From: Ancylobacter moscoviensis
Lineage (GTDB): Bacteria > Pseudomonadota > Alphaproteobacteria > Rhizobiales > Xanthobacteraceae
Assembly: GCF_007559435.1 (NCBI RefSeq)
Contig: NZ_VMBP01000002.1
Location: 372,001 to 436,000 of the forward strand
Reading direction: 5' to 3'
Length of the DNA: 64,000 nucleotides
Part shown: positions 1 through 64,000 of the stretch, piece after piece
Position numbering within the stretch: the stretch's first letter is position 1
Layout: each line of letters starts with the position of its first letter
Notes under the pieces: model-generated
Databases searched by the model: none
Seen by the model: only the letters and a program-made list of their open reading frames with translations
Told to the model about the DNA's origin: nothing
Made by a program: the position numbers and the translations under genes

Positions 1-207
1 GTAGCCTTGGGCGGTGGCGGAGATCTGCGTCGCCTCGGTGATGATCAGGCCGGCAGAGGCGCGCTGGCCGTAATAGTCGACGGCGAGCGGGGAGGGGACG
101 AGGCCGGCGCTCGCGCGGTTGCGGGTCAGCGGCGCCATGACGATGCGGTTCGACAGCGTGACGTCGCCGAGGCGGTAGCTGTCGAACAGGGACGGCGTGG
201 TGGTCAT
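1..207 (-). CDS. Old Yellow Enzyme family NADH:flavin oxidoreductase (N-terminal part, cut by window edge)
   Basis: The 69 N-terminal residues are visible; the rest lies before base 1. The translation starts MTTTPSLFDSYRLGDVTL and continues with SNRIVMAPLTRNRA, the classic first strand and loop of the FMN-binding TIM barrel of Old Yellow Enzyme/NemA-type reductases, followed by YYGQRASAGLIITEATQIS. These enzymes reduce activated C=C bonds or nitro compounds with NAD(P)H and are cytoplasmic. The ATG (205-207, read on the minus strand) has an AGGA upstream. It is divergent from pncB. Substrate cannot be told from the fragment. Confidence 0.85.
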   Translation of the reverse strand, partial: MTTTPSLFDSYRLGDVTLSNRIVMAPLTRNRASAGLVPSPLAVDYYGQRASAGLIITEATQISATAQGY

Positions 208-314
208 TGGAATGTCCTGTCCATGAAAGGAGGGATGTCTTCGTTGGTCACTTAAGCATTGCCCCTGCGGTATTGAGAGATGCGGGCGTGGCGTGGCAGC
301 CCTGCAACAGCTGC

Positions 315-326
315 ATGAATATTCAT
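315..326. promoter_or_regulatory. 12-bp perfect palindrome in the divergent OYE/pncB region
   Basis: ATGAATATTCAT is its own reverse complement. It lies in the AT-rich part of the 239-bp gap between the divergent oxidoreductase and pncB genes. It may be an operator for either gene; no regulator gene is adjacent in the window, so this is only a candidate. Confidence 0.3.
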
Positions 327-446
327 TTGCTTGCATATGAAAAAGACGCGTCCCGCCGCCCTGCGCGCCGGCGGCGGCAGGCCCGGCGCTAGGAAGCGCG
401 TACCTCATTCGCTAGAAGGGGAGGCCGGGCAAACGGGGCCTTCCGC

Positions 447-1739
447 ATGATCGACATCGCGACGCGCGTCTACAATCACACTTGGAAGATCGACCCGATC
501 GTGCGCTCCGTGCTGGACACGGACTTCTACAAGCTCCTGATGGCGCAGACGATCTATCGCCGGCATTTCCATACCCGCGTGACCTTCGGCATCATCAACC
601 GCACCCAGAGCGTGCGCATCGCCGATTTCGTCGACGAGGGGGAACTGCGCGAGCAGCTCGACCATGTGCGCACGCTGTCGCTCACGCGCGGCGAGTCCAC
701 CTGGCTGCGCGGCAACATGTTCTACGGCAAGCGTCAGATGTTCTCGCCGGACTTCATCGCCTGGTTCGAGAATTTCCGTTTCCCCGCCTACCACCTCGAA
801 AAGCGCGAGGGTCAGTACGAGCTGACCTTCGAGGGGCCGTGGATCGAGACCACCATGTGGGAGATCCCGGCGCTCGCCATCATCAACGAGCTGCGCTCGC
901 GCGCGGTGCTGCGCTCCATGGGGCGCTTCGAGCTTCAGGTTCTCTATGCTCGTGCCATGACGCGGGTGTGGGAGAAGGTGGAGCGGCTCAAGGCGCTGGG
1001 CGGCGCCAGCGTCGCCGATTTCGGCACCCGCCGCCGGCATGGCTTCCTCTGGCAGGACTGGTGCGTGCAGGCGGTGATGGAAGGGCTGGGCGAGCGTTTC
1101 CTCGGCACCTCCAACTGCCTCATCGCGATGCGCCGGGAGGTGGAGGCCACCGGCACCAACGCCCATGAGCTGCCCATGGTCTACGCGGCGCTGGCCGATA
1201 CGGACGCGGAGTTGGCGGAATCTCCCTATCAGGTGCTCGCCGACTGGCAGAAGGACTATGAGGGCAATCTGCTCGTGCTTCTGCCCGACACCTTCGGCAC
1301 CACCAGCTTCCTCGATCGCGCGCCGGACTGGGTGGCCGGCTGGACCGGCATCCGCATCGACAGCAAGGACCCGATCGAAGGCGGCGAGGAGGCTATCCGC
1401 TGGTGGCGCTCGCGCGGGCAGGACCCCACGCAGAAGCTCGCCATCTTCTCCGACGCGCTGGACGTGGAGGCCATCGAGCGCATCTACCGCCACTTCCGCG
1501 GCCGCATGCGGATGGGCTTCGGCTGGGGAACGCTGCTTACCAACGATTTCCGCGGCTTCGCGTGGGAAGGCCGACTCGATCCCATCTCCATCGTCTGCAA
1601 GGTCATCTCGGCGGACGGGCGGCCGACGGTGAAACTCTCCGACAACCCCACCAAGGCGATGGGACCGCCCGAGGAAATCGCTCGTTATCGAAGAATTTTT
1701 GATACTGCCGAGCAGCCGGCGCGGCCCGTCCTCGTCTGA
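447..1739 (+). CDS. pncB: Nicotinate phosphoribosyltransferase
   Basis: A 430-residue protein that makes nicotinate mononucleotide from nicotinate and PRPP with ATP hydrolysis, the first step of NAD salvage. The N-terminus carries the family hallmark [16 protein letters not shown], followed by the TFGIINRT and GMRRRHG-like ([11 protein letters not shown]) segments. The conserved phosphorylatable histidine is in GTNAHELPM (about residue 240), and IRIDSKDP and SDALDVEAI near residues 298-340 form the phosphoribosyl-binding end. Length is normal for alphaproteobacterial PncB. It stands alone, with about 390 bases to the next gene, so it is probably monocistronic. Confidence 0.95.
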
Positions 1740-2130
1740 CGTTCGGCGGGGTTCGGGGCCAAGTCCTTGTAGGTACTCCGTTAAATCGGCACAACCTGTC
1801 GCACCCCGTGGCCAAGAGTTGCCGCAATCCTTGTTCATAAGGATTCTTCCGGCCTGTGACTTTCTTGCATCAAGTGGCTAAGTGTCGGTAGTGTGTCGCC
1901 CGTCGCATTCGAAGACGGGTTACGGAACTCGGCCGCACGTCCCTTTCGGGGGATGGCGGCCCGAACGGACTGGAAGCAACGCATGCGAAGTGTCGAGCAC
2001 CGCGCCAACGTCCCGGCCGCCAGTATCTCCGGATGCTGCCGGTGTACGTCCCGAGCCGATGCCGACGCTTTCCCGGTGACTCTCTCGCCGGTTCGTTGTT
2101 TCCGTCCCGTAGCCTAGAGTCTCCCGCGCC
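1740..2130. other. Gene-free stretch after pncB
   Basis: About 390 bases with no convincing reading frame. It contains an inverted repeat at 1826-1845 (AATCCTT, 6-base loop, AAGGATT), which could be a weak transcript end for pncB, and presumably the promoter of the SH3-domain gene. No RNA gene was recognised. Confidence 0.4.
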
Positions 2131-3441
2131 ATGTCATCGTCATCGCAAGAGCCGCGCGGAACCGGGCTCTCCTCATCGCTCGTCAGTGACTTCCGGGCGA
2201 TCCTCAACTCCCTTGAGCAGGAGAAGGCCGCGCGTGACGACGCTGCGCCGCTGCCTTCCGTGCGTCAGGCCGTCTCGGGCCCGAGGCCCATCCCGGCGGT
2301 AGTGGCGGCGACGCCGAGCCCGGCGGCTGACGCGCCGGCCGCGCCGGCCGGTTCCCCGGTGGCATCCGTCTCTTCGGCTTCCGCGCGCTCGGCTCCCGGC
2401 GCCCCGCTGCGGCCCGCCGGTGAAACGCCGGCTCCGCGTTCCTATGAGGAAGTGCGCGAGCGGCTGGCCTCCCTGGGCGACGTCAGCGACCTGCTCGCCA
2501 AGCGCGCGCCGGCGACGCCGGCGTCGAAATCCGACGGTGCGGCCTCGGCGGATGCCGGCAAGCCGCGTCGGCGGGGCTTCGGCACTTCGGCCCGTGCCAC
2601 CGGTGAGCCCGAGCCGAAACGCAAGCGCAGTGCCTCCACCGACGTTATTACCTGGCAGCGCCTGGGCGTGCTGGCCGTCTTCATGGCGGTGGTCGGCGGT
2701 GGTGCGGTGGTGTTGCAATCGCTCGCCGCCCGCGAGGAGGCGAGCGTCGCGCCGGAAGTGATCGGCAACGCCGCTATCGCCAGCGTCGCGCCATCGACCG
2801 CCATGCCCGTCGCCGTCGCCGCTGTTCCGTCTCCCGAACCGGCCCACGCGGCCGCGACGCCCGAGGCGGGTGCCGATCGGCCGGCCGATGTCGCGCCGAC
2901 CTCGGTCGCCGATGCGCTGCCCCCGGTGCTGCGCGATACCGCGCCGCCCTTCGATGCCACCGCCACGCCTCCGCTGGCCGGGGTGACCGCCTTTGCGGCG
3001 CCGGTCACGGCCTCAGGCTTCCAGGCTGCCGATCCCGCGCCCGCCGATGCGGCTCCTGCCCAGGCGGTCGCGATGCCGAAGGAGGCGCCGCTGCCGCCTC
3101 GCGCCCCGGCGCGTCCGGTGCTCGCCTCGGCCGAGCCCGAGCCGGCTGCGGCGGACACGGAAGAAGCGGCGGACGAGGCCGAATCACAGCCGGGATTCGG
3201 CGGCCAGCCGGTCGGCGGCGCCACGATTCGCACGGCGGTGACGATGCGCGGGGCCCCCCGGAACGGCGCGGCGGCGGTCGGCAACCTCACCGCCGGGCAG
3301 AAGGTGCAGCTCGTCGCCTGCCACGGCTGGTGCGAGGTCATCGCCGAGGGCAAGCGCGGCTTCATCTACAAGCGTTTCGTCGATGTCGGCACCTCGGCGC
3401 AGGCGAACAAGCCGGGCGATGCGGACGCGGCCACGCCCTAG
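2131..3441 (+). CDS. Membrane-anchored SH3-domain protein with long Ala/Pro-rich linkers
   Basis: A 436-residue hypothetical protein. A disordered, Ala/Pro-rich cytoplasmic N-terminus (1-174) includes a short helical start (SLVSDFRAILNSLEQEKA). One membrane segment follows at about 175-200 (LGVLAVFMAVVGGGAVVLQSLAA), then a second Ala/Pro-rich linker and a bacterial SH3 (SH3b) domain at about 365-422 with the typical ATIRTAVTMRGAPRNG...VAC.GWCEV.....GFIYKRF pattern. The topology places the SH3b domain in the periplasm, where such domains usually bind peptidoglycan or proteins. No function is known. It lies just upstream of cell-envelope genes. Confidence 0.75.
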   Translation: MSSSSQEPRGTGLSSSLVSDFRAILNSLEQEKAARDDAAPLPSVRQAVSGPRPIPAVVAATPSPAADAPAAPAGSPVASVSSASARSAPGAPLRPAGETPAPRSYEEVRERLASLGDVSDLLAKRAPATPASKSDGAASADAGKPRRRGFGTSARATGEPEPKRKRSASTDVITWQRLGVLAVFMAVVGGGAVVLQSLAAREEASVAPEVIGNAAIASVAPSTAMPVAVAAVPSPEPAHAAATPEAGADRPADVAPTSVADALPPVLRDTAPPFDATATPPLAGVTAFAAPVTASGFQAADPAPADAAPAQAVAMPKEAPLPPRAPARPVLASAEPEPAAADTEEAADEAESQPGFGGQPVGGATIRTAVTMRGAPRNGAAAVGNLTAGQKVQLVACHGWCEVIAEGKRGFIYKRFVDVGTSAQANKPGDADAATP

Positions 3442-3566
3442 GGGGCGGTAATACGTTGAAGCAATTGTTGAAGCTCTTGCAGCGGCTTTGCGATTCCCCT
3501 CGTCTCGCCACGCTTTGGGGCGCGTGTTAGACCCGCGCCAACGATTTGGACTGAAGGAACATACGA

Positions 3567-4559
3567 ATGGTTCTGGGCCCGAGCGGGGCGGACACGCCCG
3601 TTCGCGTCGGCGTCGTCGGCGTCGGCATCATGGGTTACAACCATGCCCGCGTGCTCACCGATCTTCCCGGCGCCGAGCTGGTCGGCATCGCCGATCCCTC
3701 CCAGAGCCAGCGCGAGAAGGTCGCCGCGCTGCTCGGCTGCGCTGCCTTCGCCAGCCTCGACGAACTGGTCGAGCGCGGCGTGGACGCCGTGGTGATCGCG
3801 GCGCCGACCCATCTGCACCATGACATCTCCCTCGCGGCGATTGCCGCCGGCAAGCACGTGCTGGTGGAAAAGCCGATCGCGCCGAGCGTTGCCGAGGCCG
3901 AGGCCATCGTCGCCGCCGCCAAGGCCAAGGGCGTGGCGCTGATGGTCGGCCATGTCGAACGCTTCAATCCGGCGGTTGAATCGGTGAAGGCCGCGATCCG
4001 CGGCGAGGAGATCCTCTCCATCGGCATCACCCGCGTCGGGCCGTTCCCCCCGCGCATGTCGAATGTCGGCGTGGTGATCGACCTCGCCGTGCACGACATC
4101 GACCTGATCTGCCATTTCACCGGCTCGCACATCACCGAGGTGCAGCCGCAGGTGAAAGCGGCGGTGGCCGAGCGTGAGGACATCGCGCTGCTGCAGTTCC
4201 GCACCGCCAACGGCGTTCTCGCGCATATCAACACAAACTGGCTCACCCCGTTCAAGGCGCGCACCGTGCACGTCGCGACGGGCAAGAAGTACGTCATTGG
4301 CGATCTGCTGACCCGGCAGGTCACCGAGTATTTCGACTACAAGCCGGATGGCAGCTACTCGATGCGCCATCTGCCGGTCGCCTACGCGGAGCCGCTGCGT
4401 CTCGAACTGACGCGCTTCCTCGAAGCCGTGCGGGGCGCCGTGCCCGCCGTCACCGGCGAGGACGGCGTGGCGGCCATCGCCACTGCGATGCGCTGCCTGG
4501 AAAGCCTTGAAACATCGTCCGCCGTGGCGGCGCCGCCGCGCGCCCGCGCCGCTGGCTGA
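3567..4559 (+). CDS. gnnA: Gfo/Idh/MocA oxidoreductase, probable UDP-GlcNAc 3-dehydrogenase (GnnA-like)
   Basis: A 330-residue NAD(P)-dependent sugar oxidoreductase. The Rossmann motif is VGVVGVGIMGYNHARVL (about 11-27) and the conserved EKP lysine of the family is K102 in VEKPIAP. The segment GHVERFNPAV follows, typical of the nucleotide-sugar 3-oxidase branch. Ten bases separate it from a DegT-family aminotransferase, the same gene order as gnnA-gnnB in organisms that make UDP-2,3-diamino-2,3-dideoxyglucose for amide-linked lipid A. The start follows an AAGGAA. Alternatives are a WlbA-type or other 3-oxidase for polysaccharide sugars; the family is certain, the substrate is inferred. Confidence 0.7.
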   Translation: MVLGPSGADTPVRVGVVGVGIMGYNHARVLTDLPGAELVGIADPSQSQREKVAALLGCAAFASLDELVERGVDAVVIAAPTHLHHDISLAAIAAGKHVLVEKPIAPSVAEAEAIVAAAKAKGVALMVGHVERFNPAVESVKAAIRGEEILSIGITRVGPFPPRMSNVGVVIDLAVHDIDLICHFTGSHITEVQPQVKAAVAEREDIALLQFRTANGVLAHINTNWLTPFKARTVHVATGKKYVIGDLLTRQVTEYFDYKPDGSYSMRHLPVAYAEPLRLELTRFLEAVRGAVPAVTGEDGVAAIATAMRCLESLETSSAVAAPPRARAAG

Positions 4560-4569
4560 GAGGAACACG

Positions 4570-5724
4570 ATGAACTCGCATGTGAAGACCGACCTGGCGC
4601 CGATCCCCTTCATCGACGTCGCGGCGCAGCGTGCCCGGCTCGGTACGCGCATCGACGAGGCGGTGAAGCGGGTGCTCGATCACTGCCGCTTCGTCAACGG
4701 CCCCGAGGTCGCCGAGCTGGAGCAGAAGCTGGCGGCCTTTGCTGGTGCGAAGCATGCGGTGGCCTGCGCCAGCGGCACCGACGCGCTCGCCATGATCCTC
4801 ATGGCCTGGGGCGTGAAGCCGGGCGATGCGGTGTTCTGTCCGGCCTTCACCTTCTGCGCCACCGCCGAGGTGGTGCCGTGGGTCGGTGCGACGCCGGTTT
4901 TCGTCGACGTGCTCGAGGACACCTTCAACATCGATCCGGCGAGCCTTGAAGCCGCGATCAAGGTAGCGAAGGCGAAGGGGCTGACGCCGAAGGTCGTTAT
5001 TCCGGTCGATCTCTTCGGCCAGCCGGCCGATATGGACGCCATTGGCGCGATCGCGACGGCGAACGGCCTCAAGGTGCTGTGCGACACCGCCCAGGGCTTC
5101 GGCGCGACCTGGAACGGCAGGCGTACCGGCTCCTTCGGCGACGCGACCGCCACGAGCTTTTTCCCGGCGAAGCCCCTCGGCTGCTTCGGCGATGGCGGTG
5201 CGGTGTTCACGGATGACGATGACCTCGTACCGGTGCTCAAGAGTGTGCGCGAGCATGGCCAGGGCGTCGACAAATACGAGAACGTGCGCATCGGCATGAC
5301 CGGTCGGCTCGATACCATTCAGGCAGCTATCCTTCTGGAAAAGCTGACGATTTTCGAAGATGAGGTTGCCGCCCGCCAGCGCGTGGCCGAGCGCTACAAT
5401 GCCGCGCTGAAGGACGTCTGCGTCGTGCCGACGCTCGATCCGCGCGCGACCTCGGTCTGGGCGCAGTACACGATCCGCCTGCCGCACGGCGTGCGCGATG
5501 GCCTCGCCGCCGCCCTCCAGAAGGAAGGCGTGCCGACCGCCGTCTATTACCGCATCCCGATGCACCGCCAGCCCGCCTACGCCGAATATCCGAGTGCCGG
5601 CAATGGGTTGCCCGTCTGCGAGCGTATAGCGGGCGAAGTCATCAGCCTGCCCATGCATGCCTATCTCGACGAGGCGAGCCAGGACCGTGTCATCGCGGCG
5701 GTGCGGCGGGCGCTCGGGGCCTGA
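4570..5724 (+). CDS. gnnB: DegT/DnrJ/EryC1 sugar aminotransferase (GnnB-like)
   Basis: A 384-residue PLP-dependent aminotransferase acting on a keto-sugar nucleotide. Start at 4570 (MNSHVKTDLAPIPFIDVAAQ) chosen because AGAGGAA sits 7 bases upstream; a longer frame would run into the upstream gene. The PLP lysine is K201 in FFPAKPLGCFGDGGA, with the CASGTDAL phosphate loop near residue 72 and GMTGRLDTIQAA near 265. Together with the upstream oxidoreductase it would oxidise and then transaminate C3 of UDP-GlcNAc. In Hyphomicrobiales such as Brucella and Bradyrhizobium lipid A has a diaminoglucose backbone, which fits. A role in O-antigen or exopolysaccharide sugar synthesis is possible. Confidence 0.72.
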   Translation: MNSHVKTDLAPIPFIDVAAQRARLGTRIDEAVKRVLDHCRFVNGPEVAELEQKLAAFAGAKHAVACASGTDALAMILMAWGVKPGDAVFCPAFTFCATAEVVPWVGATPVFVDVLEDTFNIDPASLEAAIKVAKAKGLTPKVVIPVDLFGQPADMDAIGAIATANGLKVLCDTAQGFGATWNGRRTGSFGDATATSFFPAKPLGCFGDGGAVFTDDDDLVPVLKSVREHGQGVDKYENVRIGMTGRLDTIQAAILLEKLTIFEDEVAARQRVAERYNAALKDVCVVPTLDPRATSVWAQYTIRLPHGVRDGLAAALQKEGVPTAVYYRIPMHRQPAYAEYPSAGNGLPVCERIAGEVISLPMHAYLDEASQDRVIAAVRRALGA

Positions 5725-5826
5725 CGGCCGCGACCGTCGCACCGGACTGGCGGGGCAGGGGCGGGGAGGCTAGCCTTCCTGCCCGAGCCTGATTCCGCTC
5801 ACCGTGTCCGCGGCCTTGGCGATCTC

Positions 5827-7362
5827 ATGATACGCAGCATCTTCACCGTCGGCGGCTGGACGCTGCTCTCGCGCCTGACGGGCTTCGTGCGCGACATGGT
5901 GATGGCGGCGGTGCTCGGCGCCGGACCGCTGGCGGATGCCTTCTACATCGCCTTCCGGCTGCCCAATCATTTCCGGTCCATCTTCGCGGAAGGCGCGTTC
6001 AACACCGCCTTCATTCCCGCCTATGCGCGGGTGAAGACGGTGGAGGGCGACGCGCGCGCCAAGCGCTTCGCCGACGGCATCCTCACCGCCGTCGTGCTGG
6101 TGCAGCTCGCCATACTGGCACTCGCGCTCATGGCGACGGACTGGGTGGTGGCTACGCTGGCGCCGGGGCTTTCCGACGATCCCGAGCGCTTCGGGCTGAC
6201 CGTCGATTTCACTCGCATCACCTTCCCCTATCTCGGCCTCATCGCCGTGGTGACGCTGGTCGGCGGCGTGCTGAACGCCAATGACCGCTTCTGGGCCGCC
6301 GCCGCCGCCTCGATCCTGCTCAACGTGGCGATGGTGGGCACGCTCAGCGTCGCCGGCCTGTTTCCCACCGCCGGGCACGCGGCGGCGTGGGGCGTGCTGA
6401 TCTCCGGCTTCCTGCAGCTCGGCCTGCTGGTCTTCGATGCGGAGCGCCACGGACTCGGCCTGCGCTTCGGACGACCGAAGCTCGATCCGGAGATGCGGGC
6501 CTTCCTCATTGCCCTCGGCCCGGCGATCATCGGTTCGGCGGGCGTGCAACTCGCTATCTTCGCCGACACCATCATCGCTTCCTTCCTGCCGCAGGGAGCG
6601 GTGGCAGCGCTGTTCTACGCCGATCGAATCAACCAGTTGCCGATCGGGGTGGTGGGGATCGCCGCCGGCATCGTGTTGCTGCCGGAAATGTCGCGACGCA
6701 TCGCCGCGGAGGATTTCGACGGCGCGCGTCATGCGCAGTCGCGGGCGATCGAGCTGACCCTCCTGCTGGTGCTGCCCTTCCTCGCTGCGGCGCTGGTGAT
6801 TCCCGAGATCATCATGCGCGGGCTGTTCCTGCGCGGCGCCTTCACCGGCGAGGCGGCGGCGGCGGCGGGAGCGACGCTCGCCGCTTACGGCATCGGGCTG
6901 GCTCCCTTCGTGGTGACGCGGGCCTTCATGTCGCCCTTCTATGCTCGCGGCGACACCCGCACGCCGGTGATGGCGACGCTGGGTGCGGCGGTCATCAACA
7001 TCCTGCTCAAGATCCTGCTGATGGACCAGTTCGCGCAGGTCGGCCTTGCCTTCGCGACCTCGGTCGGCGGCTGGATCACGGTGATCGTGCTGGCCGTGCT
7101 GGCGCGGTGGCGCGGCTATGAATGCGGGGACGCGCAGCTCCTGCGCAGCCTGCCCAAGCTGGCGCTCATCTGCGCCGCGCTCGCGGCCGTGCTGTGGATG
7201 AGCGCCGTCTTCGGCACCCCGCTCGTCGCGAGCTTCGCACATGGCCGCGACGAGGCGCTGCTGGCCTTGTGCGTGGTGGCGGGCGGGGCGGTTTATGCCG
7301 GCCTCGTCCTCGTTCTGCTGGGGCCGCGCTATCTGCGCAGCCTGCTGCGCGGACGGCCCTGA
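5827..7362 (+). CDS. murJ: Lipid II flippase MurJ (MviN)
   Basis: A 511-residue integral membrane protein with about 14 hydrophobic segments that moves the peptidoglycan precursor lipid II across the inner membrane. The N-terminus SIFTVGGWTLLSRLTGFVRDMVMAAVLGAG and the following DAFYIAFRLPNHFRSIFAEGAFNTAFIPAY are diagnostic of MurJ, and the charged residues of the central cavity in these stretches are present. It is 102 bases downstream of the gnnAB-like pair, on the same strand, so all three may be envelope genes read together. Weak ribosome binding site before the ATG at 5827. Confidence 0.95.
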   Translation: MIRSIFTVGGWTLLSRLTGFVRDMVMAAVLGAGPLADAFYIAFRLPNHFRSIFAEGAFNTAFIPAYARVKTVEGDARAKRFADGILTAVVLVQLAILALALMATDWVVATLAPGLSDDPERFGLTVDFTRITFPYLGLIAVVTLVGGVLNANDRFWAAAAASILLNVAMVGTLSVAGLFPTAGHAAAWGVLISGFLQLGLLVFDAERHGLGLRFGRPKLDPEMRAFLIALGPAIIGSAGVQLAIFADTIIASFLPQGAVAALFYADRINQLPIGVVGIAAGIVLLPEMSRRIAAEDFDGARHAQSRAIELTLLLVLPFLAAALVIPEIIMRGLFLRGAFTGEAAAAAGATLAAYGIGLAPFVVTRAFMSPFYARGDTRTPVMATLGAAVINILLKILLMDQFAQVGLAFATSVGGWITVIVLAVLARWRGYECGDAQLLRSLPKLALICAALAAVLWMSAVFGTPLVASFAHGRDEALLALCVVAGGAVYAGLVLVLLGPRYLRSLLRGRP

Positions 7363-7515
7363 AAGGCAACGTTCCGAAATTTTTTATCGCTTACGCAGTG
7401 CAACAAAATTGTGCTAGTGGCCTTGGGCGCCAGCGATCCCGAGGCGGGCCGGGCCGTGTCGCATGACTTTGGGCGGAAGACCTGAAGCCGTTGAGGCCTA
7501 CTCGGAGACGGATGC

Positions 7516-8769
7516 ATGAATAACGCGTTCCCGCGTCTTTCCATTGCCGCGTTCACGCTCGCTGCACTTACCCTGGCTGGCTGCTCCGACCAGAATCAGG
7601 GCCAGCAGGCGGCTCCGCCGCCGCCGAGCGTCACGGTCGCCAAGCCGACCACGCGCATGATCACCGACCATGACGAATATGTCGGCCGCTTTGCCGCGGT
7701 CGATCTGGTCAACGTCTATGCCCGCGTTTCCGGCTATCTGGAGAAGGTGGCCTTCACCGACGGCCAGCTGGTGAAGCAGGGCGACCTGCTGTTCACGGTC
7801 GACAAGCGCCCCTTCCAGGTGGCGGTCGACCAGGCGAAGGCGAATCTTGAGCGCGCTCAGGCGGAGCTCGATTTTGCCCAGTCGGATCTGCAGCGCGCCC
7901 AGACCCTGATCGAGGACAAGACCTCGACGGCCATTTCCAAGCAGACCTTCGACCAGCGCTTGCAGGTCGAACGCACAGCGCGGGCGAGCGTCGCCGCCGC
8001 CGAGGCGGCGCTGCATTCGGCCCAGCTCGATCTCGAATTCACCGATCTGCGTTCCCCGGTGACCGGGCGCATCGGCGACCGCAAGGTGTCGGTGGGCAAC
8101 CTCGTCACCGGCGGCGCGGGCGGTGCCAACACCAACACGCTGCTCGCCACCATCGTCTCGCTGGACCCGATCTATTTCGAGTTCACCTATGACGAGGCGT
8201 CCTATCTACGCTATGTGCGTCTGGCCAAGGCGATGGGCGACAAGGACGAGTCCATTCCGGTCCGTCTCGAGCTCATCGACGAGAAGGGCTTCCCGCACGA
8301 AGGCTCCCTGGACTTCGTGGACAACCGCATCAGCGAGGAGACCGGCACGATCCGCGGTCGTGCCTCGTTCGCCAATCCCGACGGCGTGTTCACGCCCGGC
8401 ATGTTCGGCCGCATCGAGGTGCCGTCCTCGGCTCCCTACGAGACGCTGCTGGTTCCCGACGTCGCCATAGGCACGGAACAGACCCGCAAGTTCGTCTATG
8501 TGATGGAGCCCGGCGACCAGCCGCAGGCGCCGAAGATGAAATACGTCACGCTGGGGCGCGTCTATGACGGCCAGCGTGTCATCGCCAGCGGCCTCGGCAA
8601 GGACGATCTCGTGGTGATCAACGGGCTGATGCGCATCCGCCCTGGCTCGCAGGTGGTGGCGAAGCTCGAACAGGCTCCGCCGGCCGGCGCGGCCACGGCG
8701 CCCGCCGCAGGGGCGGCCGAGAAGGCCCCGGACGAGAAGACCGCACCCGCCAAGACCCCGGCCAACTGA
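7516..8769 (+). CDS. RND efflux pump periplasmic adaptor lipoprotein (AcrA/MexE-like)
   Basis: A 417-residue membrane-fusion protein. A lipoprotein signal ends at C23 (LTLAGC). The adaptor fold follows: barrel-sandwich halves around residues 60-95 and 170-200 (VSGYLEKVAFTDGQLVKQGD; LRSPVTGRIGDRKVSVGNLV) flank an alpha-hairpin (about 100-165). An Ala/Pro-rich tail ends the protein. It links the inner-membrane pump encoded 16 bases downstream to a TolC-type outer-membrane channel. No channel gene and no TetR/AcrR-type regulator is adjacent. The ATG at 7516 is preceded by GGAGACGG; an ATG 4 bases earlier is out of frame. Confidence 0.92.
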   Translation: MNNAFPRLSIAAFTLAALTLAGCSDQNQGQQAAPPPPSVTVAKPTTRMITDHDEYVGRFAAVDLVNVYARVSGYLEKVAFTDGQLVKQGDLLFTVDKRPFQVAVDQAKANLERAQAELDFAQSDLQRAQTLIEDKTSTAISKQTFDQRLQVERTARASVAAAEAALHSAQLDLEFTDLRSPVTGRIGDRKVSVGNLVTGGAGGANTNTLLATIVSLDPIYFEFTYDEASYLRYVRLAKAMGDKDESIPVRLELIDEKGFPHEGSLDFVDNRISEETGTIRGRASFANPDGVFTPGMFGRIEVPSSAPYETLLVPDVAIGTEQTRKFVYVMEPGDQPQAPKMKYVTLGRVYDGQRVIASGLGKDDLVVINGLMRIRPGSQVVAKLEQAPPAGAATAPAAGAAEKAPDEKTAPAKTPAN

Positions 8770-8785
8770 GCAGGGAGCCGGCATC

Positions 8786-11700
8786 ATGAGGTTCTCTCAC
8801 TTCTTCATCGATCGCCCCATCTTTGCCTCGGTGGTTTCCATCGTGGTGATGATCCTTGGCGCGGTCGCCTATATCTCGCTGCCGGTCGCGCAGTATCCCG
8901 AGATCGCTCCGCCGGTGGTCAACGTCACCGGCCAATATCCCGGCGCCAGCGCCGAGACGGTCGCCGACACCGTGGTCGCGCCCATCGAGCAGCAGATCAA
9001 CGGCGTGGAGGGGATGCTCTATATCTCCTCCAACTCGACGGCGGACGGACGTTTCTCCATCGCCGTCACCTTCGACATCGGCACCAATCTCGATATCGCC
9101 CAGGTGCAGGTGCAGAACCGCGTCGCCACGGCGACGCCGCGCCTGCCGCAGGAAGTGCAGCAGATCGGCGTGACGGTGGCGAAGTCCTCGCCCGACATCC
9201 TGATGGTGGTGAGCCTGTTCTCGCCGGATGACACGCGCGACTCGCTGTTCATCTCCAACTACGCCAACCTGCAGATCAAGGATCAGCTCCAGCGCGTCCC
9301 GGGCGTGGGCTCGATCACCGTGTTCGGCTCGCGCGACTACGCCATGCAGGTGTGGCTCGACCCGATGAAGCTGCAGGCGCTGAACCTGACAGCGACGGAC
9401 GTCACCGCCGCGCTGCAGGCGCAGAACCTTCAGGTCGCCTCCGGCGTGCTGAACGCGCCGCCGGTACCGGACCAACTCGCCTTCCAGGTGGCGGTGCGTA
9501 CCCTCGGCCGTCTCTCGACGCCGGAGGAGTTCGGCAACATCGTCGTGCGCGAGACCGGCAACGCTGTGGTGCGCCTGCGCGATGTCGCGCGTATCGACAT
9601 CGAGGGACAGGACAACTCTTCGATCTCCTATTTCGACTCCAAGCCTTCGGTGGCGCTCGGCATCTTCCAGCTTCCGGGCTCGAACGCGCTGGCGACGGGC
9701 GAGGCGATCGAGCGCGAGATCCGCGAGATCGCCAAGGGTTTCCCTGCCGGCATCGCCTATTCCACCGCCTACAACCCCACCCAGTTCATCGCCGAGTCGG
9801 TGCGCGCGGTGGAGGACACGATCATCGAGGCGATCATCCTCGTCGTGATCGTGGTGATCCTGTTCCTCCAGACTTGGCGGGCGGCGATCATCCCCATTCT
9901 CGCCATCCCGGTCTCGCTGATCGGCACCTTCTTCATCATGAGCCTGTTCGGCTTCTCGCTGAACAACCTGTCGCTGTTTGGCCTCGTGCTGGCCATCGGC
10001 ATCGTGGTGGACGACGCCATCGTCGTGGTGGAGAGCGTGGAGCACAACATCTCCACCGGCCTCAGCCCGCGTGACGCGGCCTACAAGACCATGGACGAGG
10101 TGGGTGGCGCGCTGGTGGCGATCTCGCTGGTGCTGGCCTCGGTGTTCATTCCCTCGGCCTTCATCACCGGCATCTCCGGCGAGTTCTACCGCCAGTTCGC
10201 GCTGACGATCGCCGGCTCGACGCTGATCTCGCTGCTGGTGTCGCTGACGCTGTCGCCCGCCATGTGCGCGCTGCTGCTGAGGCCGCACAAGGGCGAGGAT
10301 TACAAGCCGGCGTGGTACGCCCGGCCGATCACCGGCTTCTTCCATTATTTCAACAAGGGCTTCGACGGTGTCTCGCGCGGCTATGGCTGGCTGACCGGCC
10401 GGCTGGTGCGTATCGCCGTGGTGGTTCTGCTGGTCTACATCGCTATCCTCGCCGGCGGCTTCCAGCTGTTCCGCACGACCCCGCAGGGCTTCATCCCGGC
10501 GCAGGACCGTGGCTACCTCATCGTCGCCTCGCAGCTGCCGGGCGGCGCCTCGCTGGCGCGCACCAACGCGGTGATGACCAAGGCGGCGAAGGAAGTGCTG
10601 GCGACGCCGGGTGTCGCCCATGTGGTGAACATCGTCGGCTTCTCCGGCGCGACCTTCACCAACGCGCCGAACGCTGGCGCCATGTTCGTCATTCTCGGCC
10701 CCGCTGCCGAGCGTGCCAAATTCCCGGACCAGTCGGCGGCGGCCATCCAGGGCAAGCTGTTCGGCAAGCTCGCGGGTATCGAGGAAGCGCAGATGATCGT
10801 CGTCATGCCGCCGCCCGTGAACGGCATCGGCAATGCGGGCGGTTACCGCATGATGATCGAGGATCGCGGCGGACGCGGCTATGGCGCCTTGCAGGGCGCG
10901 GTCTACGCGATGATGGGGCGCGCCAACCAGACGCCGGGTCTCAAGCAGGTCTATTCGCTGTTCGAGACCTCGACGCCGCAGCTCTTCCTCGACATCGACC
11001 GGACCAAGGCGCAGCTGCTCGGCGTCAACATGGCCGATGTCTTCGCGACGCTGCAGACCTTCATCGGCTCGTCCTACGTCAACGACTTCAACCTGTTCGG
11101 CCGTACCTACCGCGTGCAGGCGCAGGCCGACGCGCCCTATCGCCTAACGCCGGAGGACCTGTTGCGGCTGCGGGTGAAGAACGCTGCCGGCCAGACGGTG
11201 CCGCTCGGTTCCTTCACCACGGTGCGGGACATTTCCGGCCCCTACCGCGTGCCGCGCTACAACCTGTATCCGGCGGCGGAACTCGACGGCGACACCATGC
11301 CCGGCACCTCGCAGGGGCAGGCGATCCAGAAGCTGCAGCAGCTCGCCGCCGAGACGCTGCCGGACGGCTTCGCCTATGAATGGACGGCGCTGGCCTACCA
11401 GCAGGTTCGGGCGGGCAACACGGCGATCTTCGCCTTCGCGCTCGGCGTGGTGTTCGTGTTCCTGGTGCTGGCGGCGCAGTATGAAAGCCTGACGCTGCCG
11501 CTGGCGGTCATCCTCATCGTTCCGATGTGTCTGATCGCGGCGGTGTTCGGCATCCAGCTACGCGGGCAGGACAACAACATCCTCAGTCAGGTCGGCTTCA
11601 TCGTGCTCATCGGCCTCGCGGCCAAGAACGCGATCCTGATCGTGGAGTTCGCCAAGCAGCTGGAGGACCGCGGCGAGGATCGCTTCACCGCCGCGACCCA

Positions 11701-11959
11701 CGCCGCCCAGCTGCGCCTGCGGCCGATCATCATGACCTCGCTCGCCTTCATCCTCGGCGTCGTGCCGCTGGTGATCGCGCGCGGCGCCGGCGCGGAGCTG
11801 CGTCAGGCGCTCGGCACGGCGGTGTTCTCGGGGATGATCGGCGTGACGTTCTTCGGACTGCTGTTCACGCCGACCTTCTACGTGGTCTGCCGCTGGCTCG
11901 CCGGCTTCGGCGAGCGCCGCCGGGCCCGCAAGGAAGAGGCCGCCGCAGCTTCGCACTGA
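8786..11959 (+). CDS. RND multidrug efflux transporter, HAE-1 family (AcrB/MexF-like)
   Basis: A 1057-residue proton-driven inner-membrane exporter of drugs and other hydrophobic compounds. The start MRFSHFFIDRPIFASVVSIV is typical. Proton-relay residues are present: the aspartate pair D409/D410 in GIVVDDAIVVVE (TM4) and K947 in GLAAKNAILIVEF (TM10). Two large periplasmic loops lie between TM1-2 and TM7-8. Length matches MexF/AcrB-type pumps. It forms an operon with the adaptor gene and is closed by a strong terminator. The outer-membrane partner must be encoded elsewhere. Confidence 0.95.
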   Translation: MRFSHFFIDRPIFASVVSIVVMILGAVAYISLPVAQYPEIAPPVVNVTGQYPGASAETVADTVVAPIEQQINGVEGMLYISSNSTADGRFSIAVTFDIGTNLDIAQVQVQNRVATATPRLPQEVQQIGVTVAKSSPDILMVVSLFSPDDTRDSLFISNYANLQIKDQLQRVPGVGSITVFGSRDYAMQVWLDPMKLQALNLTATDVTAALQAQNLQVASGVLNAPPVPDQLAFQVAVRTLGRLSTPEEFGNIVVRETGNAVVRLRDVARIDIEGQDNSSISYFDSKPSVALGIFQLPGSNALATGEAIEREIREIAKGFPAGIAYSTAYNPTQFIAESVRAVEDTIIEAIILVVIVVILFLQTWRAAIIPILAIPVSLIGTFFIMSLFGFSLNNLSLFGLVLAIGIVVDDAIVVVESVEHNISTGLSPRDAAYKTMDEVGGALVAISLVLASVFIPSAFITGISGEFYRQFALTIAGSTLISLLVSLTLSPAMCALLLRPHKGEDYKPAWYARPITGFFHYFNKGFDGVSRGYGWLTGRLVRIAVVVLLVYIAILAGGFQLFRTTPQGFIPAQDRGYLIVASQLPGGASLARTNAVMTKAAKEVLATPGVAHVVNIVGFSGATFTNAPNAGAMFVILGPAAERAKFPDQSAAAIQGKLFGKLAGIEEAQMIVVMPPPVNGIGNAGGYRMMIEDRGGRGYGALQGAVYAMMGRANQTPGLKQVYSLFETSTPQLFLDIDRTKAQLLGVNMADVFATLQTFIGSSYVNDFNLFGRTYRVQAQADAPYRLTPEDLLRLRVKNAAGQTVPLGSFTTVRDISGPYRVPRYNLYPAAELDGDTMPGTSQGQAIQKLQQLAAETLPDGFAYEWTALAYQQVRAGNTAIFAFALGVVFVFLVLAAQYESLTLPLAVILIVPMCLIAAVFGIQLRGQDNNILSQVGFIVLIGLAAKNAILIVEFAKQLEDRGEDRFTAATHAAQLRLRPIIMTSLAFILGVVPLVIARGAGAELRQALGTAVFSGMIGVTFFGLLFTPTFYVVCRWLAGFGERRRARKEEAAAASH

Positions 11960-11987
11960 GGCGCGTCCGCCGTTTCGAGACTGGATC

Positions 11988-12017
11988 AACCCCGCCGCGT
12001 TCCGGCGGGGTTTTTCT
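11988..12017 (+). terminator. Rho-independent terminator of the RND operon
   Basis: CCCCGCCG (11990-11997), 5-base loop, CGGCGGGG (12003-12010), then TTTTTCTTT. A perfect 8-bp GC stem with a U tract, 29 bases after the pump stop codon. Confidence 0.93.
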
Positions 12018-12460
12018 TTGGGCGGTCCGCAGTCGGCTTGGGGGGGCGATTCCGCCGCTCCGGCCATGGCGCATCTTCACCCTCAGGTGCGATCCCGGGA
12101 CGTGAACCAGAGGGGCTCCAAGGTACCCCTCTCTCCGCGCACCGGGATGAAGTGCCGCCATTACCCTCCCGGAAGAAGGAGAGGTGGCCTGCGCACGAGA
12201 CCGAGGAGGGCTTCGCGGGTCCGTGGGGAGACAGGATGCAGAGCGGACGAGACCCTTCATCCAACCCCAACCCCAACTCTCTTCCCCCGCCGGAGAGAGG
12301 GAGTTCGGTCGCTTTCCCTGCGACGGTGAGCCAGCCTCCAGGTGCGGGCCGCACGAAGAGTCTTTGAGCCCGGCTTCGCGGGCATCTCGGGATGAGGCCC
12401 TGCCGTGGGGGCAAGGCGGGCGCCGCGACGACTCCCGCAGCCGAGGCCCGGCCATCTCCA
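12018..12460. other. Gene-free stretch between convergent units, with low-complexity intergenic sequence
   Basis: No convincing gene. The stretch is rich in CCAACCCCAACCCC, CTCTCTTCCCCC/GGAGAGAGGG complementary tracts (about 12259-12303) and short inverted segments (for example CCCGGGA near 12094 with its partner TCTCGGG near 12386). It resembles the mosaic intergenic repeats common between convergent genes in Hyphomicrobiales. Whether it is repeated elsewhere in the genome cannot be seen here. Confidence 0.4.
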
Positions 12461-12496
12461 CCCAAAACAAAAGCCCCCGCGCGAGGCGGGGGCTTT
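12461..12496 (-). terminator. Rho-independent terminator of the GPR-like gene
   Basis: On the minus strand AAAGCCCCCGC, loop CTCGC, GCGGGGGCTTT is followed by TGTTTTGGG. The 11-bp stem lies about 40 bases beyond the stop codon at 12534. Since the stem begins and ends in A/T runs it can also stop transcription from the other side. Confidence 0.92.
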
Positions 12497-12533
12497 CGGT
12501 ATTCGGAGCTTGCTCCGAGGCTTGCCGCGCCGC

Positions 12534-15500
12534 TCAGTCGAAGCGGCCGGCGGCGTGGGCGAGGAGGGTGTAGACCTTGCCCGTATCCGAGGTCAGATAG
12601 GTCTTGGTCATCGCCTGTCCGCGATCGTCGCGGGAGACCTGTTCCAGCAGCCGCTCGAACTCGGCGATGTAGCGATCCACCGTGTCGCGGAACTCGAGGT
12701 CGCGCCGGTACTTGCGGCGGATTTCCTCGAAGGTCTGCTGACCCTGCATGGTGTACAGGCGCCGGGTGAAGACGTTGCGCTCACCCTTCTTGTAGCGCTC
12801 CCACAGGTCCACGGCCGCCTCGTGGTCGATCATGCGGGCGATGTCGACCGAGAGCGAGTCGAGCGACTCGATGGTGTGGTGCACCGGGCGCTCCGGCTGG
12901 CTCGCGCGGTTGTCGTAGCCACGCGGCTGGGCGTTGCGCAGGGGCGGGTTCGCGGGCGCGCCGGCCGGCGGGGTGTCGCCGTCGGAAGCGCGGGCCAGCA
13001 GCTCGGAGAGCCAGCCGCCCTTTTCCGCGCCGGCGCCGCCGGCGGCACCGGCCGCATTGCCAGCGGAACCGCGCTCAGGCGCGGGCGGCTGGGGACGACG
13101 CGGGGCAGAGGTGCCCCCATTGCCGTTGCCGCCATTGCCGCTGGAGCGCTGGGGCTCGTTGTAAGCCTTGGCGCTGCCGGTGGACACCGGCCGGCTCGGC
13201 TCGCTGCGGGGAGCCGCAGCGCGGGGAACCGGGGCCGGGGCGGTCGGCGCAATCGGAGCGGCCGCGACGGCGGCAGGAGCCGCCGCGATCGGGGTCGCCG
13301 TCCGCATCCGCGTGCCGGTGTCGACGTCGAGCGTGCGACCGTGGCGCGAGACGATCTCGTTGAGCTCGGCCAGGGCCTTGATCTGCTCGGCGACGGTGCG
13401 GCGCATGGCCGAGGCGTTGGCCTCCGTCTCCTCCGGCAGCTCCATGATGCCGCGCTTGAGTTCCTCGCGCGTCGTCTCCAGCAGGCGCTGGATGTCGGTG
13501 ACGGAGGAACGCAGCGCCTGCGCCGCGCCGGCGAAGCCCTGATTGGCCTGCCGCATGAGGGTCTCCACCTCGCGCACGGCCTGCTCGTAGGTCTCGTGCA
13601 GCGACGCCGTGGTGCGCTCGCGCTCGCGTTCGGTCTTGGTGCGGATCTCCTCCTGCTGGCGCAGCACGGTTTCGGTCGAGTTGCTCGCCGTGTCGAGGAT
13701 CGACTTGGAGATCTCCGCGACGCGCTTCTCGGCGCGGCTGAAGGTGCCCTCCAGCGTGCTGGTGTACTGCGCGAGCCGGGTGTCGAGGTCGGCGGTGCGC
13801 GTGTTCACCTGCTCGGCGAGCGCGATCAGCGCCTCGTGACGGCCACCCAGGGTGTCGTCGAGGTTCTCATGCGCGGAGCCGAGGGCGGTCGCGACGTTGG
13901 TGATGATGCCGGCCTGTTCGCCGAACGCCTGGCTGAGCTTGGCCACGTCCTGCAGAACCTCGGTCGAGACCGAGCGCAGGTCGCGGATCTGCTCGTCCAT
14001 GCGGGTGGAGGCGTGCTGGCTGGCTTCTTCCACATTGGTAACGGTGGTGCGGAAGAGGTCGAGGCGCTCGGAGATCGTGCTCTCGATGGCCGAGAGGTTG
14101 GTGACCGAGCTGGCGAGCACGTCCTGCAGCTGGACGTTGACGTCGCCCAGCCGTTCCAGCAGGCCCGCCACGTCGCCCTGCAGGGCCTCGTTGGTCGCGG
14201 CGATCTCGGCCACGGCCGAGCGGCCGCTCTGCGCGATCGCGGTGATCAGGCCGCTGCCGCCGCCTTCCAGAGCCGCCGCGAACTCATCGGCGAGGCGGGC
14301 GAACTCGTTCGTCGCGACGCCGGTGGCCTGGCGGGCACTGTCGACGAGCTGGGCGCCGCGGCCGTCGAATTCCTCGGCGAGGCGGGACAGCTCGCTGGCC
14401 GCGATGCCGGTGGCCTGGCGGGCGCTGTCGAGGAGCTGGGCGCCGCGTCCGTCGAATTCCTCGGCGAGACGCGCGATCTCCTCGGCGGCGACGCCGGTGG
14501 CCTGACGGGCACTCTCGACGAGCTGGACGCCACGGCCGTCGAACTCCTCGGTGAGACGCGCGATCTCCTCGGAAGCGACGCCGGTGGCCTGGCGAGCGCT
14601 GTCGACGAGCTGGGCGCCGCGACCGTCGAATTCCTCGGCGAGGCGGGCGATCTCGCTGGCGGCGAGGCCGGTGGCCTGACGGGCGCTCTCGACGAGCTGC
14701 GCACCGCGCCCGTCGAACTCCTCGACGAGGCGGGACATCTCGCCGGCGGCGATGCCGGTGGCCTCGCGGGCGGTCTCGACGATCCGGGAGCCGCGGCCGT
14801 CGAACTCCTCGACGATGCGCGACAGCTCGGTCGCCGCCAGTTCGGTGGCCTGGCGGGCGCTGTCGACGAGCTGGGCGCCGCGGCCGTCGAACTCGGTGAG
14901 CAGCGTGTCGCCGGCGCGGGCTATCTCCTGCGTGACCTGTCCGCCGATGGCCTGCAGCGAGGACGACACCTCGCTGGTGATCTGCTGCAGCGAGGAGTTC
15001 ACGTCGCCGCCGACCGCGTGCAGGGAGGTCGTGACCTCGCCGCCGATGGCCTGGAGCGAGGAGGTGACCTCGTTGCTGATGGTCTGCAGCGAGCTGACGA
15101 CCTCGCCGCTCATCTGCATGAGCTGGTCGGCGCGGCCGGAGGTCGCGGTCTCGAAGGCCGAGACGATGGCTTCCGAGCGCGATTCCAGCGTGGTCAGCAG
15201 GTCCTCGCTGGCGCGCATGATGTCGGTCACCGCGCCGCTGCGGGTGGTGTCGAGCGCCTGCACGAGGCTGTCGCGATGGTCGTCGATGGCCGAGAGCAGC
15301 TCGGTGCTGGCGCGGGCGATCTCGCTCGTGATGCCGATGCTGCGGTCCTCGAGCGCCGAGAGCAGGCCGTTGCCGCGCTCGGAGACGAGGCGGGTGATCT
15401 CCTCGGTGCGGGTGTCGAACAGCGAGGTGACCTCGCTGGCGCGGTCCACCAGTGCCCGGCTGACATTGTCGACGAGCGTGGTGAGGCTGCCCTCGATCTC

Positions 15501-18500
15501 GCTCGCGTCGTTGCGGAGCTGGCCGGCAACGGCACCGATGCGCTGGCCGAGCAGGTCGGCCATGGCGGCGCCGCGCACCTCGACGGAGGTCGCCACGTTG
15601 TCGATGCGGCTGACGATCGTCTCCTCGAAGCGACCCACGCGGTCGTCGAGCGTGGTGGCGATCTCCTGCGCCCGGGCGGCGATGGTGCGGTCGGCCTGCT
15701 CGATGTGCTGGGAGAGCTGCTCGGTGACGGCGCCGGCGCGCTCGTCGAAGAAGCCGCTGAGCATCTCCAGCGAGTGGCTCATCGCCTCGTTGGCCTGACG
15801 CGCGCCCTCCGACAGGGTCTGCGCGAACTCGACGGTGCGCCCGCCGAGCGTCTCGTTGATCCCTTCCACGCCGCGGTCGAGGACGCCCTCGATATTGGCG
15901 ATGCGCATGTCGAGCGAGGCCGCGACCTGCTCGGCCTTGGCCGAAACCTGCTCGTCGAAGCCGGACAGGTTGGTGTCGATGGCGCGGGTGACCGCCTCGA
16001 CGCGGTCGGCGATGCGCTGGACCATGTCGACGCCGTGCGTCTGCAGCACGCTGTCGAACTGGCGCACGCCGTCCATGATCTGGCGTCCGAGCACGGCGCT
16101 GTCGCCGGCGATGCGGTCGGCGATCTCGCCGCCGCGCACGCTGACGAGGTCCTCGATGCCGCGCAGCTGCTGCTCGAGCTGCTCGCGGAAGCTGTCGCCG
16201 CGCGAGACGAGGTCGGTGGCGAGAAGGTCGGCGGCGGCGCGGAACTGGTCGGTCACGCGGGTGCCGTTCGCCACCAGGTTCTGCGCGGTCTCGGAGCCGA
16301 CCTGCACGAGCTGCTGGGAGAGGGTGTGGCCGCGATAGTCGATGTCCTGCGCCACGCGGCTGGCCGCGTCGGCGAGGGCGTCGTGGATGCCGGTGCCGGC
16401 CTGCGACAGCTCGTGTACGACACGCTGGCCGGTCTCGCCCAGCAGGCGCTCCAGCTCGGCGCCGCGCACGGCGACGGCGTCGTAGATGCGGTTGCCGGTG
16501 TCGGCGATGCGGTCGGCTAGGTCGTCGCCGCGCACGGTGATGGTGTCGGCGACCCGGCTGCCGGTCTCTTCCAGCTTGCGCACGACGTCGCCGCCGCGCA
16601 CCGAGAGGTCGAGCACCAGCGCGTCGCCAGTGCTCTTGAGGGTCTGGTTCACCTCGCTGGCGCGGATGGCGATCTCGTCGGCGAGACGGGTGCCGGTGTT
16701 GACCAGCGCGTCGGTGATCTCGTCGGAGCGTGCCGCCAGCGTGGAGCTGAGGTTGTAGGTGGTGGCGGCGAGCTTTTCGCCCATCTCCTCGGTGCGCTGG
16801 TTGACCACCTGCGAGAGCTCGGAGGCGGTGCGCAGCAGCCGGTCGCCGATCTCGTCGGTACGGTTGGCCAGCGTGTCGGTGAGGTTCTCGGTGACGCCGG
16901 TGAGCTGGCGGCTGATCTCGTCGGTGCGGACCGTGAGAGTGTCGCTCAGGTTCGAGGTGACGCCGGACAGACGCTGGCTGATCTCTTCCGTACGCGAGGT
17001 GAGCGTGTCGGTGAGGTTCTCGGTGGCGCCGGTGAGCTGGCGGCTGATTTCGTCTGTGCGGGTCGCGAGCGTGTCGGTCAGGTTCGAGGTGACGCCGGAC
17101 AGGCGCTGGCTGATGTCGTCGGTCTGCGCCGACAGCGTGGAAATCAGGTGCTCGCTGGCGTCGGAAAGGTTGGTGTTCACCTCGGAGCCGGTGGCCTGGA
17201 GGCGGTTGATCAGGTCGCCGCCCTTCTCGGACAGCGCCTCGATGATGGTGTCGCCGACGCGGCCGAGCGCCAGGGTGATGTGCTCGCCACGGTCGGAAAG
17301 CGTCGTCGCCACCCGGTCGGCGGCGAACATCACGTTCTCGCTGAGGCGGTCGCTGACGCCGCTCACTTCTTGCGCGAAGGCGTAGTGCGAGGCGGCGATG
17401 GTCTCGCGGATGTGCTCGGTCTGCGTGAGGATCGCCTCGCGCTCGACCTGCAGGCGCTCCACCAGCTGATGCATGCGCCGGTTGTTGTCGTCATAGGCCT
17501 GCGCGAGCGCGGCGATCTCGCTGCGCACGAAGGCTTCGGTCTCGCTCGCGCGGGTGACCGACTGCTCGAAATCGGCAAGCTGCGCCAGCGCCTCACCGGA
17601 AAGCGGCACGGGCGCGGCGGGGGCCACCGGGGCCGGGGCGGGCGCCTGCACGACGACCGGCGCCGGAGCCGGTTCGGCGAGGCGGATGGCGACCTGCGCC
17701 ATGGAGCGGGCGACGATGCGCATCTCCTGCATGCGGCGCACCATGGCGGCCAGCACGAAGAAGAAGACCGGGGGAATGACAAGCGCCGCGGCGCTGGCAA
17801 GGAAGGTCGGCGAGGCCAGCAGCGCGTTCAGGCCGCCTTCCGCGCCGCCGAACTGCGAATAGAGCAGGGCGGCGCCGGCGCCGAGCCAGGCGAGCGAGGC
17901 GAGGCCGGCCACGATGTAGGGCGCATTGGAGGGACGGCGCTGCAGCGCCGAGAGAAGCTGTCCGATGCTCTGCCGGTCGTCATTGGCGGCGCGGCGGCCC
18001 GAGGGGCCTTCGGTCGTGGAGATGTCGGCACGCGAGGCGTCGACGCGCGGCTCGCTGCGCGGCAGGGCCGCCGTCGCCGCGGCTCCAGCCGCTGCGGCGA
18101 CGAGCGCCGGCTCGATGGCGGGGGCGGCGATCTCCGCCGGCTCGTCGTCGCGCGCGGCGAAGTCGTCATGCGCGGCGAAATCCCGCACGGAGAATTCCGG
18201 CGTCGCCGATGCGCGCGGCGCGTACGCGTCCACTTCGGCTTCCGGAGCCTGCGCCTCGGAGGCGCGGGCGGCGAATTCCTCCGGTGCGAATTCGCTCGCG
18301 GGGAGCTCCTCCGGCGTCGAGAAACCATCGTCGGCGGTTTCCACGGCGAAATCCTGCGTGGACAGCTCTTCCGGGGTCAGCTCGAAGGTCGGCTCGACAC
18401 CCGTCCCGGAAAGCTCGGACGCCTCTTCATAGTCGGCGGTGGAGAGATCGAAGTCGTCGGCAAGCGTCGCCGTTTCCTCGGGGCTTGCGGCCGGGGCGTG

Positions 18501-18755
18501 GTCGTCGTCGAGAAGGTCGAGTTCGCTGAGATACAGGGAGACGTCGCTCTCGCCTTCCTCCCCGGTGCCGCCGCGGCTCTCGATGCGCGGACCTTCCGGC
18601 TCGCGGGGCGGCGGCAGTCCGTCCTCTGCGTGCGATGTGTCGTCTGGCGCGGCGTGCCCGTCGTCCGTCGTCAGGTCGAGGTTCAGTGCCTCCTCGATGG
18701 CCGACAGTGCGACCTCCGCGGGATCCTGATGAACCTTCTTCGTATTCGTCGACAT
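12534..18755 (-). CDS. Giant membrane-anchored repeat protein, GPR (Growth Pole Ring)-like polar-growth scaffold
   Basis: A 2073-residue protein. Residues 1-270 are acidic and disordered. Two membrane segments lie at about 278-300 and 313-337. Then comes about 1,400 residues of amphipathic helix built of 11-residue-based repeats: four near-identical 22-mers (549-636), five 11-mers (1222-1276) and seven 29-mers (1288-1490), embedded in more diverged copies. An Ala/Pro-rich linker (about 1770-1945) precedes a conserved, charged C-terminal domain (about 1955-2073; LWERYKKGERNVFTRRLYT). Size, two N-terminal membrane segments and apolipoprotein-like repeats match the Agrobacterium GPR protein, which forms a ring at the growing pole and is needed for polar growth. 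Such proteins are often mislabelled kinesin- or apolipoprotein-like. Homology to GPR is inferred from architecture, not from an alignment. Confidence 0.75.
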   Translation of the reverse strand: MSTNTKKVHQDPAEVALSAIEEALNLDLTTDDGHAAPDDTSHAEDGLPPPREPEGPRIESRGGTGEEGESDVSLYLSELDLLDDDHAPAASPEETATLADDFDLSTADYEEASELSGTGVEPTFELTPEELSTQDFAVETADDGFSTPEELPASEFAPEEFAARASEAQAPEAEVDAYAPRASATPEFSVRDFAAHDDFAARDDEPAEIAAPAIEPALVAAAAGAAATAALPRSEPRVDASRADISTTEGPSGRRAANDDRQSIGQLLSALQRRPSNAPYIVAGLASLAWLGAGAALLYSQFGGAEGGLNALLASPTFLASAAALVIPPVFFFVLAAMVRRMQEMRIVARSMAQVAIRLAEPAPAPVVVQAPAPAPVAPAAPVPLSGEALAQLADFEQSVTRASETEAFVRSEIAALAQAYDDNNRRMHQLVERLQVEREAILTQTEHIRETIAASHYAFAQEVSGVSDRLSENVMFAADRVATTLSDRGEHITLALGRVGDTIIEALSEKGGDLINRLQATGSEVNTNLSDASEHLISTLSAQTDDISQRLSGVTSNLTDTLATRTDEISRQLTGATENLTDTLTSRTEEISQRLSGVTSNLSDTLTVRTDEISRQLTGVTENLTDTLANRTDEIGDRLLRTASELSQVVNQRTEEMGEKLAATTYNLSSTLAARSDEITDALVNTGTRLADEIAIRASEVNQTLKSTGDALVLDLSVRGGDVVRKLEETGSRVADTITVRGDDLADRIADTGNRIYDAVAVRGAELERLLGETGQRVVHELSQAGTGIHDALADAASRVAQDIDYRGHTLSQQLVQVGSETAQNLVANGTRVTDQFRAAADLLATDLVSRGDSFREQLEQQLRGIEDLVSVRGGEIADRIAGDSAVLGRQIMDGVRQFDSVLQTHGVDMVQRIADRVEAVTRAIDTNLSGFDEQVSAKAEQVAASLDMRIANIEGVLDRGVEGINETLGGRTVEFAQTLSEGARQANEAMSHSLEMLSGFFDERAGAVTEQLSQHIEQADRTIAARAQEIATTLDDRVGRFEETIVSRIDNVATSVEVRGAAMADLLGQRIGAVAGQLRNDASEIEGSLTTLVDNVSRALVDRASEVTSLFDTRTEEITRLVSERGNGLLSALEDRSIGITSEIARASTELLSAIDDHRDSLVQALDTTRSGAVTDIMRASEDLLTTLESRSEAIVSAFETATSGRADQLMQMSGEVVSSLQTISNEVTSSLQAIGGEVTTSLHAVGGDVNSSLQQITSEVSSSLQAIGGQVTQEIARAGDTLLTEFDGRGAQLVDSARQATELAATELSRIVEEFDGRGSRIVETAREATGIAAGEMSRLVEEFDGRGAQLVESARQATGLAASEIARLAEEFDGRGAQLVDSARQATGVASEEIARLTEEFDGRGVQLVESARQATGVAAEEIARLAEEFDGRGAQLLDSARQATGIAASELSRLAEEFDGRGAQLVDSARQATGVATNEFARLADEFAAALEGGGSGLITAIAQSGRSAVAEIAATNEALQGDVAGLLERLGDVNVQLQDVLASSVTNLSAIESTISERLDLFRTTVTNVEEASQHASTRMDEQIRDLRSVSTEVLQDVAKLSQAFGEQAGIITNVATALGSAHENLDDTLGGRHEALIALAEQVNTRTADLDTRLAQYTSTLEGTFSRAEKRVAEISKSILDTASNSTETVLRQQEEIRTKTERERERTTASLHETYEQAVREVETLMRQANQGFAGAAQALRSSVTDIQRLLETTREELKRGIMELPEETEANASAMRRTVAEQIKALAELNEIVSRHGRTLDVDTGTRMRTATPIAAAPAAVAAAPIAPTAPAPVPRAAAPRSEPSRPVSTGSAKAYNEPQRSSGNGGNGNGGTSAPRRPQPPAPERGSAGNAAGAAGGAGAEKGGWLSELLARASDGDTPPAGAPANPPLRNAQPRGYDNRASQPERPVHHTIESLDSLSVDIARMIDHEAAVDLWERYKKGERNVFTRRLYTMQGQQTFEEIRRKYRRDLEFRDTVDRYIAEFERLLEQVSRDDRGQAMTKTYLTSDTGKVYTLLAHAAGRFD
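14286..14894 (-). repeat. Seven tandem 87-bp (29-residue) repeats inside the GPR-like gene
   Basis: Seven in-phase units of exactly 87 bp, each encoding EFDGRGAQLVDSARQATG plus about 11 variable residues (consensus VAAEEIARLAE). EFDGRG is invariant except for one S for A after it. The units encode residues 1288-1490. High DNA identity suggests recent expansion, and copy number is likely to vary between strains. Confidence 0.95.
14928..15092 (-). repeat. Five tandem 33-bp (11-residue) repeats inside the GPR-like gene
   Basis: Residues 1222-1276 are five 11-mers of the form SLQ-A/T-I-x-x-E-V-x-S (SLQTISNEVTS, SLQAIGGEVTT, SLHAVGGDVNS, SLQQITSEVSS, SLQAIGGQVTQ). This is a hendecad amphipathic helix directly before the 29-mer array. 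Confidence 0.9.
16848..17111 (-). repeat. Four tandem 66-bp (22-residue) repeats inside the GPR-like gene
   Basis: Residues 549-636 are four 22-mers alternating between S-Q-R-L-S-G-V-T-S-N-L and S-R-Q-L-T-G-x-T-E-N-L versions, each ending RT-D/E-EI. Diverged 22-mers with RxDEI/RGxEL continue to about residue 840. The 22-residue period is twice the 11-mer seen further on, as in apolipoprotein helices. Confidence 0.9.
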
Positions 18756-19481
<726 letters not shown>

Positions 19482-19485
<4 letters not shown>

Positions 19486-20504
19486 GGCTCCTTCGCCTCG
19501 TCGCGGCCGATGAGGCCGGAGGCCACGTCCTTCAGCGCCGGCGCGGGCAGGGCGGCGAAGGGCAGTGGGCGCGTCACCTCGATGGCGGCGAGGCCCAGCC
19601 GGGCGGTGAGCAGCCCGTTCACCACGCCTTCGCCCAGCCGGGCGGAGAGGCGGGCGGCCAGCCCCTGTCCCACCACCTGCTGGATCAGCGAGTCCCCGGC
19701 CGCCATGCTGCCGGTGACGGCGAGATGCGCCAGCACCTGCCGGAACAGCCGCACCATGCCCAGCGTGCCGGGCCGCCCGCCATAGAGCAGGGCGAGCCGG
19801 CGCACGAGGCCGAGCGCGGTCAGCAGCACGAAGATCAGGTCGACCGCCGCGCGCGGCGAGACCGCGGTGACGACCGACACCCGCTTGGCGGCATCGGAGA
19901 CGAGCTGCGTCGCCTCCGCGTCGAGCGGCGCCATGAGCTGGCGCTCGGTGAGCCTGATCAGGTCGGCGCCGTCGATGATCGCGTCGAGATGGCCGGCAAG
20001 CTCGGTGCGGGCGCGGAACAGGCGCGGCGATGCGTCGGCAATGGCGAGCAGTTCCTTCGTCACCGTCTCGGCGAGCCGGCGGTCGTCCTTCGCCAGTGCC
20101 GTGGCCGCCTGCTCGCGCAGATGGTTGAGCGTGCGCAGCCGCATCAAGCCGAACACCTCGCGGGTGAGGATGGCAAGGCAGGCCAGCGCCAGCGCGGCGG
20201 CGAAGGCGAGGCCGACATAGCCGAGCCAGTCGGCGCGGGTGAACAGGTCCTCGATCAGTCGGGTGACGGCCAGCCCGACGCCGAGGCTCACCAGTCCGCC
20301 GAGGCCGGTCCAGAACAGCGTGCCCCAGCGCGAGGTCTTCGGCGGGGTGGGCGGCAGCACCACGACATCCTCCACCGCCTCGGACGGCGGGGCCGGCGTC
20401 ACCACGACCGCACCGCGCGGCGCGGGGCGATCCTCCCCGGCCACGACGACGCTGGGGTCGTCAAGACGGAAGGCCTGCGGGCGGCGAGGGGTACGATCGC
20501 TCAT
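19482..20504 (-). CDS. ycjF: YcjF-type inner-membrane protein (TIGR01620/DUF697)
   Basis: A 340-residue protein encoded directly after ycjX (6-base gap). The N-terminal 70 residues are a polar tail. Two hydrophobic segments follow at about 78-120 (WGTLFWTGLGGLVSLGVGLAV; WLGYVGLAFAAALALACLAIL), then helical DUF697-type sequence with a third hydrophobic stretch (SVVTAVSPRAAVDLIFVLLTALGLVRRLALLYGG). Function is unknown; the pair with YcjX is conserved across proteobacteria and linked to envelope stress. The partner gene defines the call. Confidence 0.88.
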
Positions 20505-20510
20505 GATGTC

Positions 20511-21974
20511 CTATTTCAGCCGGTCGCCGAGGAGAAATTCCAGCGCGCGATCGAGACGTATATGGGGCATGGGCAAAGCGAGGCCCTCCGCGTTGCGCTC
20601 CACCACCGGGGGACGGAAGCGGAGGAAGCGGAAATCGCCGCCCGAAGCATCCGACAGGCCGTTGAAGCCGAGCGCCGGATCGAACAGCGCCGACGGGTTC
20701 TCCGGCAGGTCGCCGGGGAAGACGGCGGCCTCCGCCAGCCCGTCGAATTCGTCGGCGTCGTGCTGGCCGGCCTCCGGCACGCCGACGATGGCCGGCAGAT
20801 GCGCACGCCCGCGCTTCACCATCGCCTCGCGCGTCGCCCGCACGGCGGCCAGGGCCACCACGTCGATCTCGGCCCCCGCGCCCTCCGCCCGCGCCAGCGC
20901 CCGCTCGACGAGGCGGCGCAGGATCGCCTCCAGCGGGTCGTGGCTGGTGTGGTGGAGATGGTCGGCCTTGGTGGCGGCGAACAGCACCTTGCCGATGCGG
21001 TGGCGGAACAGGGCGGAAAGCCATGAGTTCCGGCCGATGCGGAAGGCGGTGAGGATGCCGTCGAGCGCGGCTTCCAGATCGGCCAGCGCCGCCGGGCCGG
21101 CATTGAGCGCGGAGAGCACGTCGATCAGCACGATCTGCCGGTCGAGCCGGGCGAAGTGGTCGCGGAAGAAGGGACGGACGACCCGCTCCTTATACGCCTC
21201 GAAGCGCCGCTCCATCATGGCGTGCAGCGAGCCGGACGGTGCTTCCGCTCCCTCGGGCAGGTCGAGCGGCGCGAAGGTGAGCGCGGGCGAGCCTTCGAGG
21301 TCGCCCGGCATCAGGAAGCGGCCGGGCGGCAGCAGGCTCATCGACACGGTCTCGGCGCGGCAGGCGGCGAGATAATCGGTGAACAGGGCGGCGATCCGCC
21401 GGGCTTCCGGCTCGTCCGCCGTGCCCGCCGCGTTCGAGGCTTCCAGCGCCGCCAGAAACGGGCCGGCCAGCGGCCGGCGTGCCGGCGCGCGGGCGAGGGA
21501 CAGGCTCTTCGCGGAGAATTCCGCATAGGTCTGGTCCAGCAGCGGCAGGTCGAGCAGCCATTCGCCGGGATAGTCGACGATGTCGAGGGTGAGGGTCCGC
21601 CGGCCTCCGCGCGCGGGGGCATAGTCGACGGCGAGGCGCAGCTCGCTGATGCGCCGGGTGGATTCCGGCCAGCGGCGGTCGTCGACCAGCGTCGCGACAT
21701 GGCCTTCATAGTCGAAGCGCGGCACGCCGTCGTCCGGCTGGGGCTCCAGCCGTGCCCCCGCGATCCGTCCCTCATGCATGGCGCGGAAGACCGGCAGCCG
21801 CCCGCCGCGCATCAGCGCGTGGATCAGGGCGGTGGTGAAAACCGTCTTGCCGGCGCGCGACAGGCCGGTGATGCCGAGCCGCAGCGTTGGGCTGGCGAGT
21901 TCCTCGGCGCGGTCGAGCATCGTCTGCGCGGTCAGGCGCGCCTCGTCGATCAGCCAGTCGAAGCGGGACGCCAC
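20511..21974 (-). CDS. ycjX: YcjX-type GTP-binding stress protein (DUF463)
   Basis: A 487-residue P-loop NTPase. The Walker A motif is GLSRAGKT (residues 37-44). A D-x-x-G-like element occurs in LDIVDYPGEWLLDLPLLDQTY, and the C-terminal part contains FAATKADHLHHTSHD, which supplies the guanine-specificity TKAD. It follows sixA by 2 bases and precedes ycjF by 6, so the three form one operon. The family binds GTP and is dynamin-like in structure; the physiological role is not established. Confidence 0.92.
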   Translation of the reverse strand: MASRFDWLIDEARLTAQTMLDRAEELASPTLRLGITGLSRAGKTVFTTALIHALMRGGRLPVFRAMHEGRIAGARLEPQPDDGVPRFDYEGHVATLVDDRRWPESTRRISELRLAVDYAPARGGRRTLTLDIVDYPGEWLLDLPLLDQTYAEFSAKSLSLARAPARRPLAGPFLAALEASNAAGTADEPEARRIAALFTDYLAACRAETVSMSLLPPGRFLMPGDLEGSPALTFAPLDLPEGAEAPSGSLHAMMERRFEAYKERVVRPFFRDHFARLDRQIVLIDVLSALNAGPAALADLEAALDGILTAFRIGRNSWLSALFRHRIGKVLFAATKADHLHHTSHDPLEAILRRLVERALARAEGAGAEIDVVALAAVRATREAMVKRGRAHLPAIVGVPEAGQHDADEFDGLAEAAVFPGDLPENPSALFDPALGFNGLSDASGGDFRFLRFRPPVVERNAEGLALPMPHIRLDRALEFLLGDRLK

Positions 21975-21976
21975 GG

Positions 21977-22495
21977 CTACTCCTTGTCCTTCTCCACCCC
22001 GAGGGCGCGCGGGGTGACGAAGCGTTCCAGCGTGCCCTTGCCGGCGCGCAGATCCGCCCAGCGCTCGACGGGAACGTCGATCACTGCGAGCGTGCCCGTG
22101 GGGTATTTCGGCAGCACCTTGGCGCGCTGGTCGCGCTTGAGAAGCTGCGCGGCGAATTCCTCCATGCCGGGATTGTGCCCCACCAGCATCAGCGGCGAGG
22201 CGTTTTCCTGCGCCCGCACGATCTGCATCAGCCGTTCGGCCGGCGCTTCGTAGATCCCGTGCTCATAGGCGGGAGGAATCGTCACCGGCCAGGCGCCGGT
22301 GGCGATCTCCCAGGTCTCAATCGTCCGCCGCGCCGGCGAGACGAGCGCCCGCGCGGGAAGCAGGCCCTGTTCGGCCATATAGGCGCCGATGGCCTTCGCG
22401 CCGCGAATGCCGCGCGGGGCGAGGGGGCGTTCGATGTCTGGCACGCCATCGGGCCAGGCGGATTTGGCGTGGCGGAGCAGGAGCAGGCGGAGCAT
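21977..22495 (-). CDS. sixA: SixA-type histidine phosphatase
   Basis: A 172-residue member of the histidine phosphatase (phosphoglycerate mutase-like) superfamily. The catalytic RH motif is at the N-terminus (LLLLRHAKSAW, H9), with the second histidine in LVGHNPGMEEF. In E. coli SixA removes phosphate from phosphohistidine of the nitrogen phosphotransferase protein NPr; alphaproteobacterial relatives often sit beside envelope genes. First gene of the operon with ycjX-ycjF; the functional link is unexplained. Confidence 0.85.
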   Translation of the reverse strand: MLRLLLLRHAKSAWPDGVPDIERPLAPRGIRGAKAIGAYMAEQGLLPARALVSPARRTIETWEIATGAWPVTIPPAYEHGIYEAPAERLMQIVRAQENASPLMLVGHNPGMEEFAAQLLKRDQRAKVLPKYPTGTLAVIDVPVERWADLRAGKGTLERFVTPRALGVEKDKE

Positions 22496-22687
22496 GGCGT
22501 GCGGCGGGTCCGGTGGCTATGGTCCCGAGCATATAGGTACGATGGCCGGGGACGCGAGCCGGTGGCGTGTCGCGTGCTGGGCACGATAAGCCGTCTATGT
22601 GACTCGTTTGACGTTAAGTGACTTTTCAGCAACCACAGGCGTCTTATGGTGCTGTAAGGAAGTAGCGTAACTCACGGGATAGTGGCG

Positions 22688-23548
22688 ATGCGAGCGATCG
22701 GCTGGGCGGGTGTTGTGGTTGTCGCGGGCGCGATGGGGCTTTCGGCCTCGTTGGCTCAGGCGGCCGATGTATATACCGACCCTTCCTATGCGAAGGCCGA
22801 GACGGCCGATCGCCAGTGGACCCTGACGCTCGGCGGCTATGTGTTGGCCCAGCCGGAATGGGCGGGTTCGGACGATTACGAGTTCGGCTTCCGGCCGCTG
22901 ATCAGCATCAGCCGCGCCGACCAGCTCAGCCGCTTCACCAGCTTCAACGACAATCCCAGCATCGCGCTGTTCGATACCGGCGTGTTCGAGGCGGGCGTCG
23001 TCGGCAAGCTCAACTGGAAGCGCGACGCCAGCAGCTCCAACGCCCTGACCGGCCTCAAGGACATCGACTACGCCTTCGAGGTCGGCGGCTACGCCCAGTG
23101 GTACCCGGCCGACTGGCTGCGCCTGCGCGGCGAACTGCGCTATGGCTTCGGCGGCTTCGACGGTCTGGTGGGCGATATCGCCCTCGACGCCATCTATTTC
23201 AGCGAGCCGCTCGGGGGCATCACGCTCTCCGCCGGTCCGCGCATGACGCTGGCCAGCTCCGGCTACATCGACACCTATTACGGAATCACCGCGCCCGAAT
23301 CGGCGCTGGCCACGGCGCTGGGCAACCCGCTGGCGCCCTACAAGGCCGGCGGCGGCATCTATTCTGTGGGATTCGGCGGTCAGATCACCAAGCGGTTCAC
23401 CCAGAACATCACCGGTTCGATCTTCGCCGAGTACGAATATCTGCTCGACGATGCCGCCGACAGCCCGCTTGTTGTGCAGAACGGCGACCGGAACCAGTTC
23501 CAGGCGGGCGTTTCGCTCTCCTACACCTTCTTCCTCGGCTTCGACTAG
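22688..23548 (+). CDS. MipA/OmpV family outer-membrane protein
   Basis: A protein of 286 residues from the ATG at 22688 (or 288 from the in-frame GTG at 22682). It has a clear signal peptide (MRAIGWAGVVVVAGAMGLSASLAQAADV, cleavage after AQA) and alternating beta-strand sequence ending in an aromatic outer-membrane signature (SLSYTFFLGFD). MipA/OmpV proteins are barrels; E. coli MipA bridges MltA and PBP1B, others respond to antibiotics. No operon partner. Confidence 0.85.
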   Translation: MRAIGWAGVVVVAGAMGLSASLAQAADVYTDPSYAKAETADRQWTLTLGGYVLAQPEWAGSDDYEFGFRPLISISRADQLSRFTSFNDNPSIALFDTGVFEAGVVGKLNWKRDASSSNALTGLKDIDYAFEVGGYAQWYPADWLRLRGELRYGFGGFDGLVGDIALDAIYFSEPLGGITLSAGPRMTLASSGYIDTYYGITAPESALATALGNPLAPYKAGGGIYSVGFGGQITKRFTQNITGSIFAEYEYLLDDAADSPLVVQNGDRNQFQAGVSLSYTFFLGFD

Positions 23549-23557
23549 TTTGCGGGC

Positions 23558-23585
23558 GCAGACCGGCGCTTGCGCGGCGGTCTGC
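23558..23585 (+). terminator. Hairpin after the MipA/OmpV gene
   Basis: GCAGACCG and CGGTCTGC (8-bp stem) enclose an inner GCGC-TT-GCGC stem, 10 bases after the stop codon. There is no U tract, so it may stabilise the mRNA end rather than terminate. Confidence 0.5.
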
Positions 23586-23760
23586 GGGGCTCTCGTTCAC
23601 TTCCGAACACTTCGATTTGCCTCGTTTCGGCGCGCAAGATGCTGAAAAATCCAGCATTTTGTGTCGCGCCGATGACGTCGACGGGTGTTGTACCGGGCTT
23701 TTCGTGGCGATATAAGCTGCCCGCGATAGGGGTGCCCCCGGAACACGAGGACGAAGGCCG

Positions 23761-24177
23761 ATGTCGGTTGAGATCGACCAGGAGTACCGCCCCCGCGAGG
23801 ACGAGCCTTTCATGAACGAGCGGCAGCGGGAATATTTCCGCCACAAGCTGCTCCAGTGGAAGGAGGATATCCTGCGCGAGGCGAAAGAGACGCTGCAGCA
23901 CCTTCAGGACGAAAACCAGAATCACCCGGACATTGCCGACCGGGCTTCTTCCGAGACAGACCGCGCCATCGAGCTCAGGGCGCGCGACCGCCAGCGCAAG
24001 CTGATCGCCAAGATCGACGCCGCGCTCGAACGCATCGATGACGGCAGCTACGGCTATTGCGAGGAGACGGGCGAGCCGATCTCGCTGAAGCGCCTGGAAG
24101 CGCGGCCGATCGCGACGCTGTCGATCGAGGCGCAGGAACGCCACGAGCGGCGCGAGCGGGTCTATCGCGACGATTGA
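23761..24177 (+). CDS. dksA: RNA polymerase-binding transcription factor DksA, cysteine-poor type
   Basis: A 138-residue protein that binds the secondary channel of RNA polymerase and, with ppGpp, adjusts rRNA and amino-acid promoter activity. The coiled coil spans about 20-100, and its tip keeps the critical acidic pattern DIADRA. The C-terminal globular domain has YGYCEETGEPISLKRLEARP and LSIEAQERHERRERV, so only one of the four zinc-binding cysteines of the E. coli protein remains. This is usual for alphaproteobacterial DksA, where the fold is held without zinc. A strong terminator follows. Confidence 0.94.
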   Translation: MSVEIDQEYRPREDEPFMNERQREYFRHKLLQWKEDILREAKETLQHLQDENQNHPDIADRASSETDRAIELRARDRQRKLIAKIDAALERIDDGSYGYCEETGEPISLKRLEARPIATLSIEAQERHERRERVYRDD

Positions 24178-24230
24178 ACCGGCGGTACGGCCGGCCCGCT
24201 CCGGCAGCCGGTTCGGCCTCATGAAATGAA

Positions 24231-24264
24231 AACGGCGATCCGTTCAGCGGATCGCCGTTTTTCT
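24231..24264 (+). terminator. Rho-independent terminator of dksA
   Basis: AACGGCGATCCG (24231-24242), 5-base loop, CGGATCGCCGTT (24248-24259), then TTTCTTTT. A perfect 12-bp stem; the A/T-flanked ends let it act for the convergent FliO-like gene as well. Confidence 0.95.
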
Positions 24265-24302
24265 TTTGCCTGGCGGCGGTCTTCTGCGCCGCCCCGTGCG
24301 GG

Positions 24303-25262
24303 CTAGGGGCGCTGCGCGCCGCGGCCGAGCAGGTTTGCCATTTCGTTCTCGAAGGGATCGTTGTCCGCCGGTGCATCCGTCACGCGGACCTCCGGCGCGC
24401 GCACATCCGGCGTGCGAGGCTCGGGAGCGCGGATGTCCGGGGCGCGAAGCTCCGGCGCCTCGGGGGTTTCCGCCGCCCGCGGAGCCAGGATGCGGGGCTC
24501 GGGCGCGGCCGGCTCGGCCGGGGCGGGCCTGGCTTCCGCGGGGCTTCCTTCCCCGGCGATGCGCGCCGACAGGAAGGGCGGGAGCGGCCGCTCGGCCGGT
24601 GCCGGCGCTGCGCCGGACGGTACGGGGCGGCGCAGGGTTTCCTCGAGCTGCTCGACCATGCCGGCAAAGGCGGGGTCGACCTTCACCGTCACCCGCGGCC
24701 CCGGCTCGCTGGGCGGCGTCGGGGCCGCGGGCTCGAGGACCGGCTCGGCCCGCAGCGGAATGGCGGGCGGGGCGGTCGGGACGCTCTCGGGCTCGCCGGC
24801 GCGGGTCGTCACGGGTGGCAGCGGCCGGCGGGCCGGAGCTTCCGGCGCCACGTCGAGGCGGGGAGCCCGGGGCGCGGGGGCCGGCCGAACGGCCTCCGGC
24901 GCCGCCGGAATCGCCGCCGAGGGGCGGGCGGGCGGAACCGGGGCGGCGGGCCGCTCCACGGGATGAGTCTCGACCGCCGGCTGGCGCGCGGCGCCGATGC
25001 CGCTTTCCACGAGGAAATCGCCGCCGCCGCCGAGGATGACGAGATGCTGCACGTCATCGCGCTGGATCAGCACGAGCCGTCGCGTTTCGTCGATCGGCAC
25101 TTGGTCCACCACGGCCAGTCTGTGGCCGGGCACCGTCCCGTGGCTTGCGTGCTGGCGTCCGCGCCGTCCGACGAGGACGACGAGCGCCGCCAGCAGCACC
25201 AGGGCGGCCAGCACGACGAGCAGCACGCCGATCATGCCGAGTCCCGACAGAGCATCCATCAT
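24303..25262 (-). CDS. Orphan FliO-like membrane protein with Pro/Arg-rich repeat tail
   Basis: A 319-residue protein. One membrane segment (about 6-32, LGMIGVLLVVLAALVLLAALVVLV) is followed by a FliO-type domain (about 45-92): RLAVVDQVPIDETRRLVLIQRDDVQHLVIL, then GGGGDFLVESGI. The remaining 225 residues are Pro/Arg/Ala-rich and end in pentapeptide-like repeats (RAPDI RAPEP RTPDV RAPEV). FliO helps assemble the flagellar export gate, but no flagellar gene is near, and this stand-alone long form is recurrent in Hyphomicrobiales. It is divergent from cckA. Real function unknown. Confidence 0.7.
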   Translation of the reverse strand: MMDALSGLGMIGVLLVVLAALVLLAALVVLVGRRGRQHASHGTVPGHRLAVVDQVPIDETRRLVLIQRDDVQHLVILGGGGDFLVESGIGAARQPAVETHPVERPAAPVPPARPSAAIPAAPEAVRPAPAPRAPRLDVAPEAPARRPLPPVTTRAGEPESVPTAPPAIPLRAEPVLEPAAPTPPSEPGPRVTVKVDPAFAGMVEQLEETLRRPVPSGAAPAPAERPLPPFLSARIAGEGSPAEARPAPAEPAAPEPRILAPRAAETPEAPELRAPDIRAPEPRTPDVRAPEVRVTDAPADNDPFENEMANLLGRGAQRP

Positions 25263-25512
25263 GATCTACATCTCCGCGATACGCAGTCGGCACGCCGATG
25301 ATACCGGCGGCCGGGATACACATTCCGTCCTTTGTGTCGCGGAAGGGGGCTCGCGGCAAGGGGCGGGGGATTCGCGGATGGGTGCCGCCGGGGCGGGACG
25401 GGCGGCGGATAAGGCGAATCGGGCCTTGCCCCCGAGGGCCGGGTCGGGCACCAAGAAGGGAGTTTGAATCGCCTTGGTGCGCCGCCGGCGGCACGGGGCT
25501 TCTGGCTTGGAC

Positions 25513-28020
25513 ATGGCGGACAGCGGACCCGACGACCCCACGCTCGACCGATCCGAGATCGGCGGAAGTATCCGGCTGGTGCTTCTGGTCGCCCTGGCGC
25601 TCGTCGGCGCCGTCGTCTCGTTGCTGCTGCTGGGCCGCGACCGGGCCGATCCCTGGATCATCGGTCTTCTCACCGTGCTCGCGGTGGTCGGCGTCTTCGC
25701 GCTTTTCGCCTATGCGACCGGCCTGCTGCGCTTCGGCGTTCCCGATTTCCGGGATGAGCTTGCCCGCCGCATCGTCGACAGCGCCACCGACGGGGTGAGC
25801 ATCGTCGACGGGCTCGGCCGGGTGCTCTACGCCAATCCGCGCTATTGCGAGATCATCGGCGCCGCCTCGCCGCAGGAGGCGCGCCCGGTCGAACGGCTCT
25901 TCACCAGCGACCCCGACGCCTCCGAGGCGGTCTACCGCCTCGCGCAGGGCGTGCGGGAGGGCAAGGCGCTGACCGAGGAGGTACGGCTCGCCGTTCCCGG
26001 CCATCCCGTGCGCTGGCTCAAGCTCGCCGCCCGCCCGGCCGGCACCAATGGGCGCGGGGCGAAGGCCGCGGTGTGGACGGTGAGCGACCTGACGCGCGAG
26101 CGCGAGCGGCAGGAAACCGCCTTCCTCGAGCTCCAGCACGCCATCGACTATCTCGACCACGCCCCGGCCGGCTTCTTCTCGGCGGCGGGCGGGGCGATCC
26201 ACTACATCAACGCGACGCTGGTCGACTGGCTCGGCTACGACCTTGCCGAGTTCGGCCCCGGCGGGCTCACCGTGGCGGACATCGTACCGGGGCCGGCGGC
26301 GGCGCTGCTCACCGGCATGGCGCCGCTGCCCGGCGGCGTCCGCACCGAGGTGCTCGACCTCGATCTCAAGCGCAAGAACGGCCAGACGCTGCCGGTGCGC
26401 ATCTGGCATCGCGTCGCCTATGCTTCGGACGGCACGCCGGGCGCTTCCCGCACGCTGGTGGTGAACCGCTCGCGCGAGGACAACGCCGCCGATCCCGCCC
26501 GCGCGGCGGAAGTGCGCTTCGCTCGCTTCTTCCACAATTCGCCCATCGCCATCGCCGAGGTGGACCCGGAAGGGCAGATCGTGCGCGCCAACGCCATGTT
26601 CGCCCGGCTGTTCGGCGGGCGCGAGGGCGAGCGGCGACGCCTGCTCGACGTGGTGTCGGAGACGGCGCGCGCGCTGCTGGAGCCGGCCGTCACGGCGGCG
26701 GTGCGGGGGCAGGCACCTTCCAGCCCGGTGGACATCGGCCTCGACCGTGAGCGCTCGGCGCGCTTCTACTTCGCCTCCGTCGAGGATGGCGGCGCGGATC
26801 GCGAGGCGGCGATCGTCTATGTGATCGAGACCACCGAGCAGCGGGCGCTGGAGGCGCAGTTCGCCCAGTCGCAGAAGATGCAGGCGGTCGGCCAGCTCGC
26901 CGGCGGCGTGGCGCACGACTTCAACAACGTGCTCACCGCCATCATCGGCTATTCGGACCTCCTCCTGGCCAATGCGCGGCCCACCGATCCGTCCTTCCAG
27001 GACGTGATGCAGATCAAGCAGAACGCCAACCGCGCGGCGGGGCTGGTGCGCCAGCTTCTCGCCTTCTCCCGCCGCCAGACGCTGCGCCCGCAGGTGCTGA
27101 ACCTCGGCGACGTGATGAGCGATCTCTCCATGCTGCTGCGCCGTCTGCTCGGCGAGACGATCAAGCTGGAGGTGAAGGAGGAGCGCGATCTCTGGCCGGT
27201 GAAGGCGGACCTCAACCAGTTCGAACAGGTCATCGTCAATCTCGCCGTCAATGCCCGCGACGCCATGCCGGAGGGCGGCACGCTCTCCATCCGCACGGCC
27301 AATGTGAGTGCGGAGCAGGCCGCCCAATATGCCGAGGCGGGCCTGCCGGCGGCGGACCATGTGCTGGTCGAGGTGGCCGATACCGGTACCGGCATTCCCC
27401 CGGCGATCCTCGACAAGATCTTCGAGCCCTTCTTCTCCACCAAGGAGGTCGGAAAGGGTACGGGCCTCGGGCTTTCCACCGTCTACGGCATCGTCAAGCA
27501 GACCGGCGGCACGCTGCAGGTCGACAGCGAGGTCGGCAAGGGCTCCGTCTTCCGTGTCTTCCTGCCGCGTCACGTGCCGGAGAGCGTGGAACTGGCGCCC
27601 AAGGCGGTCGAGCCGGAAGCGCCCGTCAAGGCCGCCGACCTCACCGGGCGCGGCACGCTGCTGCTGGTCGAGGACGAAGAGGCGGTGCGCGCCTTCGCCG
27701 CTCGCGCGCTGGTCTCGCGCGGCTATCAGGTGCTGGAAGCGGGCTCGGGCATCGAGGCGCTGGAGGTGATGGGCGAACATGCCGGCGAGGTCGATCTCAT
27801 CCTCTCCGACGTGGTGATGCCGGAAATGGACGGGCCGACGCTGCTCAAGGAGTTGCGTGCCACCCATCCCGACATCAAGGTGATATTCATGTCGGGTTAT
27901 GCCGAGGAAGCCTTCGCCAAGAACCTGCCCGAGGGAGCGGATTTCGGTTTCCTGCCGAAGCCCTTCACCCTGAAGCAGCTTATCGAAGCCGTGAAGAAGA
28001 GCATGGGCCGGAGCGATTAG
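25513..28020 (+). CDS. cckA: Cell-cycle hybrid histidine kinase CckA
   Basis: An 835-residue hybrid kinase (848 if the upstream TTG at 25474 is used; the ATG at 25513 has only a weak ribosome binding site, so the start is open). Two membrane segments are at about 20-40 and 48-70, then PAS-type domains (about 80-440). The HisKA box [21 protein letters not shown] has the phospho-accepting H468. HATPase_c follows (about 570-690; [33 protein letters not shown]), then a receiver domain (about 712-835) with D766 in [10 protein letters not shown]. This layout and the HDFNN H-box are those of CckA, which through ChpT controls CtrA and thus the cell cycle and motility. Confidence 0.93.
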
Positions 28021-28049
28021 CTCCGGCACGACGAAGTTCGGAGAAACGC

Positions 28050-31356
<3,307 letters not shown>

Positions 31357-31368
31357 GAAAGGCAGATC

Positions 31369-31387
31369 GGGGCGGTGCCGCCGCCCC
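31369..31387. terminator. GC hairpin between convergent pgm and the MarR gene
   Basis: GGGGCGG, 5-base loop, CCGCCCC, in the 45-base gap between the two stop codons. No T tract on either side; bidirectional termination is plausible only. Confidence 0.5.
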
Positions 31388-31401
31388 GCATCAGCCGCTG
31401 G

Positions 31402-31941
31402 TCAGCGCAGCGAGCCGGTCCAGAGGATTTCGAGGCGACGCAGCACGCTGTAGGCGATGCCGAGCTCGTACGCCTCGTTCTCGTCGCGTCCGCTCTGCCG
31501 GTTGTCGTGCATGGTGCGGATGGCGTCGCACAGGCTCTGCGCCTTGGCGGTGAGCCGCAGCCGCGCCGAGCGGCGGTCGCGCTGCGAGGCGGAGCGGTGC
31601 ACATAGCCCGCATCCACGAGCTGCTTCAGGTTGTAGGAGGCGTTCGAGCCGAGATAGTGCCCGCGCTCCAGCAGGTCGCGCACGGAAAGCTCGTCCTGGC
31701 CGATGGTGAAGAGCAGCATCACCTGGGACGGGCTGATGTCGTCGGTGCCGAGGCGGGCGAGCTCGACGCGCAGGAGGTCGAGAAACCGACGGTGCGCCCG
31801 CTCGATCAGGCGCGCAATCTCAAGATGGGTCACGGGAACCTCGGCGCCCGAGGCGTCGATAAAGGTCGAGGGGGTGGAAAATGCCAAACGCTCCGGGTTC
31901 GCCTCTTCCATCATACCCCCTTTGGCTGCCTTGCCTGACAT
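31402..31941 (-). CDS. MarR-family transcriptional regulator, LdtR-like
   Basis: A 179-residue winged-helix regulator. The HTH lies around residues 75-125 (DISPSQVMLLFTIGQDELSVRDLLERGHYLGSNASYNLKQLVDAGYVHRS), and the wing holds the family DRRSARLRLT. The long N-terminal extension and the GHYLGSNASYNLKQLV recognition segment resemble LdtR of Sinorhizobium and Liberibacter, which controls an L,D-transpeptidase and osmotic tolerance. No L,D-transpeptidase gene lies in the window. A second methionine about 9 codons in is an alternative start. Confidence 0.7.
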   Translation of the reverse strand: MSGKAAKGGMMEEANPERLAFSTPSTFIDASGAEVPVTHLEIARLIERAHRRFLDLLRVELARLGTDDISPSQVMLLFTIGQDELSVRDLLERGHYLGSNASYNLKQLVDAGYVHRSASQRDRRSARLRLTAKAQSLCDAIRTMHDNRQSGRDENEAYELGIAYSVLRRLEILWTGSLR

Positions 31942-32135
31942 CCGCCTGGTCCTTGCAGTTATTCGCTCAATACCGATGCGTGATCACATCGGCGTCAAGT
32001 CCGATTCTGTGGCGGTGCAGTATGACATAAGCGAGGTGGCTCTCGCTGTGGCGAGATGACCAATTAGCAAAAAATGCGCGCAGTTCCCATGAAATCTTCG
32101 AATACTGAATTTCCAGTGGTATTGACGTATGTATA

Positions 32136-32160
32136 GCGACGGACCTCCAAGGTCCGTCGC
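32136..32160 (-). terminator. Hairpin downstream of dps
   Basis: GCGACGGACC, 5-base loop, GGTCCGTCGC: a perfect 10-bp stem 35 bases after the dps stop codon (minus strand). The following minus-strand sequence TATACATACG is AT-rich but not a U tract. It probably ends the dps transcript. Confidence 0.7.
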
Positions 32161-32195
32161 CAGATGCATCGGCTGCCCCGGGCAACCTGTGCGCG

Positions 32196-32684
32196 TCAGT
32201 TCTTTTCCTGCAGATGCGCTTCGATGAACCACAGGGCCTTGTCGAGCGAGCGCGAGGCGGCGGTGAAGATGTCCGCGGTGGTGGGGTCGCCGGCCTCATC
32301 GGATTCGGTGATCGCCTTGCGCACGCTGTTGGCGACGGCGCCGAAGCGGTCCGTGAGCGCCTTCAGGTGGTCGTGCACGGCGTAGATGTCGACCGGGTAG
32401 GGCTTGAGGTGCGTCGCTTCGGCCACGACCTGCGTGGTGCCGAGCGCCGTACCGCCGAGCTGGACGACGCGCTCGGCCATGGTGTCGTTGTGATCGTCGA
32501 GTTCGGTGCGGAAACCGTCGAGCATCTCGTGCACCGCGATGAACTGTGGGCCCTTCAGGTTCCAGTGCGCCTGCTTCGTGGCCAGTGCCAGGTCGATGCC
32601 GGCGGCGAGATTGGCGTTGAGCAGCTCGATGGCGACCTTCTTCGCGTTCGAAGGAAGGTCGTTGACGGTCTTGTGGTCGCGCAT
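32196..32684 (-). CDS. dps: Dps-family DNA starvation/stationary-phase protection protein
   Basis: A 162-residue ferritin-like protein that forms a 12-subunit shell, oxidises Fe(II) with peroxide and shields DNA. The inter-subunit ferroxidase ligands are visible in [13 protein letters not shown] (His) and [17 protein letters not shown] (Asp/Glu). Length is typical. The gene stands alone, with its own downstream hairpin; the upstream region 32685-32788 is not adjacent to a peroxide regulator gene, so its control is unknown. Confidence 0.95.
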
Positions 32685-32788
32685 GGGTTGGTCCTCTGCT
32701 TGTGACGCCCGGCATTATGGCACCGGGAGCGCATCGCACGATGCGGATTCGCACCGACCTCGCAAAAATTGGCCGGAACGCATGCCGT

Positions 32789-33745
32789 TCAAGGGGTGCG
32801 GTGATGCAGGATGCGACCGATGAAGTTGAGCAGCAACTGGGCGGCGAGGATCGACGTCACCCCGCCGGGGTCGTATTCGCGCGCCACCTCCACCAGATCG
32901 ACGCCCACGACGCGGCCGCGCTGCGCCAGCCCGTCCAGAAGCTCCAGCACCTCGTAATAGGCGAAGCCGCCATGGCTCGGCGTTCCTGTGCCGGGCGCGA
33001 TGGAGGGATCGAAGCCGTCGATGTCGATGGTGACGTAATAGCGCCGTCCTTCCGGGATGCGGGCTAGCACCGCCTCGGGCCCCAGCTTGCGGATCTGCCG
33101 CACGCTGAGGATGTCCGAGCCCATGGCGCGCGCCGCCTCGTAGCCCTCGCGGGCGGTGGAGGAGACGTTGCGGATGCCGAGCTGGGTTAGCCCGGTCACA
33201 TAGGGTTTCTCGGCGGCGCGGCGCAGCGGGCTGCCGTGGCCGCGGCGCACGCCGTGGCGTTCGTCAACGAAGTCGAGATGGGCGTCGAACTGCACGATGT
33301 GGATCGGCTCCTCGTCGGAGAACGCCTCGATGCAGGGAATGTTGATCGAGTGATCGCCGCCCAGCACCACGGGAAGCGCGCCGGCCTTGAGGATCTTGCG
33401 CACGCCCAGCTCTATGTTGGCGTGGCTCTGCTCGGTGTCGGTGTGAATCATGTCGGCATCGCCGATATCGACGATGCGCGTGGTCCCTGCCGGCAGATAG
33501 GTGATGTCGTCCTCGTGGTCATAGGCGCCGGAATGACCGAAGGCGAACAGCGTCGATGCCTCGCGGATGGCGCGGGGCCCCGAGCGCGCGCCGGAGCGCC
33601 ATTGCGTGCCCAGATCGAAGGGGGCGCCGAGAATGGCGACGTCCGCTTCGATCCGATCCCAGTGGAGCTGGAGCGGGTATTTGCCGAAGGTGCAGATGCC
33701 GACGAAGGGCAGGTCGAGCCGGCCGCCTTCATACCCATGAGCCAT
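32789..33745 (-). CDS. Ureohydrolase (agmatinase/arginase family), second of a tandem pair
   Basis: A 318-residue Mn-dependent ureohydrolase that splits a guanidino compound into urea and an amine. Metal-ligand motifs are complete: VLGGDHSINIP, VQFDAHLDFVDE and VTIDIDGFDPSIAPGTGTPSHGGF. Its start ATG overlaps the stop TGA of the upstream ureohydrolase by one base, so the two are translationally coupled. The N-terminus differs clearly from the partner. Annotated as agmatinase by motif, but guanidinobutyrate, guanidinopropionate or another guanidino substrate is as likely given the neighbours. Last gene of the operon. Confidence 0.85.
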   Translation of the reverse strand: MAHGYEGGRLDLPFVGICTFGKYPLQLHWDRIEADVAILGAPFDLGTQWRSGARSGPRAIREASTLFAFGHSGAYDHEDDITYLPAGTTRIVDIGDADMIHTDTEQSHANIELGVRKILKAGALPVVLGGDHSINIPCIEAFSDEEPIHIVQFDAHLDFVDERHGVRRGHGSPLRRAAEKPYVTGLTQLGIRNVSSTAREGYEAARAMGSDILSVRQIRKLGPEAVLARIPEGRRYYVTIDIDGFDPSIAPGTGTPSHGGFAYYEVLELLDGLAQRGRVVGVDLVEVAREYDPGGVTSILAAQLLLNFIGRILHHRTP

Positions 33746-34701
33746 CAGCGCGTGCCCTTCTTCTCGACGACGCCGGCCAGCACGCAGAGCAGCTCGAATA
33801 GGATGGTGGCGCCGGTCAGGGCGGTGAGGCCCGAGGGGTCGAAGGGCGGCGCGACCTCGACGAGATCGGCGCCGATGATGTCAAGCCCGTCCAGGAGGCG
33901 CACCATCGCCTGCGCCTCGCGGGTGGAGAAGCCGCCGATCTCCGGCGTGCCGGTGCCCGGCGCCTGCGAGGGGTCGATCCCGTCGATGTCGAAGGTGACG
34001 TAGGTCGGCTTGTGGCCGACGATGGCGTGCACTTCCGCCATCACGTCCTCGACCCCGCGCTTCACGAACTCCTCGATGAAGATGATGCGCACCCCGGCGT
34101 CGCGCGCGTAATCGTAATTGCCGGCATCCGAGATGGCCCCGCGCAGCCCGATCTGCACGAAGCGCCGGGGATCGATCAGCCCTTCCTCGATGGCGCGGCG
34201 GAAGGGGGTGCCGTGCGTGTATCTGCTGCCGTTGAAGAAGCTGTCGTAGGTGTCGGAATGGGCGTCGAACTGGATGAGGCCGACTGGCCCGTCCGCCGCC
34301 AGCCCGCGCAGGATTGGCAGGCTGATGAGATGGTCACCGCCGGCGGTGAGCGGCAGGGCACCGGCCGCGCGCACGCCCGCATAATGCGCCGAGATCAGGT
34401 CGAGCGAGCGCATCAGGTCGAACGGATCGGTGATCACGTCGCCGCAATCGGCGATGCGGGCGCGGTCATAGGGCGAGAGGCCGGTGACGTGGTGCACCCG
34501 GCGCATCAAGCTCGACTGGTTGCGCAGCTCGCGCGGGCCGTGGCGCGTGCCGGCGCGGTTGGTGGTGCCGAGGTCGAAGGGCAGGCCGAGAATGGCGATG
34601 TCCACTTCCGATGGCTCGGCCACCGGCAGCCGCATGAAGGTGGGAAGGCCCGCATAGCGCGGGATGCTGCCGGAATCGAGCGGTTCGAACTTGGTGGTCA
34701 T
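33745..34701 (-). CDS. Ureohydrolase (agmatinase/arginase family), first of a tandem pair
   Basis: A 318-residue ureohydrolase. Start at 34701 (MTTKFEPLDSGSIPRYAGLPTFMRLP) chosen because the N-terminal family pattern begins there and the upstream bases are an intergenic repeat. Motifs: TAGGDHLISLPIL, IQFDAHSDTYDSF, VTFDIDGIDPSQAPGTGTPEIGGFS, so all metal ligands are present. The FNGSRYTHGTPFRRAIEEGL loop is that of bacterial agmatinase/guanidinobutyrase. The two paralogues share the same length and core but differ in the substrate loops, so either they act on two substrates or they form a hetero-oligomer. Confidence 0.85.
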   Translation of the reverse strand: MTTKFEPLDSGSIPRYAGLPTFMRLPVAEPSEVDIAILGLPFDLGTTNRAGTRHGPRELRNQSSLMRRVHHVTGLSPYDRARIADCGDVITDPFDLMRSLDLISAHYAGVRAAGALPLTAGGDHLISLPILRGLAADGPVGLIQFDAHSDTYDSFFNGSRYTHGTPFRRAIEEGLIDPRRFVQIGLRGAISDAGNYDYARDAGVRIIFIEEFVKRGVEDVMAEVHAIVGHKPTYVTFDIDGIDPSQAPGTGTPEIGGFSTREAQAMVRLLDGLDIIGADLVEVAPPFDPSGLTALTGATILFELLCVLAGVVEKKGTR

Positions 34702-34740
34702 GACGTAACCTCGATGGGCATTGGCGCCCGTTGAACTTGT

Positions 34741-34777
34741 GTCCCGGACAAGCTGCGCGCAGCGCCGATCCGGGGTC
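34741..34777. repeat. Intergenic palindromic element
   Basis: GTCCCGGACAAGCTGCGC followed by GCAGCGCCGATCCGGGGTCC: outer arms CCCGGA/TCCGGG with an inner GCGC stem. The tail to 34875 (GACTCCGCC..., GCTTCGCCTTCGGC) is of the same kind. Sequences of the form TCCCGGACAAGC...GATCCGGG are a common scattered intergenic repeat in Hyphomicrobiales; here it sits inside the operon between creatininase and ureohydrolase genes and may act as an mRNA stabiliser or partial terminator. Confidence 0.6.
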
Positions 34778-34888
34778 CAGCGCAAGACTCCGCCGCAGGC
34801 GACGAAACAGAATCAAGCGCTTCGCGAATTCTCCCTGGTTCCCGCCTCGGCGCTTCGCCTTCGGCTCCGCTGGGCCGGGAAACGGGTG

Positions 34889-35665
34889 TCACAGCCCGAA
34901 TTCCTTGCGGATGGCGGCGGAGATGTGGGTGATGTAGTCCGCCATCAGCCATTCGCCCTTCTCGGCGGTGGAGCCGGTGGCGACCGCCAGCACGCCGGAG
35001 GGCGGCAGGCCGAAATCATCCGGCACGGGGAAGCGGTCATAGGGCGGGAAGGTGGCGGGGCCGTCGGTGGGCGCCTTGTCCATCTCCACGAGATCGGGGC
35101 GCAGCACCAGCATCAGCGAGGTTTCCAGCAGGCTCGCATGCTCGAGGTCGATGCCGGGGAAGCCGTCGGGGAACAGCCGGTCCAGTGTCGCGCGCCGGGC
35201 GAAGTCCCAGTATTCGAGCCGCATCACCTCGAAGCCGGTAATGCCGTCGCGGGCGATCTCCCGCCGGGCGAGGTCCAGCCCCTCCACGGAAGGCCAGCAG
35301 TTCTCGTAATGGCCGTTGACGATCACCAGCCGGCGCACGCCCTGCCGGGCGAGGTTGCGGATGACGTCGCGCAGCACGAGCGCGAAGGTGTTGGCATCGA
35401 CGCTCAGCGTGCCGGGAAACTGCTCGCCGCCGCCCGAGCGGGGCATGGACTTGCAGCCATAGTTGATCGTCGGCGCTACCAGCCCGCCGACCTCGCGGGC
35501 GACGCGCTCGCACACGCCGGTCGGCAGCACCACGTCGACATTGAGCGGCAGGTGCGGGCCATGCTGCTCGGTGGAGCCGAGCGGTAGCAGCACCGGCGCG
35601 CCGGCGGCGATCTTCGCCGCGAATTCGGGCCAGCTCAGTTCGTCCAAACGCATGCTGTCGACCAT
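34889..35665 (-). CDS. Creatininase-family amidohydrolase
   Basis: A 258-residue metal-dependent cyclic-amide hydrolase. Start at 35665 (MVDSMRLDELSWPEFA) is preceded by AGGGGAACG. The di-metal ligands are visible: PLGSTEQHGPHLPLNVD (Glu, His, Asp) and NGHYEN (His, Glu). The family includes creatininase (creatinine to creatine), the peptidase MftE and formamide hydrolases. It lies in an operon with two ureohydrolases and two dehydrogenases, so hydrolysis of a lactam or cyclic guanidine is a good guess. Catalytic capability is supported, substrate is not. Confidence 0.85.
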   Translation of the reverse strand: MVDSMRLDELSWPEFAAKIAAGAPVLLPLGSTEQHGPHLPLNVDVVLPTGVCERVAREVGGLVAPTINYGCKSMPRSGGGEQFPGTLSVDANTFALVLRDVIRNLARQGVRRLVIVNGHYENCWPSVEGLDLARREIARDGITGFEVMRLEYWDFARRATLDRLFPDGFPGIDLEHASLLETSLMLVLRPDLVEMDKAPTDGPATFPPYDRFPVPDDFGLPPSGVLAVATGSTAEKGEWLMADYITHISAAIRKEFGL

Positions 35666-35685
35666 GTCGTTCCCCTGATGATTCC

Positions 35686-36411
35686 TCAGTGCATCGCCGC
35701 GCCGCCGTCGACGCTGATGCACTGTCCGGTGATGAAGCCCGTGGCACGGCTCGCCAGGAACAGTACCGCCTGCGCGACCTCCTCCGCCTGGCCGACGCGG
35801 CCGAGCGGGTTGCCGGTTTCGAGCCGCTTCAGCTCGTCGCTGAGGTTCTCGAAGTCGAGCAGGGGCGTGTCGACGGGGCCGGGCGCGATGGCGTTCACCA
35901 GCACCCGCGGCGCCAGCTCGCGCGCCCAGGAGCGGGTGAGGGCGATGACCGCGCCCTTGGTGCCGGCATAGCCGGAGAAGCCGGCGCGCCCGAGATAGGC
36001 AAGTTCGGAGGCGACGTTGATGATGCGCCCCGTCGCCGGTCCCTCGCCGTCGAAATAGCGTAGCGCCTCGCGAGCCATCAGGATCGGGCCGCGGATGTTC
36101 ACCGCCGCCATGCGCTCATAGGCGGCGACGTCGAAGCCGTCGAGCGGCGTCTCCACGCAGATGCCGGCGCAGTTGACGATCACGTCGAGACCGCCGAGTT
36201 CCCGCACGGCCGCTTCCATGCCGCCCGCCACCGCCGCCTCGTCCGCCACATTGGTGAGGATGGTCGGCCAGGTGCTGGGGCGTTCCGGCGGATGCAGGTC
36301 GAAGCCGACGACCTTGGCGCCGGCGGCGCTGAGCGCGTCGGCGCTCGCCCGGCCGATGCCGCTCGCCGCGCCGGTGACGACGACGCGCAGGCCCTTGTGT
36401 GGCGCTACCAT
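35686..36411 (-). CDS. SDR-family oxidoreductase (second)
   Basis: A 241-residue classical short-chain dehydrogenase. Cofactor loop TGAASGIG, NAG motif in VNCAGICVE, catalytic YAGTK (Tyr-x3-Lys), and the C-terminal GQCISVDGGAAMH typical of FabG-like members. Start: ATG at 36411 has GGGGAGA at good spacing (an ATG at 36417 is too near). It overlaps the upstream SDR gene by 7 bases and is 20 bases before the creatininase gene. FDLHPPE after beta-2 (Asp) suggests NAD rather than NADP. Confidence 0.87.
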   Translation of the reverse strand: MVAPHKGLRVVVTGAASGIGRASADALSAAGAKVVGFDLHPPERPSTWPTILTNVADEAAVAGGMEAAVRELGGLDVIVNCAGICVETPLDGFDVAAYERMAAVNIRGPILMAREALRYFDGEGPATGRIINVASELAYLGRAGFSGYAGTKGAVIALTRSWARELAPRVLVNAIAPGPVDTPLLDFENLSDELKRLETGNPLGRVGQAEEVAQAVLFLASRATGFITGQCISVDGGAAMH

Positions 36412-37163
36412 GGACATTCTCCCCGATCGATTCCGAGACTCTGGCCGGTGATGTTGGCCGCCAGATCGGAAGCGAGGAAGAGGTAAGTGCCGGCCACGTC
36501 GTCCGGGTCCATGAAGCCGGGCAGGATCTGCGCCGCGATGATCTCGTCCAGCAGCACTTCCGGCGCGACGCCGGTACGCGCGGCCATGGCGTGGAGGGAG
36601 CGCAGCGAGGCTTCCGTGCGCACCCAGCCGGGACACACGGCGTTGACCGTGATGCCGCGCGGGCCGAGCTCCTTCGCCCAGGTCTTGGTGAGGCCGATGA
36701 CTGCGTGCTTGGAGGCGACATAGGCGCCGAACAGCGCCTCGGCGCTGCGCGACCAGATGGAGGCGGTGTTGATGATGCGCCCGCCATGGCCAAGGCGCGG
36801 CAACAGGGCGCGGGTGGCGAGGAAGGTGCCGACGACGTTGATCTCCACCACCCGGCGGAAGGTCGCTTCGTTCGCCTCGCCGGCGTCGTCGAGCGGGGTG
36901 ACCAGCTCCAGCCCGGCATTGTTCACCAGCACGTCGAGATGCGGGATGGCGTCGGCGATCGCGGCCATCTCGGCGGCGCGGGTGATGTCGGCGCGGTGGC
37001 CGCGTGCCCCGAGGCGCTCGGCGGCCTCGTGGATCGCCTCGTCCTCGGCCAGCATGTGCAGCTCCGCACCGGCGGCGGCGAAGGCGCGGGCGACGCCGAG
37101 GCCGATGCCCCGGCTCGCCCCGGTGACGAGCACCGTCCGCCCGGAAATGCCGTCGAGCGTCAT
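36405..37163 (-). CDS. SDR-family oxidoreductase (first)
   Basis: A 252-residue short-chain dehydrogenase: TGASRGIG cofactor loop, VNNAGLELV, catalytic YVASK, GPRGITVNAVCPGWVRTE. First gene of the minus-strand operon, 160 bases from the divergent LysR regulator. Start at 37163 (MTLDGISGRTVLVTG) is preceded by GGGACATCC. Two SDRs in one operon suggest successive oxidations or two alcohol/aldehyde intermediates. Substrate unknown. Confidence 0.87.
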   Translation of the reverse strand: MTLDGISGRTVLVTGASRGIGLGVARAFAAAGAELHMLAEDEAIHEAAERLGARGHRADITRAAEMAAIADAIPHLDVLVNNAGLELVTPLDDAGEANEATFRRVVEINVVGTFLATRALLPRLGHGGRIINTASIWSRSAEALFGAYVASKHAVIGLTKTWAKELGPRGITVNAVCPGWVRTEASLRSLHAMAARTGVAPEVLLDEIIAAQILPGFMDPDDVAGTYLFLASDLAANITGQSLGIDRGECPW

Positions 37164-37277
37164 GTGGATGTCCCGGGGCGGGGACGGGTGTTCGGATGGC
37201 GGGGCACGGCGGGCTCTCCTCACGGACGAGGTCATGCTCCCGCACATTCACTTCGCGAAAAATAGGATTTAATGGAA

Positions 37278-37305
37278 GGATATATCGGCAATCATCGATG
37301 TATCC
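37278..37305. promoter_or_regulatory. Probable LysR operator: near-perfect inverted repeat
   Basis: GGATATATCG, 8 bases, CGATGTATCC. The 10-base arms match at 9 of 10 positions. It lies 18 bases before the LysR gene start (37323) and about 115 bases before the divergent SDR gene, the usual position for an autoregulatory and activating LysR site. Confidence 0.75.
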
Positions 37306-37322
37306 CTGCCACGGAATCCCCT

Positions 37323-38282
37323 ATGCGCCGCCTCGACAATATCGACCTGCGTCTTCTGCGCGTCTTCGTGGTGCTGGCGGAGGAGGGCGGCTTCCACGAC
37401 GCGCAGATCGCGCTCAACCTCTCGCAGTCGACCCTTTCCACCCATCTCGCCGCGCTGGAGCGCAAGCTGGGCGGCCAGCTTTGCGAGCGCGGCCGGGCCG
37501 GCTTCCGTCTCACCCCCTTCGGCGAGGCGACGCTCGCCGCCGCCAAGCGGCTGTTCGAGGACGTCGACGCCTTCCACGGCCGCATCGGTCGCGACCAGCG
37601 CCGGCTCGTCGGCCGGCTGCGGGTCGGCATCGTCGACGGCGTGGTGACCAATCCGCAGCTCGGGCTGCAGACGGTGCTGGCGCGCTACATGGACTACGCC
37701 TCGGAAGTGTTCGTCGATCTCGAGCTCGGCACGCCGCTGGTGCTGGAGCGCGCGCTGATGGACGGCGCGCGCGACGTGGTGGTGGGGCCGTTCTCGCAGA
37801 AGGTGCCGGGCATCAGCTACATCCCGCTGCACCGCGAGCCGCAGGCGCTCTATTGCGGGCAGGGCCATCCGCTGTTCGAGCTGCCGGCGCGGGAGATCGG
37901 TCATGCGCGCATCGAGGAGGCGCTATTCTCGGTGCGGCGCTACCGCCACCTCGACGACCTCTACCGGGTGAACCATCCGCGCGCCAGCGGGGCGGTGGTG
38001 CAGATGGAGGCGCAGGTGATGATGATCCTGTCCGGCCGCTTCATTGGCTACCTGCCGCGCCATATCGGCGAGGATTGGGTGGCGCGCGGGCGGATGCGGG
38101 TTCTGCGGCCGGAAAGCTACGGCTTCGATTCCGTCCATTTTGCCGCCACCCGCCGGCTCAAGGGCGAGCAGCCGCTGGTCGACGCCTTCATCCGCGAGCT
38201 GAAGGCGCAGGCAAAGGCGGCGTCCGCCGAGCCGCCGGCGGAAAGCGCGGGGGAGAGCCCGCCGGATCAGGCCAGCCTGTAG
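37323..38282 (+). CDS. LysR-family transcriptional regulator
   Basis: A 319-residue LysR regulator. The winged HTH occupies residues 5-64 (LRLLRVFVVLAEEGGFHDAQIALNLSQSTLSTHLAALERKLGGQLCERGRAGFRLTPFGE), and an effector-binding domain spans about 95-300. Start at 37323 (MRRLDNIDLRLLRVF) puts the HTH at the usual place and leaves the operator-like repeat 37278-37305 outside the gene; an upstream ATG at 37272 would translate through it. It very probably controls the divergent SDR-creatininase-ureohydrolase operon. Its last 16 bases overlap the end of the convergent chain-length gene. Confidence 0.9.
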   Translation: MRRLDNIDLRLLRVFVVLAEEGGFHDAQIALNLSQSTLSTHLAALERKLGGQLCERGRAGFRLTPFGEATLAAAKRLFEDVDAFHGRIGRDQRRLVGRLRVGIVDGVVTNPQLGLQTVLARYMDYASEVFVDLELGTPLVLERALMDGARDVVVGPFSQKVPGISYIPLHREPQALYCGQGHPLFELPAREIGHARIEEALFSVRRYRHLDDLYRVNHPRASGAVVQMEAQVMMILSGRFIGYLPRHIGEDWVARGRMRVLRPESYGFDSVHFAATRRLKGEQPLVDAFIRELKAQAKAASAEPPAESAGESPPDQASL

Positions 38283-40390
38283 ATCCAGTCCGGCAGGATG
38301 TAGCGGCGGCCGACGAAGACGAAGCCGAGCGGCACGCCGCCATGCTCCACCACGCTGGCGCGCAGGGCGGCGGCGGGCGCCTTGCGGGTCTTCTCGGCGC
38401 GCACCACCAGCGCGTTGCCGTCGACCAGTTCCTCGAAGCGATGGCCGATGGCGGCGGAATCGCGCGCCGTGGCGCAGACCACCACAGCTTCGAAGGTGCT
38501 GCCGAGCTCGTTCATGAAGCGCTGCGCCTCGGCGGTCGGCAGGCGGATGTCGAGCAGCTTCGAGCGGGTGCGGTCCCGCAGCGTCCACAGCAGCGGAACC
38601 TCGCTCGGGCCGACATAGAGCCCGCCATTCTCGCGCGCAGAAGGATCGTCCGCCGCGTCGGACGGCGGGGCGGTCAGGTCGACCAGCAGCGTGCGCAGCC
38701 CGCGCTGGAGCGTGATCTCGGTGGCAATGCCGCGTGCCAGCGGCGCCAGCGCCTCATCCGGCTCGGCGGCCAGGAACTGGACGCTGCGCAGCGGTCGCCC
38801 GTCCACTTCCGTGTCGAGCAGGAAGGCCGCGAGGCCGCTCACCTCCCGCTCCATGGCGGCGGGGTCTTCCGTGGTCGAGCGGTTGGCATATTCGCCAAGC
38901 ATGGGCAGTTCGAGCGAGCGCTCGGTTTCCTGCGGCATGATGAAGGTGGAGCGCAGCGCCGAGGCGATGGCGCCGGCCGCCACGCCGAACAGTACGCCGC
39001 CGAGGATGCCCGCGCCGAGGAAGGGCAGGCGCATGTTGCGGCTGGTCACGGCGGCGTCGGCCTGCTGCACCATCCGCACGCCCGCTTCGCGCTCGGCGGC
39101 AGCGGATTCCTCGATCTGCGCGGCGGTGGCCCGGCGCAGATACTCGCGATAGCTGTCGTTCAGCGTGTCGCGCTGGCGGGTCAGTTCGACGAGCCGGGTC
39201 TCGGCGACGCGCAGGTCGGCAAGGCGCTTCTCGGCGGTCTGCTGCTGGTCGCCCAGCTCCTTCTCCTGCTGGCCGAGCGCGTCCGCCTCGATGCGCAGCG
39301 ACAGCAGCATGTTGTTCAAGTAGCCGATGGCGGGATTGCGCACATCGCGCGTGGTCTCGTAGGAGCGATCTTTGCGGGTGGCGATCTGCCGGCGGACCGT
39401 GTCGATCTTGCGGTTGATCTCCCGCATCATCGAGCCGTTGGGAGCGTATTGCAGGGCGATGCGGTCCCGCTCGACGAGCAGGCGGCTCAGCATGTTGTTG
39501 TCTTCGTCGTTGCCCGAGGAGTCGCTCGTCTGGTCGAAGTCGAGCACCTTTCCGGGCAGCTCCCTGAGCTGCTTTTCCGCCTCGGCGATCTGCCCGGCGA
39601 GGGCGACGCGCCGCTCGGCCACCTGGCGGCGGCGCTGTACCACGGCGTCGACCTGGTTGGCCGCCAGCACCGCATCCTGGCTGAAGTCGATGATGCCGGC
39701 GCTGGTCTTCAGCGCCTCGATGGCGGCATCGGTCTGCCCTAGCTCGCTCTTGAAGCGCTCCACCTCGATCTTCAGGAAGCGGGCGGTGGGGTTCTGCATG
39801 ATGAGGCGGCGGCGCGCCAGATAGGTCTCGACCAGCTTGTCCGTGGTCTCGATGGCGAGCGTGCGGCTGGGGTGAGTGAAGGCGATCTCGATCACGTTCG
39901 AGCCGTCGCGTACCTGCACCCTGAGGTCGCTGCGGAAGCGCGCGATGGCCCGGTCCATCACGCTGCTGCTGCTGAACAGGTCGCGCAGATAGGAGAGCGG
40001 GGTCGGCGGGAACAGCCGCTCCAGCCCGATCTCCTCGATCACCGTGCGCAGCACGTCGGCGCTTTCGATGATCTGCACCTCGGACTCGACCTGCTTCAGG
40101 CCCTCGATGGACAGCACCGCCGGCCCGGTGTCGGTGACGCTCTGCTGGTTCGTCACCTCACGGCTGACGATCACCATGACGAGGCTGGAGGCGGTGTATT
40201 CGGTCTTGGCCAGCGTCGCGGCGGCGATGCCGAGCCCGATCGGCACCAGAGCGGCGAGGATCACGACGCGGATGTGGAAGAAGGCGACGATGAGGAAATC
40301 GCGAATGGTGAACGTGCCCGGCCATGCCTCGGCCCGGCCACCCGGCGCTTGGCCGTCACTCTCGGCGGCATTCGCGCCCGTCATCGACAT
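38267..40390 (-). CDS. Polysaccharide chain-length (Wzz/GumC-type) protein with degenerate BY-kinase domain
   Basis: A 707-residue inner-membrane protein from MSMTGANAAES (the frame is open to 40453). First membrane segment about residues 36-56, a long periplasmic coiled-coil domain (about 160-430), second membrane segment about 455-480 (LPFLGAGILGGVLFGVAAGAIASALRS). The C-terminal cytoplasmic part corresponds to the tyrosine autokinase domain, but where Wzc/GumC-type kinases have a GEGKS/T Walker A loop this one reads FLAAEPDEALAPLARGIA; only LRTLLVDLTA (Walker A'-like) survives and there is no tyrosine-rich tail. It therefore probably sets chain length without kinase activity. Belongs to the exopolysaccharide locus. 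Confidence 0.82.
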   Translation of the reverse strand: MSMTGANAAESDGQAPGGRAEAWPGTFTIRDFLIVAFFHIRVVILAALVPIGLGIAAATLAKTEYTASSLVMVIVSREVTNQQSVTDTGPAVLSIEGLKQVESEVQIIESADVLRTVIEEIGLERLFPPTPLSYLRDLFSSSSVMDRAIARFRSDLRVQVRDGSNVIEIAFTHPSRTLAIETTDKLVETYLARRRLIMQNPTARFLKIEVERFKSELGQTDAAIEALKTSAGIIDFSQDAVLAANQVDAVVQRRRQVAERRVALAGQIAEAEKQLRELPGKVLDFDQTSDSSGNDEDNNMLSRLLVERDRIALQYAPNGSMMREINRKIDTVRRQIATRKDRSYETTRDVRNPAIGYLNNMLLSLRIEADALGQQEKELGDQQQTAEKRLADLRVAETRLVELTRQRDTLNDSYREYLRRATAAQIEESAAAEREAGVRMVQQADAAVTSRNMRLPFLGAGILGGVLFGVAAGAIASALRSTFIMPQETERSLELPMLGEYANRSTTEDPAAMEREVSGLAAFLLDTEVDGRPLRSVQFLAAEPDEALAPLARGIATEITLQRGLRTLLVDLTAPPSDAADDPSARENGGLYVGPSEVPLLWTLRDRTRSKLLDIRLPTAEAQRFMNELGSTFEAVVVCATARDSAAIGHRFEELVDGNALVVRAEKTRKAPAAALRASVVEHGGVPLGFVFVGRRYILPDWIYRLA

Positions 40391-40519
40391 CACTGCTTCC
40401 CGTTGGCCGCCACGGCAGGCCGAAGGCGCGTTCGCCCCGCCTGCTTGGCGCATAAGCCGAATTTGCCCGTTTAGCCCTAATGAGCGGTAAATATGGCTTT
40501 CGATGGGGCAGGTGAGGCG

Positions 40520-41812
40520 TCAAAAAGCGCGCGGCATCAGGCGGCGCACCACCAGCGCGGTGCCGATGGCGCCCTGGACGATGACGAGGGCGCTGAGGAC
40601 AGCCGCGCCGTTCATCCCGAAGAGGGGAACGAGAATGGCGCCGGCGGCGACGCAGACGGCGAGCTGCGCCGCGTTCAGCCATCGCAGCACCCCGCCATGG
40701 CCGGTCATGGCCAGCATGATGTCCTGGCAGGGCAGCAGGCAGTTCACCAGCTGGCCGATGCTCATGATGATGAGCGCGGTGGCGGCGATCTCGAACCCGG
40801 GCCCGACCAGAGCCAACAGCGGCTCCGGGAACGCCATCATCAGCGCCAGCGGCGGCAGGCCGCACAGTGCCACGAGAAGGCGGGCGCGGCGGTTCTGCGC
40901 CCGCAGCGCATCCCACTCGCCCTGGCGGTGCAGGGCGGCGAAGCGCGGGGCGGCGATGGCGCCGATGGAGATGATCACCACCCAGATCAGCATGGACAGC
41001 CGGCTCGCGACGCTGAAGGCACCGACATCGGCGGCGGCGGCGAAGGCCGCGAGCAGAAGCAGCGGGATGGAGTTGAGCGAGACCTGCACCACCTCGACCA
41101 TCCCGAGCGGCAGCGCCGTGCGCCACAGGGCGGGCAGGGCGGTGGTGCCGGCGGAGTCGGTGGTCGGGGCCGGCACGGGGGCTCCCCGCATGACGAGGAC
41201 GATGCCGAGGATGGCCGAGGCGAGGTTCGTCGCCGCCAGCGTGTAGAGCATGCCGTCCAGCGACTGCACGCCGGCCAGCAGGACGAGCAGCGCGAAGGCC
41301 GGCCAGGAGGCGTTCTGCACCCATTGTCCGGCCACGCTGCGCCCGTAGCCGAACAGCACATGCGCCACGAAGTAGCACAGCGCCTGCGGCAGGATCGCCG
41401 CCGCCGCGATCAGCAGCGGGCGGACGAGATCGGGATCGTCGAAGACGTGGAGCGAGGCCGGCCGCGCGATCAGCACGGTTACGAGCGTGGCCAGCAGGCT
41501 GCCGAGGACCGTCCAGCCGAGGCCGGTGAACATGGCGGCGCGCGCGTCGGTGAGCCGCCCGACGGCGAGGTCGCCGGCCATGTGGCGCACCACCGCCTTC
41601 TCGAAGCCCGCCCGCGCGATGGTGGCGGCGAGGCCGACCCAGGTCATGCAGAGGAAGTAGAGGCCCGCCTCATGCGCGCCGAGGATGCGGGCGGCGAGCA
41701 TGTAGAGGCCGAGCTTCGCCACCAGCTCGACGCCGCGCGCCATGAGCCCGCCAATGTAGGGGCCGTAGGTGGCGAGCAGCCGCCGCAGGTCGGAAAGGCG
41801 CGCCTTCGTCAT
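40520..41812 (-). CDS. Polysaccharide flippase (Wzx/MATE-like)
   Basis: A 430-residue polytopic membrane protein with about 12 hydrophobic segments (GGLMARGVELVAKLGLYMLAARILGAHEAG at the start is typical of Wzx flippases). It carries undecaprenyl-linked repeat units across the inner membrane. The start at 41812 (MTKARLSDLRR) is where the domain begins; an ATG at 41866 has a GGGGGG upstream and would add 18 residues, and the frame reaches 41914 where it would overlap the divergent gene. Upstream of the chain-length gene on the same strand. Confidence 0.85.
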   Translation of the reverse strand: MTKARLSDLRRLLATYGPYIGGLMARGVELVAKLGLYMLAARILGAHEAGLYFLCMTWVGLAATIARAGFEKAVVRHMAGDLAVGRLTDARAAMFTGLGWTVLGSLLATLVTVLIARPASLHVFDDPDLVRPLLIAAAAILPQALCYFVAHVLFGYGRSVAGQWVQNASWPAFALLVLLAGVQSLDGMLYTLAATNLASAILGIVLVMRGAPVPAPTTDSAGTTALPALWRTALPLGMVEVVQVSLNSIPLLLLAAFAAAADVGAFSVASRLSMLIWVVIISIGAIAAPRFAALHRQGEWDALRAQNRRARLLVALCGLPPLALMMAFPEPLLALVGPGFEIAATALIIMSIGQLVNCLLPCQDIMLAMTGHGGVLRWLNAAQLAVCVAAGAILVPLFGMNGAAVLSALVIVQGAIGTALVVRRLMPRAF

Positions 41813-41912
41813 GCTGTGCAACCGGGTTACGGTGCCGCGCGAGACACGCGCCGGCGGTCGTGGCATATGCCCCCCGGCACGGTCGGACGAGTCGGGCAGG
41901 GGCATCTCAGGC

Positions 41913-42362
41913 ATGAACCATGGGCGCCGCGCCGCCGCAAGAGCGGGCCGGAAGGGCAACAGGGCAGCCGGTTGCCTGTGTGCCGTGGCGCTTGCCATGC
42001 TGACGGCCGGGCTGGTCGCCTTGCCGCCGGTCGCATGGGCGCAGGCCGGCCTCAGCGACCTGCCGGTACCGGACGTCGATCCGCGGATGGACCCCGCGCC
42101 GTTCGACGGCCGGCGGGCCATTCGTGACTATCTCAAGGCGGTCCTGCCGACGCGCTGGTGGGCGAACGAGCCGGAATTCTCGCTCGGGGCCTTCTCGGTG
42201 ATGATCCACGTGCCGGACAATTGGCAGGGCAACCCGACTTCAGCGGTGATGAGGCTCTGCCCGCCCGCCTACAGCGTCCTGTGGAGCCGGCTCGACCGGA
42301 TCGAATTCGTGCCGTTCTACCGCGACGCCCGCCGCGCCGGCATCACCTGCCGCAAGGGGTAA
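41913..42362 (+). CDS. Small exported protein of unknown function in the exopolysaccharide locus
   Basis: A 149-residue protein with an Arg-rich N-terminus and a signal peptide (AAGCLCAVALAMLTAGLVALPPVAWAQA, cleavage after AQA at about residue 44). The mature part of about 100 residues has a conserved-looking aromatic core (LPTRWWANEPEFSLGAFSVMIHVPD) and ends with two cysteines (LCPPAY, ITCRKG) that could pair. It begins at the ATG at 41913, almost back to back with the flippase gene. No family was recognised. The position between flippase and export lipoprotein suggests a periplasmic helper of polysaccharide export. Confidence 0.6.
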   Translation: MNHGRRAAARAGRKGNRAAGCLCAVALAMLTAGLVALPPVAWAQAGLSDLPVPDVDPRMDPAPFDGRRAIRDYLKAVLPTRWWANEPEFSLGAFSVMIHVPDNWQGNPTSAVMRLCPPAYSVLWSRLDRIEFVPFYRDARRAGITCRKG

Positions 42363-42408
42363 GGCGGGCTTTCCGCCGGGTTTCGAAATCGGCAGGCGCG
42401 TCAGAACG

Positions 42409-42435
42409 TTAACCATTAAACCTTCCATTAACCAC
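42409..42435 (+). promoter_or_regulatory. TTAACC repeats upstream of the export lipoprotein gene
   Basis: TTAACCAT (42409-42416) and TTAACCAC (42428-42435) repeat with a 19-base period in an AT-rich patch about 140 bases before the export gene. TTAACC is the half-site of the cell-cycle regulator CtrA in alphaproteobacteria; the spacing is not that of the classic TTAA-N7-TTAA full site. Confidence 0.35.
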
Positions 42436-42570
42436 GTTCGCCTAGCTTGGCCTGGCTACGTTGACCCGCTCAGCCGCGCCGAATCTGCCGTCCCTCCTTG
42501 CCGAATGATTTCGGAAGGAGTGGGCGTGTCCGGTCGGCGCTCCGGCGGGCTTCGATCAGGAGCCGATGTG

Positions 42571-43410
42571 ATGCGCGTACGCCTGCGCGGTGAGGGTTTC
42601 GCCGCTTCCGCATTCCCGCCGGCCGCGTGCCGGATGCGGGGCGGGCGCGTCGTGGGCGTGCTGCTGGCCACCGTTCTGCTGGCGGGATGCCAGACCACCG
42701 ACACGACCGGGACGGTCGGGCGGCCGCAGAGTCCGAACGACACCTTCACCACCGGACAGGAACTGCGCTTCACCGAGGTCAACCCAGCCGGCTTCCGGCC
42801 GTGGTCGAGCCAGATGCCGGCCTATCGGCTGGGCGCCGGCGACAAGCTGAAGATCAAGTATTTCCTCACCCGCGAGATGGACGAGGAACTCGTCGTCGCC
42901 CCCGACGGCACGGTCGCGCCCCGCGCGGTCGGCCAGCTCAAGGTCGAGGGGCTGACGCTGGCCGGCGCGCAGGAGGTGGTGCGTCGCGCCTCCAAGGTGG
43001 AGCTCGCCGACCAGAAGGTGGTGATCTCGCTGGAGGATGCCGTCTCCGCCAAGGTCTATATAGGCGGCATGGTCGAGAAGCCCGGCCCGTACAACCTTTC
43101 GGAGATGCGCAACGGCACGTTGCAGAGTATCCTCGCGGCCGGCGGCTTCACCGAGGAGGCCCGCACCGGGCAGGTGGCGATCATCCGCCGCGGCCCGGAC
43201 AACATGCCGATGCTGCGTCTGATCAACGTCAAGGACATCATCCAGACCGGCTTCACGCTCGACGACGTCCAGCTCGCCGCCGGCGACATCATCTACGTTC
43301 CGCGCAGTTCCGTCTCCGAACTCAATGTCTGGATCGACCAGTTCATCAACAAGGTGGTGCCCTTCCAGCGCACGTTCAACTATACGCTGGGCACCCAGGG
43401 GGTCATCTAG
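42571..43410 (+). CDS. Outer-membrane polysaccharide export lipoprotein (Wza/KpsD/GumB type)
   Basis: A 279-residue protein. Start at 42571 (MRVRLRGEGF) with AGGAG 8 bases upstream; a lipoprotein signal ends at ATVLLAGC. The polysaccharide-export (Poly_export) domain starts at YRLGAGDKLKIKYFLT and continues with VVAPDGTVAPRAVGQLKVEGLTLAGAQ. SLBB-type sequence follows (AKVYIGGMVEKPGPYNLSEMRNGTLQSILAAGG). It forms the outer-membrane channel for the polymer. First gene of the plus-strand export-polymerase block. Confidence 0.9.
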   Translation: MRVRLRGEGFAASAFPPAACRMRGGRVVGVLLATVLLAGCQTTDTTGTVGRPQSPNDTFTTGQELRFTEVNPAGFRPWSSQMPAYRLGAGDKLKIKYFLTREMDEELVVAPDGTVAPRAVGQLKVEGLTLAGAQEVVRRASKVELADQKVVISLEDAVSAKVYIGGMVEKPGPYNLSEMRNGTLQSILAAGGFTEEARTGQVAIIRRGPDNMPMLRLINVKDIIQTGFTLDDVQLAAGDIIYVPRSSVSELNVWIDQFINKVVPFQRTFNYTLGTQGVI

Positions 43411-43433
43411 CCCCGGACGCATGCGAGGAACCG

Positions 43434-44300
43434 ATGGCGGACGCATCGCGCGGGCAGGCTGGCGGGCAAGATGGCGGGAACGAAGCCTTCCCGCCGCCGG
43501 CCGGTTTCGAGGAAGTGACCTATCTCGGCGTGCGCGTCGCCCGGCTCGATGCCGCGGCGGCCGCGGCATGCATCGCCGCGCGTCCGGCCGATGCGCCCTA
43601 TGTCTATGTGGTGACGCCCAACGCCGCGCATTTCACCCTGCTGAACCTGTCGGACGACGCGCGCTTCCGCGACGCCTACGACCACGCCTGGATGCGCCTG
43701 CTCGACGGGCAGGTGCCGCGGGCGCTGGCGCGGCTGCTGTTCGGCCTCGACCTGCCGCACGCCGCCGGCAGCGACGTCGCCCTGCTTCTGCTGGAACGCC
43801 ATATCGGGCCGGACGATCCGGTGACGCTGATCGGCGGCAGCCCGGAAGTGCCCCGCCGCCTCGCCGAGCGCTTCGGCCTGCGCCGTATCGCCCATCACAA
43901 CCCGCCCATGGGCTTCATCAACCGGCCGGACGAAGTGGCGGCCTGCGTCGACTTCGTGCTGGCCAACCCGGCGCGCTTCGTCTTCTTCGGGGTCGGCACG
44001 CCGCAGGGCGAATATCTCGCCCGCGAAGTGGCGTTGCGCGGGGGCGCCACGGGTTGCGGGCTGTGCGTCGGCGGCGCGCTGAACTTCGCCACGGGCATCA
44101 CCCGGCGCGCGCCGGCCTTCGTGCGCAAGGCCGGCCTCGAATGGGCGCACCGTCTGGTGCGCAACCCCGCCGGTCACGCGCGGCGGGTCTTCGTCGACTC
44201 GCTGCCCGTCGTCTGGATCGCCCTCAAGGCGCGGCTGAATCCTGCCGCCTACGGCATGGGCCGCGTGCCGGCGGATGGCGGGGCGAAGGACCGCGCATGA
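43434..44300 (+). CDS. WecG/TagA/CpsF family glycosyltransferase
   Basis: A 288-residue GT26 glycosyltransferase. Start at 43434 follows GAGGAACC. Family features: VVTPNAAHFTLLN, LLDGQVPRALARLLFGLDLPHAAGSDV, VTLIGGSPEVPRRLAERFG and FFGVGTPQGEYLAREV with the conserved GTPQ-E. These enzymes add N-acetylmannosamine(-uronate) or a similar sugar to a lipid-linked precursor. It is the only recognisable non-initiating glycosyltransferase in the locus. Four-base overlap (ATGA) with the polymerase gene. Confidence 0.9.
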   Translation: MADASRGQAGGQDGGNEAFPPPAGFEEVTYLGVRVARLDAAAAAACIAARPADAPYVYVVTPNAAHFTLLNLSDDARFRDAYDHAWMRLLDGQVPRALARLLFGLDLPHAAGSDVALLLLERHIGPDDPVTLIGGSPEVPRRLAERFGLRRIAHHNPPMGFINRPDEVAACVDFVLANPARFVFFGVGTPQGEYLAREVALRGGATGCGLCVGGALNFATGITRRAPAFVRKAGLEWAHRLVRNPAGHARRVFVDSLPVVWIALKARLNPAAYGMGRVPADGGAKDRA

Positions 44301-45700
44301 GCAAGGCGGGCGGATCCGGCACGGGCACGCCCACCGGGGACCGCCGTCGCGCGGTGGTGACGCTGCCGCGCGCCTTCGTGCCGGTCGCGGCGCCGGTTTC
44401 CACCGAGCGTCTCCCGGGCGTGCTGACGAGTGCGGCGCTGCTCTTCGCGCTGCCGTTCTTCGCGCAGAGCTTCTACTACCTGCACGAGCTGACGGCTCCC
44501 TACCTGCTGTCGAAGGCATGGCCGCTGCTCTCGCTGCCGCTGAGCCTCTACGCGGTGGTGCGCCTGCAACTGCCGGCCAAGCGCTTCTATCTGGTGTTCC
44601 TGGCCTACGCGCTGGGTTTTACGCCCTTCGTCTCGATGCTCCAGCTCGGCAACGGGCTGGTGGACGCGCTGATCACCACGGTGAAGATCTGGCCGCTCAC
44701 CTATTATTTCGGCCTGTCGGCACTGCTGGTCTGGCTGGCGCCGAGCTACGGCCGCACACGGGGCTCGCTGGTCGTGCTGGGGGCGGGCACCTTCGTGCTC
44801 ATGCTGGCCTTGTGGCTGCTGGTGCCGACGAGCTGGTACGTGAACGATCCCGAGCTCGGCAAGCTGTTCATGCTGGAGACCGAGCGCGGCTACCGGATCT
44901 ACATGCCGATGTTCTTCGGCACGCTGTTCCTGTTCTACCTCACGCGCCGCTTCATGCAGCGCCCGAACCTGCTGCTGCCGCTGGCGATCCTGCTCGGCTT
45001 CGTGCTGCTCTTCTCCATCTACAAGCAGCGGACGGCGATCGGCGGCATGATGCTGGTATGCATCTATGCGGTGGGCGTCTCGCTGGCGCCGCGCCTCCGC
45101 TTGCTGGTCGCGGGCCTGTTCCTCGCGGTCGTGCCGCTGGGCCTCGCCTATCTCGTGCTGCGCGACGTGGAAGGGCTGGCCCAGTCCCTCGGCGGCTCGC
45201 TTTCCGTCCGGCAGGTCTCGCTGGGGCTGGCGGCGAACTTCCTCGGGGACGATCCGTGGCGCTGGCTGTTCGGCGTCGGCGCCACCACCCGCTTCGGCAG
45301 CATCACGCTGGCCGACATCTTCGGCAACAGCAACTTCTACGTCGCCGATCTCGGCTGGTTCGGCATCGTGTTCGAATACGGGCTGGTTGGCGCGGTGCTG
45401 CTGGCGGGGCTTTATGGCTGGGGCTACTTCACCCTGCTGCGCTCGACGCGCGGGGTGGAGGATCCCATGGTGCTCGCCCTGTCGGACTACATTCTCTATA
45501 TGCTCGCCACGTCGGCGGTCTATTCGCTCGTCTTCACCCCCGGCGAGTTCGGCGTGGTGATGGCGCTCGCCATCTATCTCAGCCGAGCGCGTTACCGGCA
45601 GCCCTCGACACCGGCGCCGGAGCACCGCATAAGCTTCACCGTCAACCGGCATCAGATCAGGACCCGAAATGCTGCGGCGCGTCGCCAAACTGTTGCATGA
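44297..45700 (+). CDS. O-antigen/exopolysaccharide polymerase (Wzy-like)
   Basis: A 467-residue inner-membrane protein with about 11 hydrophobic segments and one long external loop (about 320-365; SLGGSLSVRQVSLGLAANFLGDDPWRWLFGVGATTRFGS), the layout of Wzy/O-antigen ligase proteins. Start at 44297 by ATGA coupling to the upstream glycosyltransferase. It would polymerise repeat units delivered by the flippase. The soluble C-terminal tail overlaps the methyltransferase start by 32 bases. Confidence 0.78.
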   Translation: MSKAGGSGTGTPTGDRRRAVVTLPRAFVPVAAPVSTERLPGVLTSAALLFALPFFAQSFYYLHELTAPYLLSKAWPLLSLPLSLYAVVRLQLPAKRFYLVFLAYALGFTPFVSMLQLGNGLVDALITTVKIWPLTYYFGLSALLVWLAPSYGRTRGSLVVLGAGTFVLMLALWLLVPTSWYVNDPELGKLFMLETERGYRIYMPMFFGTLFLFYLTRRFMQRPNLLLPLAILLGFVLLFSIYKQRTAIGGMMLVCIYAVGVSLAPRLRLLVAGLFLAVVPLGLAYLVLRDVEGLAQSLGGSLSVRQVSLGLAANFLGDDPWRWLFGVGATTRFGSITLADIFGNSNFYVADLGWFGIVFEYGLVGAVLLAGLYGWGYFTLLRSTRGVEDPMVLALSDYILYMLATSAVYSLVFTPGEFGVVMALAIYLSRARYRQPSTPAPEHRISFTVNRHQIRTRNAAARRQTVA

Positions 45701-46517
45701 ACCGGCTTTCCGCCGCGCGCCCCTGACGGTCATCGGACGGGGCGTGACGTGGGCGTTCAATGTCGCGCTGGGCCGTAGCCCGGTCTTCGAGCTCGTTCCC
45801 GGCGCGCGGCTGCGCGTGCCCTCGGACCTGCGCTTCACCTCGGTCTCCGCCTATCTGCTGCGCGATGCCGTCGAGCCGGAGCTGAACTATCTCCAGAAAT
45901 TCGTCGGCAAGGGCGATGTCTTCATCGACGTCGGCGCCAATATCGGCCTGTTCACGCTGAAGGCGGCACCGCGGGCCGCGCGCGTCGTCGCGGTGGAGCC
46001 GGGCGCGGAAGCCGGCGCGCAGCTCGACGCCAACATCGCCCTCAACCGCTTCGACAATGTCGCGGTGGTGCGCAAGGCGCTGTCCGACAAGCCGGGCCGC
46101 GCCGTGCTGTTCCACAATCCGCTGGGCGAGGACCCGCAGGCCTTCTCGCTCATCAGCGACGGCACCGACGCCGGCAGCGAACAGGTGGAACTGGCGACCC
46201 TCGACTCGCTCGTCCACGATCTCGGCCTGCCGCGCGTCGACTGCATCAAGATCGACGTCGAGGGCGCCGAGGGAATGGTGCTGGCGGGCGCAGCGGAAAC
46301 GCTCGCCGCCTACCATCCCACGGTGATCTTCGAGATGAACTGCCCGACGCTGGTCAAGGCCGGCGGCGACACGGCGGTCGCGTGGAACGCGCTCGCGGGG
46401 CGCGGCTATCAGTTCCACGAGCTGAGCGACGACGGGGAGTTGCAGCCGCTTTCGGAGCGCCCGACGGCGTTCATGAACGTCATCGCCCGCCATCCGGCGG
46501 GCCCGGCGCTGCACTGA
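45669..46517 (+). CDS. FkbM-family methyltransferase
   Basis: A 282-residue SAM-dependent O-methyltransferase of the FkbM type. The SAM-binding motif is VFIDVGANIGLFTLKAA (about 83-99), followed by VVAVEPGAEA, and VDCIKIDVEGAEGMVLAGA, the family's metal/substrate motif. In exopolysaccharide loci these enzymes methylate sugars of the repeat unit or the terminal residue. Coupled to the polymerase gene; converges with the GH18 gene after 10 bases. Confidence 0.9.
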   Translation: MLRRVAKLLHEPAFRRAPLTVIGRGVTWAFNVALGRSPVFELVPGARLRVPSDLRFTSVSAYLLRDAVEPELNYLQKFVGKGDVFIDVGANIGLFTLKAAPRAARVVAVEPGAEAGAQLDANIALNRFDNVAVVRKALSDKPGRAVLFHNPLGEDPQAFSLISDGTDAGSEQVELATLDSLVHDLGLPRVDCIKIDVEGAEGMVLAGAAETLAAYHPTVIFEMNCPTLVKAGGDTAVAWNALAGRGYQFHELSDDGELQPLSERPTAFMNVIARHPAGPALH

Positions 46518-46527
46518 GCACCCCGCT

Positions 46528-47613
46528 TCACGGCATCGGCACGTCGCAGCCGGGCTTGTCGAGCGTCACGCAGATCAGCGTCGCCAGCGAGCGGTAGTCG
46601 GGATTGTCCGGTCCCGGCGGGCCGGGCGGCACGTCGCGCAGCGCATAGAGCATGGCGCCCGCCTTCGGGTCGGCGAGCACGGCCGAAAGCGTGGCGGCGG
46701 TGCTTTCGATCGTCGCGCGGGGCCCGCCATTCGAGGGCGGCAGCACGGCGAAGCCGAGGGCGAGCGGGCCCTTCCACACCGCGCGATAGGCGCGAAAGGC
46801 CTGATCCGGCCGATAGGAAGGGCCGGCGTCGTAGCTCATGATCGAGACGAGATCGAGCCCTTCGGCGGCCGGCGAGCGCAGCAGGGCGAGCATCGCGCCG
46901 CGCCACGGGCTGCGCGGCGGCGCGTCGGCGAAGGCGCCCTCCCCATAGGCGCCGACGCTCCAGCCTGCGGCACTGATCACGTGGGGACGCGGCAGCGCGG
47001 TGCGCAGGCGCCGGGCGATGTCGATGGAGAAGGCGTCGTCGGCGCACCGCACTCGCCCGTTCACGGGAACGCAGCGCGGGTCGGTCGGCTCGAAATCGAT
47101 GTCGACACCATCGGCCCCGAGATCGCGGACGAGGCGCGCCAGCGCCGCTTCGTCCAGCCGGTCCCAGCCGTGATAGGTGGCTCCGCCCACCGACAGCAGC
47201 ACGCGCAGCTGCGGCTGGCGCGCCTTCAGCAGGGCGATGGCCTCCTTCAGCACGGCGCCGGAATAGGGGTACTGGAGGCCGGTCGCCGACAGGTCGAGCC
47301 CACCTTGATAGATGAGGTCCGGCTTTACGAAGCTCAGCGCCACATGGGTGAGATAGCCGGGCAGGCGGGCGAGGGTGGTTTCCTCGGCGCGGCCAGCGGC
47401 CACCTCGTACCAGCTTGCGTGATAGGCGAGGAACGGGCGGGCCGGCTCAGCGCGGAGAGACCCGCCCGCGAGCAGCGACAGGCCGAGGGCGATCAGAACG
47501 CCCGCTCGGAGAACGCCCCTTCGGAGAATGGCCCGCCGGCCCCCGCTCAGAAGGCGGTGGTGTCGGCGAGGCCCTTGGTCATGGTGAGCAGGATGATCCG
47601 TATGTCGAACCAT
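46528..47613 (-). CDS. Exported glycoside hydrolase family 18 protein
   Basis: A protein of up to 361 residues. After a hydrophobic export signal (GVLRAGVLIALGLSLLAGGSLRAEP) comes a GH18 barrel: FLAYHASWYE (strand 1), LRVLLSVGGAT (strand 3) and the complete catalytic DGVDIDFEP (strand 4, Glu as acid), then LDLVSIMSYDAG (strand 6) and LGFAVLP. GH18 enzymes cleave beta-1,4-GlcNAc-type bonds. In this locus it may trim or release the polymer. The only in-frame ATG (47613) lies 67 bases inside the upstream gene; an ATT or a later start just before the signal is possible, so the 5' end is uncertain. Confidence 0.78.
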   Translation of the reverse strand: MVRHTDHPAHHDQGPRRHHRLLSGGRRAILRRGVLRAGVLIALGLSLLAGGSLRAEPARPFLAYHASWYEVAAGRAEETTLARLPGYLTHVALSFVKPDLIYQGGLDLSATGLQYPYSGAVLKEAIALLKARQPQLRVLLSVGGATYHGWDRLDEAALARLVRDLGADGVDIDFEPTDPRCVPVNGRVRCADDAFSIDIARRLRTALPRPHVISAAGWSVGAYGEGAFADAPPRSPWRGAMLALLRSPAAEGLDLVSIMSYDAGPSYRPDQAFRAYRAVWKGPLALGFAVLPPSNGGPRATIESTAATLSAVLADPKAGAMLYALRDVPPGPPGPDNPDYRSLATLICVTLDKPGCDVPMP

Positions 47614-48962
47614 ATCGACCAGTTCTCGATGTAGTAGAGGTCAAGTTCGACGCCGCGCGCCGCCTTTTCCTCCGTATAGATGCCCCCGCGCATGCCGTTG
47701 ATCTGCGCCCAGCCGGTGATGCCGGGTTTCATGCGGTAGCGCGCAACATAGTCGCTTACCGCCTCGTAGCGCAGCTGCTCGTTGATCATCATGTTCGGCA
47801 CGTGCGGCCGGGGGCCGACGACCGACATCTCGCCGCGCAGCACGTTGATCAGCTGGGGGATCTCGTCGATCGAGAGGCTGCGCAGGATCGCGCCGACCCT
47901 GGTGATGCGCGGATCGGCGCGCACCGCGCCGATGGAGCCGTCGTCGCCGGGGTCGTAATGCATGGTCCGCAGCTTGTAGACCATGAACTCGCGACGGTTC
48001 AGGCCGACGCGCGCCTGGCGGAACAGCACCGGGCCGGGCGAATCCAGCTTGATCGCCAGCGCCGCGAGCAGCAGCACTGGCGACATCACCAGCAGGCCGA
48101 TGCCGGCGACGGTGTAGTCTTCCAGCGCCTTCAGCACGCCGAGCGAGCCCTTGAGCGGGCGCTGCTGGATCTGCAGCGTCGGGCTGTCGGCGATGCGGGT
48201 GACGCGCGCCGAAGCGGCGGAGAGGACATCGGGCTCCATCTCCACCATCACGTCGGTGGCGACGCGGTGGAGCTGGCGGGCGATGACGCCGATGCCGCGC
48301 ATGTCGCTCCAGTTCTTGGTGACGATGACGAGGTCGAAAATGCCGGCCTTGGCGAGTTCCAGCAGGTCCTCGATGCCGCCCAGCGCGGGCGGCACGCCGT
48401 CGCCGGCCTTCTCCGCGTTGGTCGGCTGGCGTCCGCCGTCGCGGAACACGCCGACGAAGGAGATGAGGCCGCCCGCCGGCATGTCCTCCTGGTAGCGCCG
48501 GATCAGCGCATAGGCCCGGTCGAGATCGCCGATCAGCACGGTGTTGCGCACGAGCAGCTTGCGGCGGTCGATCCACGCCATGCCGGCCCGCACCAGGACG
48601 AGGCGGCCGAACAGCAGGGCGACCAGCGTCAGCGCGGCCCAGGGGCCGAAGGCTTCCGGGTCGCCCGGCTGCGGCGGCACGAGCGCGTAGTAGACCACGA
48701 AGACCGCCAGCAGCGCCGGAAGCAGGCCGATGATCACATGCACGATCTGCCGCCGGACGCGGCCATAGTGCTCCACCCGGTAGGCTTGGCCGAGCAGCAG
48801 CACGGTGCAGTAGATCGCGCCGCCGATGACGCCGAGCACCACCATCTGCGTCCAGCCGAGAATGTGCCAGACCGCGTAATAGACCAGCGCCGCCACCAGC
48901 ATCATGGCGACGTCGCACAGGATCACGAGGCGGTTGAGCAGGCCGTGCGTCCAGCCGGTCAT
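47547..48962 (-). CDS. Undecaprenyl-phosphate sugar phosphotransferase (WcaJ/PssY-type initiating enzyme)
   Basis: A 471-residue polyprenyl-phosphate hexose-1-phosphate transferase that starts repeat-unit synthesis. Four or five N-terminal membrane segments, a CoA-binding-like cytoplasmic domain (about 140-260), and the C-terminal bacterial sugar-transferase domain (about 275-471) with DSPGPVLFRQARVGLNRREF, YKLRTM, LRSLSIDEIPQLINVLRGEMSVVGPRPH and PGITGWAQINGMRGG. Start at the ATG at 48962 (MTGWTHGLLNRLV); a TTG 15 bases upstream is in frame. First gene of the minus-strand pair with GH18. Confidence 0.93.
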   Translation of the reverse strand: MTGWTHGLLNRLVILCDVAMMLVAALVYYAVWHILGWTQMVVLGVIGGAIYCTVLLLGQAYRVEHYGRVRRQIVHVIIGLLPALLAVFVVYYALVPPQPGDPEAFGPWAALTLVALLFGRLVLVRAGMAWIDRRKLLVRNTVLIGDLDRAYALIRRYQEDMPAGGLISFVGVFRDGGRQPTNAEKAGDGVPPALGGIEDLLELAKAGIFDLVIVTKNWSDMRGIGVIARQLHRVATDVMVEMEPDVLSAASARVTRIADSPTLQIQQRPLKGSLGVLKALEDYTVAGIGLLVMSPVLLLAALAIKLDSPGPVLFRQARVGLNRREFMVYKLRTMHYDPGDDGSIGAVRADPRITRVGAILRSLSIDEIPQLINVLRGEMSVVGPRPHVPNMMINEQLRYEAVSDYVARYRMKPGITGWAQINGMRGGIYTEEKAARGVELDLYYIENWSIWFDIRIILLTMTKGLADTTAF

Positions 48963-49122
48963 CGCGCGCGGCCCCAATTGCCGGTGGGCCGCGTCTCAGG
49001 CGAACCGGACATGGCCGCGCCGATGGATGGGGCCGACCGCCGGCCGAGGGGAGGGACAGGAGGCATCGCCGCTCTTGAAAGGTGACATCGTGGCGCCGGC
49101 CCCGATGGCCCGGCGCGGCAAT

Positions 49123-49148
49123 ATGATAATGCGGCGATAATTTATCAT
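49123..49148. promoter_or_regulatory. 26-bp inverted repeat upstream of the exopolysaccharide initiating gene
   Basis: ATGATAA, 12 bases, TTATCAT (perfect 7-base arms), plus a GATAAT copy inside the spacer. It is the only AT-rich part of the 211-base gap between the kinase gene end and the sugar-transferase start, about 160 bases upstream of the latter. Candidate operator for exopolysaccharide control. Confidence 0.45.
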
Positions 49149-49173
49149 TTTGTCTATGGCCGCGATCCGAACG

Positions 49174-50250
49174 CTAAATTCCGCCCCGGACCCGGTCGCT
49201 CAGGTTGCGGCGGTCGCGGATGACGGCGGCGAGCGCGGCGTCCGCCTCCGGCGAGCGCGACAGCAGCGCGAGCTGGTCGATCTGGTTGAGCGCCACGAGG
49301 CGCAGGAGATCGTCCCGCACGGCGCCCTCGGCGTCGCGCGGCAGGGCGGCGACGATCTGCAGGTGCTCGGGCGGCAGGATGTCCGGCAGCCCGGCGGCGA
49401 GCCGGGCGCGCAGCTCCTCCTCCGTCGCCGCGCCGGGCGCCTCGACGAAGGCGTACAGTCCGAAGCTGTGTCCGGCGGTCGGGAAGTCGCAGATGTGCAC
49501 GGCGCGCACGCCCTCCACCCCGGCGAGCACGGCGGCGATGCGCGGGCCCTGCTCCATGGCACGCGGGCCGCGCCCTTCCGTGTCGTGATAGTTGAGCAGG
49601 CGGCGGGTGACGAAGTTGTAGACTCGCTTGCCGGTCTTCATCCACACGCGGGTGAAGAGGCTCTTGCGGGCGAGGATCTTCCTCTCGCGGGCGGTGAGCG
49701 CCTCCGGGCAGTAGCTGCGCTTCTGCTTGAGGAAGTGACGGATGTCCTCATAGGCCGCCACGCGGAACGCCTTGCTGCGCTTCGAGAACACCATGGCGAG
49801 CTGGAAGTCCATCAGCACGGCGCGCCCGTCGGCGGCGTAGAGCCAGTTCTGCGGCTTGGCGAGATCGTTATGGGCGATGTTGCGCCGGTGCACCTCGCGC
49901 AGGCCCTTGCGGGCGGAGGCGAAGAAGGCGAGGTCGCCGCGCGGCTTGGCGATCTGCAGCGGGATGCCGTCGACGAAGCCGCGCACCAGATAGCCTTCCT
50001 CCAGCGCGTAGACCGGCACGGTGTGGCCGCTGCCCTCGGCGCGCCGGAGCGCGCGCGCCTCGCGGCGGGCGAAATGGCGGGCCAGCGGCTTCACCCACCA
50101 CTTCACCTCGGCATAGTTGCGCCGCACGGCGGGGAAGGCGTTGCCTTGCGCGTCGCGCCAGAGGCCGCGCTCGATGGTCGAGAAGGTGTCGCGCTTGAGC
50201 ACCGTGTCGAGCTCGAACGCGCCCCCGCTGGAAGAGGTCGGCTCGGTCAC
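49174..50250 (-). CDS. Protein kinase-like domain fused to a degenerate acyl-adenylating-enzyme C-terminal domain
   Basis: A 358-residue protein. Residues about 15-230 are a lipopolysaccharide-kinase/RIO-like kinase fold with the catalytic loop HNDLAKPQN and metal motif MDFQ (DFQ for DFG). Residues about 255-335 resemble the C-terminal lid of the ANL superfamily (acyl-CoA synthetases): [53 protein letters not shown], but the catalytic lysine position (normally SGK) is AEG, so this part is probably a binding domain. GTG start at 50250 overlaps the trmFO stop by 4 bases. Function unknown. Confidence 0.7.
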
Positions 50251-51680
50251 GCGGCGGCCTCGCTGGCGGCGTCGGCATGGGCCTTCGCCCAGGCGTCCAG
50301 GTCGGCGAGGGCGCGGGCGGCAAGGACCTGCTTCTTGGCGACGGTCTTCTGCGCGCCGCGCAGGCGGTTGCCCTCGGCGTCGCGCGTCGGGTTGGCGTCG
50401 AGCGGCGGGAACAGGCCGAAATTGACGTTCATCGGCTGGAAGGAGCGCGGTCCCGCCTCGACGGTCTCGATATGCCCGCCGGTGATGTGGTTGATGAGCG
50501 CGCCATGCGCGGTGGTCGCCGGCGGCAGGGCCGGCTCGGCGCCCAGCCGCTCGGTCGCGGCGAACAGGCCGGCCATCAGGCCCATGGCGGAGCTCTCCAC
50601 ATAGCCCTCGCAGCCGGTGATCTGGCCGGCAAAGCGCAGGCGCGGCTCGGCCTTCAGCCGCAGCGAGGGATCGAGCAGCTTGGGCGAGTTGAGGTAGGTG
50701 TTGCGGTGCAGGCCGCCGAGCCGGGCGAACTCGGCCTTCTCCAGCCCCGGGATCATGCGGAACAGGCGCACCTGCTCGGCGTGGCGGGTCTTCGTCTGGA
50801 AGCCGACCATGTTGTAGAGCGTGCCCAGCGCGTTGTCCTGCCGCAGCTGGACGACCGCGTAGGGCTTCACCGTCGGGTTGTGCGCGTTGGTCAGGCCCAT
50901 GGGCTTCATCGGCCCGTGGCGCAGCGTCTCGGGGCCGCGCGCGGCCATCACCTCGACGGGCAGGCAGCCGTCGAAATAGGGCGTATTGGCCTCGAACTCG
51001 CGGAACGGCACGGCATCGCTGGCGATGAGCGCGGCGACGAAGGCCTCGTACTGCTCCTTGTCCATCGGGCAGTTGATGTAGTCCGCGCCCGTGCCGCCGG
51101 GGCCCACCTTGTCGTAGCGCGACTGGAACCAGCACACGTCCATGTCGATGGAATCGAAATGGACGATAGGCGCGATGGCGTCGAAGAAGGCCAGCGCGCT
51201 CTCGTCGGTGCGCGCGCGGAGGGCCTCGGCCAGCGCCGGCGAGGTGAGGGGGCCGGTGGCGATGATCACCGAATCCCAGTCCGAAGGCGGCAGGCCGGCG
51301 ATCTCGCCGCGTTCCACCGTGATCTCGGGACGGGAGGCGATGGCGGCGGTCACGGCGGCGGAGAAGCCCTCGCGGTCGACGGCCAGCGCTCCGCCGGCGG
51401 GAATCTGGTGGCGGTCGGCACAGGCCATGATCAGCGAGCCGAGCCGGCGCATCTCCGCGTGCAGCACGCCGACGGCGTTGTTCTGCGCGTCGTCCGAGCG
51501 GAAGGAGTTGGAGCACACCAACTCCGCCAGATCGTCGGTCTTGTGGGCCTCCGTACCGCGCTCGGGGCGCATCTCGTGCAGCACCACGGGCACGCCGCGC
51601 CGCGCGAGCTGCCACGCGGCCTCGCAGCCGGCGAGACCGCCGCCGATGACGTGAACCGGGCGCCTGTCCTTGATGCTCAT
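50247..51680 (-). CDS. trmFO: Methylenetetrahydrofolate-tRNA-(uracil-54-C5)-methyltransferase
   Basis: A 477-residue FAD- and folate-dependent enzyme that makes m5U54 in the T loop of tRNA. N-terminal FAD motif [16 protein letters not shown] (about 10-25), then [44 protein letters not shown] and the C-terminal [24 protein letters not shown], all diagnostic of TrmFO and separating it from GidA/MnmG. Coupled by a GTGA overlap to the downstream kinase-like gene, the only apparent operon partner. Confidence 0.96.
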
Positions 51681-51815
51681 GACCTGTCGTTGCGTTGCCG
51701 TCCTGTCGGGAACGCGGCCTTAGCACGGATCGAGGGCAAAAAAGAAGGAAATGCCCGCCAATTGCGGCAACGGTCCCCGATGTCCCTTGCCACCTTCCGG
51801 CGGTGCAAGGCGGCG

Positions 51816-52640
51816 CTAGCCGGCCGGCCGCGAGCCGTGCTCCGCGTCCCCCTGCGGGGTGGGGCGCAGCAGAAGCTGCTGTGCCGGGGTGAAGGCACGG
51901 CGCCGCAACAGCACGATCGCCGCCGCGCCGGACAGGCCGGAGGCGGCGAGGATCATGGCGACGATAATGAACTGGTAGACGCCGGCATAAAGGGGGCTCG
52001 CGCCCGAGACCATCATTCCCGCCATCACGCCGGGAATCCACACGAGGCCCAGCGACTTCAGCATGTCCAGCCGCGGCAGCAGGCTGGCATAGACGGCGCT
52101 CTGCACATAGGGCGCCACCGTCGCTTCCGGTGCCGCGCCGAGGCTCAGCGCCGCCTCGATCGGCCCGACATGGGCGATGACGTCCGATTTGAAGCGCTCC
52201 ATCGCCTGCGCGCAGGCATTCATGCTGTTGGCGATGATCATGCTGCCGACCGGCACCAGCACGGCGATCTGGGTGTCCAGCGCGCGGATCGCGATCATGA
52301 ACAGGATGACGGTGCCGGCACCGATGCCGATGGCCAGGAAGGAGATGAGGAGCGAGCCCTCGATCTGCGGCAGCCGGCGCGCCGCCGTCCATCCGGCCGC
52401 GAACATCATGCCGAGGAGGATGAGCGCGCCGACCAGCAGGCCGCCAGTCAGGAGAAGGCCGAGCACGACGCCGACCAGCACCATCTGTAACAGGCCGCGC
52501 ACCAGCGAGAACGAGGTCTCGCGGCCGACCCGCACCCCGTAGTGCCGGCAGAGCGCGGCCACGCCGAGGCATAGCAGGATGGCGGCGCCGGCCTGCAGAA
52601 GGCCCGTCGTCACCTGGTTGTCCAGCAGCTCAGTGAGCAT
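51816..52640 (-). CDS. fetB: Metal (iron) exporter permease FetB (YbbM/TIGR00245 family)
   Basis: A 274-residue membrane protein with about 7 hydrophobic segments. Family pattern: RETSFSLVRGLLQMVLVGVVLG near the N-terminus, PVGSMIIANSMNACAQAMERF, and LGLVWIPGVMAGMMVSGASPLYAGVYQF. Start at 52640 (MLTELLDNQV); the last 11 bases of fetA overlap it. In E. coli FetAB exports iron and protects from peroxide stress. Confidence 0.93.
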   Translation of the reverse strand: MLTELLDNQVTTGLLQAGAAILLCLGVAALCRHYGVRVGRETSFSLVRGLLQMVLVGVVLGLLLTGGLLVGALILLGMMFAAGWTAARRLPQIEGSLLISFLAIGIGAGTVILFMIAIRALDTQIAVLVPVGSMIIANSMNACAQAMERFKSDVIAHVGPIEAALSLGAAPEATVAPYVQSAVYASLLPRLDMLKSLGLVWIPGVMAGMMVSGASPLYAGVYQFIIVAMILAASGLSGAAAIVLLRRRAFTPAQQLLLRPTPQGDAEHGSRPAG

Positions 52641-53343
52641 CGAGAATCTCCCCGGTGGCGCCGAGGGCGACGAGCCGGCCGCGCTCCATGTACAGGGTGC
52701 GCGGGGCCATCCGTTCGGCCTGGGCACGGTTGTGCGTGACCAGCACGCAGGTCACCCCGCTATCGCGGTTGATGCCGAGCACCAGCTCCTCGATGGAGCG
52801 CGTCGTCTCCTCGTCGAGCGCCGATGTCGGCTCGTCCAGCAGCAGGACTTCCGGCTCGTTGGCCAGCGTGCGCGCCAGTGAGACGCGCTGGGCCTCGCCG
52901 CCCGAGAGGGTGGACACGTCGCGCTCCTGATAGCCCGGCAGGTCGACCCGGCGCAGCAGGTCGGCGATGCGGTCGGCCGGCAGCGTCTTGCCGAGCTGAC
53001 CGGGGCCGAACTGCAGATTGGCGGCCACGGTGCCGGGGAACAGATAGGCGGTCTGCAGCACCATGCCGATCCGGCGGCGCAGGAGGCGGGGATCGATGCC
53101 GCGATAGTCGCTCTGCTTGAAGAACACCGTGCCGCCGGTCGGCTCGTCGAGGCGGTTCAGCAGCCGCAGGAAGGACGACTTGCCGGCACCGCTCGGCCCG
53201 GTCACCGCCAGCACCTCGCCCCGCCTTATGCCGACCGTGACGTTATCGACGAGCAGGCGGTCGGCGACGCGGCGCGAGAGGCCGCGCACATCGAGGTCGA
53301 TGGCGTCGGCGGTGTGCGGGGCCGTGTCCTGGTCAGGCGGCAT
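52630..53343 (-). CDS. fetA: ABC transporter ATP-binding protein FetA (YbbL family)
   Basis: A 237-residue ATPase: Walker A GPSGAGKSS, signature LSGGEAQRVSLARTL, Walker B VLLLDEPTSALDEET, switch histidine in VLVTHN. Overlaps fetB by 11 bases, forming the exporter FetAB. The call rests on the partner permease. No Fur or iron-sensor box was identified upstream. Confidence 0.92.
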   Translation of the reverse strand: MPPDQDTAPHTADAIDLDVRGLSRRVADRLLVDNVTVGIRRGEVLAVTGPSGAGKSSFLRLLNRLDEPTGGTVFFKQSDYRGIDPRLLRRRIGMVLQTAYLFPGTVAANLQFGPGQLGKTLPADRIADLLRRVDLPGYQERDVSTLSGGEAQRVSLARTLANEPEVLLLDEPTSALDEETTRSIEELVLGINRDSGVTCVLVTHNRAQAERMAPRTLYMERGRLVALGATGEILDAH

Positions 53344-53546
53344 CTCGGTGTTCCGGGAGGAGGGGCGTCCGAAGTCCTAGGGCATCGTCGCGGCGCGCTC
53401 TTTCGAGCCTGTGACGGCACTTGCGTAATGGAATGGCGGATAGGGCGAGCATCGGATCGTTGTCGGATCGTCTCCTGCCATGATCCGATGTCGGGCCGGT
53501 GGCAAGGCCCGTCATCAGCGGCAAGTTCACGTATCAATTGCGTCAA

Positions 53547-53570
53547 TATAATTAGCATGCTACTAATTAG
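53547..53570 (+). promoter_or_regulatory. Promoter -10 with overlapping operator palindromes before the MarR gene
   Basis: A perfect TATAAT at 53547-53552 runs into TAGCATGCTA (53553-53562) and CTAATTAG (53563-53570), both perfect palindromes, ending two bases before the ATG at 53573. A bound regulator would cover the promoter and the start codon. There is no ribosome binding site and the predicted transcript start is only about 12-14 bases from the ATG, so the mRNA may be nearly leaderless. Confidence 0.65.
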
Positions 53571-53572
53571 CC

Positions 53573-54031
53573 ATGAATGAAATCGAACCCCTCCGGCGGC
53601 AGGTTACCGCCCAGCTTCTCAATGCCGGCCGTCAGTGGCGCCGCATCGCCGAGCGTGAGCTGGAAGTGCTTGGCATTTCGGAAGCGTGCGCCGCTCCGCT
53701 GGTGTGGACCGGGCGGCTGGGCGGTGGCGTCCGGCAGGTGACGCTCGCGGCCTATGTCGGGATCGAGGGGCCGTCGCTGGTGCGCCTGCTCGATCAGCTC
53801 GCGGCGTCCGATCTGATCGAGCGCCGGGACGACCCGACCGACCGCCGCGCCAAGACGATCTGGCTCACCCCGGCCGGGGAGCGGCTCGCCGCGCGCATCG
53901 AGGACCTGCTGAGCGGCGTGCGCGGTCAGGTTCTGGCTGAGGTGAGCCGTGACGATCTCGAAGTCACGTTGCGCGTGCTGAAGCTGTTCGATGCCGCGTC
54001 CGTCCGTTCGGCGGAGGAGGTGTCGGCGTGA
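53573..54031 (+). CDS. MarR-family transcriptional regulator of the efflux operon
   Basis: A 152-residue winged-helix repressor: HTH in VTLAAYVGIEGPSLVRLLDQLAASDLIERR, wing DPTDRRAKTIWLTPAGERLAARI. It begins the MarR-FUSC-DUF1656-HlyD operon and its stop overlaps the next start (GTGA). Such regulators usually bind a phenolic or other aromatic ligand and control their own operon; the palindromes at its promoter fit that. Confidence 0.9.
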   Translation: MNEIEPLRRQVTAQLLNAGRQWRRIAERELEVLGISEACAAPLVWTGRLGGGVRQVTLAAYVGIEGPSLVRLLDQLAASDLIERRDDPTDRRAKTIWLTPAGERLAARIEDLLSGVRGQVLAEVSRDDLEVTLRVLKLFDAASVRSAEEVSA

Positions 54032-56106
54032 CACTCCCTTCACGGCGGGACTGGCTCTTCTCCGGGAAAGCCTTCCTCGCATCCATGCTGGCGCTCTACA
54101 TCGCGCTGGCCTTCGACCTGCCGCGTCCCTACTGGGCGATGGCGGCGGTCTATGTCGTCGCCAATCCGCTTGCCGGCGCGACCAGCTCCAAGGGCCTTTA
54201 CCGCGCCCTCGGCACGCTGATCGGCGCCAGCGCCGCCGTGCTCTTCGTGCCGGTCTTCGTCAACGCGCCCGAGCTGCTCAGTCTCGTCGTCGCGCTGTGG
54301 ACCGGCTGCCTGCTCTACATCTCCATGCTCGACCGCACGCCGCGCAGCTACGTGTTCATGCTGGCCGGTTACAGCCTGCCGCTGATCGCCCTGCCGGAGG
54401 TCGGAACGCCGGCCAACATCTTCGACATCGCGCTGGCGCGCAGCGAGGAGATCATCATCGGCATCACCTGCGCCAGCGTGGTCGGCGCCGTGGTGTTCCC
54501 CACCAGCGTCGGCACGGCGCTTGCCGCCCGCATCGCCGGCTGGCTGGACGACGCCGCCTCCTGGGCCGGGGAGATCCTGCGCGGGGAGGGGGCGCTGCCG
54601 GTCACGCCGCTGCGCCGGCAGAAGCTCGCCGCCGACATCGCCGGCCTCGACCTGATCATCAGCCAGCTCTCCTACGATGCGGCGACGCGCGATGTCGTCG
54701 CCCATGCCCGCGAGCTGCGCGGGCGCCTGCTCATGTTGCTGCCGCTGCTTTCCTCGCTCGCCGACCGTCTCCATGCGCTGAAGGCGCAGGACGGGGAACT
54801 GCCGACCGATTTCGCGGCGGTGCTCGCCCGCGCCGCCGACTGGCTGGGACGAGGCCGCGACGCCGATCCGGCCGAGGCCGACGCGCTGATCGCGGCGATG
54901 AAGGCGCAGCGCCCGCAGGATCCCGGCGACTGGGACGAGCTCATCCGCGCCAGCGCCCTCGACCGGCTCGGCGAGATCGTCGCGCTGTGGAGCGACTGCC
55001 TGGTGCTGAAGGCCGACATTGAGCGCGGCCAGCATGCCGGCCCCTGGCGCCCGCGCTTCCGCCACCGCCGGGTGGTCGGCCCGGCCCGGCACTATGATTT
55101 CGGGCTGATGCTGTTCTCCGCCGCCTCCTGCGTGCTGGCGACGCTGGCCGCCTGCGCCTTCTGGATCGCCAGCGGCTGGACGAATGGCGGCACGGCGGTG
55201 ATGATGAGCGCCGTCGCCTGCTCCTTCTTCGCCGCCATGGACCGGCCGGCGCCCTTCATCCGCACCATGGCGGTCTGGAGCGGCGTCAGCCTCATCGTCT
55301 CGGCCGTCTACCTGTTCGGCATCCTGCCGCTGGTGCACGATTTCGAGATGCTGGTGCTGGTGTTCGCGCCACCCTTCCTGCTGCTCGGCCTGATGATCCC
55401 GCGCCCGCAGCTCACCATGCTGGGCATGCTGGTGGCGGTGAACACCGCCTCCTTCGTTGCCATGCAGAACCGCTACAGCGTCGATTTTGCCACCTTCGCC
55501 AATGAGGGCTTCGCGGCGCTGGCGGGGCTGACCTTCGCCTTCGCCTGGACGGTGGCGACCCGCCCCTTCGGGGTGGAGATCGCCGCCCGCCGGCTCGCGC
55601 GGGCCGGTTGGGCGGACCTCGCCGAGACCGCCGCCGGCCGCAACCGCGACGATCACGAGCGCCTCGCCGGGCGCATGCTGGACCGGCTGGGCCAGCTCGT
55701 GCCGCGCCTCGCCGCCATCGAGGACCGCGAGCTCGCCAGGGTGGACGGCTTCGCGGAGGTGCGGGTCGGCTTCAACATCGTCGAGCTGCAGAAGATGCGC
55801 CGCGGCATGGGCTTCCCGGCGCGCGCGGCCGTCGATTCCGTGCTGGCGGGCGTCGCCGCGCTCTACCGCGAGCGCGCCGCCCGCCAGAGCCTGACCGCCC
55901 CGCCGGACGCGCTGTGCGACGGCATCGACGCCGCGCTCCGCCTCGCCGCGCGCGAGGAGGGGGCGGAGGGGCGGCGCACGCTCGACGCGCTCGTCGGGCT
56001 GCGGCGTGTCTTCTTCCCCGGCACGCCCGGCCCGGCCGGCGGCTTCGCCCCGCAGGAGCGGTTCCAGCCCGGGCGGTTCCAACCCATGCCGATGGCGGCG
56101 GAATAG
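54028..56106 (+). CDS. FUSC-family aromatic acid/efflux transporter (AaeB-like)
   Basis: A 692-residue inner-membrane protein with two halves, each a bundle of about five or six membrane segments (about 20-165 and 355-515) separated by a soluble helical domain. N-terminal FLASMLALYIALAFDLPRPYWAMAAVYVVANPLAGATSSKGLYR is the family signature. In E. coli the relative AaeB exports p-hydroxybenzoate with the adaptor AaeA. GTG start, coupled to the MarR gene. Confidence 0.9.
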   Translation: MTLPSRRDWLFSGKAFLASMLALYIALAFDLPRPYWAMAAVYVVANPLAGATSSKGLYRALGTLIGASAAVLFVPVFVNAPELLSLVVALWTGCLLYISMLDRTPRSYVFMLAGYSLPLIALPEVGTPANIFDIALARSEEIIIGITCASVVGAVVFPTSVGTALAARIAGWLDDAASWAGEILRGEGALPVTPLRRQKLAADIAGLDLIISQLSYDAATRDVVAHARELRGRLLMLLPLLSSLADRLHALKAQDGELPTDFAAVLARAADWLGRGRDADPAEADALIAAMKAQRPQDPGDWDELIRASALDRLGEIVALWSDCLVLKADIERGQHAGPWRPRFRHRRVVGPARHYDFGLMLFSAASCVLATLAACAFWIASGWTNGGTAVMMSAVACSFFAAMDRPAPFIRTMAVWSGVSLIVSAVYLFGILPLVHDFEMLVLVFAPPFLLLGLMIPRPQLTMLGMLVAVNTASFVAMQNRYSVDFATFANEGFAALAGLTFAFAWTVATRPFGVEIAARRLARAGWADLAETAAGRNRDDHERLAGRMLDRLGQLVPRLAAIEDRELARVDGFAEVRVGFNIVELQKMRRGMGFPARAAVDSVLAGVAALYRERAARQSLTAPPDALCDGIDAALRLAAREEGAEGRRTLDALVGLRRVFFPGTPGPAGGFAPQERFQPGRFQPMPMAAE

Positions 56107-56110
56107 TCCG

Positions 56111-56320
56111 ATGTTCGGTGAGATCGATATTTACGGCGTCTACCTGCCGAACCTGCTGGCGCTGATGCTGGCGACGCTGCTGGTGAACCTCGCGGTGCGG
56201 CGGGTGCTCGCCTTTCTCGGCGCCTATGCCTTCGTCTGGCACCGCGGGCTGTTCGACGTCGCTCTCTATGTCGTCCTGCTGCAGGGCATGTCCCTGCTGT
56301 CCCAATGGTGGCTGTCATGA
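56111..56320 (+). CDS. DUF1656 small inner-membrane protein (AaeX-like)
   Basis: A 69-residue protein with two membrane helices (YLPNLLALMLATLLVNLAVRRVLAFLG; FDVALYVVLLQGMSLLSQW). It is the usual companion between the FUSC transporter and the HlyD adaptor (AaeX in E. coli). Four bases after the FUSC stop, with an ATGA overlap into the adaptor gene. Role not established. Confidence 0.88.
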   Translation: MFGEIDIYGVYLPNLLALMLATLLVNLAVRRVLAFLGAYAFVWHRGLFDVALYVVLLQGMSLLSQWWLS

Positions 56321-57180
56321 CCTTTTCCCTTCGCGGCATGCTCCGCATCGGCGTCACGCTGGCGGTGGCGCTGGCCGCGTTCGGCGCCGGGCGCGAGCTC
56401 TGGGCGCATTACATGGACGAGCCCTGGACGCGCGACGCCAAGGTGCGCGCCGACATCGTCGGCGTGGCGCCGGATGTTTCCGGCTTCGTCAGCGAGGTGC
56501 TGGTGCGCGACAATGAGAGCGTGAAGGCCGGCGACGTGCTCTTCCGCATCGACCGCGCCCGCTTCTCCATCGCGCTGGAGCAGGCGGAGGCGGCGGTCGA
56601 GGGCCGCAAGGCGACGCTCGAACAGGCCCGGCGCGACCGGACGCGCTATGAGCAGCTCAAGGATGTCGTCTCGCAGCAGAAGACCGAGCAGGCGCGCATG
56701 GAGGAAGCCGAGGCCGAGGCCGGCTACCGGCAGGCGCTCGCCGACCGCGACCTTGCCCGGCTGAACCTCGAGCGCTCGGAGGTGAAGGCGCCGGTGAACG
56801 GCACCATCACCAATTTCAACCTGCGGCCGGGGGACTATCTCACCGCCGGCAAGGCCGAGGTGGCGCTGGTCGACCGGGATTCGCTGCGCGTCGAGGGCTA
56901 TTTCGAGGAGACGAAGCTGGCGCGCATCCATGTCGGGGCGCCGGTGTCCATCCATCTGATGGGGCAGGCGACGCCGCTGGAAGGCCGGGTCGAGAGCATC
57001 GCGGCCGGCATCGAGGACCGCGAGCGTACCGTCGGCAACGGCCTGCTGGCCAACATCAATCCCACCTTCAGCTGGGTGCGCCTCGCCCAGCGCGTGCCGG
57101 TGCGCATCGCGCTCGGTACGATCCCCGAGGGCGTCACCCTCGTCGCCGGCCTCACGGCGACGGTGTCGGTCGGCCCGTAG
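56317..57180 (+). CDS. HlyD-family periplasmic adaptor (AaeA-like)
   Basis: A 287-residue membrane-fusion protein. One N-terminal membrane anchor (MLRIGVTLAVALAAFGAG), the lipoyl-like half VSGFVSEVLVRDNESVKAGDVLFRID, a helical hairpin (about 88-145), the second half APVNGTITNFNLRPGDYL, and a beta-barrel RVEGYFEETKLARIHVGAPV. Start at 56317 chosen by the ATGA overlap. It completes a tripartite aromatic-compound exporter with the FUSC and DUF1656 proteins. Confidence 0.9.
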   Translation: MTFSLRGMLRIGVTLAVALAAFGAGRELWAHYMDEPWTRDAKVRADIVGVAPDVSGFVSEVLVRDNESVKAGDVLFRIDRARFSIALEQAEAAVEGRKATLEQARRDRTRYEQLKDVVSQQKTEQARMEEAEAEAGYRQALADRDLARLNLERSEVKAPVNGTITNFNLRPGDYLTAGKAEVALVDRDSLRVEGYFEETKLARIHVGAPVSIHLMGQATPLEGRVESIAAGIEDRERTVGNGLLANINPTFSWVRLAQRVPVRIALGTIPEGVTLVAGLTATVSVGP

Positions 57181-57362
57181 GCGGCACCCCCAAGAGCGGG
57201 GCAGTCCTTCCGGCGCCGTTGTGCGGAGGATGCTTGGCGTGCGGGCGCGACTCGTGGCGAGATGACGGGCAGCGGCGGTGCTCTGGCGATACCGGGCCCG
57301 CTGCGGTCGTCGCTGTGGGGTTCCGGGCGAGGGGCTCTTGCGTCGGCCTCGATAGTTTGTTC

Positions 57363-57379
57363 TGTTATAACATATGACG
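57363..57379. promoter_or_regulatory. GntR operator upstream of gntR
   Basis: TGTTATA-ACA-TATGACG. Identical at 15 of 17 positions to the perfect site 58170-58186 and containing the palindrome TGTTATAACA. Lies 46-62 bases before the gntR start, indicating autoregulation. Confidence 0.75.
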
Positions 57380-57424
57380 AGGTGGCCGCTGCCCGCGGAC
57401 CCTCAGCCGAGGAAAGCGCGCCCC

Positions 57425-58111
57425 ATGAACCTTGAACCACTCGTTCAGGAGCCCTTGCACGAGCGGGCCTATACGGCGCTGCGCGGGGCGTTGCGCTCCG
57501 GGCGTTTCAAGCCCGGTCAGGCCATGACCATACGTGGCCTCGGCAAGGATCTCGGCATCTCCGCGACGCCGGTGCGCGAGGCGTTGCAGCGCCTCATCGC
57601 GGCGCAGGCGCTGCGGCTCCAGCCCAACCGCACCATCATCGTGCCGGTGCTGACGCGCAGCCGTTTCCAGGAAATCACCAAGGTCCGCGTGCGGCTGGAA
57701 GGGCTTGCCGCGCAGGAGGCGACGCCCCGGCTCACGAGTCGCGACATTGCCGAGCTCGAGGCGCTTTCGGCCGCCATGACGGCCGATATCGCCCAGAAGC
57801 GCTTCACGGATTATCTCGCCAACAATGAGCGCTTCCACTTCCTCATCTACGGTGCGTCCGGCATGGAATTCCTGTGGGAACTCATTGACTTGTGCTGGTT
57901 GCAGACCGGCCCATGGCTGAACGCGCTGGCGAGTGAGGGCCGCTTCCACGCCATCGCCAATACGGTGCATGACGAGATCATCACGCTGGCCTCGGCGGGC
58001 GACGCCGACGGCGTGCGCGAGGCGGTGCAGCGGGACATTCTCGAAGCGGCGCGCCTGCTGACCCGTTTTCTCGGCGACGACGACAAGGTGCCGATGGCCG
58101 AGGCCGTCTGA
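57425..58111 (+). CDS. GntR-family (FadR/FCD subfamily) transcriptional regulator
   Basis: A 228-residue regulator: wHTH about 10-70 (ERAYTALRGALRSGRFKPGQAMTIRGLGKDLGISATPVREALQRL), then an FCD ligand domain (about 80-215) with the metal-binding histidines in NERFHFLIYGAS and HDEIITLASAGDADGVREAV. Start at 57425 (MNLEPLVQEPLHERAY). Nearly identical palindromes precede this gene and the transporter 98 bases downstream, so it very probably controls the polyol uptake-dehydratase operon and itself. FCD regulators usually sense an organic acid or sugar-derived pathway intermediate. Confidence 0.92.
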   Translation: MNLEPLVQEPLHERAYTALRGALRSGRFKPGQAMTIRGLGKDLGISATPVREALQRLIAAQALRLQPNRTIIVPVLTRSRFQEITKVRVRLEGLAAQEATPRLTSRDIAELEALSAAMTADIAQKRFTDYLANNERFHFLIYGASGMEFLWELIDLCWLQTGPWLNALASEGRFHAIANTVHDEIITLASAGDADGVREAVQRDILEAARLLTRFLGDDDKVPMAEAV

Positions 58112-58169
58112 GGAATTCGAGGCAGCGGACATCGAAATTTCGCTTGCCAGCCGAAAATACGGCTTCTAG

Positions 58170-58186
58170 TGTTATAACATATAACA
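58170..58186. promoter_or_regulatory. GntR operator upstream of the ABC transporter operon
   Basis: TGTTATA-ACA-TATAACA: a perfect inverted repeat with a 3-base centre, 22 bases before the first transporter gene. Its close copy stands before gntR. Binding here would block transcription or loading at the operon promoter. Confidence 0.82.
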
Positions 58187-58208
58187 AGCTAAGCAGCGGA
58201 GGCGGACA

Positions 58209-59033
58209 GTGATCGGCGAGTCGCGCTGGGTGCAATGGGCATCCCATCTCATTCTGGGTGGGGCTTCGGCGGTGATCCTGCTGCCGCTGCTGTGGGTTCT
58301 GCGCACCTCCTTCGCCGACAAGGTGGTCGCCTATCAGATCCCGCCGGACCTGTTCTTCGCCCCCACGCTGGACAATTACCGCGAGGTGCTGCTGCGCTTC
58401 GATTTCGGCAGCTTCTTCCTGAACAGTCTGATCGTCGCGATGGCGACCACGCTGATCGCCCTCATGCTTGGCGCGCTCGCGGCCTACGCGATCGATCGCT
58501 TCCGCACCGGCGGGCCGGTCATGCCGCTCGCCATTCTGGCGACGCAGATGATGCCGCCGATCGTGCTGGTGATCCCGTTCTTCCTCATCTTCAAGCAGGT
58601 GGGGCTCGCCGACACCCATGTCGGCCTGATCATCACCTATCTGACCTTCAACCTGCCCTATGTCGTCTGGCTGATGATGAGCTTCTTCAAGCGCGTGCCG
58701 CGCGAGCTCGACGAGGCGGCGTTGATCGACGGGGCGGGGCCCTTCGGCGTGTTCTGGCGCATCGTCCTGCCGGCGGCGCTGCCCGGCATCGGCGCGGCCG
58801 GCGTGCTCTCCTTCGTGCTGTGCTGGAACGAGTTCCTCTTCGCGCTGATGCTGACGGGGCAGCAGACCAAGACCCTCCCGGTCGCCATCTCCAGCCTCGT
58901 CACCCAGCAGGGCACGGCCATCGGCGCGGTCTGCGCTTCCACCATGCTGGCGATCGCGCCCATGGTCCTCGTCTATTTCGCCATCCGCAAACTTCTGGTC
59001 GCCGGTCTCAGCCTCGGCGCGGTGAAGGGCTGA
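58209..59033 (+). CDS. Carbohydrate ABC transporter permease (MalG-like)
   Basis: A 274-residue inner-membrane permease with six hydrophobic segments and the EAA loop EAALIDGAGPFGVFWRIVLP that docks on the ATPase. GTG start with GGAGG upstream. MalG-like members pair with a MalF-like permease, here the one at 60427. The gene order MalG-binding protein-MalF differs from the usual binding protein-MalF-MalG. No ATPase is in the window, so it is either just downstream or shared. Confidence 0.92.
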   Translation: MIGESRWVQWASHLILGGASAVILLPLLWVLRTSFADKVVAYQIPPDLFFAPTLDNYREVLLRFDFGSFFLNSLIVAMATTLIALMLGALAAYAIDRFRTGGPVMPLAILATQMMPPIVLVIPFFLIFKQVGLADTHVGLIITYLTFNLPYVVWLMMSFFKRVPRELDEAALIDGAGPFGVFWRIVLPAALPGIGAAGVLSFVLCWNEFLFALMLTGQQTKTLPVAISSLVTQQGTAIGAVCASTMLAIAPMVLVYFAIRKLLVAGLSLGAVKG

Positions 59034-59089
59034 GCAACAAGCCGGGCGGCAAACGCCCGCAGTCGAACCATCCAGAAAAGGGAACTGTC

Positions 59090-60388
59090 ATGACACGCGT
59101 GAAATTCGGCGGCTGTGCCGCCACGATCGCTCTCATGCTCGCCGCCGGGCCGGCCCTTGCCGCCAGCGACGTCTGCAAGGGCTCCGACATCAACATCCTG
59201 ATGGAGACAGTGCCGGACACCGAGGCGCTGAGCAGCCTGAAGGGCGAGTTCGAGAAGGAATACGGCGCTAAGGTCAACATCGAGGCGGTCAACTACTCGC
59301 TGATGCACGAGAAGCTGGTGCCGAGCCTCACGGCGCCGACGTCGAGCTACGACGTGCTCGTCGTCGACAGCTACTGGGTCGGCGAGTTCAAGACCGCCGG
59401 CTGGATCAGGGATCTCGACGAGCTGATCGCCCGCGACAAGATCGACACCGGCATCTATTTCCCCGCGCTGATGGCGCTGAACGGCAAGGTGCAGGGCAAG
59501 ACCTACATGCTGCCCTTCTGGCAGTACGCCATGGGCATCCTGTACCGGAAGGACATCGTCGAGGATCCGGCCTTCCAGGCGGCCTACAAGGCCGAGTTCA
59601 AGCGCGACTGGCGCCTGCCGACCACGCTGGAGGAGTTCTCCGAGGTGGTGAAGTGGGCCGGCAAGTACAAGGACATGCACGGCATCGCCATGGCCGCCCA
59701 GCGCGCCGACCCGGTGGTGATGGAGGCGACCAACTACCTCTTCGCCGAGGGCGGCGACTTCTACGACCGCACCACCTGGAAACCGACCATGGACAGCCCC
59801 GAGGCGACCAAGGCGGTGACGGTCTATGCGGACCTTCTGAAGACCGCCGCGCAGCCCGGCGCGCTCGGCGCGAACTTCGACGATGTCGCCAATACGCTCA
59901 AGCAGGGCAAGGCGATCTTCGCGATCAGCTACCTCTTCCTGTTCCCCACACTGGAAGACCCCAAGGACTCGACCGTGGTCGGCAAGATGGGCTTCGCGCC
60001 TGTGCCGGGCAAGGACAGCTTCCTCGGCGCCTGGGGCTGGGCCGTGCCGACCAACGCCAAGAACCCGGACTGCTCGTGGGAGTTCCTGAAGTGGGTCGAA
60101 TCCAAGGACGTCGCCTACAAGCGCGCCCTTGCCGGTGGCCAGCCGACCCAGATGTGGATCTACGAGGACGCCGAGTTCCTGAAGAAGTGGCCGGCCATGT
60201 CGCAGGTGGGTACCGCCCTCGAACATTCGAAGGGCCTGCCGATCATGTCCCGCTCGACCCAGCTCGTGGAGACCTTCGCCGAGGTCATGGGCTCGGTGCT
60301 TGCCAACGGCGTCGCTCCGGCCACCGCGCTGGAGGAATCGCAGGACAAGTTCGGTCGCCTCGTGAAGGGCGATCCGCTCCTTAAGTGA
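59090..60388 (+). CDS. Extracellular (periplasmic) solute-binding protein, family 1
   Basis: A 432-residue binding protein. Start at 59090 (MTRVKFGGCAATIALMLAAG) follows AAAAGGGAA. The signal peptide is cleaved after PALA-A (about residue 24). The mature protein has the family 1 pattern ETVPDTEALSSLKGEFEKEYGAKVNIE, YDVLVVDSYWVGEFKTAGWIRDLDEL, and QGKAIFAISYLFLFPTLEDP. It delivers a sugar or polyol to the two permeases on either side of it. The ligand cannot be read from the sequence. Confidence 0.93.
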   Translation: MTRVKFGGCAATIALMLAAGPALAASDVCKGSDINILMETVPDTEALSSLKGEFEKEYGAKVNIEAVNYSLMHEKLVPSLTAPTSSYDVLVVDSYWVGEFKTAGWIRDLDELIARDKIDTGIYFPALMALNGKVQGKTYMLPFWQYAMGILYRKDIVEDPAFQAAYKAEFKRDWRLPTTLEEFSEVVKWAGKYKDMHGIAMAAQRADPVVMEATNYLFAEGGDFYDRTTWKPTMDSPEATKAVTVYADLLKTAAQPGALGANFDDVANTLKQGKAIFAISYLFLFPTLEDPKDSTVVGKMGFAPVPGKDSFLGAWGWAVPTNAKNPDCSWEFLKWVESKDVAYKRALAGGQPTQMWIYEDAEFLKKWPAMSQVGTALEHSKGLPIMSRSTQLVETFAEVMGSVLANGVAPATALEESQDKFGRLVKGDPLLK

Positions 60389-60426
60389 CCTGACCCTCGT
60401 ACCGCAGCTTTCAGGGGCGCGATCCC

Positions 60427-61320
60427 ATGACCCTCGTCGCAGCGACCGCCGGCATCACCCCCCGCCGGCACCGCAATCTCGCGCAGTACATCTTCGTGGC
60501 GCCAACCGTGATCGTGTTGGCGCTGGTCGTGGCCGCGCCCCTGATCTACTCGATCTATCTGAGCTTTCAGGAATACATCATCACCTACGGCATGGGCGAC
60601 TTTGCCGGCCTCGGCAACTACATCGCCGTCCTGTCGGACGACTTCGCCAATGTCTCGTGGGTGACGCTCAAGCTCACGGCGCTGTGCGTGGCGATCGAGT
60701 TCATTGTCGCCTTCGGCCTCGCTTTGCTGCTCAACCAGCCGCATCTGCCCGGCCGCTCCTTCTATCTCCTCGTGCTGATGATCCCGGTGCTGATGACGCC
60801 GGTGGCCGTCGCGCTGATGTTCCGGCTGATGTTCAATCCAACTCTGGGCATCGTGAACTGGCTGATCGGGCTCGCCGGCATCCCACCGCAGGGCTGGTTC
60901 GGCGATCCCAACCTCGCGCTCGGCACCGTCGTGTTCGTCGATGTCTGGCACGAGACGTCGCTGATGCTGCTCATGCTCTATGCCGGCCTCAAGGCCATGC
61001 CGAGCGAGCCGGTGGAGGCCGCGCGCATCGACGGCGCCAGCCGCCTGCAGATCCTGCTCTACGTCACCTGGCCGCTGATGAAGCCGGTGATCATGGTGAC
61101 GCTGCTCATCCGCATGATCGCGGCGCTGAAGAGCTACGACCTGATCTACATGCTGACCCAGGGCGGGCCGGGCAAGGCGACGGAGACCATCTCCTTCTAC
61201 GCCTACCGCCTCGGCTTCCGCTTCCTCGACATCGGCCAGGCGGCCGCGGTCTCCTTCATCCTGCTGATCGTCGTCACCATCCTGACGCTGGTCCTGCTGC
61301 GGACCATGCGGGAGGCGTGA
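60427..61320 (+). CDS. Carbohydrate ABC transporter permease (MalF-like)
   Basis: A 297-residue permease with six membrane segments; N-terminal RHRNLAQYIFVAPTVIVLALVVAAPLIYSIYLSF, EAA loop EAARIDGASRLQILLYVTWP. Partner of the MalG-like protein. Its TGA is followed after one base by the ATG of the diol dehydratase gene, tying uptake directly to catabolism. Confidence 0.93.
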   Translation: MTLVAATAGITPRRHRNLAQYIFVAPTVIVLALVVAAPLIYSIYLSFQEYIITYGMGDFAGLGNYIAVLSDDFANVSWVTLKLTALCVAIEFIVAFGLALLLNQPHLPGRSFYLLVLMIPVLMTPVAVALMFRLMFNPTLGIVNWLIGLAGIPPQGWFGDPNLALGTVVFVDVWHETSLMLLMLYAGLKAMPSEPVEAARIDGASRLQILLYVTWPLMKPVIMVTLLIRMIAALKSYDLIYMLTQGGPGKATETISFYAYRLGFRFLDIGQAAAVSFILLIVVTILTLVLLRTMREA

Positions 61321-61321
61321 G

Positions 61322-63610
61322 ATGAGCGAGGCTCCCAACAGTTCCAACCGCTGGCGCCGCTTCGGCGAGTGGGATTCCCGCCCGCTGCGCCAGGACCTGT
61401 TCGCGGCGGAAAACCCGGAGGCCGGCTTCTCGGTGTTCCGCAGCCCCCACGACCCCGCCCCCTCGCTCACCGTCGAGGGGGGCCGGGTGACAGGGATGGA
61501 CGGCAAGGCGGCCGGCGACTTCGACATCATCGACGCCTTCATCGCCGCCCATCACATCGATCCCGCCATGGCCGCCGTCGCCATGGCGATGGACCCGGGC
61601 GAGATCGCCCGCAAGCTGGTGGACATCAACGTTCCCCGGCAGGAACTGGAGGCGCTCGCCCGCGGCCTGACGCCGGCGCGCCTCGCCGAAGTCGTGGGCC
61701 GGTTGTCGGCGCTCGAGATCGCCTTCGCCTATTCGAAGATGCGCCAGCGCCAGACCCCCGGCAACCAGGCCCACGTCACCAACGCCAAGGACGACCCGCT
61801 CCAGCTCGCCGCCGATTCCGCCACCGCCGTGGCGCTCGGCTTCGACGAGATCGAGACCACCATGCGCGTCGCCTCGAACGGCTGGGCCAACGCGCTCGCC
61901 TGCACGGTGGGCGCGGCGGTCGGGCGGGGAGGGGTGTTGTTCCAGTGCTCCATCGAGGAGGCGGAGGAGCTGCAGATCGGCCTCGCGGGCCTCGCCTCCT
62001 ATGCCGAGACCGTCTCGGTCTACGGTACAGAGCGCGCCTTCATCGACGGCGACGACACACCCTGGTCCAAGGCGCTGCTCACCGCCGCCTATGCCTCGCG
62101 CGGCATCAAGGCGCGCTGCACCTCGGGCGCGGCGGCGGAACTGCTGATGGGTTTCCACGAGCAGCGCTCGCTGCTCTATCTCGAAGCGCGCTGCCTGTGT
62201 CTGCAGCGGGCGATGGGCGTGCAGGGCACGCAGAACGGCGGCATCGACGGTGCCCCGCTCACCGCCTCCATGGCCGGCGGCGTGCGCGAACTGATGGCGG
62301 AGAACCTCATCGCCGTCTGGCTCGGCCTCGAATGCGCCTCGGGCAACGACACCCGCACCAGCGAGTCGGAGATCCGCGTCGGCGCCAAGATCACGCCCTA
62401 TCTGCTCGCCGGCTCGGACCTCATCTGCTCGGGCTTCGGCTCGGTGAAGAAGTACGACAATTCCTTCAACGCCTCGCTCTTCAACGGCGAGGAGATCGAG
62501 GACTATCTCGTCCTCCAGCGCGACTTTGAGACCGATGGCGGGCTCACCCCCGTCGACGAGGACCAGGTGCTCGGCCTGCGCGTGCGCGCCGTCGAGGCGC
62601 TGGCGGCGGTGATGGACGAGCTGGGCCTTGGCAAGGTCCCGCGCGAGCGGATCATGTCGGTGGTCTTCGCCTCCGGCTCGCAGGAGACCGAGAGCTTCAC
62701 CGCCGGCGAGGTCACGCCGATCAGCGCGGCAATCAAGGCGCGCGGCATCACCGCCGTGGACGTGGTGCGCGCGCTGGCGGCGCGCGGCTATACCGAGGAG
62801 GCGGAGAACCTTCTCCTCATGCTGCGCCAGCGCATCTCCGGCGATTATCTCCAGACCTCCGCCATCGTGCGCGACGGACGCGTCATCAGCGCCGTCAACG
62901 ATCCCAACGAATATCACGGCCCGGGCACCGGCTACCGCATGCCGGAGGCGCGCTGGCAGGCGGTGCAGGGCATCCGCAACGTGCTGACGCGTGACCGCGT
63001 GCTGGCGGTGGAGGATATCGGCGAGGCCGGCGAGTCCGACTGGCTGCTCCCCAGGGGGGAGGCGGTGCGGGGCACGGCGCCGCACGAGGTGGTCATCGGC
63101 GTCAGTCCCGGCTTCGGCCGCCAGCTTCACCGCACCACGGCCGGCCATAGGCTGGAGGAGGTCGTCGCGGCCCTCGTCGGCGGTATCGAGGCGGGCGGCG
63201 GCACGGCGCGCATCGTGCGCATGCTGCACACGGCGGACACGTCTTTTCTCGGCCTCGCTGCCGCGCGGCTCTCGGGCTCGGGCTACGGCATCGGCATCCA
63301 GGCCAAGGGCACCACGGTGCTGCATCAGGCCGACCGCATGCCGCACCTCAATGTCGAGCTGTTCTCCAATGCCCCGCTGACCGGCCTCGATCATTACCGG
63401 GCGCTCGGCCGCAACGCGGCCCTCTACACCCATGGCGAGGCGCCCGAGCCGGTGGTCGTGCCGGTGCAGGGCGAGGCTCTGGGCGCCCGCTTCCATGTGC
63501 GCGTGGCGCTGCTTTATGCCATCGAGACCGCCCTGACCGACCCCGCCGCCACGCCGGTCGAGCTCGACTATCGGCCTCCGGCCGGCGCCGACAGGAGTGA
63601 CCGCCCATGA
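61322..63610 (+). CDS. Coenzyme B12-dependent diol/polyol dehydratase, fused large and medium subunits
   Basis: A 762-residue fusion. Residues 1 to about 565 are the large (PduC-like) subunit: substrate and metal residues of the Klebsiella enzyme align without gaps at +8 (H151 in QAHVTN, E178 in GFDEIETT, E229 in GTERAF, Q304 in QGTQNG, D343 in ASGNDT, S370 in LICSGF). Residues about 575-750 are the medium (PduD-like) subunit: VVIGVSPGFG, LSGSGYGIGIQAKGTTVLHQ. The enzyme dehydrates a vicinal diol to an aldehyde by a radical mechanism. The two residues near substrate C3 in the Klebsiella enzyme, S301 and Q336, are D309 and T344 here, so substrate specificity is probably different. No shell protein for a microcompartment is in the window. 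Confidence 0.93.
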   Translation: MSEAPNSSNRWRRFGEWDSRPLRQDLFAAENPEAGFSVFRSPHDPAPSLTVEGGRVTGMDGKAAGDFDIIDAFIAAHHIDPAMAAVAMAMDPGEIARKLVDINVPRQELEALARGLTPARLAEVVGRLSALEIAFAYSKMRQRQTPGNQAHVTNAKDDPLQLAADSATAVALGFDEIETTMRVASNGWANALACTVGAAVGRGGVLFQCSIEEAEELQIGLAGLASYAETVSVYGTERAFIDGDDTPWSKALLTAAYASRGIKARCTSGAAAELLMGFHEQRSLLYLEARCLCLQRAMGVQGTQNGGIDGAPLTASMAGGVRELMAENLIAVWLGLECASGNDTRTSESEIRVGAKITPYLLAGSDLICSGFGSVKKYDNSFNASLFNGEEIEDYLVLQRDFETDGGLTPVDEDQVLGLRVRAVEALAAVMDELGLGKVPRERIMSVVFASGSQETESFTAGEVTPISAAIKARGITAVDVVRALAARGYTEEAENLLLMLRQRISGDYLQTSAIVRDGRVISAVNDPNEYHGPGTGYRMPEARWQAVQGIRNVLTRDRVLAVEDIGEAGESDWLLPRGEAVRGTAPHEVVIGVSPGFGRQLHRTTAGHRLEEVVAALVGGIEAGGGTARIVRMLHTADTSFLGLAAARLSGSGYGIGIQAKGTTVLHQADRMPHLNVELFSNAPLTGLDHYRALGRNAALYTHGEAPEPVVVPVQGEALGARFHVRVALLYAIETALTDPAATPVELDYRPPAGADRSDRP

Positions 63611-64000
63611 GCGACGTCGATCTCTATCCCGTCGCCGAGAAGGCGCCGGAACAGGTGAGGACGCCGACCGGCAAGCCGCTCTCCGCGCTGACGCTGGAAG
63701 CGGTCATGTCCGGCGAGGTGGACGCGCGGGACGTGGCGATCACGCCCGAGGCGCTTTTGCTTCAGGCGCGGATCGCCCGTGCCGCCGGGAGGGTGACGCT
63801 GGCGGAGAATTTCGAGCGCGCGGCGGATCTCGTGCGCGTTCCGCAGGACCTCATCCTCGACACCTACGAGCTGCTGCGGCCGGGCCGCGCGCGCGACGCG
63901 CAGCAGCTTCTCGACCGGGCGGCGCAGCTGCGCCGCGACTATGGCGCCGAGCGCGTCGCCGCCCTGATCGAGGAAGCCGCGGCTGTCTACACGCGCCGCG
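63607..64000 (+). CDS. Diol dehydratase small subunit (PduE-like), cut by the window end
   Basis: 131 residues are visible, starting MSDVDLYPVAEKAPEQVRTPTGKPLSALTL; the ATG overlaps the upstream stop (ATGA). Later PGRARDAQQLLDRAAQLRRDYGAERVAALIEEAAAVY is typical of the small (gamma) subunit that caps the B12 active site. Usual length is about 140-175, so the stop lies soon after base 64000. Downstream a reactivase, an ATPase or aldehyde enzymes may follow but cannot be seen. Confidence 0.92.
   Translation, partial: MSDVDLYPVAEKAPEQVRTPTGKPLSALTLEAVMSGEVDARDVAITPEALLLQARIARAAGRVTLAENFERAADLVRVPQDLILDTYELLRPGRARDAQQLLDRAAQLRRDYGAERVAALIEEAAAVYTRR

What the first reader, a model, noticed from the sequence alone, without database searches (positions are those of the whole stretch)
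57363..64000. Sugar-type ABC importer fused operonically to a B12 diol dehydratase with a remodelled substrate pocket
Seen: GntR gene, two permeases and a binding protein, then a fused large/medium and a small B12 dehydratase subunit, all overlapping or nearly so. Established: in Klebsiella diol dehydratase Ser301 and Gln336 lie beside C3 of the substrate and altering them widens the range to longer diols. Here, at gapless +8 alignment, they are Asp309 and Thr344 while all catalytic residues are kept. Inference: the system imports and dehydrates a polyol other than glycerol or propanediol, with substrate delivered by an ABC importer and not a facilitator, and no shell proteins are visible. I compared with a remembered Klebsiella sequence.
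Basis: partly seen in the sequence, partly recalled or inferred. Interest (0 to 1): 0.72.

Follow-up and report, generated by a model that had tools for sequence, protein, structure and literature searches.

The report
Importer-linked B12 dehydratase, altered pocket
A soil-type bacterium carries one switchable gene set that probably imports a small unknown compound and breaks it down with a vitamin-B12 enzyme whose substrate pocket differs from that of the well-known glycerol and propanediol enzymes, and neighbouring genes hint that the compound carries an amine group.

Summary
GntR regulator, two permeases, binding protein, fused large+medium dehydratase and small subunit lie in one tight row; beyond 64000 the row continues with the ABC ATPase, an SDR, an APH-family kinase and a class III PLP enzyme closest to ethanolamine-phosphate phospho-lyase. 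It is no pdu set: no shell gene and no known reactivase were found in the genome. Ser301 to Asp309 and Gln336 to Thr344 hold, but Asp309 is no peculiarity of this operon: it is in 86 of 86 fused alphaproteobacterial rows, including those near microcompartment genes, while position 344 varies. The full operon was seen in 10 loci, each with the operator core TGTTATAACA before the first permease; the other 118 loci then held lack it. Kinase and PLP genes accompany the dehydratase across the clade (35 of 88 loci with both; 0.13 expected), often with amine-type transporters. Best reading: catabolism of a hydroxylated amine (amino-diol or amino-polyol), Asp309 facing its C3 group. The substrate is inferred; a neutral polyol or glycerol remains possible. 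Fusion and missing reactivase were already in print.

The parts
57363..57375 (+). operator copy 1 (TGTTATAACATAT; palindromic core TGTTATAACA) before the GntR gene; binding is inferred
   Evidence: only two sites in the 4.18 Mb genome at up to 1 mismatch, both in this operon
57425..58111 (+). GntR/FCD-family regulator
   Evidence: PF00392, PF07729; scanned with the longer start at 57374
58170..58182 (+). operator copy 2, before the first permease
   Evidence: the core is found here in 10 of 10 operons of this type
58209..59033 (+). ABC permease (MalG-like)
   Evidence: PF00528
59090..60388 (+). extracellular solute-binding protein; nearest solved relatives are named as sugar or sorbitol binders
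   Evidence: PF01547; 1eu8, 5iai, 4rya
60427..61320 (+). ABC permease (MalF-like)
   Evidence: PF00528
61322..63610 (+). fused large+medium subunit of a coenzyme-B12 diol/glycerol-type dehydratase; Asp309, Gly310, Ala311, Thr344, Arg345 in the substrate-pocket segments
63607..64000 (+). small dehydratase subunit (continues to 64023). Beyond the window the row goes on: UgpC-type ATPase 64040-65125, SDR 65122-65901, APH-family kinase 65931-66989, ETNPPL-type PLP enzyme 66992-68308 (L002 coordinate + 55000)

Best explanation
An inducible catabolic operon. SHOWN by sequence: one co-directional gene row headed by a GntR-family regulator, with a repeated palindromic site; a complete CUT1-type ABC importer; a B12 dehydratase with the catalytic residues compared and a clade-specific pocket (Asp309); an SDR; an APH-family kinase with HxDxxxxN and DFG-like motifs (motifs recalled); a class III PLP enzyme of the ethanolamine-phosphate phospho-lyase branch. 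INFERRED: without inducer the GntR protein sits on TGTTATAACA; the inducer is the imported compound or a product. The compound is a small hydroxylated amine, most likely an amino-diol or amino-polyol. The dehydratase takes the 1,2-diol end: AdoCbl radical chemistry moves the C2 hydroxyl to C1 and loses water, giving an aldehyde. Asp309, where Ser301 can face the substrate's C3 group in the Klebsiella enzyme, holds a cationic or strongly polar C3 group. Kinase and phospho-lyase take the amino-alcohol end: O-phosphorylation, then loss of phosphate and ammonia to a carbonyl; the SDR interconverts alcohol and carbonyl. The order of these steps is unknown.
For: Gene row and domains. PLP enzyme: 388.6 bits to the bacterial phospholyase 5g4i, 375.6 to ethanolamine-phosphate phospho-lyase 6tor, next best chain 185.1. 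Kinase and PLP enzyme match opposite ends of the same NCBIfam models PRK06148/PRK06149, below their cut-offs. Same operon in 10 loci, window included; operator core before the first permease in these 10 and in none of the other 118 loci held then, many of them short or duplicates. Asp309, Gly310, Ala311, Gly373 each 86 of 86 rows, while L102, Halomarina L014 and the fused L020 have S, C, I, S. Clade-wide company: APH 46 of 88 loci, class III PLP 45 of 88, both 35 of 88 against 2.0, 5.5 and 0.13 expected from this genome's gene density; PotD-like binding protein or amino-acid permease in 51 of 88, 48 of them with strong scores; the PotD-like proteins have W276-x-E278 on PotD's W-x-D (role of the PotD residue recalled). 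The same genome has a second locus with PotD-like importer, SDR, APH kinase and a PLP enzyme about 54% identical to members of this operon's PLP cluster, and no dehydratase match.
Against: No activity, ligand or expression data. This operon's own importer is of the sugar/polyol kind. 32 of 88 loci have neither kinase nor PLP gene in view: some are cut by contig ends or poor gene calling, others, such as L023-L026 with 18-19 called genes, truly lack them nearby. In L023-L026 the dehydratase lies beside a glycerol uptake and catabolism operon (GlpK and GlpD named in L023), and in L056 genes of the same transporter and GlpD clusters lie three genes away; L012, L039, L041, L042 have a xylulokinase-like gene nearby. 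These favour polyols or glycerol. The PLP enzyme of a microcompartment locus (L048) is closer to putrescine aminotransferase (172 bits) than to phospho-lyases. Counts are not independent (related and near-identical rows kept), HMM hits include weak ones, and the background comes from one genome. No usable pocket model: pLDDT 57 overall and under 50 across 299-408.
Confidence: 0.45

Rival explanations
1. One reading: a neutral polyol larger than glycerol (tetritol, pentitol or deoxy-polyol) is imported and dehydrated; Asp309 hydrogen-bonds its extra hydroxyls; kinase and PLP enzyme act on an amine made later in the route.
For: Binding protein nearest to chains named sugar or sorbitol binders; a convergent operon with a pentulose-kinase-family gene lies directly downstream (TIGR01315 665.7 bits); xylulokinase-like gene near the dehydratase in L012, L039, L041, L042.
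Against: Does not explain why the same Asp pocket occurs with amine-type transporters in 51 of 88 loci, nor why the operon itself encodes an amino-alcohol-type kinase and phospho-lyase-type enzyme.
Confidence: 0.25
2. It is a glycerol or propanediol dehydratase in all but detail; the Asp/Thr pocket and the subunit fusion reduce suicide inactivation, so that no reactivase is needed.
For: No PF08841 reactivase in 9 of 9 genomes with PF02286 and none in 88 loci with an HMM built from three reactivases. In the Klebsiella diol dehydratase S301A and Q336A lower inactivation by glycerol (kinact 1.15 to 0.22 and 0.081 per min), and glycerol's C3-OH points to Ser301 in the inactivation-prone pose (PMC7674605, passages). 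Glycerol operon beside the gene in L023-L026. A 2016 paper already proposed that fused forms may lack reactivation or use another route (PMC4777399, passages).
Against: G148 also lacks a PF08841 match, and its fused L020 keeps Ser, so Asp is not required for going without a reactivase; the alanine variants in that table lose glycerol kcat/Km (0.14 to 0.08 and 0.02), and the double variant loses the gain; glycerol does not explain kinase, phospho-lyase and amine transporters.
Confidence: 0.2
3. Two separate jobs under one switch: the dehydratase handles a glycerol-like part and kinase plus phospho-lyase an ethanolamine-like part of one imported conjugate.
For: The ATPase is of the UgpC family; PLP enzyme of the ethanolamine-phosphate phospho-lyase branch.
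Against: No phosphodiesterase or other splitting enzyme among the operon's genes; the binding protein matches UgpB/UspB only at E about 0.007-0.01.
Confidence: 0.1

Closest known systems
AdoCbl-dependent diol/glycerol dehydratase (PduCDE, DhaB; solved chains 1dio, 1iwp, 9vi2)
   Same: All three subunit families; about 46-52% identity to the non-alphaproteobacterial plasmid hits listed with the large subunit; catalytic residues compared are kept
   Different: Large and medium subunits fused; Ser-Cys-Ile 301-303 replaced by Asp-Gly-Ala and Gln336 by Thr; no reactivase, shell or pdu genes found
Naturally fused dhaB1-dhaB2 of Mesorhizobium, Hyphomicrobium and Mycobacterium (PMC4777399, passages; Liu et al. 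2010, cited there, not read)
   Same: Same fusion, no reactivase genes, 'slightly different' active site; our Mesorhizobium and Hyphomicrobium rows are in the Asp clade
   Different: Treated there as glycerol dehydratase; no importer, kinase or phospho-lyase link in the passages seen
RMM2 locus type of the Rhodococcus and Mycobacterium microcompartments (PMC4207490, passages)
   Same: Phosphotransferase, aminotransferase, short-chain dehydrogenase, GntR and dehydratase homologues in one locus
   Different: No shell gene found in the window's genome, an ABC importer in place of an amino-acid permease, an ETNPPL-type PLP enzyme; the RMM2 dehydratase itself was not fetched, so its pocket is not compared
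Ethanolamine-phosphate phospho-lyase branch of class III PLP enzymes (5g4i, 6tor)
   Same: Sequence match over nearly the whole length including the GKPMGNGHP segment
   Different: Activity untested; the substrate may be another amino-alcohol phosphate

Membership tests
AdoCbl-dependent diol/glycerol dehydratase | Large, medium and small subunit domains | tested here: met
   PF02286 E 1.1e-208, PF02288 8.9e-21, PF02287 7.3e-42
AdoCbl-dependent diol/glycerol dehydratase | Catalytic residues Q141, H143, E170, E221, Q296, D335, S362 | tested here: met
   same residue in window, L102 and 86 of 86 rows
AdoCbl-dependent diol/glycerol dehydratase | Ser301/Gln336 beside C3 as in the characterised enzymes compared | tested here: not met
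   Asp309, Thr344
AdoCbl-dependent diol/glycerol dehydratase | Partner reactivase (PF08841) | tested here: not met
   none in own genome, 0 of 9 genomes; PF02288 has only the one fused match; EutA PF06277 also absent
AdoCbl-dependent diol/glycerol dehydratase | Dehydrates 1,2-propanediol or glycerol with AdoCbl | not testable with these tools
   needs enzyme assay; two PF01923 adenosyltransferase matches exist in the genome
pdu/dha operon | Reactivase, 1,3-propanediol dehydrogenase or shell genes alongside | tested here: not met
RMM2-type amino-alcohol microcompartment | Kinase, PLP enzyme, SDR and dehydratase in one locus | tested here: met
RMM2-type amino-alcohol microcompartment | Shell proteins (PF00936) | tested here: not met
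   none in own genome, present in 6 of the 9 genomes searched
Ethanolamine-phosphate phospho-lyase family | Closer to 5g4i/6tor than to any other solved class III chain | tested here: met
Ethanolamine-phosphate phospho-lyase family | Releases phosphate and ammonia from an amino-alcohol phosphate | not testable with these tools
   needs assay

The most novel reading that the evidence does not exclude
The alphaproteobacterial Asp-type dehydratases are a separate B12 enzyme: a dehydratase for amino-diols or amino-polyols that works without a classical reactivase. It would explain the unexplained dehydratase genes of amino-alcohol (RMM2-type) microcompartment loci, and in the window's lineage the enzyme stands outside any compartment, behind a dedicated importer and switch.
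Probability: 0.3. Interest if true: 0.72.

Novelty: new variant of a known kind. Interest (0 to 1): 0.5.

Why it matters
Diol dehydratases are textbook radical enzymes known for a few substrates and for inactivating themselves without a reactivase. A widespread clade with a charged residue where the third carbon binds, and with no known reactivase found, suggests a new substrate class and possibly a self-sparing radical enzyme. It also offers a testable substrate for the diol dehydratase of RMM2-type microcompartments, whose use a 2014 survey left open (PMC4207490, passages). Each gene of the operon is small enough to test alone.

Tried and rejected
Rejected: 'pocket remodelled together with the importer' (Asp309 is clade-wide); 'standard pdu set'; 'chance ORFs' (E-values, conservation in 10 operons); an RNA switch (no Rfam match at gathering threshold in L002). 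Led nowhere: structure models of the kinase (pLDDT 43.6) and of the fused dehydratase (pLDDT 57.1) were too poor, so no fold search was run and no pocket model made; phmmer with the kinase found one weak chain (2ppq, E 0.0042); a scan of viral contigs gave one relative, not used; a plasmid search with a microcompartment-type PLP enzyme listed no actinobacterial row among the 15 shown of 1968, so I did not get to a mycobacterial dehydratase; literature searches for the substrate brought nothing to the point. The lists of searches (several capped, e.g. 30 of 92, 12 of 34, 15 of 87, 25 of 191 shown) held no title on an Asp-type pocket or on amino-diol dehydration; the library is open-licence only, and Liu et al. 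2010, which described the fused forms' active site, was not read.

Near-identical rows (e.g. L084/L085) were kept. From the neighbourhood count: L001, L003-L011 (short or duplicate stretches), L014, L018, L020, L102, L103. The search for related loci reported 159 relatives and kept 80; only those 80 were studied. Hits are any match at E 1e-15 to HMMs built from the clusters themselves, so some weak ones count (class III in L038, L058, L080; kinase in L088; transporter in L031, L052, L093). The gene caller was home-made and failed on L017, L045 and L052.
Full report
What is there. The window is G000:C6:372001-436000 of a 4.18 Mb genome in 13 contigs, 99.33% complete. Read with the continuation beyond 64000 (L002; window = L002 + 55000) the operon is: GntR/FCD regulator, MalG-like permease, solute-binding protein, MalF-like permease, fused large+medium dehydratase, small subunit, UgpC-type ATPase, SDR, APH-family kinase, class III PLP enzyme. 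After the first permease the gaps run from 56 bases down to 4-base overlaps. A convergent operon with a pentulose-kinase-family gene follows. The nearest dehydratase relative is from Ancylobacter koreensis (L022, 91% in the trimmed tree alignment).

The switch. TGTTATAACATAT stands before the regulator (57363) and before the first permease (58170); no match in 100 shuffles of the window at up to one mismatch, and these are the only two sites in the genome at that limit. The core TGTTATAACA was then counted in the 128 loci held: L002 (the window's own stretch), L012, L013, L022, L027, L028, L037, L039, L040 and L042 have it, 118 do not, many of those being short or duplicate stretches. These ten are the loci in which the full importer-dehydratase-kinase operon was seen, and in each one copy lies before the first permease. 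That the GntR protein binds it is inferred.

The pocket. D309 is in 86 of 86 fused alphaproteobacterial rows, as are G310, A311 and G373; R345 in 82 of 86 (K 3, A 1). Position 344 is A 59, T 20, C 4, Q 1, V 1, S 1. Klebsiella L102, Halomarina L014 and the fused but distant L020 keep Ser at 301. The ten importer operons have Thr344; the fourteen rows from loci with shell genes have Asp309 too, thirteen with Ala344 and one with Gln. So Asp309 marks the clade, not the importer. In the Klebsiella enzyme the C3-OH of glycerol points to Ser301 in one pose and to Asp335 in the other, and alanine changes at 301 and 336 alter efficiency and inactivation (PMC7674605, passages). An acid at 301 therefore most likely meets the group on C3; that this is an ammonium group is inference.

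The company. 88 loci (80 named relatives kept of 159; the window's L002; two plasmid and five genome-scan loci) were scored with HMMs built from the gene clusters: APH kinase 46, class III PLP 45, both 35, SDR 69, PotD-like binding protein or amino-acid permease 51 (48 with strong scores), isochorismatase-like hydrolase 40, shell proteins 14, reactivase 0, the window's kind of binding protein 10. From this genome's 5 APH and 14 class III genes one expects 2.0, 5.5 and 0.13 loci for kinase, PLP and both. The loci are related, so this measures association and is no significance test. In the tree all ten importer-type rows lie in a 25-row set (support 95) and 12 of 13 labelled shell-gene rows in another set of 63 (support 84); the importer label needs 4 changes, so the order of gain and loss is open.

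Evidence on the substrate. For an amine: the operon's PLP enzyme scores about twice as high against phospho-lyases as against any other solved class III chain; kinase and PLP enzyme match opposite ends of one NCBIfam model, PRK06148; relatives use amine-type transporters; the same genome holds a second locus with PotD-like importer, SDR, kinase and PLP gene and no dehydratase match. Against: the operon's own binding protein is nearest to sugar and sorbitol binders; a glycerol operon lies beside the gene in L023-L026, related clusters near it in L056, and xylulokinase-like genes near it in four loci; the PLP enzyme of the microcompartment locus tested is of another branch. A compound with both a diol and an amine reconciles most of this, but no tool result names it.

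What is known. The natural fusion, the missing reactivase and a slightly different active site were reported for Mesorhizobium, Hyphomicrobium and Mycobacterium and read as glycerol dehydratase (PMC4777399, passages; PMC7674605, passage). RMM2 microcompartment loci join an amino-2-propanol-type gene set with dehydratase genes, which the authors think unused or part of a bifunctional compartment (PMC4207490, passages); a later study predicts amino-2-propanol catabolism for the related locus in steps that name no B12 enzyme (PMC6620236, passages). The 2021 catalogue of microcompartments has no mention of aminotransferase, phosphotransferase or diol dehydratase in its main text (PMC8217296, term search). 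New here, as far as these searches go: Asp309 as an invariant of the alphaproteobacterial clade, its association with kinase and PLP genes, and the operator-bearing importer operon in ten loci.

Verdict. Solid: operon, repeated site, pocket residues, no shell and no known reactivase found. Likely: kinase and PLP enzyme act on an amino alcohol. Open: the substrate, the order of steps, the role of Asp309.

Noticed in passing
L126 (G000:C8:61001-79000), 7262-16754: Second locus in the same genome: PotD-like ABC importer, SDR, APH kinase and a PLP enzyme of this operon's cluster type, without a dehydratase match; a DeoR-like and a hydrolase-like gene between them are named by eye only.
   Followed up: partly
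L023-L026 and L056: In L023-L026 the dehydratase lies beside a glycerol-type importer, GlpK and GlpD operon; in L056 genes of the same transporter and GlpD clusters lie three genes away.
   Followed up: partly
L017, L030, L048, L056, L063, L065, L066, L068, L070, L073, L074, L078, L087, L090: 14 alphaproteobacterial loci with shell proteins near the fused dehydratase, 11 of them also with an EutE-like aldehyde dehydrogenase; they look like RMM-type microcompartments.
   Followed up: partly
L020 (G148:C11:50001-70000), around 7920: Another fused large+medium dehydratase that keeps Ser301, in a genome without a PF08841 match; fusion is not confined to the Asp clade.
   Followed up: no
L012, 9774-10989: The Shinella plasmid's binding protein gene is listed only in its second part although the match begins earlier; it may be interrupted, or the gene table incomplete.
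   Followed up: no
genus of G000: PF02286 is present in 10 of 30 genomes of the genus, the window's own included: an accessory gene.
   Followed up: no
L002 13340-18999, minus strand: Convergent polyol-type operon: pentulose-kinase-family gene, SDR, zinc alcohol dehydrogenase, UgpC-like ATPase, regulator with a sugar-binding domain.
   Followed up: no
window 53573-57180: MarR regulator, FUSC-type transporter and HlyD-like protein just upstream, an efflux set that looks unrelated.
   Followed up: no
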